This document shows, in pieces, positions 1-64,000 of a DNA stretch of 64,000 nucleotides (positions are counted from its first letter, which is position 1; the number at the start of each line of letters is the position of its first letter). Origin of the DNA: Branchiostoma floridae (Eukaryota; Chordata; Leptocardii; Amphioxiformes; Branchiostomatidae); contig NC_049988.1 in NCBI RefSeq assembly GCF_000003815.2, positions 5,632,744-5,696,743 on the forward strand, in the 5' to 3' direction. The position numbers and the translations under genes are program-made. The notes below the pieces were generated by a model that had not been told where the DNA came from, searched no databases, and worked only from the letters and a program-made list of their open reading frames with translations.

Positions 1-1159
1 TGATTCCCCCGGAAAAAACAACTATTTACAAATTTGTACGCAAGGATAGTTATCTTGATAAGACCTCCTTGGTGTATGTAAGCCAGACTGAGTTATAAAA
101 CAACACATGGAAGTTTATGCAAGAGATCGTTTGTGTGCTACTGTAATTCCCCTCTAAAGTACCGGGCCTATGTGCAGAGTCTAACTTTTTCTGTCCCAGA
201 GCAAGATAGAACAAAAACAAGCAAGCTAAATTCAAAACGAAGCACGCTGGGCAGACATTGACACAATACACATCTTATAACAATGTAACACTAGACTATC
301 TTATGGATTTGAAGAACACTTAAATGAAACTCTAAATCTTAACCCTTTTCATGGAGAACAACTTTTGCTCTAATAGAATTTCGAAATGTAGGTTGGACAG
401 CTCGGGTTTCTCTATAACCCCATTGGTAGACCACACACGTTATCCCAAGAACCGCATTGCTTATCCTTCAAACTTTTACTGTGGCCTTGGGCCATATTAT
501 TGGCAGGGCCTCTGCATACAGGACAGGTTCTCTGCTGCCCCAGATTGTTACCTTACCGCTGACGTAAACTGTTAAAGTTAGCTTCGGTAATTTTTCTAAA
601 AATTTAACTACATTCCGGAGTAAAGACTTCTATCAAAAATCGATGTTTCAATTTCAGTTACATTCTTTTTGGAATCCATTAGTTGTGTTGTGTTAAACTG
701 TCGAACAGTAGGTCACAGCGCTAGCAGTTAAAGATCATTCTCCTATAACTGTCGTACGTACAGTTCATACAGCATGGCTAGAAGTGCGTGAACTAAAGCT
801 TATTGTTATCTACCCGGCGTGGCAACACGCGGGCTGTGCGGGGCCTGCGAATTACCGCACAGCCGACTGTGCAGGAGAACGCAGGATTTTAACGGTATGC
901 ACACGCTGAACCCGAAAAGTCCTTCCCACTGCCTGCCCGCACCAAGTTTAACGGACGTGTACCTGCCTGGGAAGTACCGGAAATCTGTCTTTTCATGCAG
1001 TGGAGGGAGATGACTTAAATATGCTGTATTTGCTCTAAGGCAAATGTCGACCTTTCTAGTTTCTTTATTTTCATTTCACCAGGGTTACATGTCGCCAGTG
1101 TTTTGTCACTTTTTAGTTTGTATTAGGTAAAGCTCCGAAGCTTATTTACAACAGCATGC
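1..1159. other. No gene recognised; possible upstream intron
   Basis: No open frame resembles the missing TM1-2 of the MFS gene or any family I know. The only structure noted is a perfect 10-bp inverted repeat (832-841 with 855-864, GGCTGTGCGG / CCGCACAGCC) in a locally GC-rich patch at about 815-900. Confidence 0.5.
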
Positions 1160-1796
1160 AACAATACTTCAATTTTCAAAAATATTTTAATCTCCCAGAA
1201 AACAGTCGTGCCCATAGGGCAAAGCTTTTGGGAAAAACGTCTAAAGCAATTCGACTTTCAAGTTGTTCCGTGGAAGAAAATTTGGAAAGCTTTATTCTAC
1301 ATCACAAAAGAACCCAAAATACGATCCTTGCAGTGGAAAGTATTGCATAATGTATACCCCACAAGGGTCAAGTTGTATGAACAAGGTATTACAGACACTG
1401 ACAAATACTCGTCATGTGGTTCTGTGGACTATGTTGAACACTTTTTTTATGAGTGTAAATGTGTAAAGCCTTTATGGACGCATATTGAAAAACTGCGTTG
1501 TACCAATTATGGCACATCTATATCATTAGACTTGCATCATGTAATTGTTGGCTATAAGCTCTATAACATTGTCAAATCTAAGTATATAAACATGTTGATA
1601 ATGATTGGAAAACACACTATTTCAAAATACAAAATACGGAAAGTATGTGGGAACGATAACGTCACTTTTTGAGCAAGAGTGTGTACTAAGAGGTATTTCT
1701 TGATTCTCTGCAACATCTCTGTAACATTGTAAATGAAAAGTAAAGTCCATGGCTACGGACCATGGGAAGATCTAAAAAAAAAACAATACTTCAATT
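1160..1796 (+). mobile_element. 5'-truncated Tx1/L1-like LINE with 15-bp target duplication
   Basis: The element (1175-1781) ends in an A-run and is flanked by identical 15-bp copies AACAATACTTCAATT at 1160-1174 and 1782-1796. Its reading frame (1208-1672) encodes the C-terminal end of an L1/Tx1-type polyprotein: WKKIW, LQWKVLHNVYPT, then a Cys/His region (SSCG...VEHFFYEC...W). Family knowledge: this tryptophan-rich and Cys-His tail follows the reverse transcriptase in Tx1 and L1 elements. The RT itself is absent, so the copy cannot move by itself. Confidence 0.82.
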
Positions 1797-1979
1797 ATCT
1801 AAATACATTGTTTCAAAAGTATCTAGAAAAATTATATTAACTTGTGTTGGTCATGGTCTCTGCAGTGTACTCGTGTGGTACATACAGGTTCCAAACCCTT
1901 GAATAGCTTTATACCTCAAATCTCAAAATCCACATTCCTTTAGTCCCTAACCAGACCTGACCCTTATCTTCGGTAAGTG

Positions 1980-3739
1980 TTAACCCTATCTAGACCGGGC
2001 TTTTTTTGGTATACCTGGGACGGGGGGGGGGGCTCTTTTGACCCCCCTTCGTAATTTCAAAACGGCTTGGGTTACGATCACCAAATTTAGAGGGAATGAT
2101 GTATTAGTAAAGTTTTGATATTTTCTGTAATTTTTGTATCGTTATGACGTAACAAGACGTAATTATGACGTCATAATACCATATTTTGGGCTAAAATCGT
2201 CTAAATATGAATTTTCAGCTAAACTTGCAGGTATTAAACAAAACAAAGACTACAAAGGTTACATTATTGGTGTCTAAGTCTGCCAAATCATTTGTTGCCA
2301 ATAATGACGGCACTGACGCCTATATGACGTCAGAAAATGACGTCCTTTGTCCGCCATCTTTGATCGACAAGCTTGAATTTGCTAAAATACGATATTTTTC
2401 ACATTTAACCCCCAAACCCAATACAATTGGACTATAAAGGTTCAACTAATTGTGTTTCGTAAGAAAATAAAAGATTTTGACGGTATCTTATTAAAAATAG
2501 CATGTATTTATCATTGAAAATGTCATTGTCCGCCATCTTGGATTTTGACCCATGACGTTATCAAATTAGCATAAATTATGAATATTTAATTAGAAGTTTA
2601 ACTTAAAATTACACAGGATGTTAATGATATAGATAAAAAAGTTTGGTCTAGCAATAAAACCTTGATATCCCATAATTCAAACTGAAATTAGTAAATTTGG
2701 TAAAATATGCCTGTCAGAAACCCGTCACCATGGCAACAGGAAAGATTACAAACTAATTTTTTTTCAAAGAATTGTTTCCAACAATATTTTAGGAAAAGTC
2801 ACCGAGTTCCGTAGTCCTAGTCCACACAAACAATTGATCTATATAACCTCCTTCTTCTATTTATAACGGTTAAAAAGTTTACTTGATGACCAAAAGGTGA
2901 AGAGACAGTAAAGAAATCTTACGACTTCAGAAGTTTTTGAAATGATAGACCCGCAACAATTTTTGTCTCGTATTATCACGCGCTCCGTGAGTTTAGTTGT
3001 ATTAGCACGCCTATACACATCGGAATGTATCTTGGCGTAGTGGATTAATGATTAGACTTTTTAACTAATGATCTCGGGTTCGAATCCAAGTTGGTGTACT
3101 TTCTTTTTTTTCGATAATATTTCACTATTTATCACTTATACGGTCGTTCATATTGAAATTATGCTTTCATAAGGGTTTGCTTCTTGTGTTCATTTCATAA
3201 TAACCTTCTTGATACTATCTGTTTGCGCTATTACAGTGTGTATTTATTGAAATATATTGGAGTGATATATGGTAGCTTATTGGTGAAACATTACAGATCT
3301 TGCGGTGTGGTTTACAAACATGTATTCGCAACTCGTCTGTGAAAAGGAAAAAAATGAAAGAGAGACCTTGCAGACAATCCTAGTTAAATGGGCACAAGGT
3401 CTTCATACATACCCTGTAGCGGTATTTCGAAAATTGAACGTAAAAGAATCATGGTACGCAGTTCTAACACAGTACGAGTAAGAATGTGGCTTTATTGCAT
3501 TAGGAAATATAACGTTCGACTCCAAATATCTAGCAAACTATTGAAAGAAAAGGGTCGACGAAAAATCGTTAATCAACAGACAATTGGTGTGAACTATTCA
3601 TCCCTGTCCCTCGCGTGCCACTAGACCAGTACGTGGTAATTGGGTACTTTGCATGTGAAGGGATCGTGTCCTCCCTAGAAATCTACTGGTTGTGTTTTAG
3701 TAACGAGCCCCCCCCCCCGCCACGTCTAGATAGGGTTAA
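1980..3739. mobile_element. TTAA-flanked piggyBac-like non-autonomous element, copy 1
   Basis: TTAA at 1980-1983 and 3736-3739 flank a 1752-bp element whose ends are perfect 12-bp inverted repeats (CCCTATCTAGAC at 1984 and GTCTAGATAGGG ending at 3735). TTAA duplication with CCC...GGG termini is the known hallmark of piggyBac. No transposase frame is visible. The interior has several TGACGTCA-type palindromes, runs of G at ~2023 and C at ~3710, and a tRNA-like segment near 3023-3098. Confidence 0.75.
3023..3098 (+). other. Degenerate tRNA-like segment (A box and B box), possibly SINE-derived
   Basis: Contains TGGCGTAGTGG, which fits the pol III A box, and GGTTCGAATCC, a perfect B box, with a possible TTAG/CTAA anticodon stem around a loop containing TTT (Lys-like). 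A T-run (ctttcttttttttcg) follows, as in a pol III terminator. The acceptor and T stems have mismatches, so this is a tRNA pseudogene or SINE head rather than a working tRNA. Confidence 0.45.
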
Positions 3740-4541
3740 ATCAATATCGTTTAGTTAATTTGCCAGAAGATGCTCTTCTTAGCGAGACATACAATACTGT
3801 TTTACTCGGAGAACATGATTGGATTGTCCACGTAAAAAATATCCTCAATAACCAAGGCTTTGGACACATATGGCTGAACCCGAGGTCATACCACATAGAC
3901 ACAATGACCACTCAGCTACGACAACGTCTACAAGATGTATACGTGCAAAATTGGCATTCCTCTATTCGGAACAATACCAAACTCTCCTCTCTCTCTACAT
4001 TGAAAAAGCATTACAAGCAAGAAAATTACATTTCAACCATAAAGAGCCTTGACGCTCGTAGGGCAATCACACAACTCAGAATTGGCTGTCACAAATTAAA
4101 TATAGAAACCGGGAGATTACAAAAAATCCCTATAGATAAGAGGGTTTGTCCATTCTGTCCAGAGCTAATTGAAGACGAATATCACTTTATGGTTGTATGT
4201 CCCAAATATTCTGATATACGAAATTCTCTGTACACAAGGCTGTCATCTTATACACAAGGATTTACCTCAATGGACCTGAAGTGCAAATTCAAATACATCA
4301 TAACATGTGACAATCCCTGCATGGCAGATATAGGAAAATATATCAAAGAAGGTTTAGACATTAGAAATTCCTTCAATGATTGTAAAAGCCTCCAATGTCA
4401 ATGACTGTAAGAAACTTATTCCATACTACAACTTCTGTATTAGTTAGATAAGCGTTAAGTTATAGAACAGTAATTATATAGATGCCATACTTTGTACCCC
4501 GTACAATTGTTGTGCAATAAAACTATCTTTATTATCTTACG
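3740..4541 (+). mobile_element. 5'-truncated LINE, C-terminal fragment (CCHC type)
   Basis: The open frame at 3760-4404 matches in pattern the C-terminal third of the LINE at 56414-59627. Both have a region of the form LKKHYKQENYI...ITQLRIGCHKLNIETGR, then a CCHC motif (CPFC...DEYHFMVVC), then a hydrophilic end. The RT and endonuclease are missing. The 3' end is near ttgtgcaataaaac (about 4508-4524). It abuts the right end of the TTAA element at 3739. Confidence 0.75.
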
Positions 4542-4890
4542 CAGGTTATAAATACCAATGTGCAAAAGTTTTGAATTGATTTCCTATGTGTAAATGACTA
4601 AAGAAACAAAATTAAGCATGCCACAATGGTCAGAAATGCGCAAGACCGAAACCGATACCTTTACATTTAAGGATAGAGTAAAGTTAATTTGTTTAAACAA
4701 TTGTGCATGCCAGTGTTCAGTTTGGTTGCTGATAGGTTGTATCTTCGCACTGACGTATAAATCATTTCATGAAGCGTGTCCTGAACGAATTTTGAAATCA
4801 ATTTTAGCCTGGAATAATTTTGCTTGAGCAACGCATTTATGATGCCTGACATGTACACAATGTGAACATTGTTTTTTAAACATGTTTCAG
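4542..4890 (+). other. Intron or upstream sequence, nothing recognised
   Basis: AT-rich sequence leading to the acceptor at 4890. No coding similarity is seen on either strand. Confidence 0.5.
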
Positions 4891-4922
4891 TGGGGAAAGC
4901 TAGCTGACAAGTTTGGGCGAAG
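4891..4922 (+). CDS. MFS gene exon a: motif A, first half
   Basis: Acceptor tttcag ends at 4890 and donor gtaagt starts at 4923. The 32 nt encode WGKLADKFGR and the first two bases of the next Arg. This is the loop 2-3 motif A (G-x-L-A-D-x-x-G-R-R), which gates conformational change in MFS carriers. It starts in phase 0, so an upstream exon must end on a complete codon. This is the first exon that can be supported in the window. Confidence 0.85.
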
Positions 4923-7900
4923 GTAAGTCAAATTAGACACCTTCTGTCGACTTATGTTTAACGTGACACTGTGTGTCATTATAGAAAAATAAACAAACAC
5001 TGAAGAGTTACCACGCTGTAAAGGGTCTAGAATCTAAATGGCCTAGTAGTTAGCAATGTTATGGAGCATTACAGTCTATGGTAGTTTATGATTCTTTGAA
5101 TACAGTTTTTCGCAATCTTCTTTTTGAGTTTGTATGAACAATGTTTGCAGACCAACGCTCCTGGCTGGGAGTATGACGGCCATGTTGACATTTCTGATGT
5201 TTGGCTTCAGGTGAGTAGACTTCATCATGTACAAAGCAGACACAGCATGCTATTTTTTGCCTCAGTATATCACGTATGTCTGTAAGATAAGTCAAATAGC
5301 AATTTCTCTGTATATGATTTTAGAAACGGTCAGAAGTTTGGTGCCAACGTAAGTTAATGAGCGAATTAAGGAATAGGTTCTAGAGCGCTCTTTCGGTGAC
5401 AACAGGCCTCCCGCAAGCGGGCGGAGGGCTTTTGGATGTTGGAACGCCTGTTCGAACGAGCGCTTGGACCCATTCCTTTATCCGCTCATATGTAGGGACC
5501 AATTAGCGCCCTCGTCCAAAATTTGGACGATTCCAGACGTTAAGGTGGTCAGGGATCCCAGACGAAACAGCATACACCCCGACCAATCGAATGGGGATGT
5601 CTCTCGCAAATGTGCACACTCCTCTAGACAAGGGGACACCCATCGACTTTCAAGGGGATACTTCTCTTGAAATGCGGATGTCCTTCCCTTTATAAGGGTA
5701 TGCTTCTCCGAAAATGGTATGTTTACCGGGCACAGGGGACGTCTCTCCGGCACCCCCGCCGGCCCGTGGAATCGGCCGCTAACCCGACAAATTGCTTTCT
5801 AGTTCATCTAAATAACAACATCCGGAACTTTCAACCCGCCAGTGCTCTGGACAAAACTTACAGCTCGCAAGGTGAGGATGTTTTTTATTGAAAATTGAAG
5901 CATGTAGAAAATGCAGCCGACCGCGCGGCAGACCATCACTTCTGTTCAGTGTTTTTAATGGCGGCGTATCGCACACCCGGTTAGCACAACATCGAGTATT
6001 AACCTAAATATCTGCGTGTTTGTCGAGTTTTAAGGCCTCCCTCCCTAACACACGTAAATGAGAGAAGTTTCTAACACAAGAAGGTTAGTAGTAATTATTG
6101 GGTATTTTCCTACAACGCGGCTACATGGCCCGATACATGTCCGTGTGCTTGTCGAGACAGGCTTCCCTCCTCAGCACACGTACTCGCGCCGGTTTCTGTC
6201 ACTGTTAGCCGTCGTTATCGGGCGTTTCATGGACATCGTGGCCTTTTGACAGGCCATAACCAATAACTACGACTAACATCGTGTTAGAAGCCATGTGCTG
6301 CCTCTGCAACAGTGGTCATCGCCACTCAAAACGTGGTTAAAAAGCCTGGAACCATATCTCCTGTCAGCAAGATCCTACTGCGCATCCTGCTGAAGCGCAC
6401 GGAGGGGGTGGTAGACAGAGACTTGTTGAAGAACAGATGGATGGGGGTAAGGAAGAATGTGGAAATCAGGGACCAAATCTCCAACATCAGGATCCTATGG
6501 AGAAATCACGTGAGAGCAATGTAATTCTTATTCTCTGGAGAGTGATGGAAAGAATGGGATTCCCCAAGTACATCACCAACTCACTTCGACAACTGGACAG
6601 TCGACAGCAGGTTGCAGTGAGAGTAGAGGACGAGCCGTCTGACTGGTTTGAAGTCACAATTCGTGCAACAGAGATACCTGGTCTCTCCTGTTAGTTTTAA
6701 TTTCTATTTTGAAGCAGTGGTGAGAGAATCTGCCAATTTACTCTCTTGGATTGGATTCAATATAAGTGGAAGGCACATTAATAATTTAAGATTCGCAGAT
6801 GACATAGCGCTGTTAGCAACATCACCGGGCGACTACAGGAGCTGGACTTAGTACACCCGGTGTCCATGGAGTACAGTTCGGAGATCAGCACAAAGAAGCC
6901 CAAGGTCATGACGGAAACAAATCGGCCAATAGAACTGAAGATCTTTTGCCAAGGGGTCCAACTGGAACAGTAACCAACGTTCAAGTGCATGGGCGCCATC
7001 ATCGATGGAAGAGCCGGAAGTAGTCGAGAGGTCCAGGCACGCTTTGAGAGCAGCACGGACAGCACTCTCTGAAGGTCATATAGAAGGACAGAGCCCAAGG
7101 GAAGTCCAATAAGCTGACGGTACTGGGGGCTCTGGTCTGGCCTGTAGTGACATACATGTATGGCTTGGACACGCCACACCAAGGACACCCGGAAAATCCA
7201 AAAGTGACAATGTTCCAAACATTGAAATGTATCTGTATCATACTATACATTAGATTTCAAGTAAATGAGTAAGAACAAATAGAACAATTCCGTCTTCTTG
7301 CATGCTCCCTTTTTGATTACCAGTACATTTTGGCTAGCCAATTATAGCTTATTTAGAGTGCTAAAGGTTATAATAAGCAAAAAGCCATTGTGTTTATGTG
7401 AGTATGTGTGTGTGATTGGAGGGGTCGCATTAGGGGTTACATAGTATAACATATCAGATACACCAATAGTGTCTAAAAATGTGGCAGCTTAACTTGGATT
7501 ATGGATTTAGCCTCAAAACAAAAAGTTGTGATTTGTAATATACTATTTTGTATTTTGTTGAATAAAGCCTGAAAAAATATACCCTCCAAACTTTGTATGT
7601 TTCTGGGAATAGTTCCTCGATTTACCTCGATTTTTGTGTGAAAAAATATACATTAGTTCTCTATATTTCATTCAATTCATTACAATCATAAATTTATACT
7701 AGATATAAAAATTTACAACATATAAGAATAGGCATTTTTCAAAACCATTGGTTTGTAGAAGTTTTGTATATTATGTAAGCTACATTGTGGAATCAAATAA
7801 CAGGTACTAACTACTGTATTCTTATTTTCCCCGTCAGTTTTTCGTTCGCCTGGGCAGTGTTCGCCCTGTTCCTCGGTGGACTTCTTCGTGGCAACCTCGG

Positions 7901-10900
7901 AATCGTTAAGACCTACCTTTACGAGGTTGGTTAGCTGTGTCGTATTTTACATCTCGCACTCCGTAAGGTATTATGGCTATGTAGCCAATGCTCTTTCTTG
8001 GTAATTTTTAGACCAATACTGTATATTTTGGACCCCGGTGCCCTGGTATTACAACCGAAATTTTGCTAAGAGGTGCCTTGATCATATGCCCACATAGATT
8101 CAATAACAGTTTTGGCATACAGTACAACAAAAAGCTTGATTTCATGATTTTTGGCCATTTTTTGACAAAAAAGGACACTCTTGGCCCTGTACACTGGTTT
8201 TACAACCAAACGACCTACATTTTGCTACAGGGGTGCACTAGATATTCAGTCAAATGACCCATTTATTTTTCTGGCATGAGCCACTTCAAGGTAGCAGAAC
8301 ACAGAAACCCGGGGTGTATGACGCGGGTACATAAAATAGTACGGATAAACTTAGCCTTATTTGAGGGGCAGCCAGATATAACCTGTGCTACGTGGTCACG
8401 GAAGGTGTCGACTCTGATTGCATGGTTTGGATTGTGAAAGTTTTCTATTTTGTGTATAAATGCGCCTCATTACGCAACTGCCTTTCTAGCGTGAGCCGGC
8501 TGCAGTTCTGTGACCTCCGCAGAGGGGCATTTCAAAGAGGGCGTGAGAAGACAGGATTTTTTTGTTTTTTAATATTTTGTGGCTTGTACCTTCAACTCAA
8601 ACATATCCGATTTTGGTATTCCAAAAGTGCACCCTACTGTATTTTTTAATGCGTCGAAGCCAGTCACCTTGAGGCCCTTAACTATAGAAATCCCCATAGG
8701 CCGAAAACTGTGTTCTGCTACCTTCAAAACGATTTTTTGGTCATTTTCCAATGGCCACGGGGGTCAATGACCTCAAGGACGTTGACCCCATTTGTAGGCT
8801 TTCTCACTTGCAGAACTGTATGTCAATAATCAAAATCAGGGGTAACCAATCGCTTAGCCCGAATCACTATTGTAAGGAGGATTTGGCAGCCAATCAGTGA
8901 GCCTGATGTTATCTGGAAGAGCCCATTCTTACACGGAGGGGTTCTTTTTTTTTAAATTCATCTTTGGAATGGGGATTATTATAAGTCTTTCAGTGGGTGT
9001 GTTTTTGGACTGGTCTATTTTGCAATTTTACATGGGGTGTGCTGGAAGAGTCCATTCTTGCCGGGAGGTTTTTTTAATTCATATTTGGACTGGGGGTTAT
9101 GTAAAGTCTTTCAGTGGTTGTATTTTTGGACTGGTCTATTCTATAATTTTACATGGGGTGAGCTGGAAACGTCCATTCTGGCATTGAGGGGGATTTTTTA
9201 AATACATATTTTGGACTTTGGTTACTACTAGTATGTCAAAGTCTTTCAGTGGGGTTATTTTTGTACTGGTCTTATTTGCACATTATAAGTATATAAGTAT
9301 ATTTGTATTGTTAATTTCCCAATGTTTCCAACAAATCTGAATAGGTTCGAACATGTTCAAACTTTCATTCTAAATTGTTTGAACAATTTAGAACTATAGT
9401 GACTGAAATATTATTTTACTCTAAATAGTTCAAACGCATTACAAATGTTATTTCAAAAACCTCTCGGTGACTCGGAATTGACTCTAAATGATGCATGATA
9501 GGAGACTATGACTGTGTTGACGGATCATCGTGATTTTTGTATGTAGATAGCCAAAGTGAATACTTACATACTGAGATACTAATTATGCAAATCAACAGCT
9601 AATTTGCATGATTAATGAGGAAAGTCCATAGGTACACTGCATTACTTGATAGGGCTTTCAAAGTCGTCACATGTCTAACTGAGAAAGAGGGCAGAGAGAA
9701 AAAGTTTGGGTCCCATAGCAGCTTTTCTGAACTGCAGGAGCCGCTTTAGTTTCAGACTTTGAAAGAGAATAAGTCAAGAAGGGATGAACGGATCATCATG
9801 ATTTTTGGTATGCTGGTGCTGATAACAGATGTAAGTTATGATAGATGATAGATGGAACATCAGAAGATACCAAATGTGCAAATGAGGAACTGATTTGCAT
9901 ACTTTATGTCTATAAATATCAGTTTACATAACAAACCTGGTTTATTTGGCGAAGGTATGTGTTTTCGTGGAACTCTAGTTATGTATATTTTGGCCCCCTG
10001 TACCCTGGTATTACAGCCGAGTGACCGAATGTCTGCAGTTCCAGGGCCCTACGTTGTGGAACGAACTATCTGCCATTCAGAGACAAGGACAACACAAGCA
10101 GCTTTTAAAAACGGACTGACACAGTAATACTGTTGGCAGGACTTTTACTGTTATCTTTTTCCAAATCTATGTATGTAGTTCCCAAGCATTGTATGTTGAC
10201 TGTTTCTATATGTGTCCAGGGACTTTTCAAAAGCAGGCTGAAGCCTGAGTGATGTAACCCTGGTAAAACATGATAAATGACATGAAATGGGAGTATTTTG
10301 GACTGGTCTACTTGACAATTTTACATGGGGTGTGCTGGAAGAGTCCACTCTTGCACGGAGGGGGGCATTAAAAAATTGGACTGGTCTATTTTGCATTTTT
10401 ATAGAGGGTGTGCTAGAAGAGTCCATTCTTGCAGGGAAGGGGGCTTTAGTTAGTTAGCAGACGGTGGTAATTCGCTTGTCTAAGCATTGAGATATTAAAA
10501 TGAATAAATTATCATTATTATTTTGTTACAACTTCAAGAAAAAACTATTCTGATGATGTGGATTATATTGTTTTGAGTCTGAGCCAACTCTTTTCTGTAG
10601 GTGTGCCCTGAGAAGATGCACTCTGTAGCGTTTGCTGTAGTGTCTGTTGCTAGCGGTCTGGCTTATGTTGTGGTGAGTACAGTATTGATGTAGCTTCTGT
10701 TAGAAGTACGTGCCTAAATATACCTGCTATACAGTAGATTAAAACTACGTAACTTTTGCTAAGCCTTGGGTGTACCTTGTACTGTAATTAAAATACACCT
10801 TATTGATTTGGCAGATATGATGTCAAGAGGAACGGAAGTATGAATGGGTAACATTTTCCTTGAAAATTGATGCACTTAAACCCTATATTTAGTATCTAGT

Positions 10901-13900
10901 AACTATGTATTTCTTGATCATAGAAATCTTATGTAACTTGAGGTTACATCTATGATGAAATATCCATAATTCATGCTACGTTAAAGACGTCATTTTTCAA
11001 AATCCAAGATAAAGAACCCTTTCATTAGCGACGGTATAATCAGGTTTTGCCCTCTCATCTTTCATGTCTTACAAACACATTCGTAAGAACATTTAGTCCA
11101 TTGGTGTTGTTTAAGAGGTTAACATGTAAAAATACAACATATTTTAGAAAATCTAATGACGTCATTTTAACATCACCATATTAATAACACCGTACTTTTT
11201 TCAACGATTTGTTTACTGCCTTTAAGTATAAGGGGAATTCCAAGTATAGATGGCTTTACCCAAATCAACCATATTATGACGTCACATTGTGTCATTGTAC
11301 GTCACAACAACCAAAATAACAGAAAATATAAAATTTTACTAGTGTATCATATCTTGAAAATTTGATGAGTGTAATGTAGGCCTTTTTGAAATTAAGAAGG
11401 GGGGCTCATAAGCACCGATCCCAGAAACCACCTCTCCAAAGCCCCCAATAGACCGGGTTAAGGGTTCGCTAAGATATGCGAATGAACTGTAGAATTTTCC
11501 TATCGGCACATCTTATCACTTGTCAGAATGAAAAAAAAATACATGGGTTCTACCGTTCGACGTTGTCAGTCTCTCTCTGTTTTGTCACAGAAATCCCAAT
11601 TCAGGTTTTTACAGCCTGCATTATTACCTTCGCTTAGAAGGTTATGCTTTTCATTTGGTATAGTGGTCGTTGCGTGGGTCTGTGTGTGTGTGTGGGGGGG
11701 GCAGGGTCCCTAACTCAAGAATCTGTAGATGGATCTTCATGGGATTCGATGGGATTTATATATATTTTATATATATATAAACAACGTCCTACAGCTTCGA
11801 CTGGGACTGAGCAGCCCTACACGTCAGGCCAGTGGAGGCTGTGTAATCAAAGGTCAAGTTTGAAAATGGTCCATATGGCATTTCGGTACTAAAGATGGCA
11901 AACGTTAGGTATTCCCATTTCTGTACAGCATAACTCAAGAAGCATCTTAGTAGCAGTCACAAAAGGTCAAGTTTACAAATTGTTTATTCGGCGTTTTTTC
12001 TACTTACTGCAACGGGTTGTGTATTATAGTATTTGTTTTTGTAAAACATAGCTCGGTGAGCTGTAAGGGGATCTGTGTATAGTAGGTGTGTAGTAGTAGT
12101 TGCAGAAGCAAAGGTTAGATTCGAAAATGGTTCACCTGCAATTTTTTCTGGAGGCACTACAGCGGGCTTTGTATGTTTGTGTGTATGTGTGTGTGTGTGT
12201 GCTTTAGCTTGCTTATGTAGAGCATATCAGGGGGCTAGGGGTAGGAGGAACCCCTCAAACCCTTGGCTGGAGGTCCTCCTAGGAGACGGATACTCCGAAA
12301 TCAAACCTGCATCTACTGGGGCCGTCCTACACGTGGCAGTCCCTGCACCTGTGGGACTACGAGCGCCAGCAGACGAGAGGGTGGAGAAGGACTTGCACAC
12401 CCCTCCTTCACCTTAAAAAGTCAGGTGCCGGTCAGGCAAGCAGATCGCCAGAAACAAGCCAGGCACAACCCAACACCTAATATAACTCAAGTCCTGTGGC
12501 GATGGAGAAATGGCGTCGGGAACAGGCAGAGGATGCTGCTCGGAGTTCTTAGCCACGACTCTGCACACAGGCGGCTGTGGGGTGATGGTCGTCCACTGTA
12601 GACAGTGGTAGATGCAGTGCCCGTGTCCTCCCACAGCGACAGAGCAGCCTTATCTAGGGACAGCACTGCTCTCCCCACGCAGGGGAAGGGGAGATAAAAG
12701 GATCCCTAAAGAAAGCCTACCACACGACAGCCCCTGGCAGGAGACCCGTGCCTGCATGGGCATCCAATTCAGCGGTCGAGAAAATAGGACAAAGAAGACA
12801 AGGAGGCCCCTGACGTTTGGGGCATAGAATGTACGAACTCTTCTAGACAGAGGAGACAGACCGGAGAGACGTACTGCGCTCATTGCCAGATTACTAGGCC
12901 AGTACCAGATTGACATAGCAGCTCTGAGCGAAACCAGACTTGCCGGAGAAACTCAGCTCGAGGAGATAGGTGGGGGCTATACCTTCTACTGCATTGGGAA
13001 GCCTCAAGATGCCCCAAGGACCTCTGGTGTAGGATTTGCTATTCGCACCGAGCTTGCAAGAAAGCTTGATAGCCTACCTCGGGGAATCAACGACCGGCTG
13101 ATGACTCTGCGTCTCAAGCTCACAAAGGACTGCTCTGCCACTATCATCAGTGCGTATGCACCTACAATGACTTATCCTGATGATGTCAAGGAAGCCTTCT
13201 ATGAGGACCTCAATCAAGTTCTTTCGGCGGTGAACAGCAAGGATAAGCTAATCATTCTCGGAGATTTTAATGCACGAGTTGGAAGAGATGTCTCCTCCTG
13301 GCCGAACGTCTTAGGACGCCATGGCACCGGAAAGTGCAACTCCAACGGAATGATGCTATTATCACTATGTGCCCAACACATGCTGTCCATCACCAACACA
13401 ATATTCCAACAAGCGGACAAATACAAGAACACATGGATGCATCATCGATCTAGGCAGTGGCACATGTTGGACTATGTGATCGTGCGCCAAAGAGACAGAT
13501 GTGATGTTCACAGCACACGCTGTATGAGAGGTGCCGACTGCTGGTCCGATCATCGTCTAATCTGGAGCAAGATGAACATAAACATAGCTCTGAAAAGGAA
13601 CACAGCCAGAGACAAGCCCCCACAGAAGTTAAACATTGCTCGGCTTAACACCAACAAGGAAGCCCTACAGCAGAGTCTTCAGAAATCTCTGTCCAACATT
13701 GAGCTGGAGCAGGGCAATGTGGAAGAAGAATGGAGGACCTTCCGAGAGGCCGTCTATAGTGCTGCAGCAGATACCCTTGGTTTTGTAAAGAGGAAACATC
13801 AAGACTGGTTCGACGAGAACGAGGAAGACATCAAAATGCTCATCGACAAGGTGCACAAGGCACACGCCGCCCACCTAGATGACAATACCAACAGTACAAA

Positions 13901-16900
13901 GAAGCAGGTCTACCAGCAGGCAAGGCAACTTCTTCAGCAAAGACTGCGGAAGATGAAGAACGCCTGGTGGGAAAGGAAGGCTGAGGAGCTCCAAGCAGCG
14001 GCCGACAACCATGACATGAAGACACTCCATGGTGGCCTTCGAGCTGTTTATGGACCTAAGGCATCTGGCGCAGTCCCAGTTAGATCCTCGGATCAGTCCA
14101 GCTTGCTTACCCAGAAAGCCGACATCCTTGCACGTTGGGCGGAGCACTTCAGCTGTGTCCTGAATAGAGAATCAACCATGGACAGCGAGGCAATCGCATC
14201 CTTGCCACAACTACCAACAAAGCAATCAATGGCAGATCCTCCAACCAGTACCGAAGTTGCTAAAGCCCTAAAGCAAACTACACCTGGAAAGGCACCAGGA
14301 GCGGATGGCATTCCTGCTGACATCTACAGAAATGGCGGGGACGCACTGCTGGAGAAACTGACGTCTCTGTTCAGATCCATCTGGGAAGCGGGAAAAGTCC
14401 CACAAGACTTTAAGGATGCAACCATAGTGCACATATATAAGAGGAAGGGGGACAAGACATCCTGTGACAACCATCGCGGTGTATCACTCTTGTGCATCGC
14501 TGGGAAAGTTCTGGCCAGGGTCATCCTCAACCGACTCATCACAAATGTTGCTGACACCATAGTTCCCGAATCCCAGTGTGGATTTCGTGCAGGCAGAGGG
14601 ACTAGTGACATGGTGTTTGCTGTCCGCCAGTTGCAGGAGAAATGCCGGGAACAAAATCAGGAACTCCACCTGGTCTTTGTAGACCTCACCAAAACTTTTG
14701 ACACTGTAAACCGGAACGGCTTGGGGAAGATCCTGAAAATGTTTGGCTGTCCAGACAAGATTACAGCGCTGATCGCCTCCTGAAGGTATGCAAGCAAGAG
14801 CCCAAGAGAACGGTGACGCATCAGATCCTTTCCAAGTGTGCAACGGAGTGAAACAGGGCTGTGTCCTTGCACCTACCTTGTTCTCCATACTGTTTGCAGC
14901 AATGTTGCTTGATGCCTTCAGCAGCTGTGACCGGGGGGTGTACATCCAGTTTCGCACAGATGGGAAACTTTTCAACCTGCGAAGACTACAGGCCAAAACC
15001 AAAGTGTTCGAGGCCGTTCTACGTGAGTTCCTTTTCGCAGATGACTGCGCACTTGGCGCACATTCCCATGATGACCTGCAACACATAATGGACCGATTTG
15101 CAGATGCATGTGGACGATTTGGACTCACAATCAGCCTTGGCAAGACTGAAGCCATGTTCCAGCCTTCACCATCACAGGCTGCTAATGTGCCACCACCTCC
15201 TCCCATCGTCATTAACAACACGGAGATTAAGACTGTGGACAAATTCTGCTATCTTGGTAGCACCATAACAAGCAGTGGCTCTCTGGATGCAGAGGTGATG
15301 CAGCGCATCGGAAAGGCGAGTGTGGCCTTCGGCCGACTGACAAAGAGACTTTGGCAAGACCACGGCATCCGCCTCTCCACCAAGATTGCTGTGTACAAAT
15401 CTGTGGTGCTGAGTGCACTCCTCTACTGCTGTGAGACTTGGACAACTTACCGCCGGCAAGTCAAGCTACTGGAGCAGTTCCACCAACGATGCCTGCGGAA
15501 AATCTGCGGCATCAAGTGGCAGGACAGGGTATCCAACCTGCAGGTCCTGAAGAAGTGTGGGCTCCCCAGCATTGAGTGCTTGATTGTCAAGTGCCAGCTA
15601 AGATGGACAGGACATGTTGTCCGCATGGAAGACAGCAGAATCCCAAAGATGCTACTGTATGGTCAACTGAAGCAAGGGCACCGCAATCAGGGCAGACCCT
15701 TTAAAAGATACCGGGACACGTTGAAAGCAAACCTTAAGAGTTGCAATGTAAACATTAACTCTTGGGAAGAAACTGCTCATGATAGAACAAACTGGAAGAG
15801 ACAGTGTAAGTCAGGAGTTATGGCCTTTGAATCGAAAAGAGCTGCTGCCATACATGAGAAGAAGGAGAGGAGGAAACAGGGCTCTGTGCCTGTAAGCTCG
15901 AGCTCCTTCATCTGCAGCACCTGCGGCCGCTCCTGCGCCTCCAGAATAGGACTTCACTCCCATATGAGGAGACACCTGGACAAGTGACTGGCTGCCTGCC
16001 TACTCATCCGTCGACAGCCGACGGGAGAATCCATCATCATGTAGAGCATAACTGAAGAAGAGTTGGATTGTTGTCCATAAAATTTGATGGACGGGTTGCA
16101 CAAAGGAAGGTTAAGTTGGATTATGGGCCTCCTAGGGGCGAGTTGTGGCACTACAGACGAGCCTCAAATTATTTGTAACTGTCAAAAAAGGCAGGCAAAG
16201 TTATCTTATTATTTTGAAGCGTAATGCAATTCAAGATCACGCCTTTGCACAATATTGACATGATGTCCTGCAGTTTAGTAACAATGAAGCATATTTTGGG
16301 AACGATTGACAGACTTTTTCAAATATATCGAGACTGTATCTAAAGCCCGGGAGGTAGTCGGACACCCTAAGGCCGACGGGTTACAATCCGACAAGAAACC
16401 TAATCAACACGGCGGAAATACTTTTGTTCTGACAAACTCGCTAGTAAGGCATGGGGTGAAGTGGAGGGGGGGGGGGTTAAAATACATAGTGAAATGTTAA
16501 TTGGGACCCCGTAAGTATCATGTGTTTTTACATATCTTTTATCGAAGGAAGCTAGATAAAAAGAATTTTACTTCCTACTGTCTGTATTGTAAACAAAAAT
16601 AAGATGGAAATCCATGTGGTAGGTAGGCAATCAGGCAATTCCGGCGTATTATATTTTCATTTTGAATGAAGATTATCCATTCTTCTAAATATGCTGTATT
16701 CATGTCATCAAGGGATCAAATTAGCTTTACTGTTAACTCCAATATTGCTTCTGTGTTGTTCTGTGTTTTCGTTTGCGTGTCCGCTGAATGGAGTCGACAG
16801 CGGTGTAAACGTTCTGGTATTAGTTGCCTCGGTTGGGAATGAATTAACAGGGATTTTTTAAAGTCTGTGTGCTAAGTTATGCTTAAGTTTTGAACTGTTT

Positions 16901-19900
16901 GGGGAGTAAATCAGCAGTCACTGGTAAGCACTTTCCAACCGCTGCTGACTCCCAAACATCAGCTAAACAGCCTTCCACCTCCTCCCAGAATGTCTACTCC
17001 AGAATGTTTCGAACACTTGAAAAAATTTGGCTGGTGCAACCAACTTTTAACAACTTAACCAACTGCCAATCACAGCCTAATCTGCTTTCAGCAACTCTAA
17101 AGCATCCCGTGGCTTTGGCACTCTTGCTGAACGTTACGCTGATAAATAGTTTCGTTGATTATTTTTTCTTTCACAATTAGATGGTAGAGACCAAATATCA
17201 ACTTTGGAACAGTGGGTTTCAGAAACATCCTGTCAGTCTGATGCTAAAAAGCATAAGTTCTTTAAAGCTCCCAGTCTGATTGCGTCTAACCCACCATCCA
17301 AACTTTGCACCACATACATGTCATCTGTCTTGCCATCAGGGTCCAACAGTAGGTGGCTTCTTGTCCTGCCCTGCCACCAGGTTTTCATCCCTTGATACAT
17401 CTATCTTCAGGCGCTTCCCGTACCTTCTGCCCTGCATCACATCCATGCTGGTGGCCTGCGTAGGGCTACTAGGTCTGTCCTATTCTGCCAGTCATCGCTA
17501 TACTTTTAATATGTGTACAGATTATAATTTTTTCTCTCATTTTCGGTAGTATGATTTTATTGTAAACGTTATTTGAGTTAATTTGGTCCTGTAATAATTA
17601 TTGACTTTGACTCGAGGTATACAAGGGGAGATCAATAGCTTCTCGGCCTCACCCGGAAATAATATTATAAGCACATCTCAAATTTCGAGGCACAACTTTG
17701 TAGTATGAAGCCTATTATCAATATCCCCCAAAGTTCAAACCATGGCAGTCATTACTTTCCATGCAAGGCCTTTTTTGCAAATCAGAGGGTAAGTGGCGAG
17801 AAAAACAAGGGGAGCTGTGATCAGACATGTGGGACGAGTTCCCCATGCTGTAAATTCTTTAAAGACATTGTTAAAATGTTTGATAATAATTCCCTTCGTA
17901 TTTCATGTAGAAAAAAGTGGATATCTAACTTTCAGCAGAGCATGTTGAAAAACACACCTTAGGTCGGATCTCAATTGTCCATGTGTTTTTTTTTCTTTTT
18001 CCCTTCCTACCATTACTTCGTGTCACCTGCAAAATGATAATAAATGATAAGAACTTGAATTTTGGTACCCATTCATAGACGACTTTATAGATGACATCTA
18101 CGCTACGAAGTCTGAGTTGTGCTTATATTTCTGGGTGAGTCCGAGGACGTATTGATCACTCTTCGTATATGTTTTTTGTTGTAGATTTCCGCCTACATCA
18201 CATTGAAAAGGAAATCAGCTGCAGGCGAAATGTATTCTATTTTTAGAACCCGAACTACCATGTTGTGATGAGGTTGGCAGTGCTTTGTACGAGGGATTGT
18301 ATCAACTAATAGATTAAGAGTCATTGCAGGAGAAAACCAGGCAAAACCAGGCAGAGGTCGGAAGATGGGGGTCGGCCAAATCAACTCAAACTTTTTATGT
18401 GTGATAGGTATGGGGAACTATGAACAGCCATATGGTTAAAACCCTCCAGCTATTTTTCGTTATGGCGTTCTGGGGCCCCCCTCTGAGACCCTCCAAAATC
18501 AAACTATTGATGACTGAAAATTACTGAAATTGCGATGGCTATTCTGATACTTCTGATTAAGATATGACAAAAACTTTTATATTCCCATATTTCATGTGTT
18601 CTTAAGTTTTACTGATAAAAATTTGAAGATGAAGTATTGAAATTAAGAGGGTGTTACAGGGGGTTACCAGAACCAATGAAAACACGATTTTCAACTCTCT
18701 GAATTTCTGTGATCTTTAAGGGGCTTGTTCTCCGACACCCAGCAATTTAAATGAATGGTTTTACCTTTACTGGAGAGAGGAATATCTACTAATTGAAAAT
18801 CAAGCGTCGTCTAATTGGGCCATGTATACCACGAGCCGTGAGTGGGGGGTCTTTATGGGGATTTTCCAGGTTTTTGACTATGTTAAAACAAGTAATAACT
18901 GCTCACTACGGGGTAATGGACGGCAACTTTTTGGTGTCCCAGTGTAGGATCACTGCTTAATTGTCAAAAATGCTTCAACTAATTGCAAGTAATCATTGGG
19001 GCTCTGTATGGGGGATATAAGGCTACTTGAAAATGAATTATGCAGGTTTTACCCGCATTTGTTGCTCTGTAAGTCCTCAAATAGTACATTCCTTACAGAA
19101 TCATTATGTATTTACCATGTGGTGCTTAATGAAAGAGGCTCTGCATGGGGGTTATCAGGTCTCCACGTACATGATATACTCTAACCGTCATTGCATCAGA
19201 AATCTTTGGCAGAAGCGAGAAGAACTGGGTCAGCAATCTTCTGCGCATACTTTGCATGTGAGATAGGTGGGTTGGTGAATTATGAATTAAGAGCCATCGA
19301 ATTAAATAATGTTCTTTTTAGTATGGAGTTATGTATCCCAATGGCTGCAGTAATTACGAAGGGCGATGAAGGTAAGTATGTGGAGTGTTTTGTCCACATT
19401 TTCAACAACTGCCGACAGGACTGGTCAGCTGTCTGTGCTATTCTGCAAAGTGTATTTCAGACCGTCCAGTCCGAGAATCTTTTACTAATAAAAGTGTTTT
19501 TGAGAAATTGCAGGGTGTTACCACTGTACTCCGCTGATTTTGTCTCTGCCAGCGATCGGTCAGAAAACTAGCATATAAGTTCTGTGCTTCGACTTCTCAG
19601 ACCCTCAGGAGGCAAGGACATTTGTGACCGCACTGAGATAGCATCAATGAAGATGACCGCTGAATACATGAAAGAAACGTGGGGGGTCCCATGGATGCAT
19701 AGAGGACTGTAGAATTGCGGTGGCACAAACAGGTGAAGCAAGCTAAGAGCAGTGCAAGGCAAAAATGGGAAGATGTGAAGTCATAGAACAATTTCTTGTT
19801 TGCAACTGATTGAGACATGAGTACGAGTCTAGAGAGCCTTTGGTGTCGGGGTTGGAGAAGTAGTGAACTTTGCCACAGTGCCACAGATACATGACCTTCC

Positions 19901-22900
19901 AACCCTGACACAGCACCGTTTGGTACCCCACAGTCACAAACGAGTCTCATCATAACATCGTCAGTTGGTCAAAGTCAGCGTTGTTCTGCTGCCCTGAGCC
20001 AGGATGTGTGACAGCCTTCAGCTCAGCCAACAAGCTAGAAGACGTTGGAGAACACTTTAAAGAACTGGAGCGGGAAATCCAACGTTACATACATTGTACA
20101 ACAGAATACACAAGCAGTGGGCTCAAGCTGTGACTGGTAAAGCTCATGGCTAGGGGTGGGTACCGGTACGGAAAATTCAGGTCCAGGTCCGGCTCAGGTC
20201 TAGGTTTGGATCTGAACCCGGACCTGATTCATTATGTGAAAACTTGTGAATGGACCATACGCAAAACAATGGTCCATTTTGCTGCAAAAAAAAACTGTAT
20301 TGTGTAGTATTCGACTCCCACTGATGTTGTAAAAATCCTACAAGGGTAGGTACGATTGACTGTAAATGATGGTAAAATTACTATAGAGTGTACTCTGCTT
20401 TGCTCTTGTTATTTGCCTTGACCGATAACCCCCCAAACGTGTGAATGCCTGATCATATAATCAGTTCCTTTTACAATCGGTCCAACATCCGGTCCACCGA
20501 ATTTTTTCAGGTCCGGTTTTTCTGGACCGGTCCGATGAGAAAAACCGGTTTTGTACCGGTACCCAGCCCTACTCATGGCCCTGGCCTAGCCTCACAGTCA
20601 CAAGGAGAAGAATCCGGATTGGGCGTCCTACCAAGTTGTCAATGAAGGCTGGGCAATCCGGACTAGGAAATGCGGCCAACGGATGTCAGATAAGATGAAA
20701 ACTTAGGCCTATCTGACTGACATTTTCAATTGGGGGCTAGGTCTGGGCAGAAAGCTGGTGCTGTGCAAGTGGCCCACGAGATGTGCACAGCACGTTAGGC
20801 AATCTGATGGCAAGCGGTTGTTTTAGCCCAGCGAGTGGCACACGGCCAAGCAGATTACAAGCTATTACAAACTTTCAGCAGCACGAAGACAGCAAGAAAG
20901 CACAGAATTTGTGGTCACTGACATGGAAGCGATAGATGAGGAAAGCAAGTGGCATGCAGGCGCTGCGAAAGACAGTGTATACTTTAATTCAAGTATTGAC
21001 TACAGTCATCCTGTCATGTTTGAAGACATAAACTTGTGCAAACTCCGGCTAAAACCAAAGGTCCCAAATCAATAAAATTAAAGCAACTGAAGTGCATATC
21101 AGATCATTTCCATTTACCCATTACAGGTTCTACGACAAGGAAAGTCTCTTTCATACAGGCATTAGAGAACATCCTATCCACATGTACATGTGCAAGTTGA
21201 TTTTTTGTAATTTGACAAAGTTTTGTAACATGATTTTTACAACTGTGTAAAAACTCTGTACCAAACATGTGAATTTTTAGACCTAGCCACAATCGTAATC
21301 TCTTACCCTTTGCAGGTAAAAACTTACATCAGACCCAGCTTATTGTGCCAGTCTAAGAAAACTGAAAGTGTGCATTTGTGAATATGCATTTCAACAGTGC
21401 GTTTTAAGTATTTTGCAGACAGTGTGCTCCATTGTAATAGGGTTCTATATGTAGGTTTCTCATAAACGTAATGTTTCTAGTCTAACCTTATGGTGATGAA
21501 TAAATGAACAGTCAGGCATACTTAGTCTAACAAACCAATGGTATTCTTTTACACATCGTATTTAATTGTTAATAACTAAAATTCTTTGTTAGGGTCATGT
21601 TTCTATGTTGTAGATTGCCTATCATTGTATGCGGTCACTCATGTGGCCTGCAGTTCAGCAAATAGTATGTGGAGTATACTGATAACCCCCATGTAGATCC
21701 TTTTTCATTATGTATCACATAGGGAAAGCACACTTTGTAAGGGACTTAAACTAATTGACGTCTTAGAGATACTGAGATGTGTAAAAGCAGCTTAATTCCA
21801 TTTCACATATCCTTATATGCCCCATACAGAGCCCAAATGAATAGCAGTTAATAGGTATAGCTTTTTTTGACAGTTAAGAATTGTTCCTATACAGAAACAC
21901 AAATAAATGACATAACTTACCCCATATTGAGCACTTACAGAGCAACAAATGCGGGTAAAAACCAGCATAATTCATTTTCAAGTAGCCTTATATCCCCCAT
22001 ACAGAGCCCCGATAATTACTTGCAATTAGTTGAAGCATTTTTGACAATTAACCAGTGATCCTACACAGGGACACCAAAAAGTTGCCGTCCATTACCCCGT
22101 AGTGAGCAGTTATTACTTGTTTTAATATAGTCAAAAACCTGGAAAATCCCCATAAAGACCCCCCACTCACGGCTCGTGGTATACATGGCCCAATTAGACG
22201 ACGCTTGATTTTCAATTAGTAGATATTCCTCTCTCCAGTAAAGGTAAAACCATTCATTTAAATTGCTGGGTGTTGGAGAACAAGCCCCTTAAAGATCACA
22301 GAAATTCAGAGAGTTGAAAATCGTGTTTTCATTGGTTCTGGTAACCCCCTGTAACACCCTCTTAATTTCAATACTTCATCTTCAAATTTTTATCAGTAAA
22401 ACTTAAGAACACATGAAATATGGGAATATAAAAGTTTTTGTCATATCTTAATCAGAAGTATCAGAATAGCCATCGCAATTTCAGTAATTTTCAGTCATCA
22501 ATAGTTTGATTTTGGAGGGTCTCAGAGGGGGGCCCCAGAACGCCATAACGAAAAATAGCTGGAGGGTTTTAATCATATGGCTGTTCATAGTTCCCCATAC
22601 CTATCACACAAAAAAAGTTTGAGTTGATTTGGCCGACCCCCATCTTCCGACCTCTGCCTGGTTTTCTCCTGCAATGACTCTTAAGACGGTTAAAATCAAC
22701 AGGCCATTGAAAGGTTACAATAGATGCATTAACAGTGTAGCACAGCTGAACATTATATTGTGCATAGCTTCGATATTAGTTTATAACTGAGGATTTTAAT
22801 CAGACATGTCCTGTATATCATATCTTCAGTTAGAAACTTTCCCACGCGATCGAATCCTCTTTTTTCTTGTCTCCGATACAGTTGGATTTTTGTTCTTGGA

Positions 22901-25900
22901 GGAGACCAAAGGGCGCGGCCGCAAGGGGGACCAGATAACTACCGCGGAAGAGATTAATCTAAGGCAGGTTTCAGGATAGTCTCTTTCCAAATCATTATTG
23001 ATTTGCCCTACAAGTACTTTCGTAGATTTGACTATGGATGCGAGGTCTACAAAAGACTGGATAATAAACATGTCACAACCAGCCTCCGAAACGTAAGCAG
23101 TCTAGTCCACGCGTCGTCGAATCTGCGAAATAGCCTATCGCCGCTATATCATGCCAATGATAAGATATGTAATATTCTCATTTCTTTGCTTTTCTCCACA
23201 CGGACAATTTTCCAATCCATTGGTGAGATAATGTCCTAATTCATACGGTCTAGGGTAAGCGAAAACACGACCGTAACCTCGTGATTATGAGAGTCTTAAG
23301 CTATTTTCTACCCATTTGGAGTAATTAGGCATGAGCCTCTATACGCATGTTATATTTATCATATATGTGATGCGCTAGTTTCAGTTCATTTTTGTGCTGA
23401 TGAGAAAATGTTTGTTGAAAAGAAGCATTTAACATATGGCTGGTTCTATTTCCTCGTCTATGGTGCACATTCAGATCGACCGATTGAGAAATCTTCTGTG
23501 CATGTTGAGTCTACGTAAACCTGTTGTACCTGGTTACCTGACAGACTAACAACAAAAAACTGCCGACCCTAGCCATTTTTAGAAAGAGAATTACTAACTT
23601 CCAGATCTAATTTTTTTCAGGACTGTAATTGGAATCATAACATCAGTTTTTCTAAGCTTTAGTAACGTTCCAGTGTTAACAAACAGATATTTGCTACGCT
23701 GTAGCTAAAAGCGTCTTTTGATGTAGAGTCTTCGGGTCCGACCTAAGGAGAGATGGTGCAGGAGAACAATTCCAAGATGGCACGGCTACAGTGGAAAACT
23801 ACGGGGCAATGACGAATGAGCACTCGGTACACATGATCTTAATTCATTGACATCAGAGATATCTGTTCCAGATTTTTAAAAAGTCCTGTCCTGGTGGTAC
23901 ATTCATGATTTGGTTTGTCTTTTATTGGCCTTTATATGGCATCATCTCTATAGCACAATGTTAAATTTGTATTATGTGTATTCTGCCATGCCAGATTAAA
24001 TTCAATTTTTTAGTCACGGGTGGTATGATACAAAAAGGACGCAGAAAGGGAAGAAGAAAGACAGATTTCACTCCTAAACATATCACGTTTATTCCTGTGG
24101 TATAATGTTAGACCTGTTGAAAATATTTGCACCTAGACATAGCATCAATACAGCATTTTCCAGCCATGATCATATTAAAAATAAATTCAACTTTATGGAT
24201 TGTCCAACTTATGATAGAGAGAGACAAAAATCTTTACAGTCTATTGAATGTAAGTCTGATACAATGTTACCACATTCCATGACGGAAATGTTTGATATGT
24301 TACTATCATTGTCCTTTTGATATATCTGCCTATGTCGCGATCGGTCAATTCATATACAACTCTTTTAAAAAACGAAACAACTTCATACTGTCCTGAAGCA
24401 GAACATAAAGCTAGCCTGATTGTTTGTGCCGTTACCATCGTAAAATAGTCTCTTAGATTTCTAGATATTAGCAACTCATGTAAATGTTCTGTAGGTATGA
24501 TATAAGTTGCTACACATTGTATCATTTACAGTTGTCGTGCAATAAAATGCAATAAAATAAAGCTCTATAGTGTTTTCCAGCCTCCTGGCGACGCAGACAG
24601 CAGCAGTGACGTCCAAGGAAAGCTTCAAGACATGGGCTCAACACTTGCTGGATACCAACGTATGGACGAAGGTGCTGGGTCTGAAGGTAAGAATGTAGGA
24701 TTTCTTTCATTAGGTTTCATAACAAGATAGCTTATTCCAAGGCAACATAAGCCACTTCCGGGCACTGGCGTATCGCTCATTGGAGCTTCTGTTTATTCCA
24801 GAAACATCCAGTTTAGGTAAAATCGACTCCCTTATTACTTCCATGAAAATAAACGTATTGTTTTGGCCATACTATTGTGGTTCTTGGCAGTGCCCGAGGT
24901 TATAGATTCATTATTTATCTTAATAGATTTAAAAAAATTAAAAATGGTTTGCTAGGGGTTTTGGTAGGTTGGTACTGGATGGCTGGGTAAGTGATTATAA
25001 TGACAATGTAATCACTCACCCAGCTATTAGAGGAGTTTGGGGCCACTGTTTGTTGACCTTTGTGCTCTGTATAGCTGATTGGTATATCTATCAAATGCAT
25101 TGTTGCAAAATTTAGGGTCTTATTTGGTTGTCACGGGTCATTCTCAAAAGTAGGCCAGTTTTTGCGTTTGACGAAAATTGTGAATTTCAGCCATGTTCAA
25201 AGTACTACATGTGACAAAGTGAATCAACTTCTTATCAAAGGAAGATCTATGTATTACCTATTTAATACATGCTTGAAGAGTTTTAGATCGTGATGTTTAG
25301 TCACGTTGTTGTCCCTGAAAGTAGGCCCCCTTTTCTCGTTTGGCGAAAATTGTGAATTTTGGCGAAAATTGTGAATTTTAGCCATTTTAAAGTGCTTTAT
25401 GTGACAAAGTAAATTAGAATTCTGATTCCACTTCTTGTCAAAGGGAGACCTAGGTATTGCCTGTCTAATACATGATTGCAGAGTTTTGCCTCGTGAAATG
25501 TAGTCACGTGGTTGTCACTAACAGTAGGTCATTTTTTGCATTTGGCGAACTTTTAGCCATGTTTAAAATACTCTACATGACAATGTAAAAAGTCTAAGTT
25601 AACTTTTTATCAAAGGTAAATGTAGACAAGGCCTATATGATAAATGTTTATAGAGTTTCAGATTGTGACGTTTAATTACTTGGTTGTGCCTGAAAGTAGG
25701 TCACTTTTTTGCACTACTCATATGAAAATTGTAAACTTAAATAGCTGCATTCGAAGTACCCTACTTAGCAAAGTGGAATAGAATTATGAGTAAACGTTTT
25801 GTCAAATGTATTGCCTATCAAATTAATTATTGTATAGTTTTGGATCATGACCTTGGTTGTCCCTAGAAGTAGACAGTCTGCTCGTAACTAGAAATTGCCA

Positions 25901-28900
25901 TTTAGGACTGTACTTGAAGCTGCTGAATTGTGGGACTGAAATATTTTACTGGCTGAGTGACTGGCTCTGTTTTAAATTACCTTGTATGTTAAGTGGATGA
26001 TAGTAATGCTTTTGGTCGACTTTTGTTGCGATCCAGTTGTTCCTCAAAGAACGGTATATTCTGCATTCTATTCAGTACTCACTAACTCACTCACTCATCC
26101 TCTTGCACGTGGTGCGTAAAGCCGACTGTGTGGACTAGGGTTCTCCACCTTCCTTTGTTCGATGCTTCTTGCTTTGCCTTGAGGAGTGTGATGTTACTGC
26201 AAGTCACGGGACACGACTTTCAGCCAGCGGCTGCGAGGCACCCGCCGTGGTCGCCGCCAGCCTGCCTGCTTGGGGTTGAAGTCTAGCAGGGCTCTGGTGG
26301 GATGCTCTGGAGGGAGGCGTAGGACGTGGCCATACCAGCGGACCCGTCTCATGGCCGCAAGGCTAGATGCAGGAGATTGTCCGGTCAGCTCCCGGAGCTC
26401 AATGTTGCGCACGTGCTCGTGCCAACGGGTGCCTGTGATCCTCCTATGGGCTCTATTGTCAAAACCATCGAGGCGGGCTGCCAAGGTGTTACTCGCTATT
26501 TATGATTTCATAAAGACGTGAATTGTCACCCTGAAAATTAGTGAAATATATTGACCAGCTCATCTTTCGACTATATGTGGCCCTAGACATTGTGTATCAA
26601 AGGACGGCGAGCCAGAGGTTTACAAAACCCCTTCATGATGGGTGGTTTTCTAACTCATACTGCCCCATAACTTCTTACTGTGTCCGAAGAGATGTCTCTG
26701 CTAACTATTTCTCATCACTGGCAGTTGAACGTCTTAAGACTCCAGATTGATGGTGATTGTAATGGACAGGACCCTGCTGTAATACAATCCCCCCACAGCC
26801 ACATTCAGGAGGAAATCATGAATGAAGTCCAGCTACATTTTCATGCCATCCTGTCATGATAAAATCTTTGTGACTTGGAAAAGAGAGACTGGTATCGTAC
26901 TTCTCAGGTCAATTTGTGAGCAGATTCAGATGTAACCTCTATAACTGACCGTCGACGCAAGTCTGCATTTATGTCAAAAATTGAAAATACTTGAGTTTTT
27001 GCCATTGATCCAAGTAGACATCTTGTGCGAGGGTTGTGAACCAGAGTATGCTCTGAGACGTACATCTTTATGTGTATTAGTCGCATTTTCAGATGTTTAT
27101 TTTTATTCCTAGAATTAAAGATAACGTTACATATATTACGTATTTGGTTTTGAAAGATCTGAAACGTTATAAACTTGAAGTGTTCTTATTCAGGCTTAAA
27201 GAAATGCTGTTAGAAGACTCTGATATTTGGGGCAGATGACGTTTGGAAAGTTTGTTTTTGCTAACATTTTACAATTTCAAATTTTAAACGCTTAACAATG
27301 TCAATGAGTACTGGATTGGCACTACAATGACTGATAGTAAATTTAAAGTGTTTTATCAAAAATTGGTGTTGCATGACCTCTGTTACAATTGTCTTATAAG
27401 TAGTGATATGTAATACATGATATCAAATATTGTTTCAGCTACGTTCTGTAATGCGTATCTAAAGGGACACTCACTAGAATTCATTTGATAGATATAAATG
27501 TGGTCTACTTTCAGGGACAACCACGGGACTAAAATCACTACTTGAAACTCTACAAGCATTAATTAAATAGGCAATACATGGATCTTTCTTTGACGAGAAG
27601 TTGAATCAGAATTATAATTTGCCTTGTCATGTAGAGTACTTTGAACATGGCTAAAATTAACAAGTTTCGCCAAATGCAAAAAAGCGGCCAATTTCAGCGA
27701 CAACCACGTCACTACATTTCACGACTCAAAACTCTGCAATTATTTATGAGATAGGCAATACCTAGAAAAGAAGTGTAATCAGACTTCTAATTCACTTTGT
27801 CACATATAGCACTTGGAAAATGGCTAAAATTCACAATTTTCGCCAAACGCAAAAAGGTGGCCTACTTTCAGGGACAACCGCGCGGCCTGAATTTGAGGAT
27901 GACCGCATGACAACCAAATAAGAAACTAAATTTTGCAACAATGCTTTTGATATTTATACCAATCATCTATACAGGGTACAAATTTTAAGTGAAAAAATTA
28001 CCAGAGCGGCACTTATAACGTTACAAAGTTGGACAAGAAATTACGTTATTTTGAAGCTTGAAACATTTTATTGTTTTGATGCTACCCAAGAACTCGATTT
28101 TATCTCGTTGGAAATTTCACAACAATTTCTAAAAAGCCAAAATATTGGTCTATTCAGATCTTGTTTTGTTTTGACCATACAATAAAAGATGTTGGAGTGA
28201 CAATGCCATAAAGTATGCAGATTTCCATGTTTTTGAGATGCGGAAATCGGGGAAAATGGCCAGAAAACTTTGTTGACTCGTTACCATGGCAACAAGGAGT
28301 TTTGATCTAAAAGAAAGCTATTTTGAGGGGTTGTGGACCAAGTACTATCACTGTGCATTATGCACTATGAACCAAATCTATTTCTTTTACCTTTAACTCG
28401 CGTTCTGAGCAAGCTGTAGTCACGATTTTTGGATGTTAGATATTTTTTGTCCTTAAAAAGAAGTGGCTTGATTTAATTTGCATTCATAATGAGGAAAAGT
28501 TGTATTTTAATTTTGCAAAGTGTCAGGTAATAGCACCTGATGCGCGACGCGTTACGTCACCCTTACGACACCGCGCTACGGAATGTAAACATCGCTTGAC
28601 CACAAACTGCCCTGTTTTCCTTGTGATTAAAAACTGTGACGTAATAAAGTAATAGATTTATTCTGTAACCAATTTGGCCGGACTGGTTAGATCCACTCAC
28701 ACTAGAGGGTCCCCTATTCTTTTTTTTATAATTATGTCTGGTCCTTGTACGTACTCTAGGCGAAGCTCCTGTCAAACACATGATCTCCATTTAACGTCCT
28801 GCCCACGGGGTTTCCTGATATCTATAAGCTGGAACTCAATTTCATCTTAGTGAAGTGAGGAACGTCATTAGCATCTTTCCTAATGGCAAACAATCGGTGA

Positions 28901-31900
28901 CATGACATTATTTTGATACCTACACGACCCCATATTTGAAAGTATTCAATGTCTCTAAAATACACATGCTTTTAATGTCAATAATATCTTCTTCTTCTGA
29001 CTATATACAACTAAAGCATAGCAATATAACTAAGATTGTGCTTTTGAACTTTAGCGGATTCCTGGCCGATGACCCGTCTGATGTGGGACAGGCGAGTGAT
29101 GCTGTCGGCATTACTGTGTGGGCTGCTGGCATTTGTAACAATAGCTGTGGCACAGGTAGAATCACTGCAATTTCTGGTATTTCGTCTTGCTATACCTTTG
29201 GGGATGTATACTAGGTACCTTCCTACCCTTGGTGGTTTATGTGCTGATGTTCGCGTTATATGTTATACCAGTCAACGTTGGAAGCCTATGTAGGATATTG
29301 GAAGCCACCAGTTAAAATCGCGTTATGAACGACATCTTGGATGTAATGAACAGTGTGGATTAAAATTTATACTCTTCATTAAGCAAGTTGTTCAGACAAA
29401 TATTAACCATTTCCAGACTGGGCTTTAGGGGTATTCCTAGATCCTGGGATGGGTGGTCTCATCCCCCCCCCCCTCTTCCCCACCGTAGTTTCAAACAGTA
29501 CATTATCCAAATTTGCCGGGGATGATGTAGTGTCTTATGACTGTAACATTTATATTATTATGACGTTTTGACGCCATCAAGTTGATTATATTGGCAAAAA
29601 CGCAAAAACTTAACAACAAAGAGTGTTTCTTGTCTCCTAAGACTTGTCAATAGGAACAACAATGACTTCAAGATGACGTCACGAAATGACGTCATATGTA
29701 TTTGCTTTTTATCCACCATCGTGGATCATTTCCACGTTTTCAACATATAACCCCAAAGTTCCATGAAAACGGATTAAATCGTTTATATGAATGTTTTTGT
29801 TAGAAAATACCAAATAGTGATGAAATTGAAGTGAAATAACGTGATTATACATATCATCATGGTGAGCTCCGCCAACTTGGACTTTGACCAATTACGTCAC
29901 CAAATTACCATAAATTATAAATATCTTATCATAAGTGCTACATTGAAATATGTTAGAAATTAAAAATATATGAAAAAGTATGTGGTGAATTTTGTAAAGC
30001 ATACCATGACAATACTAAAAGTTAGCATTTCTGACTTAATGTAATGCGAACAAAACTTTCAGGAAAGTCAGTTGGTATTTTTAGCCCCCCGCCCAAGTCT
30101 GGAAAGGGTAAAAGATACATGCGTTTTAGCTTTCAAAAACACACAAACATATTATGTGTAAATGTAATGTACCATTTAACCGGCAAAACTAACTTCCTGG
30201 CTGATTTTTTTTTATTTATGTTACGTTGGTATCATGGTCACTTTCTAAAGATTGTCATATCTCAACGTGGCTAGTTATACTAGTATTTTGATAACCCGGT
30301 ATTTTATCATCTAACATTTGTTTGCCACTCCAGCTTCTACCCCTCCTCCTTGTGTCTAGTTATGAGCACGGCGGGTTCAGTATGGACTCTAGTCAGATCT
30401 CAATTGTGGTATCTGTTCTAGGCGTTGTCGTGATGGTGGATCAGGTAAGTCTATGTCTCGTGACTGATAACTTTGCAAGAAAAGCACAAAAGTAGAAATT
30501 AACGGACTTCTAAAAGTGTCAGCATTTTCACTGTTTATGTTTTAACGACCATCTCTTCTAGGGAATTACCCTGACGCAAAATAACTGTGTATGGGGAAAT
30601 ATTCAAAACATTCGGCTCTGAACGGCAGGTCTGGAATGGGTCGGTTGGTGTTCGGCTGGTGTTCGGCTGGTGTTCGGCACGGTCGGCTAGTGTTCGGGAG
30701 TAAGTCAGCAGTCAAATCAAATCACACATCATAAACACTGCTGACTTACTCCCAGCTTGTTTCCAACTAACCAATGATTCACCCCAAGACCGTAGAAAAA
30801 TCTCTGCTAACTCATTTCCAAGCAAAAAATTATTGCCAGGACGTAGACGAATCACTCCCGAACTTCACACGACCGACATCCAGCCAAAAACAAAAAGAAC
30901 CATAAATACCGTATTGGAGCTATCTGTGATCCAAATGTGATCTCTTGGTGATGTTTACAAAATACAGGAAAGGATAATCTTGATTAAAAACGAAAATGAG
31001 CACTCTTTTGAAAATCGCTGATTATGTCTATTTCAAGTCGAGAGAGGGTCGGCAATCGGGTGGGAATCCGTCATGAGTGATTCGGTAGTCTGCGGCTAAA
31101 GGCCGGCATGGTAGGGAATAGGTTGGACAGCATTCAGGACACAGTTGAGAGTAAGTCATTTACTGGTCGGGAGATGTTCGGGACACGTTTGGCGCTAAAA
31201 AAATAGGCTTGGCCTAAACTGGTCAGACTACTCCCGAACTTCTGCCGACTTCTAGCATTTCCTGATAATAATCTTCATATGCAAACTGGGTGATGGCTTT
31301 CTATTCCAGGTATTTATTGTTCCTTGGCTGACACGGCGGTTCAAATTAACAACATTGTACAAGTTCAGTCTTCTTATATTCGCCTTTGGAGTGATGCTGA
31401 TCCCTCTGATGGCCTCGATGGCTGGTCCTTCGACGGTGATTTCTCCTTTGCCTGCAACGGCTTTAACGCTACCCACCCCACCAAGTCAGTCTCCGAGTCC
31501 CTCATCACAGACCACGCCGAGTGCCCCACCACGCGCAGTCATCGTTCCTTCAGAAACGTATAGTTCCAATTCTCCACCACAAGCCACTGTTGTTCCTGCC
31601 ATAAAACAAGCCAGTTTAACTCCAAAAACTGTAACTACAATCAAACCCATCCCACTCAACCCTAAGCACAACGCCTCCAGCACATCCAGTCCTAAATCTC
31701 AAAGCTGTAGAACGCCTAGTCCTAAACCCCAGATACCCAGCACAACTAATCCTAAACCCCAGACCCCCAGTACACCCGATTCTAAACCTCAGATCCCGAA
31801 CACATCCAGTCCTAAAACCCAGACACCCAGTCCAACGGACCAGTCCCCCGGCATACCCAGTCCAAAGACCCAAATCTCCAGCAAACCCAGTTTAAAACCA

Positions 31901-34900
31901 CAGGTGTCAAGTCCAGCACCACAAGCCCCGGGTTCCGTCTCTGAGGTAACAGACGTTCCTTGTCGGGAACCAAGCTCACCAAGTGCAACTGACAGGCCGG
32001 TTTCTGAAGCTCCTTTCGCGCCTGCACAAATTTCCAGCGTAACTCCACGAGAAAGCTTTCCTACGTCAAATACCGTAAGACTGGTGCCCACCATCCCCCC
32101 ACAAGCATCTCACTCCACTGCACCACTACAGGCCACCGTCATACATGTAGCTACTTTGACACCAACTCAACCTAGGAACAGCACCTCGAAGTCCCCCCAA
32201 GCCTCAAAGTCGCCAATCGAGACTTCCATTGTTCTAAAAAATGTTACATCTCAGCAAGCTTCTAAATCCATGGCGCAAATCGGTTCCAGCCCACCTGATT
32301 CAAGTGATTCAAGGTCCGATGATAAACAAACCCGTCAGCTGGTCGGTCAGTGCAAAATCACCAACGACACAACAACAAGCATGAGAATTCGGATTCCATA
32401 TAATATCTGGGTTACTGTGATCCTTATCAATACCATTGTAGTATTAGGAAGGTGAGCAATACACAAGGTTTTGAATTAGATCTAGTCTTTAATTTGACAC
32501 AAGATAATTCCGAACGTAAGAAAGTAAATGTCGTTGTTGTCATCAGCACCGATTAGTTGTCATCAGCACCGATTACCGTTGAAACGCAATAGTACAGCTA
32601 TTAGTACGATATCTTCCAAAATCTTTGTTTGACACTGCATGACCCTGTGTATAGCCCCGCACTAATCCTGAATTGTTTTCCAACATGAAGTTCTACCGCT
32701 TTTACGGCAGTGATGGTGATGATCGGCAACTCAGCTTTGGTGAGGCATTTTGAATACCACTTGTGTATAACAGCATACTGTGTATACATCCAAGTGTTTT
32801 ATTCAGCCGATATTTCTGTGACTGCCTGTCACTTTTCTAAGGACAATTCTAAGTGGTTCATAATGCACAGTATCGCCACTTACAGATTCGGTCACGCTTC
32901 TAATCGTTTTTCATTCCATTGAAAGTACGTTATTTTAGGATCCCCATCTTATAGCAGCGAGAGTACAATCTGAACCAGTCAGAACCGCAATGAGAAAGGT
33001 GAATAATGTATTGAATAACACACTTCGTTGTGTGCAAATAATCTTGTTATTTTGTGACGTACAAAACTGATGAAATCATCAACGAATGCCTCAAAACTGT
33101 TAAATAAATGTTCTGTTCCTTGAGATACATTTTTATCAACTTGGCAGCAATTGAATCATAGAGAAACAATGTTATATTGCTTCCAACTACCTGTGACATA
33201 ATTTATTTCCACTAGTCTCGAAAATATCATGTATATATGATGTTTAAAAAATCTTAGGATGAAATTGAAAATTGCTTCTGCAAGTCCAAGGGATAACCAG
33301 GTCCAATAACAGTTATCTATTTGAATCTGAGCATTAGTGACTGGATTATAAGAGGTCCTGTCTGTGATAAAATGTCCAATTTGTCTCGACTGCTCCTATA
33401 AAAAGGTCCCAAAATAGTCTTACTCAAATCCTAAACGTCTTCCATAGAGTACTTTATGGAACTAAACTTAATTTAACCAACTTGGTTAGATAGAATTTAA
33501 TTTCATAGCGTAGGTTACAAATAAAAGTACCACAGTACTTCTTGACATAGTGCTGATGTTTGGCTGTGCTTGTAGATGCATTCGTTTTCATATCAGTCAG
33601 AAAAACACCCCTCCACATTTTATGTGATAAAATCCTAGATCTAAATATTGAGTACCCCAACCGAATACCACACCGATCTGCGACCTCTTTACATCAAGGC
33701 CGACGAACTGAGCACACTTGAGAATCCCGGTCCACTGACGCTTACGAAAAAAAACAGCTAGAAGAGCCGGGGCGCATGCATCACAAAGTCAACAATACTA
33801 TCAATATATAGGGGTTGAGGATCCTCCCGAGGTGTATGGTGTCATAACGCCTATTTATTTGCTTATCTCGGCTGTCAGTCACGTGATCCGACCTGATCCG
33901 GACATGCCATCCGCCATAATTGTGTTTCTCCGACGGTAAAGAACGCGTGTGGCTTCTCCCTCACGTTACGTACGATTGTTTACTATATTATTGCCTGTTG
34001 CGGGTCGAAAAGCTGCAAATATGAGATACATTTTGCATATAAACTTAAAATGGTTAATAATCATGAAGTGGAGCACTCAAGAACGTCGTAGATTTTGGAT
34101 TTCGGCAATCAGCCACGGAGATACGAACGTCGAAGCTTGGGGCGCTGACGGGCCAGCCCGCCATGCCGGCCCGCCACTCGCTGTACTATAGTCTCAAGCG
34201 CTATTACGATTTCTCTACTTGGTTGATGAGTAGAGCGAGACGTGACACCCCGAGATATGTTATCACTGTTATCAATTTCTAGGACACTTTTTGGTACTAA
34301 AGTAAGTCAGCAGGGATAGACAAAATGTTCACTAGGTTCCCAAACTGAATTTAGGGGGAAAAGATCTATGGGGAAGAAGACTTAAAAGAAACCAACAGAA
34401 GCATTAAGAAAGAGGCAGGTGCGAGGGCTGGACAAGCTGAAAATGGAGTAACTTGAAGAAGCGAATCGCCTAACACCGAGAAGAAGCTGCAGCGAAAATG
34501 GCGCTGCAACATCTTACTGAGCACCGTATGCAAGAGATCGATTTAGCAGAAGATAAAATGTGCCAATGTGGAAATGACAGGATGTTAGATATAAAAAGTT
34601 AGAAGGCACAGAGTGCTACAACCGAGACAGAAAAGTTGTCGTACTACTAAAACAAAATTGCTGTTAGGGTTCTGTTGGATCTCTGTCGAGATCGATTCTT
34701 GTAACTCCAGAAATTAGTATTTTAGATAATAAAACTAAAATAGTAATCAAAGCTGCGGTAAAACTTTGCTTTACACAAAAAGTTTGCCCTCAGCAATTCG
34801 GGAACTGGAAAAATATGCATTTTAACTGACAAACATTGACCCCGAAACACCACAGCAATATTCTCTACTCAGTACAAAAACTATTGTTGCTGTATTTGAC

Positions 34901-37432
34901 CAAGATGAAGCAAAACTAAACACTGAAACCGGCCCCTGCCTTCATTATATTCTATGGGACGCCGAAATAATGAACACAGAGATGGCGGATGCCCATATTT
35001 GGAAAGCCCCATGACGTCAAGTGAAAGCCAAGAATAATCACCGAATAAAACTACTTGGTGGGGATAGCATCTAAGAAGCTGTACTTAGATGATATGTAAG
35101 TTATCCTACACCATGTATATATAAATGTTCTTTGATGTATTGTCTATGTGTTTGTCAGCAGGGCTAGCCCTTTGTAATAGCTATAGGCTAGTTGGGCAGC
35201 CCTGGCTGTGTGTTGTTCGTAACAGCCAAACCAATAAATAAATAAACTGTTATGTATTAAGTTTGCTATGTCACTCTTGAAATCTGAGTACAGGGACTGG
35301 CTACCTCCGCAAAGATTTCAGATAACTGGCCGCACTACCAGAAACAGTTAGATAGAAGGTGCCCAGCAGCACGAATCAACAGATGTAGGAACTAGCCAAT
35401 GCCGTACATGTGCCAACTGATAAACAAGTATGGTCTTATCTCTGAGTAACTTTTGAACAACTATTTTGACCTGTGAGTTTCTTATAACTGGAATATATGA
35501 TGTATGTACATTAGATTAGGTCATAAAATTATTCAACATATCACACAATCTATCTTCCTAGTTTGTTTCCTGGTTATGACTTTTTGGGACGCTTCATTGC
35601 TCACTGGTCGCTTCTAAAAGTGGTGAGAGGAATGCTTGAGGCAGCTATTATGTATTATGTCACTACCATGCTCCAGAGGAATGTCTTGTTTTTAACTTAT
35701 ATATAATACCGAAGTCAAGTTTTTGTATAACTAATTGTGTAGAATGCTTAGAGTAACTCTTGGTGTACTATGTATAACTACTTATAGTTTGTATATGACT
35801 GTAATTTTTTTTAATCTAGATTATATGTGTCGTTTGTAAATTGGATATATTTCAGTGCAGAAAGAACTCTTTCTATCTATCTATCTATCTATCTTAAACC
35901 AAAGAATGAGCGAAGCGAACCAGGTGGACTTTATGACGTCGTTATAGCATAGGACTAGTCTAGGCGATTTGCCAACTTGAAGTTTAATCGAACCGCAAGA
36001 ACAGTCTAACAAACTGCGTCCAACACGTAACCATCTTGACTTCGTACATACATGAGTTGGCGAGGTGGGAAGGACGCGAATCCGTAGACAGTAGAACCAT
36101 GTACCAAGGGATAGCAAACGGTTAGGCTTTATGACACCATGTCCACTGAGGAACAAGCGGATAATTAACGCTATCATCATATGGCGTATCCAAACCACGA
36201 CACCAGCATACCACTGCCTGTGACCCACTTGTATTGTACCGTTTGCAATTTTGATCAATCAAAAATCAAATTAAATGATATGAATTGCTGTCTGACACTA
36301 TACATGCAAATACAGTTGTTATGTTTTTAAAGGAATACCTTTGGAAAGTTACAGGTGTGCTTTTTGCACCTAAGAAGATTATAGATTTCTTTCTGAAGCC
36401 AGAATTTCTACAGCCAATATTTCGTAACATTGCAGTCTTGACATGTCAAATCTTTTTCAAATATACTCGTTTAGACCTCATAACCTAGAAATATGGACTT
36501 CTGATTGACGTCGTCAGGCTATAAGATGATATAAGATGACACGGTTTGACGGCGTTTATAGTATACAGTATTATTTATAATATATCTAATCTTGCCTTTT
36601 CACAATCACAAAGAAGTAATAAAAATTCCTCTCTGAGTAGATTATTGTTGTTATATTAGCTTAACAGTGTATCTGTTAACTATTTTTGTAATGAATTGTA
36701 CTTCACCATGTGTCTTATTGAAATGTCTTCATTCATTGATAAAACCCAGGAATCGGTGTTGTATTGTGTATTTGAATTTAGATGACAGTATTAATAACGG
36801 ATGAATGAAGTTCCCTTGTGTTAGTAATACATTTGAAACATTCTGTCTTTGTCGTGTCTTTAAAGCCAGCATTTCGCGGGTCCACAAATGGTATCGCCCA
36901 GTCCATGACTGTCTTGGTCCGCCTGTTGGGTCCGCTTGTCTTCGGAAACCTGTTTGCGTGGAGTTCTGACAACGGTAGGGAATTCGAAGTGGACACTTAA
37001 TATGTTAACAAGTCGAATATTTTTCAACTTTAAACATGCAAAAAAGCTGGTTCATTTTCCTGAAAAATCAAATCAAGACGAAATAGTCATGAACGCTTGA
37101 ATGTTTTAATATAGGATTATGACTTTGTCAGCATATGAAGACACATGTTGAATTATTAGAATGCTACGATGATATAACATCTCTCTCAAATTTTCCTATT
37201 CTATTTCTGTTTTCTCTCCACAGGCTTGCCATGGCCTCTGAGCTACCACCTCTCCTTCAACATGGTTGGTCTGCTGAGTCTGCTCGCAGCTTTCCTCTGC
37301 ACCCGCCTGCCAGACTCTATCAACTGTAAGAGAGAGGAGGACTCTCTGCCATCCCAACACATCCAGGATGGGGACCAAGGTTTCTATGAAGACGGAGCAG
37401 AAGATTATTACGCTCAGCAGGCTCTACATTAA
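4891..37432 (+). CDS. MFS transporter, DHA1 / zinc-induced-facilitator-like, 14 visible exons, 5' end missing
   Basis: Spliced gene. Exons are 4891-4922, 5151-5210, 7838-7925, 10601-10672, 17340-17472, 22882-22963, 23727-23826, 24581-24686, 29055-29155, 30334-30444, 31310-32451, 32691-32739, 36866-36974 and 37224-37432. They sum to 2394 nt (797 codons plus TAA), and every junction keeps one frame. Seen: motif A (WGKLADKFGRRP) after the missing TM2, TM3-TM6, a hydrophilic 6-7 loop, TM7-TM12, and antiporter motif C (GPTVGG) in TM5. Family knowledge: motif A and GPxxGG are typical of 12-TM proton-coupled MFS antiporters. The wording GNLGIVKTYLYE in TM4 and FPYLLPC before TM6 resembles plant and fungal ZIFL-type members. 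Substrate is unknown; zinc, organic acid or drug export is only suggested by relatives. The protein should be an integral membrane protein with cytosolic termini. Odd features: a giant TM9-10 loop and one GC-AG intron. Upstream exons encoding TM1-2 were not recognised in 1-4890. The exon structure is inferred from splice signals, without transcripts. Confidence 0.88.
5151..5210 (+). CDS. MFS gene exon b: TM3
   Basis: Acceptor tttgcag, donor gtgagt at 5211. The exon completes the second Arg of motif A and encodes PTLLAGSMTAML followed by TFLMFGF, a hydrophobic helix (TM3). Phase 2 in, phase 2 out. It is separated from the previous exon by a 228-bp intron. Confidence 0.87.
5211..6329. other. 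Intron sequence with unassigned repeat-like DNA
   Basis: Intron between exons b and c. GC-richer than its surroundings at ~5380-5960, with a short palindrome (cctcccgcaagcgggcgg, ~5406) and two related segments ending in ...cacacgta (~6050 and ~6180). No reading frame resembles a protein family. Confidence 0.4.
6330..7235 (+). mobile_element. Decayed LINE reverse transcriptase fragment
   Basis: Pieces of one RT in shifted frames: PVSKILLRILLKR...VDRDLLKN (6355-6440), WRVMERMGFPKYITNSLRQL (about 6537-6595), then PVSFNFYFEAVVRESANLL...LRFADDIALLATSP (about 6680-6830). FADD is the polymerase active-site box. Later stretches on this strand resemble the ST-KKTKVMTE and thumb regions with further frame breaks. 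The segment holding the first catalytic Asp (FIDYSKAFD-type) appears deleted near 6520. Clearly a dead copy. Confidence 0.75.
7236..7837. other. Intron sequence, nothing recognised
   Basis: AT-rich DNA between the RT remnant and exon c. It includes a tail-like aataaagcctgaaaaaa at ~7560, which may be the 3' end of an unidentified retroelement. Confidence 0.35.
7838..7925 (+). CDS. MFS gene exon c: TM4
   Basis: Acceptor ccgtcag, donor gttggt at 7926. The 88 nt complete a Ser codon and encode the TM4 helix AWAVFALFLGGLLRGN, then LGIVKTYLYE. The R/N-G-N-x-G-x-x-K-T block is a recognisable TM4 signature of ZIFL/DHA1-type transporters. It ends in phase 0. Confidence 0.9.
7990..10445 (+). repeat. 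Composite repeat with ~120-130-bp minisatellite units, intronic copy
   Basis: Contains recurring blocks of the type ggactggtctattttgcaa...tttacatggggtgtgctgg...agagtccattcttgc at ~8917, ~9045 and ~9167, and again at ~10295-10440. The flanking parts (~8000-8260: repeated 'ccctggtattacaacc' and 'acagtacaacaaaaagc'; ~8840-8910) also recur in reverse complement at 39690-40965. So the whole is one interspersed repeat family. No transposase is seen. Exon d lies just beyond its right end. Confidence 0.65.
10020..10290 (+). mobile_element. Possible 3' remnant of a LINE
   Basis: Short stretches in two frames read FQGPTLWNELSA and then AAFKNGLTQ. This resembles the 'F-x-G-P-x-x-W-N-x-L-P...FK-x-x-L' end of many LINE polyproteins. 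Very short and frameshifted, so tentative. Confidence 0.4.
10601..10672 (+). CDS. MFS gene exon d: loop 4-5 and TM5 start
   Basis: Acceptor ttctgtag, donor gtgagt at 10673. Twenty-four codons encode VCPEKMHSVAF and then AVVSVASGLAYVV. This is the start of TM5, and the next exon supplies its GPxxGG. Phase 0 at both ends. Confidence 0.88.
10876..11461. mobile_element. TTAA-flanked piggyBac-like MITE, copy 2 (reverse orientation)
   Basis: TTAA at 10876-10879 and 11458-11461. The right end (GACCGGG/TTAA) is preceded by a block whose reverse complement resembles the left part of the element at 1984 (a G-rich run, then aatttcaaa, then a TGACGTCA-rich segment). The left terminus has diverged (ACCCTATATTTAG). 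No coding content. Confidence 0.55.
11462..12226 (+). repeat. Tandem-type low-complexity repeat with GT and TA microsatellites
   Basis: Several imperfect copies of a block 'ataactcaagaag...caaaggtcaagttt...aaatgg...tactaca' (about 11800-12170), with (GT)n at 11680-11700 and 12180-12200 and (TA)n at ~11760-11780. The same block resumes at 16051-16160, beyond the LINE. The LINE therefore jumped into this repeat. Confidence 0.55.
12612..14783 (+). pseudogene. LINE polyprotein, endonuclease and first half of RT, one nonsense codon
   Basis: One frame runs from about 12612 to 14783, interrupted by TAG at 12825-12827. The stop falls exactly where relatives have Trp (F-G-[W]-N-V-R-T), so it is a single-base loss. 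Downstream are the endonuclease motifs S-E-T-R (~12930), G-D-F-N-A-R-V-G (~13260), D-Y-V-I-V (~13470) and S-D-H-R-L (~13545), then a linker. RT motifs follow: G-x-D-G-I-P (~14305), S-L-L-C-I-A-G-K (~14485), Q-C-G-F-R-x-G-R-G (~14575) and the first catalytic block F-V-D-L-T-K-T-F-D. The frame ends at TGA 14781-14783 through a frameshift. Confidence 0.85.
14788..15987 (+). pseudogene. LINE polyprotein, second half of RT plus C2H2 finger
   Basis: Continues the same protein one frame over. GMQARAQENGDASDPF and NGVKQGCVLAPTLFS follow where the preceding frame stops, so a 1-2-nt indel at ~14780-14788 split the gene. It holds the FADD active-site box (15034-15045), the thumb region (K-F-C-Y-L-G-S), the Y-G...W-T block, and a terminal finger CSTC...HSHMRRH (C-x2-C-x12-H-x3-H) ending at TGA. 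Confidence 0.87.
16051..17339. other. Intron sequence with repeat remnant and a hairpin
   Basis: 16051-16200 is the continuation of the repeat split by the LINE. A short imperfect foldback, GGGAGTAAATCAGCAGT with CTGCTGACTCCC, lies at ~16900-16953 and resembles the hairpin at 30696-30753. A G-run is at 16466-16477. No coding similarity. Confidence 0.45.
17340..17472 (+). CDS. MFS gene exon e: motif C, loop 5-6, TM6
   Basis: Acceptor gccatcag, donor gtctgt at 17473. Opens with GPTVGGFLSCPATR, completing antiporter motif C, and continues with FPYLLPC and the TM6 helix (ITSMLVACVGLL). The next exon completes the helix. A gt...ag pair at 17381-17410 encloses exactly ten in-frame codons and is read as coding, because 30 bp is too short for a normal intron and relatives have a loop there. 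Phase 0 in, phase 1 out. Confidence 0.88.
19985..21075 (+). pseudogene. Broken zinc-finger-like protein gene inside the foldback element
   Basis: Fragments on the + strand: CPEPGCVTAFSSANKLED followed by VGEHFKELERE (~19990-20070), then beyond the nested element WAIRTRKCGQRMSDKMKT (~20650), YLTDIFNW, VAHEM (~20770), SDGKRLF, PSEWHTAKQITSYYKLSAARR (~20830-20900) and an acidic tail to ~21075. The C-P-x-P-G-C...F finger and the 'GW-A...FL/LT...KI-x(2)-G...K-x(3)-VA' layout recall multi-copy finger proteins of marine invertebrates. Stops and frameshifts kill it. The original function is unknown to me. Confidence 0.5.
20143..20579. mobile_element. hAT-type MITE with 8-bp target duplication
   Basis: The element (20151-20571, 421 bp) is flanked by CTCATGGC at 20143-20150 and 20572-20579. 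Its ends are TAGGGGTGGGTACCGGTAC and GTACCGGTACCCAGCCCTA, a 19-bp inverted repeat with one mismatch. An 8-bp duplication and TA-G-GG ends are typical of the hAT superfamily. No transposase, so non-autonomous. It interrupts the finger pseudogene. Confidence 0.88.
22882..22963 (+). CDS. MFS gene exon f: end of TM6 and start of central loop
   Basis: Acceptor gatacag. Encodes VGFLFLEETKGRGRK and then GDQITTAEEINL. The FLFLEET ending is the usual cytosolic exit of TM6 in this family. The exon is best ended at AAG before gcaggt (a GC donor), because that donor gives phase 2 and keeps the next exon open. The alternative GT donor at 22968 does not lead to an open frame in the next exon. Confidence 0.8.
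22964..23726 (+). other. Probable GC-AG intron of the MFS gene
   Basis: Donor AAG/gcaggt and acceptor gatgtag. GC-AG introns are a known minor class with a strong AAG before the cut. Only this donor and acceptor pair maintains phase 2 and an open frame across exons f, g and h. Confidence 0.6.
23727..23826 (+). CDS. MFS gene exon g: cytosolic 6-7 loop
   Basis: Acceptor gatgtag, donor gtacac at 23827 (weak). In the frame set by the GC donor upstream it reads VFGSDLRRDGAGEQF, QDGTATVENYGAMTNEHS, with no stop. It is hydrophilic and low in recognisable motifs. The other two frames are closed. Supported by phase continuity on both sides rather than by homology. Confidence 0.7.
24105..24565 (+). 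mobile_element. 5'-truncated LINE, C-terminal scrap
   Basis: The open frame at 24105-24320 contains FMDCPTYDRERQ, which parallels FTMDCPLYDSDR in the LINE at 56414-59627 and the CCHC region of the fragment at 3740-4541. The end (gttgtcgtgcaataaaatgcaataaaataaag) resembles the 3' end of that fragment (ttgttgtgcaataaaac). Only the extreme C-terminus and 3'UTR are present. It ends about 15-20 bp before the acceptor of exon h. Confidence 0.62.
24581..24686 (+). CDS. MFS gene exon h: cytosolic 6-7 loop, continued
   Basis: Acceptor gttttccag, donor gtaaga at 24687. Encodes PPGDADSSSDVQGKL, QDMGSTLAGYQRMDEGAGSE, an acidic, Ser-rich linker. Phase 0 in, phase 1 out. A LINE tail ends only about 20 bp upstream of the acceptor. 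Confidence 0.8.
25065..27980. mobile_element. Foldback-type element with tandem-repeat arms
   Basis: The left arm (25065-25890) has about four ~170-200-bp units of the type 'gtaggcc...tttgcgtttggcgaaaattgtgaattt...agtactct..atgtgacaaagt'. The right arm (~27470-27980) has about three units in reverse complement. Outer edges match too: gctctgtatagctgattggtat versus ataccaatcatctatacaggg. Arms made of subrepeats are typical of foldback (FB-like) elements. The centre (~25900-27460) holds a LINE scrap and no transposase. Target duplication not determined. Confidence 0.6.
26085..26500 (-). mobile_element. LINE C-terminal remnant
   Basis: On the minus strand, 26484 down to ~26100 reads ARLDGFDNRAHRRITGTRW, HVRN..L..LTGQSP, RVRWYGHVLRLP, then HPTRALLDF and GWRRPRRVPRSRW. 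This matches the well-known end of RTE/CR1-type LINE proteins ('RRL-x-WLGHVLRM...GRP-x-x-RW'). A frameshift near 26194 separates it from a final WRTLVHTVGF block. The 3' end is a (TGAG/TCAC)n tail at ~26080-26100. RT is absent. Confidence 0.75.
28000..29054. other. Intron sequence, nothing recognised
   Basis: Intron between exons h and i, right of the foldback element. AT-rich with a GC-rich patch near 28540-28580 (gcgcgacgcgttacgtcac). No protein-like frame and no clear repeat boundaries. Confidence 0.4.
29055..29155 (+). CDS. MFS gene exon i: TM7
   Basis: Acceptor actttag, donor gtagaa at 29156. Encodes ADSWPMTRLMWDRR, then the TM7 helix VMLSALLCGLLAFVTIAVAQ. A charged stretch followed by this helix is the expected start of the second six-helix bundle. 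Phase 1 in, phase 0 out. Confidence 0.88.
29403..30112. mobile_element. TTAA-type piggyBac-like MITE, copy 3
   Basis: The left end CCATTTCCAGAC at 29407 (after TTAA 29403-29406) and the right end GTCTGGAAAGGG ending at 30108 form a 12-bp inverted repeat with one mismatch. The right flanking TTAA has decayed to TAAA. Inside are the C-run (29463-29472), the C-rich right end and TGACGTCA-type palindromes, as in copy 1. Confidence 0.65.
30334..30444 (+). CDS. MFS gene exon j: loop 7-8 and TM8
   Basis: Acceptor cactccag, donor gtaagt at 30445. Thirty-seven codons encode LLPLLLVSSYEHGGFSM, then SSQISIVVSVLGVVVMVDQ (TM8). The EHGGF...I pattern between TM7 and TM8 matches ZIFL/DHA1-like proteins. 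Phase 0 at both ends. Confidence 0.88.
30445..31309. other. Intron with tandem 'gttcggctg' motif and a perfect hairpin
   Basis: A short tandem ggttggtgttcggctg-type repeat is at ~30640-30695. A perfect 17-bp inverted repeat (GGGAGTAAGTCAGCAGT at 30696-30712, its complement at 30737-30753) has a 24-nt spacer. Related gttcggg / cccgaac pieces continue to ~31250, suggesting a decayed inverted-repeat element of roughly 650 bp. Confidence 0.5.
31310..32451 (+). CDS. MFS gene exon k: end of TM8, TM9, mucin-like loop, TM10 start
   Basis: Acceptor attccag, donor gtgagc at 32452. The 1142-nt exon first encodes VFIVPWLTRRFKLTTLYK and TM9 (FSLLIFAFGVMLIPLMASMA). About 325 residues rich in Ser, Thr, Pro, Gln and Lys follow. 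Then YNIWVTVILINTIVVLG begins TM10. The insert holds degenerate ~10-12-residue repeats of the type SPKPQIPST (nt ~31690-31920), five N-x-S/T sequons (NAS, NTS, NST, NVT, NDT) and few Cys. Ordinary family members have a short loop here. The hydrophobic flanks and one open frame argue that the insert is translated. Function unknown. Confidence 0.85.
32691..32739 (+). CDS. MFS gene exon l: TM10, continued
   Basis: Acceptor acatgaag, donor gtgagg at 32740. The 49 nt complete a Ser codon and encode STAFTAVMVMIGNSAL, which matches the family pattern of a TAVM-x(3)-NNS stretch at this point. Chosen over the cag at 32710 because only this acceptor keeps the frame. The acceptor is weak in pyrimidines. 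Phase 2 in, phase 0 out. Confidence 0.8.
32740..36865. other. Large intron with retroelement tails and a (CTAT)n microsatellite
   Basis: Intron between exons l and m. A LINE-like 3' end is at ~35090-35247 (agggctagccctttg... then aataaataaataaa), and a second is possible at ~35570-35870, ending at the (CTAT)n run 35873-35894. Nothing else is convincing on either strand. Confidence 0.45.
36866..36974 (+). CDS. MFS gene exon m: TM11
   Basis: Acceptor ctttaaag, donor gtaggg at 36975. Encodes PAFRGSTNGIAQSMTVLV, then RLLGPLVFGNLFAWSSDN. The R-G-x-x-N-G-x-x-Q-S ... GP...G-x-L-F-A-W-S pattern is the most conserved block of the C-terminal half in ZIFL/DHA1 relatives. Phase 0 in, phase 1 out. Confidence 0.92.
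37224..37432 (+). CDS. MFS gene last exon: TM12, acidic tail, stop TAA
   Basis: Acceptor ctccacag. Encodes GLPWPLSYHLSFNMVG, LLSLLAAFLCTRLPDSIN (TM12), then a ~35-residue hydrophilic tail rich in Asp, Glu and Tyr, ending DYYAQQALH before TAA at 37430-37432. TM12 with the LPxSI ending is the standard C-terminus of this family. The tyrosine and acidic residues could act in trafficking, but that is speculation. Confidence 0.92.
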
Positions 37433-37449
37433 TTCACGTATTATATCAA

Positions 37450-37536
37450 GCATTGTATTAATGAGCAAAATTTTCCAGAACTTGTAGTTATTGTAGCATT
37501 GTATTAATGAGCAAAATTTTCCAGAACTTGTAGTTA
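37450..37536 (+). repeat. 41-bp direct duplication in the 3' UTR
   Basis: Copies at 37450-37490 and 37496-37536 are identical over 41 bp (gcattgtattaatgag...acttgtagtta), separated by 5 bp. They lie 18 bp after the stop codon of the MFS gene, so within the expected 3' UTR. Confidence 0.85.
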
Positions 37537-38145
37537 AGAAATTTAACAGTTTAAAAATACGGTACAAAGTGGCAGCATGGAAGTAAAATTGAAAGAGTAC
37601 ATGCAGATTTAGGAGTGTCAACGAAAATTTATCAATCTCCATAAGAGGTAAACTTTCTGCAAATAACCATTTACTTTAAATTGCACCTCTCTTATATATA
37701 ACAGAGCACCAACAAAACAACTAGATAATGGTTGATAACGTTAAACAAGAGGCAAAATGAGCTGAGAGTGGGTATGTCTGCAAAAGTGTGCAGTTGTTGC
37801 TTCATATCTAAAATGATACACGTCTTTGGTTGTAGCAGTAGAAAGCTAGGAGCTAAGAACTCCCAACGAAACTGCTGAACAATGTAGGACTCCACAAGCA
37901 ATGCTGTGTAGTACGTCATCTAAAAGTACCGCAATTGTTGTGCGCAAGTTATAAAACAATCGAATACAACATTGTTTTCATGTCTTTGATTTTGATCACT
38001 TACCGATCACCTTGACTTCAGCTTCTGTACCGGGATTCCGCAAAAAATTCAGTAAAACTACAAAAAGATCAATTAGAGTACTTTCTAGGTTTACCCTGTA
38101 AATAAGGCCATGCTGATGAATGATATACCTTACACAGTGTTTTCA
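37537..38145. other. Probable 3' UTR and intergenic DNA
   Basis: No clear AATAAA close to the stop was found, so the polyadenylation site is not assigned. No other gene on either strand. Confidence 0.4.
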
Positions 38146-38913
38146 CCCTATGCAGACGGGTTGAGGCCCGGGCTGTCATGTCGCATTACACCACGCCAGA
38201 ACAGCTTACGCGAGAGCCACCAAATTTCGTAAGTTTCTCATAAAATTTAGTTGGCAACAATTTTCCCATTTTTTCGTGTTGCCATGGCAACCATTTGTTG
38301 ACAGGCCTCTTTTACGAAAATCGCTAATTTCGGTTCTAACAATGTAGTCTTCACGTTTCTTTGCTATATAACTGCTATGTTCTTACATTAACAAAATCTT
38401 ATCTTATCTAGAATATATTTGATAATTCAATATAAATAAATTGTCCTAATTATATGACGCCATCGATCAAAATCCAAAATGGTGGACCATATGACCAAGA
38501 TCAAGAATAACTAGCTTATTTTCCCTTACAATTTGTAACTACCTAGTATTTTTTCATTAAAAAAAAGTTTTCTAAAAATCAAGGTGGTGGATATAAGATG
38601 ACCGAGCCCGACTAGTATCTTAGATAATGCCTGGCGTCATTCTATGACGTCATTTTACGTCATTGATGTTGCTTTTAAGAACACAGGTTGTAACAAACAC
38701 GATCATTTTGATATTTGCACTTTCTGTTATATTTTTCTAGCAGACCTTGAGGTTTTCTTGAAATACCGTTTTTTCATGGCCCCTGCACAACCAAAATAAT
38801 GACGTCATTAATACGTCATATTACGCCATCATCACGTCATTTTTTTTAAATCTTATGATACTATCTTATGCCGCCGAGAGATCTGCTTGGACATTAGGTC
38901 TGAATAGGATTAA
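38142..38913. mobile_element. TTAA-type piggyBac-like MITE, copy 4
   Basis: The left end CCCTATGCAGAC at 38146 follows a decayed TTCA. The right end GTCTGAATAGGA ends at 38909 before TTAA 38910-38913. The interior is TGACGTCA- and TACGTCAT-rich like the other copies. A further left end (TCCTACCTAGACGGG) starts right after this TTAA at 38914, suggesting a second, adjacent copy whose far end is not clear. Confidence 0.55.
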
Positions 38914-39689
38914 TCCTACCTAGACGGGTTTCTGACAGGCACTCAAATTCCGTCAACATCTTTCAACATTTTTTTACATAACTTATTCTTTGGGTTTGGG
39001 GGTTATTTGGGGGATATTTAGAAAAGATTGTCGATCCTATATGACGGACAGATGACGTCATTTTCTGACGTCGTATTGGAGTGTATGCCGTCATCATTGG
39101 CAACAAAAGACTTTGCCATAACGGAAAATTTCATACCTCGATGAAATGATTTAAGAGTTTATGAAAATTTTATGCAAATGACGAATTTGTACAATATCCT
39201 AATAGATTATGCAAATCAAGTCTTAATTTGCACAACATGTATATTAATATGAACTCCCTTGCCTAAGCTACCTGCAGGCCTAAAATGATGCCAATCCGTC
39301 GTTCCGCAGTTATCCTCATTAGAATGTCTTGACGGAAAGGCCCCCGCAGATTCAAAATTCATTGTCATGGGGCTCACACTTACTCCACTTTGTCATGACG
39401 TCAAAAGCGATCTACCACCTGAATGTCAAGACCATGTTATGTCTGGCACAAGAGATACAATTTAAAAAACCGCTTTGATAGAATATCCCCGTTAATTATG
39501 CTATTTTTCATAATCAGTATTTATTTTGTACAAAATTGTCTAAGATAGTCACATATTAAAAACTATAAAGGCCGACATTTGCTTGAGAGCAAATACAGCA
39601 TATTTCAGCCATCTCCCTCCCCATACAACAATAGACTATTTCAAAATCACCCATTTGAAAATCACTTTTACTGATGACGGTTTAACCCA
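38914..39689. other. Possible partial fifth TTAA element, otherwise unassigned
   Basis: Starts with a piggyBac-like terminus and has internal TGACGTC palindromes (~39055-39075). A right terminus could not be placed. No coding content. Confidence 0.4.
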
Positions 39690-40965
39690 TAAATGAATCT
39701 TACAAAATTCCCCCGTTCACGAATGGCCTCCAGTGCACCCTATGTAAATTTGCACAATAGATCAGTCCAGAAATACTCCCACTGAAACCTTGGCCTTTTG
39801 AATAAGAAACCGAATCCAAAATTGAATTTAGCAAAAAAGATTCCAGTGCATGAAAATGTATGATAGACCAGTCTAAAATCACTTCCAATAGAAATTGAAT
39901 TTTGAATCATCAAAGTCCAAAACTGAACTTGAAAAAATCCCCATTCCGTGTGCAAAATGGACTCTTCCATGTAAAGTAGAGAAGTCCAAAAATACATCCA
40001 CTGAAATAGGACTTTGATATAATCACTAAAGTCCAAACAATGGATTTTTAAAAAAGCCCCCCCCCACCATGCAAGAATGGACTCTTCCAGCACACCCATG
40101 TAAAATTGCAAATTAGTCCAGTCCAAAAAATAACCCTACTGAAGACTTTGACAAACTAGAAGTCACCAAAGTCCAAAAATGAATTTTAAAAAATGCCCCC
40201 TACGTGCGAGAATGGACTCTTCCAACACACCTTTTCTAAAATTGCAAAATAGATCAGTCCAAAAATACACCCACTGAAAGATTTCACCAGTCCAATGAAT
40301 AATTTTAAAAAAATGAACCCCTCCGTGTAAGAATGGACTCTTCCAGATAACACCGGTCTCGCTGATTGGCTACCACCCCCTTGGGATATAGATTCAGGCT
40401 AAGTGATTGGTTACCTCTCTAATTAGATTAAATAGACATACAGGCCAGTAGGTGCAATCTACAGGACCCCTCCGGCTATTGGAAAATGACAAAAAAATTC
40501 CCAAATATATCATTTAGAAGTGGTTTATGCCAAAAATTATACTTGTCATTTGAATAAATATCAAGTGCACCTTTTTATCAAAATTTAGGCCATTTGGTTT
40601 TAAAACCGTAACCGAGTACCGGAGCCAAAATGTACGTTTTTGGTCATAAAATTGCCAAATAATCGCAAAATTAAGCATTTTGTTGTACTGTATGCCCCAA
40701 GTGCTAATGAATCCATGTGCGCATATGTCTAGGCCACTCCTATACTAAATTTCAGGTCATCCGTTTCTAAAACCAGGGTACAGGAGCCAAAAGTGTTCTT
40801 TTTTGGTTAAAAAATGACCAAAAAATCGCAAAAAAAGCATTTTGTTATACTGTACACCAAAAGTGATTTGAATTTACATGGGGGAATTATCAAGGCACAT
40901 CTGTGCCAAATTTCAGCTCATTCGGTTCTAATACCAGGGTACAGGGAGCCAAAATATACAGTCTT
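39690..40965 (-). repeat. Composite minisatellite-bearing repeat, inverted downstream copy
   Basis: Reverse-complement counterpart of 7990-10445. Blocks ending caagaatggactcttccagcacacc recur at ~39954, ~40070, ~40207 and ~40335 (spacing 116-137 bp). They are followed by the ccagataac...gattggctacc flank and two copies of the 'accgagtaccggagccaaaatgt...ttttgttgtactgtatgcc' block (~40590-40860). Confidence 0.65.
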
Positions 40966-42598
40966 TGTCTTACGCCTACGAACTTATCAAGCCTGTTACA
41001 GACATCATAAATGCATCCTTAAGAGAAGGTCGGGTACCTCAGTTGTGGAAAGACGCGACAGTGGTCCCTTTTCCAAAATCTCATCCGCCATCAATCGACA
41101 AATTACGACCTGTATCACTCACATCACAACTGGCAAAAGTGGCAGAGTCATTTGTTGAAAAATGGCTGATCGCTGACCTCAGACCATCAGTGGTCCCTTG
41201 GCAGTTCTGGTGCTTACGGCGCACTATTTGGTGAAATTTGTCAACTATCTGTAACAAGAAGCGGAAAGAAATCAAAACGTAACTACAATAGTGTGCACGG
41301 ATTTTTCAAAGGCCTTTGATCGAATTGATCACACAGTTGCCATTCAAAAATTGATCAATATTGGTACAAGGAGTTCGCTTATCCCCTGGGTCTGTGACTT
41401 CCTAACACAACGACGTCAGCGAGTCCACTACAGGGGCCAACTATCAAATTGGGAAACCCTAACATGTTCAGTTCCCCAAGGGGCACTGTTGGCTCCATTA
41501 ATCTTCTTGGTAGTATTCGATGATGCCATGACAAACGCAGCTGCAGAAAGATGGAAGTACGTTGATGATTTATCGCTGGCAGAGTCACGTATATGCACCA
41601 CACCATCGTCTAGACCTATGCAACTGGAGCTGAACTCTTTCAATGGCTGGTCAAATAAAAATCACATGTTATTAAACCCAGGTAAATGCAAGACCATGGT
41701 TGTATGCTTTATGAAGTGCCCACCCCCACCTCCCGTCCTTCTCATCGATCGGACGGAACTGGAAGTGGTATGCGCGCTGTACCTCCTGGGGGTTTGGATC
41801 CAAAACAACTTGAAATGGGACAGACAAGTAAACACGATGATCGGCAAAGCAGGTGGACGCCTCGCAATGCTGTGCAGATTCAAACACTTCCAGATTCCAT
41901 TCAACGACCTACTACAGATCTACATAACCTATGTTAGACCAGTGTTAGAGTACTGTGTTCCAGTATGGCAGCCAGGACTCACCACTACTCAGACTGTAAG
42001 GCTGGAAAGAGTGCAAAAGACAGCGCTCAGAACAATTCTCGGGGATAAGTACACAGACTACCAAACGGCCCTAACTATTTCAGGTCTGAAGTCACTCCAT
42101 GACAGACGAGTAGCCTTGTGTATTAAGTTCGCCAAAACGCTTGACCAGGAATTGCTCCCACAGAGAATGAGCAACGGCGATGGACACAGTATGATTATTA
42201 GAAACTCAAACAAATTCAGATCTATTAAGTGTAAAACAAACAGATATAGAGACTCACCTGTTCCATACCTGACAAGGTTACTTAACAATAATATGTGATG
42301 CAGATGCTTATATACTTGAGAATTCTATAAGCTTTTATGATCTGTATTGACGGATCTGTTTTGACTGATCTGTATATAATATATTTTGCAATTTCCCTTG
42401 TTGAAATATGTTTTGTCAACAGTTGTCATATAGTTGGTGCTTTTCCGAATATTTCAATTGTTTCTATCCATGTTTCTAGAAATTTGTGAAATTTTAATGT
42501 GTATTTAGATTTTAATGGAATTATGCCTGTAACTAAGTGTAAGTAATACGTAATTCAGCCACCCCGGCTGCGATGTATTTACAAATAAACCATTCATC
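40960..42598 (+). mobile_element. 5'-truncated LINE, RT with YVDD box, frameshifted
   Basis: RT starts at ~40968 (AYELIKPVTDIINASLREG, VPQLWKDATVVPFPK, LRPVSLTS), is broken by a frameshift near 41207-41215 and a stop at ~41248, and continues in another frame at 41255-42298. That part has TDFSKAFDRIDH (first catalytic Asp), SVPQGALLAPLIF, KYVDDLSL (catalytic pair), the thumb, and a C-terminal RVQKTALRTILG block. The endonuclease is missing. The 3' UTR ends near aaataaaccattcatcatt. The sequence pattern suggests the CR1/L2/Crack group; not certain. Confidence 0.85.
41255..42298 (+). pseudogene. LINE reverse transcriptase, longest open piece
   Basis: A ~335-residue open frame with all later RT motifs intact: S-K-A-F-D-R-I-D-H, Y-V-D-D at ~41558-41569, L-N-P-G-K-C-K-T, L-L-G-V-W-I, and Y-V-R-P-V-L-E-Y. 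Upstream parts of the RT are in a different frame, so no complete enzyme is encoded. TGA at 42296-42298. Confidence 0.82.
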
Positions 42599-43280
42599 AT
42601 TGGAACAAAGTTTAAACTGTTCACTATGGAATTTACCAACACAGATGAGCTTTCATTCGGACATTCATCATCAACATTTAAGATGATATAAGATACCTAT
42701 GGTATGGCTGAAATATAATCATGTAAATCCGTTGTTTCTTTCTTGAGTTATGCTCTTAATGGAACAGAGTGTGTTTAGAAAATTTCACCTTTGATCATGC
42801 AAAGTAGATCCAGATTTACATACATAGCATCAAATTGTACCATGCATTACTTAAGCTATCAGATCTGTTCATCCTTTTTTAACCTATTCCCTTTCAAAGT
42901 CTGAAACTAAACCGGCTCGTCCAGTTCCAAAAAACCCACTATAGGACCCAATACATCTCTTACTCTCTGTACAGAGTAAAAAAAAATGATGAAATATTTT
43001 TCTTTTTGATTCTGAACATATCTACTAAGTGTTTTTACCTTATAAAAGTAAAAAAAACATGAAAAAGTTTTTGTTAAATGCCATTAGACACGATAATTTC
43101 GCTTAAAAAGTTTTGAGCGTTTCTGCGCTTACCACGAACTTTGCCAGTAAAATCGAAAATGGATCAAAGATTTTGATTCTAAACAAGTCTTCTAAGTGTA
43201 ATTCACCTTATAAAAAAACCAGAAAAAAAGGTTTACAAAAATTCAAATGGTAATGCATTAGACACAATAATTTCGTTCAA
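42599..43280. other. Intergenic, nothing recognised
   Basis: AT-rich spacer between the LINE end and the satellite. Two related segments (gattctgaacatatctactaagtg...ttaccttataaaa and gattctaaacaagtcttctaagtg...caccttataaaa, ~43007 and ~43173) form a loose direct repeat of ~166 bp. Confidence 0.45.
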
Positions 43281-45170
43281 AAAAGACGCATAAAGGACCT
43301 TTCGAATGATATAAAGTTTGCCCGGTCGCAAAACTTTGTCAAAAACTTTCGAGCCAGCCAAAAGAACGGGGACGAATATCTCGAATGCAGTAAAAATGTT
43401 TAGAATACAGTACGAATTGCGAGGAATTGCCACGAATAGAAAAAAATTAATTCGGACGGCATTCCGGCTCATTCGTGCTCTCGTGTGAAGGGGGCTTAAG
43501 GCATCACCCTACCCCTGACTGACTGCTAAGGCTAGCGGTTATGCCACGAGTAGAGTCCATACGATCGAGATTATCTCGGCAAGGAGGCATCCGATTGGCA
43601 AGCGGTTTTCATCTTCCAATAGCGCACAAAGGGACCTTTCGATTGACAGAAAGTTTGCCCAGCCGCAACTTGAACCTTAACTTGGAATTGCGTTATTAAG
43701 GCATCACCCTATCCGTGACTTTTCGAATAATATAAAGTTTTGTCGGACGCAACTTAAACCCTAACTTGGAATCGCAATGTTAAGGCATAACCCTACCCCT
43801 GACATACGCCTAAGACTAGCGGTCATGCCACGACTGGAGTCCATACGATCGAGATTATCTCGGCAAAGATGTATTCGATTGGCACGCAGTTTTTATCTTC
43901 CGATAGCGCGCAAAGAAACCTTTCGAATGATATACAGTTGGCACGGCTGCGACTTGAATCCTAACATGGAATTGCGTTATCAAGGCATCACCCTACCGGT
44001 ATACCCCTGACTTACGGATAAGACTAGCGGTCATGACATGACTAGAGCCCATACGATCGAGATTATCCTGGCAAGGTAGCATTCGATTGGCAAGCGGTCT
44101 TCATCTTCCAATAGCGCGCAAAGCGACCTTTCAAATAATATTAAACTTGCCTGGCCGAAATTTGATCCCTAACTTGGAATCGCGTTATTAAGGCATCACC
44201 CTACCCCTGACAAACGCCTAAGACTAGCGGTCATGACATGACTAGAGTCCATACGATCGAGATTATCTTGGCAAGGTAGCATCCGATTGGCAAGCGGTTT
44301 TCATCTTCCAATAGCGCGGAAAGAGACCTTTTGAATTATATAAACTTGCCCGGTCGTAACTTAAGCCCTAACTTGGAATCGCGTTATTAAGGCAACACCC
44401 TACACCTGACTTACAGCTAAGACTAGCGGTTATGCCACAAGTAGAGTCCATACGCTCGAGATTATCTCGGAAGGGGAGCATCCGAGTGGCAAGCGGTTTT
44501 CATCTTCCAATAGCGCGGAAAGAGACCTTTTGAATTATATAAACTTGCCCGGTCGTAACTTAAGCCCTAACTTGGAATCGCGTTATTAAGGCAACACCCT
44601 ACACCTGACTTACAGCTAAGACTAGCGGTTATGCCACAAGTAGAGTCCATACGCTCGAGATTATCTCGGAAGGGGAGCATCCGAGTGGCAAGCGGTTTTC
44701 ATCTTCCAATAGTGCACAATGAGACCTTTCGAATGATATAAAGTTTGCCAGGCCGCATATTGAACCGTAACTTGGAATCGCAATGTTAAGGCATCACCCT
44801 ACCCCTGACTTACGGCTAAGACTAGCGGTCATAAAACGACTAGAGTCCATACGATCGAGATTATCTCGGCAAAGATGTACTCGATTGGCACGCGGTTTTC
44901 ATCTTCCAATAGAACAAAAAGAGACCTTTCGAATGATATTCAGTTGGCCCGGCCGCAACTTGAATCCTAACATGGAATTGCGTTATCAAGACATCGCCCT
45001 TCCCCTGACTTACGGCTAAGACTAGCCGTTATGCCCCGACTAGAGTCCATACGATCGAGATTATCTCGGCAATGATATATGCGATTGGCAAGCGGTTTTC
45101 ATCTTCCCACAGCGCACAAAGACACATTTTAAATGATATAAAGTTTGCCCAGCCTCAACTAGAACCCTAA
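43281..45170 (+). repeat. Satellite subfamily A, ~199-bp units
   Basis: A partial unit at ~43290, then about eight units with the marker ctaagactagcggt at ~43526, 43810, 44018, 44217, 44417, 44616, 44815 and 45017 (spacing mostly 199-208 bp). A unit includes agagtccatacgatcgag, attatctcggcaag, gcggttttcatcttcc, gacctttcgaatgatata, cgcgttattaaggc. Two adjacent units (44398-44596 and 44597-44795) are almost identical, indicating recent local duplication. Confidence 0.9.
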
Positions 45171-45972
45171 CTTGCACCTTAAGCTTGAATCAAAGAACAA
45201 AGGTAACACTGCACCCCACTCCTGGCCTTCGGTTTAGGCTAGCGGTTAGGAGAAGGGCGCATACGGTCAAGAAGATCTCCCGAACAAAACATCCGATTGA
45301 AACGCGGTTTGCATCTTTCTACCAGACACTATGCAACCTTTCGAATGATATAAAATTTGTTGGACCAGAACTTGAACCTTAAGCTTGAATCAAAGAACAA
45401 AGGTAACACTGCACCCCACTCCTGGCCTTCGGTTAAGGCTAGCGGTTAGGACAAGATCGCATACGGTCAAGAATATCTCCCGAACAAAACATCCGATTGA
45501 ATCAGGGTTTGCATCTTTCTACTTGACACAATTCAATCTTTCGAATGATATAAAGTTTGTTGAACCGGAACTTGAACTTAAAGCTTCAATCGCAGAACAA
45601 AGTAACACTGCACCCCACTCCTGGCCTACGGCTAAGGCTCGTGGTTAGGACAAGAGCGCATGCGGTGAAGAATATCTCCCGAACAAAACATCCTATTGAA
45701 ACGCGGTTTGCATCATTCTACCAGACACTATATAATCTTTGGAATGATATAAATTTTGTCGGACAGGAACTTGAACCCTAAGATTGAATCGCAAAACAGA
45801 GGTAACACTGCACCCCACTCCTGGCCTTCGGTTAAGGCTAGCGGTTAGGACAAGGGCGCATACGGTCAAGAATATCTCCCGAACAAAACATGCGATTGAA
45901 AAAAGGTTTGCATCTTTCTACTCCGCACTATGCAACCTTTCGAATAATATAAAGTTTGTCGAACCGGAACTT
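45171..45972 (+). repeat. Satellite subfamily B, ~198-200-bp units
   Basis: Four units with the markers ctgcaccccactcctggcct and gaatatctcccgaacaaaac at ~200-bp steps (45210, 45409, 45608, 45808). Same orientation as subfamily A and recognisably homologous to it (catccgattg, ctttcgaatgatataaa, gaccggaacttgaa). Clearly a separate subfamily. Confidence 0.88.
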
Positions 45973-47051
45973 GGTATCCTTGCAAAGGTCTCTTAGTTAG
46001 GAATAGTAAGGTGAAAATCGCAAAACCCTCGGATACTTCCTTCTCGAGATATTCTCAAGCATATGGGCGCTGTTTAGGCGCAACCGCAAGCTCCTTTATT
46101 GAGACCCCGGCTGTCACGGCACCGGGTAGGGTGATGACTTAATGTCGCGATTGTAGCTCAGGCTTTAAGTTCCGGCCTGGCACACTTGGTATCCTTGGAC
46201 AGGTCTATTAGTAAGGAATAGAAAGGTGAAAACCGCAAAATGGTAGGATACTTTCTTCTCGAGATATTCTCGAGCATATGGGCGCTGTTTAGGCGCAAGC
46301 GCTAGCTCCTTTATTGAGACCGCGCCTGTCACGGCACCGGGTAGGGTGATGACTCAATCTCGCGATTGTAGCTCAGGCTTTAAGTTCCGGCCTGGCACAC
46401 TTGGTATCCTGGGAAAGGTCCCTTGATAAGGAATAGAAAGTTGAAAACCGCAAAATCCTCGGATACTTCCTTCTTGAGATATTCTCGAGCATATGGGCTC
46501 TGTTTATGCGCAACCGCTAGCTCCTTTATTGAGACCCCACCTGTCACGGCACCGGGTAGGGGTGATGACTTAATGTCGCGATTGAAGCTCAGGCTTTAAG
46601 TTCCGGCCTGGCACACTTGGTATCCTTTGAAAGGTCCCTTAGTAAGGAATAGAAATTTAAAAAAAACGCAAAATCCTTGGGTACTTCCTGTCGAGATGTT
46701 CTCGAGCATATGGGCCCTGTTTAGGCGCAAGCGCTAGCTCCTTTATTGAGACCCCGTCTGTCACGGCGCCGAGCAGGGTGATGACTTAATGTCGCGATTG
46801 TAGCTAAGGCTTTAAGTTCCGGCCTGGCACATTTGGTATCCTTGGAAAGGTCTCTTAATAAGGAATAGAAAGGTGAAAACCGCAAAATCCTCGGATACTT
46901 TCTTCTCGAGATATTCTCGAGCATATGGACCCTGGCAAGGCGCAACCGCTAGCTCCTTCATTGAGACCCCGCCTGTCACGGCACCGGGTAGGGTGATGAC
47001 TTAATGTCGCGATCTAGCTCAGGCTTTAAGTTCTGGCCTGGCACACTTGGT
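45973..47051 (-). repeat. Satellite subfamily C, ~216-bp units, inverted
   Basis: Five units starting at ggtatcctt near 45973, 46189, 46405, 46620 and 46837 (steps 215-217 bp). Markers are ctcgagatattctcgagcat, gtcacggcaccgggtagggt and cgcgattgtagctcaggc. Its reverse complement aligns with subfamilies A and B, so the array has flipped orientation here. Confidence 0.88.
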
Positions 47052-49402
47052 ATGTTTGGAAAGGTCCCTTAGTAAGGAATCGAAAGATGAAAACTGCAGT
47101 CCGATCCAATACTTCCTTGTCGAGATATTCTTGAGTATACGGACTCTATTTGGGCGCAACCTCTAGCTACCTTTTGGAAACACCGGCAAGCGCCTGACAT
47201 GGTACCGGGTGGGCAGTTAATAACGCAATTGTAGCTAAGGCTTTAAGTTCCGGCCTAGCAAGCTTGGTATGGTTGGAAAGGTCTCTTAGTGAGGAATCGA
47301 AAGATGAAAACCGCAGTCCGATCCGATACTTTCTTGACGACATATTCTTGAGTATACAGACTCTATTTGGGTGCTACCGCTAGCTACCTTTTGGAAACAC
47401 CACCTAGCGCCTGTTACGGTACCGGGTAGGCAGTTAATAACGCAATTGAAGCTTAGGCTTTAAGTTCCAGCCTAGCAAGCTTGGTATGGTTGGAAAGGTC
47501 CCTTAGTCAGAAATCGAATGATAAAAACCGCAGTCCAATCCGATACTTCCTTGTCGAGGTATTCTTGAGAATACGGACTCTATTTGGGTGCTACCGCTAG
47601 CTACCTTTTGGAAACACCGCCTAGCGCCTGTCACGGTACCGGGTAGGCAGTTGATAACGCAATTGAAGCTTAGGCTTTAAGTTCCGGCCTAATAAGCTTG
47701 GTATGGTTGGAAAGGTCCCTTAGTAAGAAATCGAATGATGAAAACCGCAGTCCAATCCGATACTTTCTTGTCGAGATATTCTTGAGTATACGGACTCTAT
47801 TGGGCGCAACCTCCAGCTACCTTTTGAAAACACCACCTGTCACGGTACCGAGTAGGGACTTAATAACGCAATTGTAGCTTAGGCTTTAAGTTCCGGCCTA
47901 GCAAGCTTGGTATGGTTGGAAAGGTCCCTTAGTAAGGAATCGAAAGATGAAAACTGCAGTCCAATCTGATACTTTTTTGTCGAGACATTCTTGAGTATAC
48001 GGACTCTATTTGCGGGCTACCGCTAGCTACCTTTTGGAAACACCGCCAAGCGCCTGTCACGGTACCTGGTAGGCAGTTAATAACGCAATTGTAGCTTAGG
48101 CTTTAAGTTCCGGGATAGCAAGCTTGGTATGTTTGGAAAGGTCCCTTAGTAAGGAATCGAAAGATGAAAACCGCAGTCCAATTCGATACTTTTTTGTCGA
48201 GATATTCTTGAGTATACGGACTCTATTTGCGGGCTACCTCTAGCTACCTTTTGGAAACACCGCCAAGCGCCTGTCACGGTACCTGGTAGGCAGTTAATAA
48301 CGCAATTGTAGCTTAGGCTTTAAGTTCCGGGCTAGCAAGCTTGGTATGGTTGGAGAGGTGCCTTAGTAAGGAATCGAAAGATAACCGCAGTCTAATCCGA
48401 TACTTCCTTTGTTGAGATATTCTTGACTATACGGACTCTATTTGGGGGCTACCGCTAGCTACCTTTTGGAAACACAGCCTAGCGCCTGTCACGGTACCTG
48501 GTAGGCATTTAATAACGCAATTGCAGCTTAGGCTTTAAGTTCCAGCCAAGCAAGCTTGATATGTTTGGAGAGGTGCCTTAGTAAGGAATCGAAAGATAAA
48601 ACCGCAGTCTAATCCGATAATTCCTTGTTGAGATATTCTTGAGTATACGGACTCTATTTGGGGGCGACCGCTAGCTACCTTTAGGAAACACCACCTGTCA
48701 CCTTACCGGGTAGGGACTTAATAACGCAATTGTAGCTTAGGCTTTAAGTTCCGGCCTAGCAAGCTTGGTATGGTTGGAAAGCTCCTTTAGTAAGGAATCG
48801 AAAGATGAAAACCGCAGTCTAATCCGATACTTCCTTGTTGAGATATTCTTGAGTATACGGACTCTATTTGGGGGCTACCGCTAGCTACCTTTTGGAAACA
48901 CAGCCTAGCGCCTGTCACTGTACCTGGTAGGCAGTTAATAACGGAATTGTAGCTTAGACTTTAAGTTCCGGCCTAGCAAGCTTGATATGTTTGGAGAGGT
49001 CCCTTAGTAAGGAATCGAAAGATGAAACCCGCAGTCCAATCCGATACTTCCTTGTCGAGATATTCTTGAGTATACGGACTCTATTTGGGCGCAACTGCTA
49101 GCTACCTCTTGGACACACCACCTAGTGCCTGTCACGATACCAGATAGGCAGTTAATAACGCAATTGTAGCTTAGGCTTTAAGTTCCGGTCTAGCAAGCTT
49201 GGTATGGTTGGAAAGGTCCCTTAGTAAGGAATCGAATGATGAAAACTGCAGTCCAATCCGATACTTCCTTGTCGAGATATTCTTGAGTATACGGACTCCT
49301 TTTGAGCGTAACAGCGAGCTACCTTTTGGAAACACCACCTGTCACGGTACCGGGTAGGGACTTAATAACGCAATTGTAGCTTAGGCTTTAAGTTCCGCCG
49401 AG

Positions 49403-49502
49403 NNNNNNNNNNNNNNNNNNNNNNNNNNNNNNNNNNNNNNNNNNNNNNNNNNNNNNNNNNNNNNNNNNNNNNNNNNNNNNNNNNNNNNNNNNNNNNNNNN
49501 NN
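49403..49502. other. Assembly gap, 100 N
   Basis: Exactly 100 N within satellite D. A fixed-size gap of unknown true length, probably an array collapse. Confidence 0.98.
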
Positions 49503-50944
49503 ATGAAACCGCAGTCCAATCCGATACTTCCTTGTCGAGATATTCCTGAGTATACGGAATCTATTTGGGCGCAACCTCTAGCTACCTTTTGGAAACACCA
49601 CCTGTCACGGTACCGAGTAGGGACCTAATAACGCAATTGTAGCTTAGGCTTTAAGTTCTGACCTAGCAAGCTTGGTATGGTTGCAGAGGTCCCTTAGTAT
49701 GGAATCGAAAGATTAAAACCGTAGTCCAATCCAATACTTCCTTGTCGAGATATTCTTGAGTATACGGACTCTATTGGGGCAAAACTGCTAGCTACTTCTT
49801 TGACACACCACCTAGCGCCTGTCACGGTACCGGGTAGGGACTTAATAACGCAATTGTAGCTTAAGCTTTAAGTTTTGGCCTAGCAAGATTGCTATGATTG
49901 GAAAGGTCCTTTATTAAGAAATTGAATGATGAAAATCGCAGTCCAATCCGATACTTCCTTGTCGAGATATTCTTGAGTATACGGACTCCTTTTGAGCGTA
50001 ACAGCGAGCTACCTTTTGGAAACACCACCTGTCACGGTACCGGGTAGGGACTTAATAACGCAATTGTAGCTTAGGCTTTTATTTCCGGTCGAGCAAGCTT
50101 GGTATGGTTGGAAAGGTCCTTAGTAAGGAATCGAAAGACGGAAACCGTATTCCAATCCGATACTTCCTTGTCGAGATATTGTTGAGTATACGGACTCTAT
50201 TTGGGCGCAACTGCTAGCTACCTCTTGGACACACCACCTAGCGCCTGTCACGGTACCTGGTAGGCAGTTAATAACGCAATTATAGCTTAAGCTTTAAGTT
50301 CCGGCCTAGCAAGCTTGGTATGGTTGGAAAGGTCCTTTATTAAGGAATCGAATGATGAAAACCGCAGTCCAATCCGATACTTCCTTGTCGAGATATTCCT
50401 GAGTATACGGAATCTATTTGGGCGCAACCTCTAGCTACCTTTTGGAAACACCACCTGTCACGGTACCGAGTAGGGACCTAATAACGCAATTGTAGCTTAG
50501 GCTTTAAGTTCCGGCCTAGCAAGCTTGGTATGGTTGGAAAGATGCCTTAGTAAGGAATGGAAAGATGAAAACCGCAGTCCAATCCGATACTTCCTTGTCG
50601 AGATATTCTTGAGTATACGGACTCTATTTGGGCGCAACCTCTAGCTACCTTTTCGAAACACCACCTGTCACGGTACCGGGTAGGGACTTAATAACGCAAT
50701 TGTCGCTTAGGCTTTAAGTTCTGGCCTAGCAAGCTTGGTATGGTTGGAAAGATGCCTTAGTAAGAAATCGAATGATGAAAACCGCAGTCCAATCCGATAC
50801 TTCCTTGTCGAGATATTCTTGAGTATACGGACTCTATTTGGGCGCAACCTCTAGCTACCTTTTCGAAACACCACCTGTCACGGTACCGGGTAGGGACTTA
50901 ATAACGCAATTGTAGCTTAAGCTTTAAGTTCCGGCCTAGCAAGC

Positions 50945-51044
50945 NNNNNNNNNNNNNNNNNNNNNNNNNNNNNNNNNNNNNNNNNNNNNNNNNNNNNNNN
51001 NNNNNNNNNNNNNNNNNNNNNNNNNNNNNNNNNNNNNNNNNNNN
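50945..51044. other. Assembly gap, 100 N
   Basis: Exactly 100 N within satellite D, flanked by aagc and ctatttgggcg. True length unknown. Confidence 0.98.
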
Positions 51045-54000
51045 CTATTTGGGCGCAACCTCTAGCTACCTTTTGGAAACACCACCTGTCACGGCACCAG
51101 GTAGGGATATAATAACGCAATTGTAGCTTAGGCTTTAAGTTTCGGCCTAGCAAGCTTGGTATGGTTAGAAAGGTGCTATGGTAAGGAATCGAAAGATGAA
51201 AACCACAGTCTAATCCGATACTTTCCTGTAGAGATATTCTTGAGTATACGGACTCTATTTGGGCGCAACTGCTAGCTACCTCTAGGCCACACCACCTAGC
51301 GCCTGTCACGGTACCTCTTAGGCAGTTAATAACGTAATTGTAGCTTAGACTTTAAGTTTCGGCCTAGCAAGATTGGTATGGTTGGAAAGGTCCCTTAGTA
51401 AGGAATCGAAAGATGAAACTCGCAGTCCAATTCATTACTTTCTTCTCGAGATATTCTTGAGTATACGAACTCTATTTGGGCGCAACCTCTAGCTACCTTT
51501 TGAAAACACCACCTGTCACGGTACCAGGTAGGGAGATAATAACGCAATTGTTGCTTAGGCTTTAAGTTCCAGCCTAGCAAGCTTGGTATGGTTGGAAAGG
51601 TGCCTTAGTAAGGAATGGAAAGATGAAAACCGCAGTCTAATCCGATACTTTCTTGTTGAGATATTCTTGAGTATACGGAATCTATTTGGGGGCTACCGCT
51701 AGCTACATTTTGGAAACACAGCCTAGCGCCTGTCACGGTACCTGGTAAGCAGTTAATAACGCAATTGTAGCTTAGGCTTTAAGTTCCGGCCTTGCAAGCT
51801 TGGTATTGTTGGAATAGTCCCTTAGTAAGGAATCGAAAGATGAAAACCGCAGTCTAATCCGATGCTTCCTTGTCGAGATATTCTTGAGTATACGGACTCT
51901 ATTTGGGCGCAACCTCTAGCTACCTTTTGGAAACACCACCTGTCACGGTACCGGGTAGGGACTTAATAACGCAATTGTACCTTAGGCTTTACGTTCCGGC
52001 CTAGCAAGCTTGGTATGGTTAGAAAGGACCCTTAGTAAGGAATCGAATGATGAAAACCGCAGTCCAATCCGATATTTCTTTGTCGAGATATTCTTGAGTA
52101 TACGGATTCTATTTCGGCGCAACCTCTAGCTACCTTTTGGAAACACCACCTGTCACGGTACTGGGTAGGGACTTAATCAGAAAATTTGTAGTTTAGGCTT
52201 TAAGTTCCGGCCTAGCAAGCTTGGTATGGTTGGAAAAGTCCCTTAGTAAGGAATCGAAAGATGAAAACCGCAGTCCAATCCAATACTTACTTGTCGAGAT
52301 ATTCTTGAGTATACGGACTCTATTTCGGCGCATACCTAGCTACCTCTAGGACACACCACCTAGCGCCTGTCACGGTACCTCTTAGGCAGTTAATAACGCA
52401 ATTGTAGCTTAGGCTTTAAGTTTCGGCCTAGCAAGCTTGGTATGGTTGGAAAAGTCCCTTAGTAAGGAGTCGAAAAATGAAAACCGCATTCCAATCCAAT
52501 ACTTACTTGTCGAGATATTCTTGAGTATACGGACTCTATTTCGGCGCAACCCCTAGCTACATTTTGAAAACACCACCTGTCACGGTACCAGGTAGGGAGA
52601 TAATAACGCAATTGTAGCTTAGGCTTTAAGTTCCGGCCTAGCAAGCTTGGTATGGTTGGAAAGGTGCTATGGTAAGGAATCGAAAGATGAAAACCGCAGT
52701 CTAATCCGATACTTCCTAGTTGAGATATTCTTGAGTATACGGACTCTATTTGGGGGCTACCGCTAGCTACTTCTTGAAAACACCACCTAGCGCCTGTCAC
52801 GGTACCGGGTAGGCAGATAATAACGCAATTGTAGCTTAGGCTTTAAGTTAAGTTCCGGCCTAGTAAGCTTGGTATGGTTGGAAAGATCCCTTAGTAAGGA
52901 ATCGAAAGATGAAAACCGCAGTCCAATCCGATACTTCCTTGTCGAGATATTCTTGAGTATATGGACTCTACTTGGGCGCAACCGATAGCTACCTTTTGGA
53001 CACACCACCTAGCGCCTGTCACGGTACCGGGTAGGGACTTAATAACGCAATTGTATCTTAGGCTTTAAGTTCCGGCCTAGCAAGCTTGGTATGGTTGGAC
53101 AGGTCCCTTACCAAGAAATCGAAAGATGAAAACCGCAGTCCAATCCGATACTTCCTTGTTGAGATATTTTTGAGAATACGGACTCTATTTGGGCGCAACT
53201 GCTAGCTACCTCTTGGACACACCACCTAGCACCTGTCACGGTACCGGGTAGGCAGTTAATAACGCAATTGTAGCTTAAGCTTTAAGTTCCTGCCTGGCAA
53301 GCTTGGTATAGTTAGAAAGGTCCCTTAGTAAGGAATCGAATGATGAAAACCACAGTCCAATCCGATACTTCTTTGTCGAGATATTCTTGAGTATACGGAT
53401 TCTATTTCGGCGCAACCTCTAGCTACCTTTTGGAAACACCACCTGTCACGGTACTGGGTAGGGACTTAATAAGAAAATTTGTAGTTTAGGCTTTAAGTTC
53501 CGGCCTAGCAAGCTTGGTATGGTTGGAAAAGTCCCTTAGTAAGGAATCGAAAGATGAAAACCGCAGTCCAATCCGATACTTCCTTGTCGAGATATTCTTG
53601 AGTATACGGACTCTATTTGGGCGCAACTGCTAGCTACCTCTAGGACACACCACCTAGCGCCTGTCACGGCACCTCTTAGGCAGTTAATAACGCATTTGTA
53701 GCTTAGGCTTTAAGTTCCGGCCTAGCAAGCTTGGTATGGTTGGAAAAGTCCCTTAGTAAGGAATCGAAAGATGAAAATCGCATTCAAATCAGATACTTAC
53801 TTGTCGAGATATTCTTGAGTATACGGACTCTATTTGGGTGCTAAAGCTAGCTACCTCTTGGACACACCACCTAGCGCCTGTCACGGTACCGGGTAGGGAT
53901 TTAAAAACGCAATTGTAGCTTAGGCTTTAAGTTCCGGCCTAGCAAGAATGGTATGGTTGTAAAGGTCCCTTAGTAAGGAATCGAAAGATGAAACCCGCAG

Positions 54001-56413
54001 TCCAATTCGATACTTTCTTCTCGAGATATTCTTGAGTATACGAACACATTTTGGGCGCAACCTCTAGCTACCTTTTGGACACACCACCTGTCAGGGTACC
54101 TGGTAAGCAGTTAATAACGCAATTGTAGCTTAGGCTTTAAGTTCTGGCCCAGCAAGCTTGATATGTTTGGAAGGGCCCTTAGTAAGGAATCGAAAGATGA
54201 AAACCGCATTCTAATCCGATACTTCCTTGTTGAGATATTTTTGAGAATACGGACTCTATTTGGGCGCAACTGCTAGCTACCTCTTGGACACACCACCTAG
54301 CGCCTTTCACGGTACCGGGTAGGCAGGTAATAACGCAATTGTAGCTTAAGCTTTAAGTTCCGGCCTAATAAGCTTGGTATGGTTGGAAAGGTCCCTTAGT
54401 AAGGAATCGAAATATGAAAACCGCAGTTCAATCCAATACTTCCTTGTTGAGATATTCTTGAGAATACGGACTCTATTTGGGCGCAACTGCTAGCTACCTC
54501 TTGGACACACCACCTAGCGCCTGTCACGGTACCGGGTAGGGACTTAATAACGCAATTGTAGCTTAGGCTTTAAGTTCCGGCCTAGCGCACTTGGTATGGT
54601 TGGAAAGGTCCCTTAGTAAGGAATCGAATGATGAAAACCGCATTCCAATTCAATACTTCCTTCTTGAGATATTCTTGAGTATACGGACTCTATTTGGGCG
54701 CTACCTCTAGCTACCTTTTGGAAACACCACCTGTCACGGTACCAGGTATGGATTAATAACGCAATTGTAGCTTAGGCTTTAAGTTCCGGCCTAGCAAGCT
54801 TGGTATGGTTAGAAAGGTGCCATGGTAAGAAATCGAAAGATGAAAACCGCAGTCCAATCCGATACTTCCTTGTCGAGATATTCTTGAGTATACGGACTAT
54901 ATTTCGGCGCAACCCCTAGCTACCTTTTGAAAACACCACCTGTCACGGTACCAGGTAGGGACTTGGTTGGAAAGGTCCCTTAGTAAAAAATCGAAAGATG
55001 GAAACCGCAGTCCAATCCGATACTTCCTTGTTGAGATATTTTTGAGAATACGGACTCTATTTGGGCGCAACTGCTAGCTACCTCTTGGACACACCACCTA
55101 GCGTCTGTCACGGTACCGGGTAGGCAGTTAATAACGCAATTGTAGCTTAAGCTTTAAGTTCCTGCCTGGCAAGCTTGGTATGGTTGGAAAGGTCCCTTAG
55201 TAAGGAATCGAATGATGAAAATCGCAGTCCAATCCGATACTTCTTTTTCGAGATATTCTTGAGTATACGGATTCTATTTCGGCGCAACCTCTAGCTACCT
55301 TTTGAAAACACCACCTGTCACGGTACTGGGTAGGGGCTTAATAAGAAAATTTGTAGTTTAGGCTTTCAGTTCCGGCCTAGCAAGCTTGGTATGGTTGGAA
55401 AGGTCCCTTAGTAAGGAATCGAAAGACGAAAACCACAGTCCAATCTGATACTTCCTTGTCGAGATATTCTTGAGTATACGGACTCTATTTGGGCGCAACT
55501 GCTAGCTACCTCTAGGACACACCACCTAGCGCCTGTCACGGTACCTCTTAGGCAGTTAATAACGCAATTGTAGCTTAGGCTTTAAGTTTCGGCCTAGCAA
55601 GCTTGGTATGGTTGGAAAGGTCCTTTAGTAAGGAATCGAAAGATGAAAACCGCATTCCAATCAGATACTTACTTGTCGAGATATTCTTGAGTATACGGAC
55701 TCTATTTGGGTGCTAAAGCTAGCTACCTTTTGGACACACCACCTAGCGCCTGTCACGGTACCGGGTAGGGACTTAAAAACGCAATTGTAGCTTAGGCTTT
55801 CAGTTCCGGCCTGGCAAGCTTGGTATGGTTGGAAAGGTCCCTTAGTAAGGAATCGCAAAGATGAAACCCGCAGTCCAATTTGATACTTTCTTCTCGAGAT
55901 ATTCTTGAGTATACGAACTCTATTTGGGCGCAACCTCTAGCTACTTTTGAAAACACCACCTGTCACGGTACCAGGTAGGGAGATAATAACGCAATTGTTG
56001 CTTAGGCTTTAAGTTCCGACCTAGCAAGCTTGGTATGGTTGGAAAGGTGCCTTAGTAAGGAATGGAAAGATGAAAACTGCAGTCTAATCCGATACTTCCT
56101 TGTTGAGATATTCTTGAGTATACGGAATCTATTTGGGGGCTACCGCTAGCTACATTTTGGAAACACAGCCTAGCGCCTGTCACGGTACCTGGTAAGCAGT
56201 TAATAACGCAATTGTAGCTTAGGCTTTAAGTTCCGGCCCAGCAAGCTTGATATGTTTGGAAAGGTCCCTTAGTAAGGAATCGAATTATGAAAACCGCAGT
56301 CTAATCCGATACTTCCTTGTTGAGATATTCTTGAGTATACGGACTCTATTTGGGCGCAACCTCTAGCTACCTTTTGGAAACACCACCTGTCACGGTACCG
56401 GGTAGGGACTTAA

Positions 56414-59400
56414 TGAATGAATGAAGACGTTTATTGCACATTTTTGCCCCACTGGGCTAAGTACAGGTCACACGGTAAGAATCACATATATGTAACAATG
56501 AAAACAATCATACACATCTATATATGTAGATTTGCGTCTAATCTATTCTAAGACATTCGACTTCCTCTCGCTTCTTGGTAATTGTATAAATGTAGCTAGC
56601 TGTATGGTTGGTTAGAGTTGGTTTATCAAAAGCTGTCAGGAATATAAATTTCTGTTTACTATTCAAGTATCTAAAGTGGGGATATTTACTTAACACATAG
56701 TCAAATAAAATGCTCCTATCGCTATCATACAAAGGACAATCCATAGTAAAATGTACTTCATCTTCTACTTTCCCTAAACTACAAAATTGGCATATTCTTT
56801 GATCTAGAGGAGTGTTGTTATGTCTTCCTGATTCGATTCGTAATTTGTGGCAACTGATTCTTAGTTTTGTGATGGTAGATCTGTGTCGTACATTGGCAAT
56901 CTTAAGATATTCTTTTTCTTTATAAGATTGTTTTAATAGTCTGTATGTTCGTAGTTTGTTTTTCGCAGTCGCAACTCTTTTATCGTTGTGGATTTCAGAT
57001 AGAAAGGTCTGGAAATAAATATCTTTTAAACGTTGATAGATTGATGAAATAATTTGAGGTGTACTTGAGACTGTTGACTGGGCGTTTTGCCAGACGAAAG
57101 CATAGCCACATTTCTCTAGAGTGTTGCGTACTTCAGAGGCCCAACATTTAGAACCTGATGCTTCTAAATCCATTTGGCACAAGAGAGCATCTGCTTGAAG
57201 GCTGTCAGCTGGCACGTTCTTGTTAAGTCGAATGAAATACTTGATGGTATTTAGGGAGGCCTCCAGATGAATGGGGTACCTCCCTAGTTCTGCCTGTGCT
57301 GCGAGATTACTAGCTGTTTTGGGGACATTGAGTGAATATTTACAATATTTTAGGTGTACAGATTCAATGGGACAATTTTTGGGACTTTTTAGAGATCCCC
57401 ATATTTTGGACCCATAAAGTAATATAGGTTTAATACAAGAGTCGAAAATCTTATTTTTAACAGCTAGTGGGCAATCGGCTTTGTCAAGTGATTGCCTAAT
57501 GCTAAACAAAGATTTTAGACCCTTGTTTCTTAGATGTTTGTTGTTGGCCTTGAAAGTGCCAGCTGCACTTACCACTATACCTAGATAACAATATGACATA
57601 ACAATTTCAATTACATTACCATTAAACAAAAAGAAACAATCCTTTGGTAATCTACCTCCCTTGGTGAAGACAATAATCTTGGTCTTTTTTAAATTCACCT
57701 TCAGGTTCCAATGTTTACAATATCTTTCTAATCTAACTAGACATGATTGCAAGCCTTGTTCAGACTCGGAAAACAATACAAGATCATCTGCATACAAAAG
57801 ACACGGTACTTTCCTATTGTGTAAACTAGGAGAGTTGCAACAAATATCATCAAACTCAAAAGTTATATCGCTAATAAATAAATTAAACAAAGTTGGACTT
57901 AGATTACAGCCTTGTCGGACCCCACAGTGAGTTAAAAAGGGCTCTGTAAGGCCGCCGTTGGTTTTAATGCAATTTGTAGTTTTTGAGTACATGTTTTTTA
58001 TTGTCTTTAAGAATTTTCCTCCTATTCCAAGGTTGTTTGGTTTGAAAAATAGACCTGCTCGCCAAACGGAGTCAAAAGCTTTGCTGAAATCCACAAAACA
58101 TGCATAAATTTTTGCATTTTTGCTTAGGTATTTGCTGACTAAAGTGGTTAACACAAACAAATTATCAGATGTTCTAAAAATTTTTCTAAAACCGGCCTGT
58201 TGAAGTTTGAAAAGGCTGTACTGTTCTGCATAATTGACAAGACGATTGTTTAAAATAGAGGTGAATAATTTTCCTAAGCAACTAATGATTGATATTCCCC
58301 GGTAGTTATCAGGGAGTGAGGTATCGCCAGATTTATGTATGGGTACGATATGGCTGAGGGACCAATCGTCGGGAAAATAACCGTTCTGTAAGCAGGAGTT
58401 AAATAGGTGTAGGAATGGGTTCTGTAAGATTTGTTTACCGCATTTCAACATTTCATTTGTTACCATGTCGCTGCTACTAGATTTATTGTTCTTTAGGTTT
58501 GAGATTGCCGTGTTTAATTCTTCAGCTGTTATCGGGGAGTCTAGTGTGGAGTTTTCTACAGGTGTGAGAGGAGATTGGGGATGTATTTGGGCGTTTACAG
58601 GGGTGGAGAGTTCAATTTCAGAATTGTTAATAGCGTCAGTCGAGCGTTTGTCAACTGCAATAAAATGTTCTAACCACATCTCATTTGATATTTGGGAATT
58701 TTGTTGCGTTTTATCTGGTTTAAGTTTGTCAATTAGTTTCCAAAAGGCATTTGGATCTTTTTCCCTAAGGGAAGAAAGTTGGTCCATGATTTGCTGGTGA
58801 AAGTCTTTCTTCTTCTTTCTTAATAGTTTTCTATACTCCTTCTTTCTTCTGAAGAACTTTCCTCTAACATATGAGTTTGACGGATTTTTCTCAAGTAGCG
58901 AGGCCAAGTTATTCAATTCGCGTTTCATTTCAGTACAGCTTTTATCGTACCATTTTTTATTTCGGACTTTTTGTGAACGTTTTTTATTGACTCTTACATA
59001 TAATGATGTGTGCCCGACGTCTCTCAGCACTGAGTTTAAGTCGGAAACGTAGTTTTCAATATCTGTCTTTGCGTTTTTTGTTTCTTTTACTGACATAGCG
59101 TTTAACTTGTCTATTATATGAGGTTGGCTAAGGGATTCAAGAAATTTTTGTGCTGAGTTTTCGTTCCAACGGAATCGTTTCGGGAGTGGTTTTGTGTTTG
59201 GATTTTTATTTTTTGTCTTGTTGTTGTGGATAAATGGCGCTGTGCGAATTATTACTGATAGCATGTTATGGTCGGAAAATATGGTTAGGGGGTTTACGCG
59301 AAATAGAGATATGTGTTCAAATAATGGCTGGCTGGTAATCATATAGTCTACGGTACTACTTCCGTTAGGTTGGTGGCAAGTAAAATTGCCCTGCAAGTCA

Positions 59401-59627
59401 CCGGCTACTCTACCGTTAAGGACTCTAAGATTCGCTTGAATACACAACTCGGTAAGAAATCTGCCGAACTTATTAGGAGAAGCTTTATCCATGTGTTGTC
59501 TGTCCTGATTATGATTTGAGGGGTTGTTTGGTATGTTTTCATGAAAGGTGTCGTCTTCTACAAAGTCATTTAAATTTCCAAGTCGGGAGTTAAAGTCACC
59601 ACCTAGAAGAATAAAGCCCTCTTTGTA
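56414..59627 (-). mobile_element. Young 5'-truncated LINE inserted in the satellite
   Basis: The satellite unit breaks off after gggacttaat and resumes at tgtagcttaggc. About 8 bp of the unit (aacgcaat) are missing, and no target duplication is seen. The 3' end lies at 56414 with a short (TTCA)n tail on the minus strand. The 5' end is cut inside the endonuclease domain (GDFNSRLG near the truncation). The whole remaining frame is open. Confidence 0.9.
56538..59624 (-). CDS. LINE endonuclease (partial) and reverse transcriptase, intact frame
   Basis: Continuous frame from the truncation at ~59624 to the stop at 56538-56540, about 1028 residues; a Met at 59490-59492 would give 984. In order: endonuclease C-terminal half (GGDFNSRLG, STVDYMI, FSDHNML), a basic linker, RT (GISIISCLGKLF, QAGFRK, CFVDFSKAFDSVW, VRQGCNLSPTLFN, LLYADDLVLFSES, LKKTKIIVF), thumb, and a CCHC motif (CQFCSLGKVEDEVHFTMDC). 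F-D and YADD give the catalytic aspartates. No stop or frameshift, unlike every other LINE here. The copy lacks the endonuclease start and promoter, so it is probably not mobile by itself. Confidence 0.9.
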   Translation of the reverse strand, partial: KEGFILLGGDFNSRLGNLNDFVEDDTFHENIPNNPSNHNQDRQHMDKASPNKFGRFLTELCIQANLRVLNGRVAGDLQGNFTCHQPNGSSTVDYMITSQPLFEHISLFRVNPLTIFSDHNMLSVIIRTAPFIHNNKTKNKNPNTKPLPKRFRWNENSAQKFLESLSQPHIIDKLNAMSVKETKNAKTDIENYVSDLNSVLRDVGHTSLYVRVNKKRSQKVRNKKWYDKSCTEMKRELNNLASLLEKNPSNSYVRGKFFRRKKEYRKLLRKKKKDFHQQIMDQLSSLREKDPNAFWKLIDKLKPDKTQQNSQISNEMWLEHFIAVDKRSTDAINNSEIELSTPVNAQIHPQSPLTPVENSTLDSPITAEELNTAISNLKNNKSSSSDMVTNEMLKCGKQILQNPFLHLFNSCLQNGYFPDDWSLSHIVPIHKSGDTSLPDNYRGISIISCLGKLFTSILNNRLVNYAEQYSLFKLQQAGFRKIFRTSDNLFVLTTLVSKYLSKNAKIYACFVDFSKAFDSVWRAGLFFKPNNLGIGGKFLKTIKNMYSKTTNCIKTNGGLTEPFLTHCGVRQGCNLSPTLFNLFISDITFEFDDICCNSPSLHNRKVPCLLYADDLVLFSESEQGLQSCLVRLERYCKHWNLKVNLKKTKIIVFTKGGRLPKDCFFLFNGNVIEIVMSYCYLGIVVSAAGTFKANNKHLRNKGLKSLFSIRQSLDKADCPLAVKNKIFDSCIKPILLYGSKIWGSLKSPKNCPIESVHLKYCKYSLNVPKTASNLAAQAELGRYPIHLEASLNTIKYFIRLNKNVPADSLQADALLCQMDLEASGSKCWASEVRNTLEKCGYAFVWQNAQSTVSSTPQIISSIYQRLKDIYFQTFLSEIHNDKRVATAKNKLRTYRLLKQSYKEKEYLKIANVRHRSTITKLRISCHKLRIESGRHNNTPLDQRICQFCSLGKVEDEVHFTMDCPLYDSDRSILFDYVLSKYPHFRYLNSKQKFIFLTAFDKPTLTNHTASYIYTITKKREEVECLRID

Positions 59628-62600
59628 GCTTAGGCTTTAAGTTCCGGCCTAGCAAGCTTGGTATGGTTGGAAACGTCCCTTAGTAAGGAATCGAAAGATG
59701 AAAACCGCAGTCCAATCCTATACTTCCTTGTCGAGATATTCTTGAGTATACGGACTCTATTTGGGCGCAACTGCTAGCTACCTCTAGGACACACCACCTA
59801 GCGCCTGTCACGGTACCGGGTAGGCAGTTAATAAGGCAATTGTAGCTTAAACTTTATGTTCCGGCCTAGCGCACTTGGTATGGTTGGAGAGGTCCCTTAG
59901 TAAGGAATCGAAAGATGAAAACCGCAGTCTAATCCGATACTTCCTTGTCGAGATATTCTTGAGTATACGGACTCTATTTGGGCGCAACTGCTAGCTACCT
60001 CTAGGACACACCACCTAGCGCCTGTCACGGTACCTCTTAAGCAGTTAATAACGCAATTGTAGCTTAGGCTTTAAGTTTCGGCCTAGCAAGCTTGGTATGG
60101 TTGGAAAAGTCCCTTAGTAAGGAATCGAAAGATGAAAACCGCATTCCAATCCGATACTTCTTTTTCGAGATATTCTTGAGTATACGGATTCTATTTCGGC
60201 GCAACCTCTAGCTACCTTTTGGAAACACAACCTGTCACGGTACTGGGTAGGGACTTAATAAGAAAATATGTAGTTTAGGCTTTAAGTTCCGGCCTAGCAA
60301 GCTTGGTATGGTTGGAAAAGTCCCTTAGTAAGAAATCGAAAGATGAAAACCACAGTCTAATCAGATACTTCCTAGTTGAGATATTCTTGAGTATACGAAC
60401 TCTATTTGGGGGCTACCGCTAGCTACTTCTTGGACACACCACCTAGCGCCTGTCACGGTACCGGGTAGGCAGTTAATAAGGCAATTGTAGCTTAAACTTT
60501 ATGTTCCGGCCTAGCGCACTTGGTATGGTTGGAAAAGTCCCTTAGTAAGGAATCGAAAGATGAAAACCGCAGTCTAATCCGATACTTCCTTTCCGAGATA
60601 TTCTTGAGTATACGGACTCTATTTGGGCGCAACTGCTAGCTACCTCTTGGACACACCACCTAGCGCCTGTCACGGTACCGGGTCGGGACTTAATAACACA
60701 ATTGTAGCTTTGGCTTTAAGTTCCGGCCCAGCAAGCTTGGTATGGTTGGAAAGGTGCCTTAGTAAGGAATGGAAAGATGAAAACCGCAGTCTAATCCGAT
60801 ACTTCCTTGTTGAGATATTTTTGAGTATACGGACTCTATTTGGGCGCAACCTCTAGCTACCTTTTGGAAACACCACCTGTCACGGTACCGGGTAGGGACT
60901 TAATAACGCAATTGTAGCTTATGCTTTAAGTTCCGGCCTAGCAAGCTTGGTATGGTTAGAATAGTCCCTAGTAAGAAATCGAATGATGAAAATCGCAGTC
61001 CAATCCGATATTTCTTTGTCGAGAAATTCTCTAGTATACGGATTCTATTTCGGCGCAACCTCTAGCTACCTTTTGGAAACACCACCTGTCACGGTACTGG
61101 GTAGGGACTTAATAAGAAAATTTGTAGTTTAGGCTTTAAGTTCCGGCCTAGCAAGCTTGGTATGGTTGGAAAATTCCTTTAGTAACGAATCGAAAGATGA
61201 AAACCGCAGTCCAATCCTATACTTCCTTGTCGAGATATTCTTGAGTATACGGACTCTATTTGGGCGCAACTGCTAGCTACCTCTAGGACACACCACCTAG
61301 CGCCTGTCATGGTACCTCTTAGGCAGTTAATAACGCAATTGTAGCTTAGGCTTTAAGTTTCGGCCTAGCAAGATTGGTATGGTTGGAAAAGTCCCTTAGT
61401 AAGGAATCGAAAGATGAAAACCGCATTCCAATCCGATACTTACTTGTCGAGATATTCTTGAGTATACGGACTCTATTTCGGCGCAACCCCTAGCTACCTT
61501 TTGAAAACACCACCTGTCACGGTACCAGGTAGGGAGATAATAACGCAATTGTAGCTTAGGCTTTAAGTTCCGGCCTAGCAAGCTTGATATGTTTGGAAAG
61601 GTCCCTTAGTAAGGAATCGAAAGATGAAAACCGCAGTCTAATCCGATACTTCCTAGTTGAGATATTCTTGAGTATACGGACTCTATTTGGGGGCTACCGC
61701 TAGCTACTTCTTGGACACACCACCTAGCGCCTGTCACGGTACCGGGTAGGCAGATAATAGCGCAATTGTAGCTTAGGCTTTAAGTTCCGGCCTAGCAAGC
61801 TTGGTATGTTTGGAGAGGTGCCTTACTAAGGAATCGAATGATGAAAATCGCAGTCCAATCCGATACTTTCTTATCGAGATATTCTTGAGTATACGGACTC
61901 TATTTGGGGGCTATCGCTAGCTACCTTTTGGAAACACAGCCTAGCGCCTGTCACGGTACCGGGTAGGCAGGTAATAATGCAATTGTAGCTTAGGCTTTAA
62001 GTTCCGGCCTAGCAAGCTTGGTATGGTTAGAAAGGTGCCTTAGTAAGGAATCGAAAGATGAAAACCGCAGTCTATTCCGATACTTCCTTGTTGAGATATT
62101 CTTGAGTATACGGACTCTATTTGGGCGCAACCTCTAGCTACCTTTTGGAAACACCACCTGTCACGGTACCGGGTAGGGACTTAATAACGCAGTTGTAGCT
62201 TAGGCTTTAAGTCCGGCCTAACATGCTTGGTATGGTTGGAGTAGTCTTTTAGTAAGGAATCGAATGATGAAAATCGCAGTCCAATCCGATACTTTTTTGT
62301 CGAGATATTCTCTAGTATACGGATTCTATTTCGGCGCAACCTCTAGCGACCTTTTGGAAACACCACCTGTCACGGTACTGGATAGGGACTTAATAATAAA
62401 ATTTGTAGTTTAGGCTTTAAGTTCCGGCCTAGTAAGCTTGGTATGGTTGGAATAGTCCCTTAGTAAGGAATCGAAAGATGAAAACCGCAGTCCAATCCGA
62501 TACTTCCTTGTCGAGATATTCTTGAGTATACGGACTCTATTTGGGCGCAACTGCTAGCTACCTCTAGGACACACCACCTAGCGCCTGTCACGGTACCTCT

Positions 62601-64000
62601 TAGGCAGTTAATAGCGCAATTGTAGCTTAGGCTTTAAGGTTCGGCCTAGCAAGCTTGGTATGGTTGGAAAAGTCCCTTAGTAAGGAATCGAAAGATGAAA
62701 ACCGCATTCCAATCCGATACTTACTTGTCGAGATATTTTTGAGTATACGGACTCTATTTGGGTGCTAAAGCTAGCTACCTCTTGGACACACCACCTAGCG
62801 CCTGTCAAGGTACCAGGTAGGGAGATAATAACGCAATTGTAGCTTAGGCTTTAGGTTCCGGCCTAGCAAACTTAGTATGGTTGGAAAGGTCCTTTAGTAA
62901 AAAATCGAACGATGAAAACCGCATTCCATTCCGATACTTCCTTGTCGTGATATTCTTGAGTATACGGACTCTATTTCGGCGCAACCCCTAGGTACCTTTT
63001 GAAAACACCACCTGTCACGGTACCAGGTAGGAAGATAATAACGCAATTGTAGCTTAGGCTTTAAGTTCCGGCCTCGCAAGCTTGGTATGGTTGGAAAGGT
63101 GCCATAGTAAGGCATCGAAAGATGAAAACCGCAGTCTAATCCGATACTTCCTAGTTGAGATATTCTTGAGTATACGGACTCTATTTGGGGTCTACCGCTA
63201 GCTACTTCTTGGACACACCACCTAGCGCCTGTCACGGTACCGGGTAGGGACTTAATAACGCAATTGTAGCTTAGACTTTAAGTTCCGGCCTAGCAAGCTT
63301 GGTATGCTTGGAAAGGTCCCTTAGTAAGGAATTGAAAGATGAAAACCGCATTCCAATCCGATACTTCCTTGTCGAGATATTCTTGAGTATACGGACTCTA
63401 TTTGGGTGCTAAAGCTAGCTACCTCTTGGACACACCACCTAGCGCCTGTCACGGTACCGGGTAGGGACTTAATAAGGCAATTGTAGCTTAGGATTTAAGT
63501 TCTGGCCTAGCAAGCTTGGTATGGTTGGAAAAGACCTTTAATAAAGAATCGAACGATGAAAACCGCAGTCTAATCCGATACTTTCTTGTCGAGATATTCT
63601 TGAGTATACGGACTCTATTTGGGCGCAACCTCTAGCTACCTTTTGAAAACACCAACTGTCACGGTACCAGGTAGGGACTTATTAACGCAATTGTAGCTTA
63701 GGCTTTAAGTTCCGGCCTAGCAAGCTTGGTATGGTTGGAAAGGTCCTTTAGTAAGAAATCGAATGATGACAATCGCAGTCCAATCCGATACTTTCTTATC
63801 GAGATATTCTTGAGTATACGGACTCCTTTTGGGCGCAACAGCGAGCTACCTTTTGGAAACACCACAAGTCGCGGTACCGGGTAGGCAGTTAATAACGCAA
63901 TTGTAGCTTAGGCTTTAAGTTCTGGACAAGCAAGTTTGGTATGGTTAAAAAGTTCCTTTAATAAAGAATCGAACGATGAACATCGCAGTCCATTCCGATA
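59628..64000 (-). repeat. Satellite subfamily D, second block
   Basis: About 20 more units continuing directly after the LINE in the same phase and orientation (aagcttggtatggttgg at ~59655 onward, steps ~209-218 bp). Same two length classes. The block runs off the window end. No gene is visible. Confidence 0.93.

Follow-up and report, generated by a model that had tools for sequence, protein, structure and literature searches.

The window, that is, the whole 64,000-nucleotide stretch of Branchiostoma floridae DNA analysed here, contains an MFS transporter gene in which a very long segment rich in serine, threonine, and proline separates the membrane helices TM9 and TM10. This raises the question of whether a mucin-like domain was built into a transporter at this place or an existing loop of the family was enlarged.

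Gene model and family membership

Sixteen exons, all with GT-AG borders and matching phases, join into a single model of an 839-residue MFS protein with no internal stops. Thirteen of them lie within the window (Table 1); the 5' end of the gene, with the other three, precedes it, and the first exon was assigned by a weak match (score of 29 out of 65 possible). The splice donor is weak in the third exon (GTGCTA) and in three others (those with ends at 7925, 17472, and 22967); homology and phase are the basis for placing these borders. We left out a possible short linker exon near 23750, for which no phase-consistent reading was found by eye; the exons that end at 22967 and begin at 24581 join in phase when it is omitted. 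MFS proteins have 12 TM helices and cytosolic N and C termini. The exon-by-exon reading and the paralogue matches are compatible with 12 helices, but in a plain hydropathy scan with windows of 19 residues TM2 was not detected and TM3 and TM4 appeared as one. The central loop contains the string YQRM, one of three Yxx-hydrophobic strings in the protein, which resembles a lysosomal Yxx-hydrophobic sorting signal and to which we give no weight.

Table 1. Features of the transporter gene, in window coordinates
Feature	Positions	Strand	Basis
Exon, WGKLADKFGR(R), MFS motif A between TM2 and TM3	4891..4922	+	gene model
Exon, TM3	5151..5210	+	gene model
Exon, TM4	7838..7925	+	gene model
Exon, TM5	10601..10672	+	gene model
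Exon, TM5 end, loop 5-6 with paralogue-shared Cys (GGFLSCPATRF), TM6 start	17340..17472	+	gene model, paralogues
Exon, TM6 end and beginning of central cytosolic loop	22882..22967	+	gene model
Exon, central cytosolic loop 6-7	24581..24686	+	consistent in phase; clear paralogue match absent
Exon, TM7	29055..29155	+	gene model
Exon, loop 7-8 and TM8	30334..30444	+	gene model
Exon, TM8 end/loop 8-9, TM9, giant loop 9-10, TM10 start	31310..32451	+	gene model, paralogues
Loop 9-10, 322 residues, S/T/P/Q-rich, five sequons	31427..32392	+	translation, composition
Seven SPKPQ-type units on a 10-residue lattice (TRF core 31720-31830)	31688..31918	+	
C-terminal foot of loop, GQCKITNDTTT..., with cysteine common to 6/6 readable paralogue exons	32345..32392	+	
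Exon, TM10 end (SSTAFTAVMVMIGNSAL)	32691..32739	+	gene model
Exon, loop 10-11 and TM11	36866..36974	+	gene model
Last exon, TM12, C-terminal tail, stop	37224..37432	+	gene model

The joined protein matches the Pfam MFS_1 model with 108.6 bits (cut-off, 33.4), which bears out the MFS assignment of the initial annotation, and it has the motif A sequence GKLADKFGRR in loop 2-3. Only the joined protein gives this match: neither the lone loop exon nor 22801-37800 read in two of its three forward frames (stops as X) has any match in Pfam. With the loop excluded, the best NCBIfam model is Tet(A)/(B)/(C) (NF012174), with 76.6 bits, below the cut-off of 475; judged by this score, the Tet(A)/(B)/(C) tetracycline efflux proteins are distant relatives only. 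Among solved chains, with the loop again excluded, the sole match at E values up to 1 is MFSD10, or TETRAN (6s4m; E = 1.9e-5, residues 59-169); this match is weak and falls chiefly in the N-terminal half.

The joined motif blocks of plant ZIFL proteins align with residues 32-211 (E = 8.6e-31), 281-377 (6.2e-7), and 728-767 (4.9e-4), all without composition correction. The ZIFL motifs are those of PMC3041735, where three of them are called ZIFL-specific. The motif W-G-x(3)-D-[RK]-x-G-R-[RK] is found as WGKLADKFGRR at 75. The strict antiporter motif in TM5, S-x(8)-G-x(3)-G-P-x(2)-G-G, is present in a relaxed form only (...GLAYVVGPTVGG), C-[PS]-G-C is absent from the N-terminal cytosolic part of the model with its weakly assigned first exon, LEETKGR stands in loop 6-7 instead of [PQ]-E-[TS]-[LI]-H-x-[HKLRD], and [RK]-x(2)-G-P-[IV]-x(3)-R is absent from loop 8-9. 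According to the same paper, C-[PS]-G-C occurs in 58 of 68 plant ZIFL proteins and the loop 6-7 motif in 61 of 68; HLSGPWL closes block 5 of the plant proteins, and none of the blocks listed there matches the long loop (PMC3041735). The ZIFL identity proposed earlier thus holds as sequence similarity, but the three ZIFL-specific motifs are absent: the transporter is, by similarity, ZIFL-related, yet four of five ZIFL signatures fail. The gene is best read as that of an intact DHA1/TetA-like MFS transporter, ZIFL-related and belonging to a small gene family.

The loop between TM9 and TM10

The loop exon (AG/GTATTT ... GGAAG/GTGAGC) is open for 380 codons and encodes TM9, the loop, and TM10 in this order, in agreement with the initial annotation, which had placed an insert of ~325 residues within one exon. 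We reject a chance open frame: when the insert was simulated 1000 times with a second-order Markov model, the longest open frame had a maximum of 281 codons and 318 codons were never reached; the other two forward frames contain 12 and 19 stops. In composition (61 Ser, 59 Pro, 42 Thr, and 24 Gln; S+T+P, 50.3%; S+T, 32%), the loop is in sharp contrast to the remainder of the protein, and it is net basic, with 29 K+R against 15 D+E. The five N-X-S/T sequons counted initially (NAS, NTS, NST, NVT, and NDT) are all there, and they are the only ones in the 839-residue model, the 11 asparagines elsewhere forming none. Shuffled loops have on average 2.3 sequons, and 270 of 5000 shuffles have five or more, so that the observed number is mildly in excess of the expectation from composition.

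Part of the loop is repetitive: a 30-bp tandem repeat has 3.7 copies with a 72% match, and seven peptide units of the type [SND][PSL]K[PST]Q are spaced by 10, 10, 10, 10, 17, and 10 residues. Because these units make up 24% of the loop, the repeat accounts for merely a quarter of it, and the earlier suggestion of growth from a 30-33-bp repeat stands for that part. Third codon positions are the most divergent between the units (0.53 versus 0.40 and 0.33, anchor codons excluded), and dN is lower than dS in the four computable of the six adjacent pairs, a signal based on seven short units chosen via their peptide anchor. Protein and DNA searches of the genome, the latter skipping simple repeats and very common words, found no second copy of the insert; the one other protein match to it, at C7:24336637 (39%, query 91-146, E = 0.95, two stops), we regard as fortuitous.

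PTS domains have at least 40% S+T per 100 residues; none of the 223 100-residue windows of the loop reaches this value, the maximum being 36%. Mucin domains, as described in PMC9209528, lie in extracellular, secreted, or transmembrane proteins and have at least 9 closely spaced predicted O-glycosites per 50 residues and more threonine than serine. The MFS match makes this a transmembrane protein, and the loop has 11 to 21 S/T per 50 residues (counts of residues, not of predicted O-glycosites), with serine exceeding threonine. The term mucin-like, applied to the insert at first, therefore holds only in part, in view of its excess of serine over threonine and its S+T density. An AlphaFold2 model of the 380 residues has 293 of them below pLDDT 50, with helices only at residues 3-10, 13-37 (TM9), and 364-379 (TM10); obtained from one sequence and with a mean pLDDT of 46.3, it weakly suggests that the loop is disordered.

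Sister genes and outer domains of other MFS proteins

At least seven further loci of this transporter family are found in the same genome (a cluster on C5, two on C4, and others on C7 and C13). The TM9-TM10 exon is readable in six of them, and the seventh runs into N. The five paralogues compared share 46-49% identity with the giant-loop gene in the TM core (175 aligned residues). All six readable exons have phases identical to those of the giant-loop gene and carry between 2 and 6 sequons; in every one a Cys lies just ahead of TM10, and their loops 9-10 are 77, 77, 82, 85, 71, and 134 residues long. The short loop that the initial annotation had ascribed to family members is thus unsupported, and the sequon-bearing loop in every readable paralogue exon points to enlargement of an existing loop rather than to a domain newly built in. 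Unlike the giant loop, the paralogue loops have an S+T+P content of 26-38% and no SPKPQ repeats; the feet of the loops are alike, and no other stretch is common to them. The C7 loop contains an internal duplication of its own, which implies that loop growth occurred more than once. A Cys in loop 5-6 is found in seven of the eight genes (the eighth, C5b, sits among N and is unread there), and a disulfide between it and the Cys of loop 9-10 is possible. Judged from these genes, a loop 9-10 with sequons characterises the family, and it was stretched in the giant-loop copy, partly by in-frame 30-bp repeats. The giant loop looks like an oversized form of the shorter loop of its sister genes, so that the protein represents a conspicuous variation on an established design rather than something new in kind.

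MFSD6 belongs to an MFS family other than that of the lancelet transporter, and CLN7/MFSD8 has two glycosylation sites, both in its short loop 9, compared to five sequons in the lancelet loop. Human MFSD6 is reported to have a mucin domain, whose position is not given in the passages of PMC9209528; PMC12911884 gives L3 as the large extracellular loop of MFSD6. As described in PMC4597091, PepT1 and PepT2 (SLC15) bear a sizeable extracellular domain inserted exactly at the TM9-TM10 junction, for which N-glycosylation sites are predicted, and the SLC22 family has a domain of similar size at this place; the PepT1/2 domain has been proposed to bind or recruit trypsin. That insert consists of two folded immunoglobulin-like domains, whereas the lancelet loop is of low complexity and probably disordered, and the MFS families differ. 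No ZIFL/DHA1 protein with a comparable loop was found among the matches listed in the open-licence literature. The initial view that none had been described is uncontradicted there, but in the wider MFS, PepT1/PepT2 and MFSD6 provide precedents.

Possible roles of the giant loop

Starting from what is directly established (the sequence, the exon structure, the family comparison, and an insert without a second genome copy found), we give about even chances to the following explanation: every readable member of the family carries an enlarged, sequon-bearing loop 9-10, and the giant copy is a disordered, glycosylated shield grown partly by in-frame duplication. Tandem duplication of the 30-bp unit would have contributed part of the growth to 322 residues. 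The loop, if disordered and both N- and O-glycosylated, would form a sugar-coated brush that either protects the outward-facing surface of the transporter against proteases or retains the protein in the glycocalyx, and the membrane core would transport a small solute, probably by proton antiport. Topology, glycosylation, shielding role, and transport mode are all predicted here from sequence. The net basic charge is atypical of an external brush and counts against a shield, as do the S+T content of 32%, the preponderance of serine, and the merely mild excess of sequons. It seems doubtful to us that this family of animal transporters uses a fixed, transport-neutral TM9-TM10 site, held by a conserved Cys pair, as a rapidly evolving attachment point for a glycan shield of its own, which one copy turned by repeat expansion into a built-in mucin-like domain and thus its own glycocalyx.

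A serious rival, with a considerable but less than even chance of being right, is that replication slippage enlarged a variable linker at a tolerant site and that the extra 200-250 residues are functionless. The spread of paralogue loop lengths, one loop with a duplication of its own, and the failure to find a second copy of the insert fit such neutral growth, and the PepT1/2 insertion site tolerates the loss of a whole domain, according to PMC4597091. Neutral growth is at odds with 322 open codons, with the third-position bias of divergence between the repeat units, and with the S/T/P richness of the non-repetitive three quarters, which are included in the finding of at least 27% S+T in every 100-residue window. 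Shielding is still the most likely role. The hidden intron that the initial annotation had named as a refutation, by which most transcripts would lose the insert wholly or in part and encode a shorter loop, is improbable. In-frame internal GT-AG pairs do exist, e.g., 31946-32131 (score of 10.9) and 31436-31792 (10.5), but no in-frame pair exceeds 10.9 and the best internal pair (12.0) breaks the frame, whereas the twelve within-window introns of the gene score at least 13.4 with a matrix that was trained on, and hence favours, these same introns. Moreover, the eight top-scoring in-frame pairs would each leave some of the insert in place (31436-32131, which spans the most, has a score of 8.1), and six paralogue loops are open within the same exon.

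The sharp difference in composition between the loop and the rest of the protein could also reflect a mucin or S/T/P-rich exon shuffled in from another gene. This is barely credible, given the lack of a second copy in the protein and DNA searches described above, the lack of intron borders around the insert, and the resemblance of its feet to those of the shorter paralogue loops. Only a slim chance remains for a specific binding or recruiting module in place of a passive shield, as proposed for the PepT1/2 domain and trypsin, even with an identical insertion site (PMC4597091) and a Cys at the loop foot common to the paralogues: PepT1/2 has folded immunoglobulin-like domains there, and the lancelet loop has low complexity, predicted disorder, and only its feet shared with the paralogues.

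The understanding of MFS transport is unchanged by the giant loop. If glycosylated as predicted, the loop would represent another line in which an MFS transporter gained an external domain, here a disordered one, where TM9 meets TM10, and the seven readable genes, whose loops measure 71 to 322 residues, would form a test series for the effects of loop length and glycan load on stability, surface life, and transport.

The exon carrying loop 9-10

The large Ser/Thr/Pro-rich loop between TM9 and TM10 proposed in the initial annotation of this DHA1/TetA-like MFS gene is confirmed. Translation of the window, positions 5632744-5696743 of contig C10, shows an exon with 380 open codons and good splice borders, in which TM9 (ending in ...LIPLMASMAG) directly precedes a loop of 322 residues (S, 18.9%; P, 18.3%; T, 13.0%; Q, 7.5%), followed by TM10 (YNIWVTVILINTIVVLG). 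The loop holds five N-X-S/T sequons, mildly more than expected for its composition and the only ones in the entire 839-residue model. In 1000 simulations preserving its second-order composition, the longest open run was 281 codons, short of 318, and the remaining forward frames contain 12 and 19 stops across the insert. The suggested expansion of a 30-bp unit holds in part: a 30-bp tandem repeat is present and belongs to a set of seven SPKPQ-type units, mostly on a 10-residue lattice, but these units cover only 24% of the loop, the remainder being S/T/P-rich without a clear repeat.

Internal GT-AG pairs do occur in this exon and could be read as a hidden intron that removes all or part of the insert. 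However, the best pair scores 12.0 and breaks the frame and the best in-frame pair scores 10.9, whereas the twelve introns that the gene has within the window score from 13.4 (summed values, from a matrix trained on these same twelve introns). In a small sample of repeat units, anchored on peptide motifs, divergence at the three codon positions is 0.40, 0.33, and 0.53 (anchor codons left out), and dN is lower than dS in the 4 computable pairs of 6 neighboring ones. The open frame, the third-position bias, and dN < dS all favor translation of the insert.

Exons were found by matching pieces of the window to paralogues. The resulting model comprises 16 exons, of which three lie upstream of the window and the first is weakly assigned; every intron has GT-AG borders, the phases agree throughout, and a single stop closes the joined frame. 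The joined protein scores 108.6 bits against Pfam MFS_1, with the Tet(A)/(B)/(C) efflux models as distant relatives and MFSD10 matched among solved chains. Thus, the insert interrupts an otherwise intact transporter gene. The central cytosolic loop carries a YQRM string that resembles a lysosomal sorting signal.

Among the other elements of the window, the 1032-codon open frame encodes the reverse transcriptase of an apparent non-LTR element, its endonuclease match being weak and below the cut-off, and the inverted repeat has the look of a young mobile element bounded by long inverted termini.

Features of the window
Feature	Position	Strand	Location or match
TM9-TM10 exon	31310-32451		
Loop 9-10	31427-32392		
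30-bp tandem repeat	31720-31830		Within insert
YQRM string	within 24581-24686		Central cytosolic loop
Apparent non-LTR retrotransposon, endonuclease plus reverse transcriptase (two frames)	12828-15984	plus	Intron of transporter gene
Inverted repeat, 708-bp arms, 99% complementary, 2907 bp apart	18343-19050 and 21958-22665		Intron of gene
Reverse transcriptase fragment	41255-42295	plus	Downstream of transporter gene; RVT_1, E 1.4e-14
Large satellite arrays, periods about 200, 217, and 427 bp	43717-56414 and 59623-64000		
Open frame, 1032 codons	56541-59636	minus	Between two satellite arrays; RVT_1, E 3.4e-38

Paralogues and origin of the insert

The genome encodes at least seven further family loci (three on contig C5, two on C4, and one each on C7 and C13). 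The TM9-TM10 exon is readable in six, always starting in phase 0 and ending in phase 2; in the seventh (C5, 19.25 Mb), it runs into N just after TM9. Loop 9-10 comprises 77 residues with 2 sequons in C5c, 77 with 3 in C5b, 82 with 3 in C13, 85 with 4 in C4a, 71 with 3 in C4b, and 134 with 6 in C7. All six, like the present gene, have a Cys shortly before TM10, in the context GQCRL, GKCRL, or GTCRL versus GQCKITN in the present gene. A loop 5-6 cysteine, (S/A)CPA, is found in seven of the eight family genes (the eighth lies among N), and our guess is that a disulfide joins the two loops. Core identity between the present gene and five paralogues is 46-49% over 175 residues; in an unrooted six-gene tree, long branches lead to the present gene and to C5c, and the genes of C4, C7, and C13 group together.

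The sequon-bearing loop, the cysteine, and the phases common to the readable paralogues suggest that the enlarged loop probably predates the family duplications. The initial proposal of a mucin domain newly built into the transporter thus narrows to the strong enlargement of a loop that the paralogues in this genome also have. Searches of 513 Mb in 431 contigs with protein or DNA found no second copy of the insert, returning only itself and one chance-level protein match. Expansion within the gene itself, through slippage or unequal exchange, fits better than capture. The C7 paralogue (L032/L014; exon near 4714271-4714840, minus strand) has an internal duplication in loop 9-10 (VSNQTANSSGVTLNF.../VANQTANSSDFTLTS...), a separate case of growth of this loop.

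Known transporters and a possible role

Although ZIFL-related by sequence, the present gene is not classed as ZIFL because it lacks four of the five signatures tested; the plant ZIFL block has QPAEK where the lancelet family has (S/A)CPA (PMC3041735). Comparable features have been published individually: large outer TM9-TM10 insertions in PepT1/2, with SLC22 named as a further case (PMC4597091), N-glycosylation in CLN7 (PMC12579238), and a mucin domain in the MFS protein MFSD6 (PMC9209528). No ZIFL/TetA-like animal transporter combining all three was among the literature matches listed. We take the CLN7 glycosylation sites to be located in loop 9.

A single-sequence AlphaFold2 run, which is weak evidence, placed helices only at exon residues 3-10, 13-37, and 364-379, the latter two being TM9 and TM10, with 293 of 380 residues below pLDDT 50 (mean, 46.3). 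The loop is net basic and has more Ser than Thr, which speaks against a classical mucin. In the best reading, it would be disordered, N-glycosylated, and probably O-glycosylated, a protective brush guarding the exposed face of the transporter; neutral growth at a site that tolerates insertions is almost as probable. A parallel for glycan protection of MFS proteins is MFSD1, which has no N-glycans and which its partner GLMP protects from lysosomal proteolysis (PMC6819133). Only the size and composition of loop 9-10 are probably special to the present gene, which is confirmed as an unusual variant of a known transporter design.
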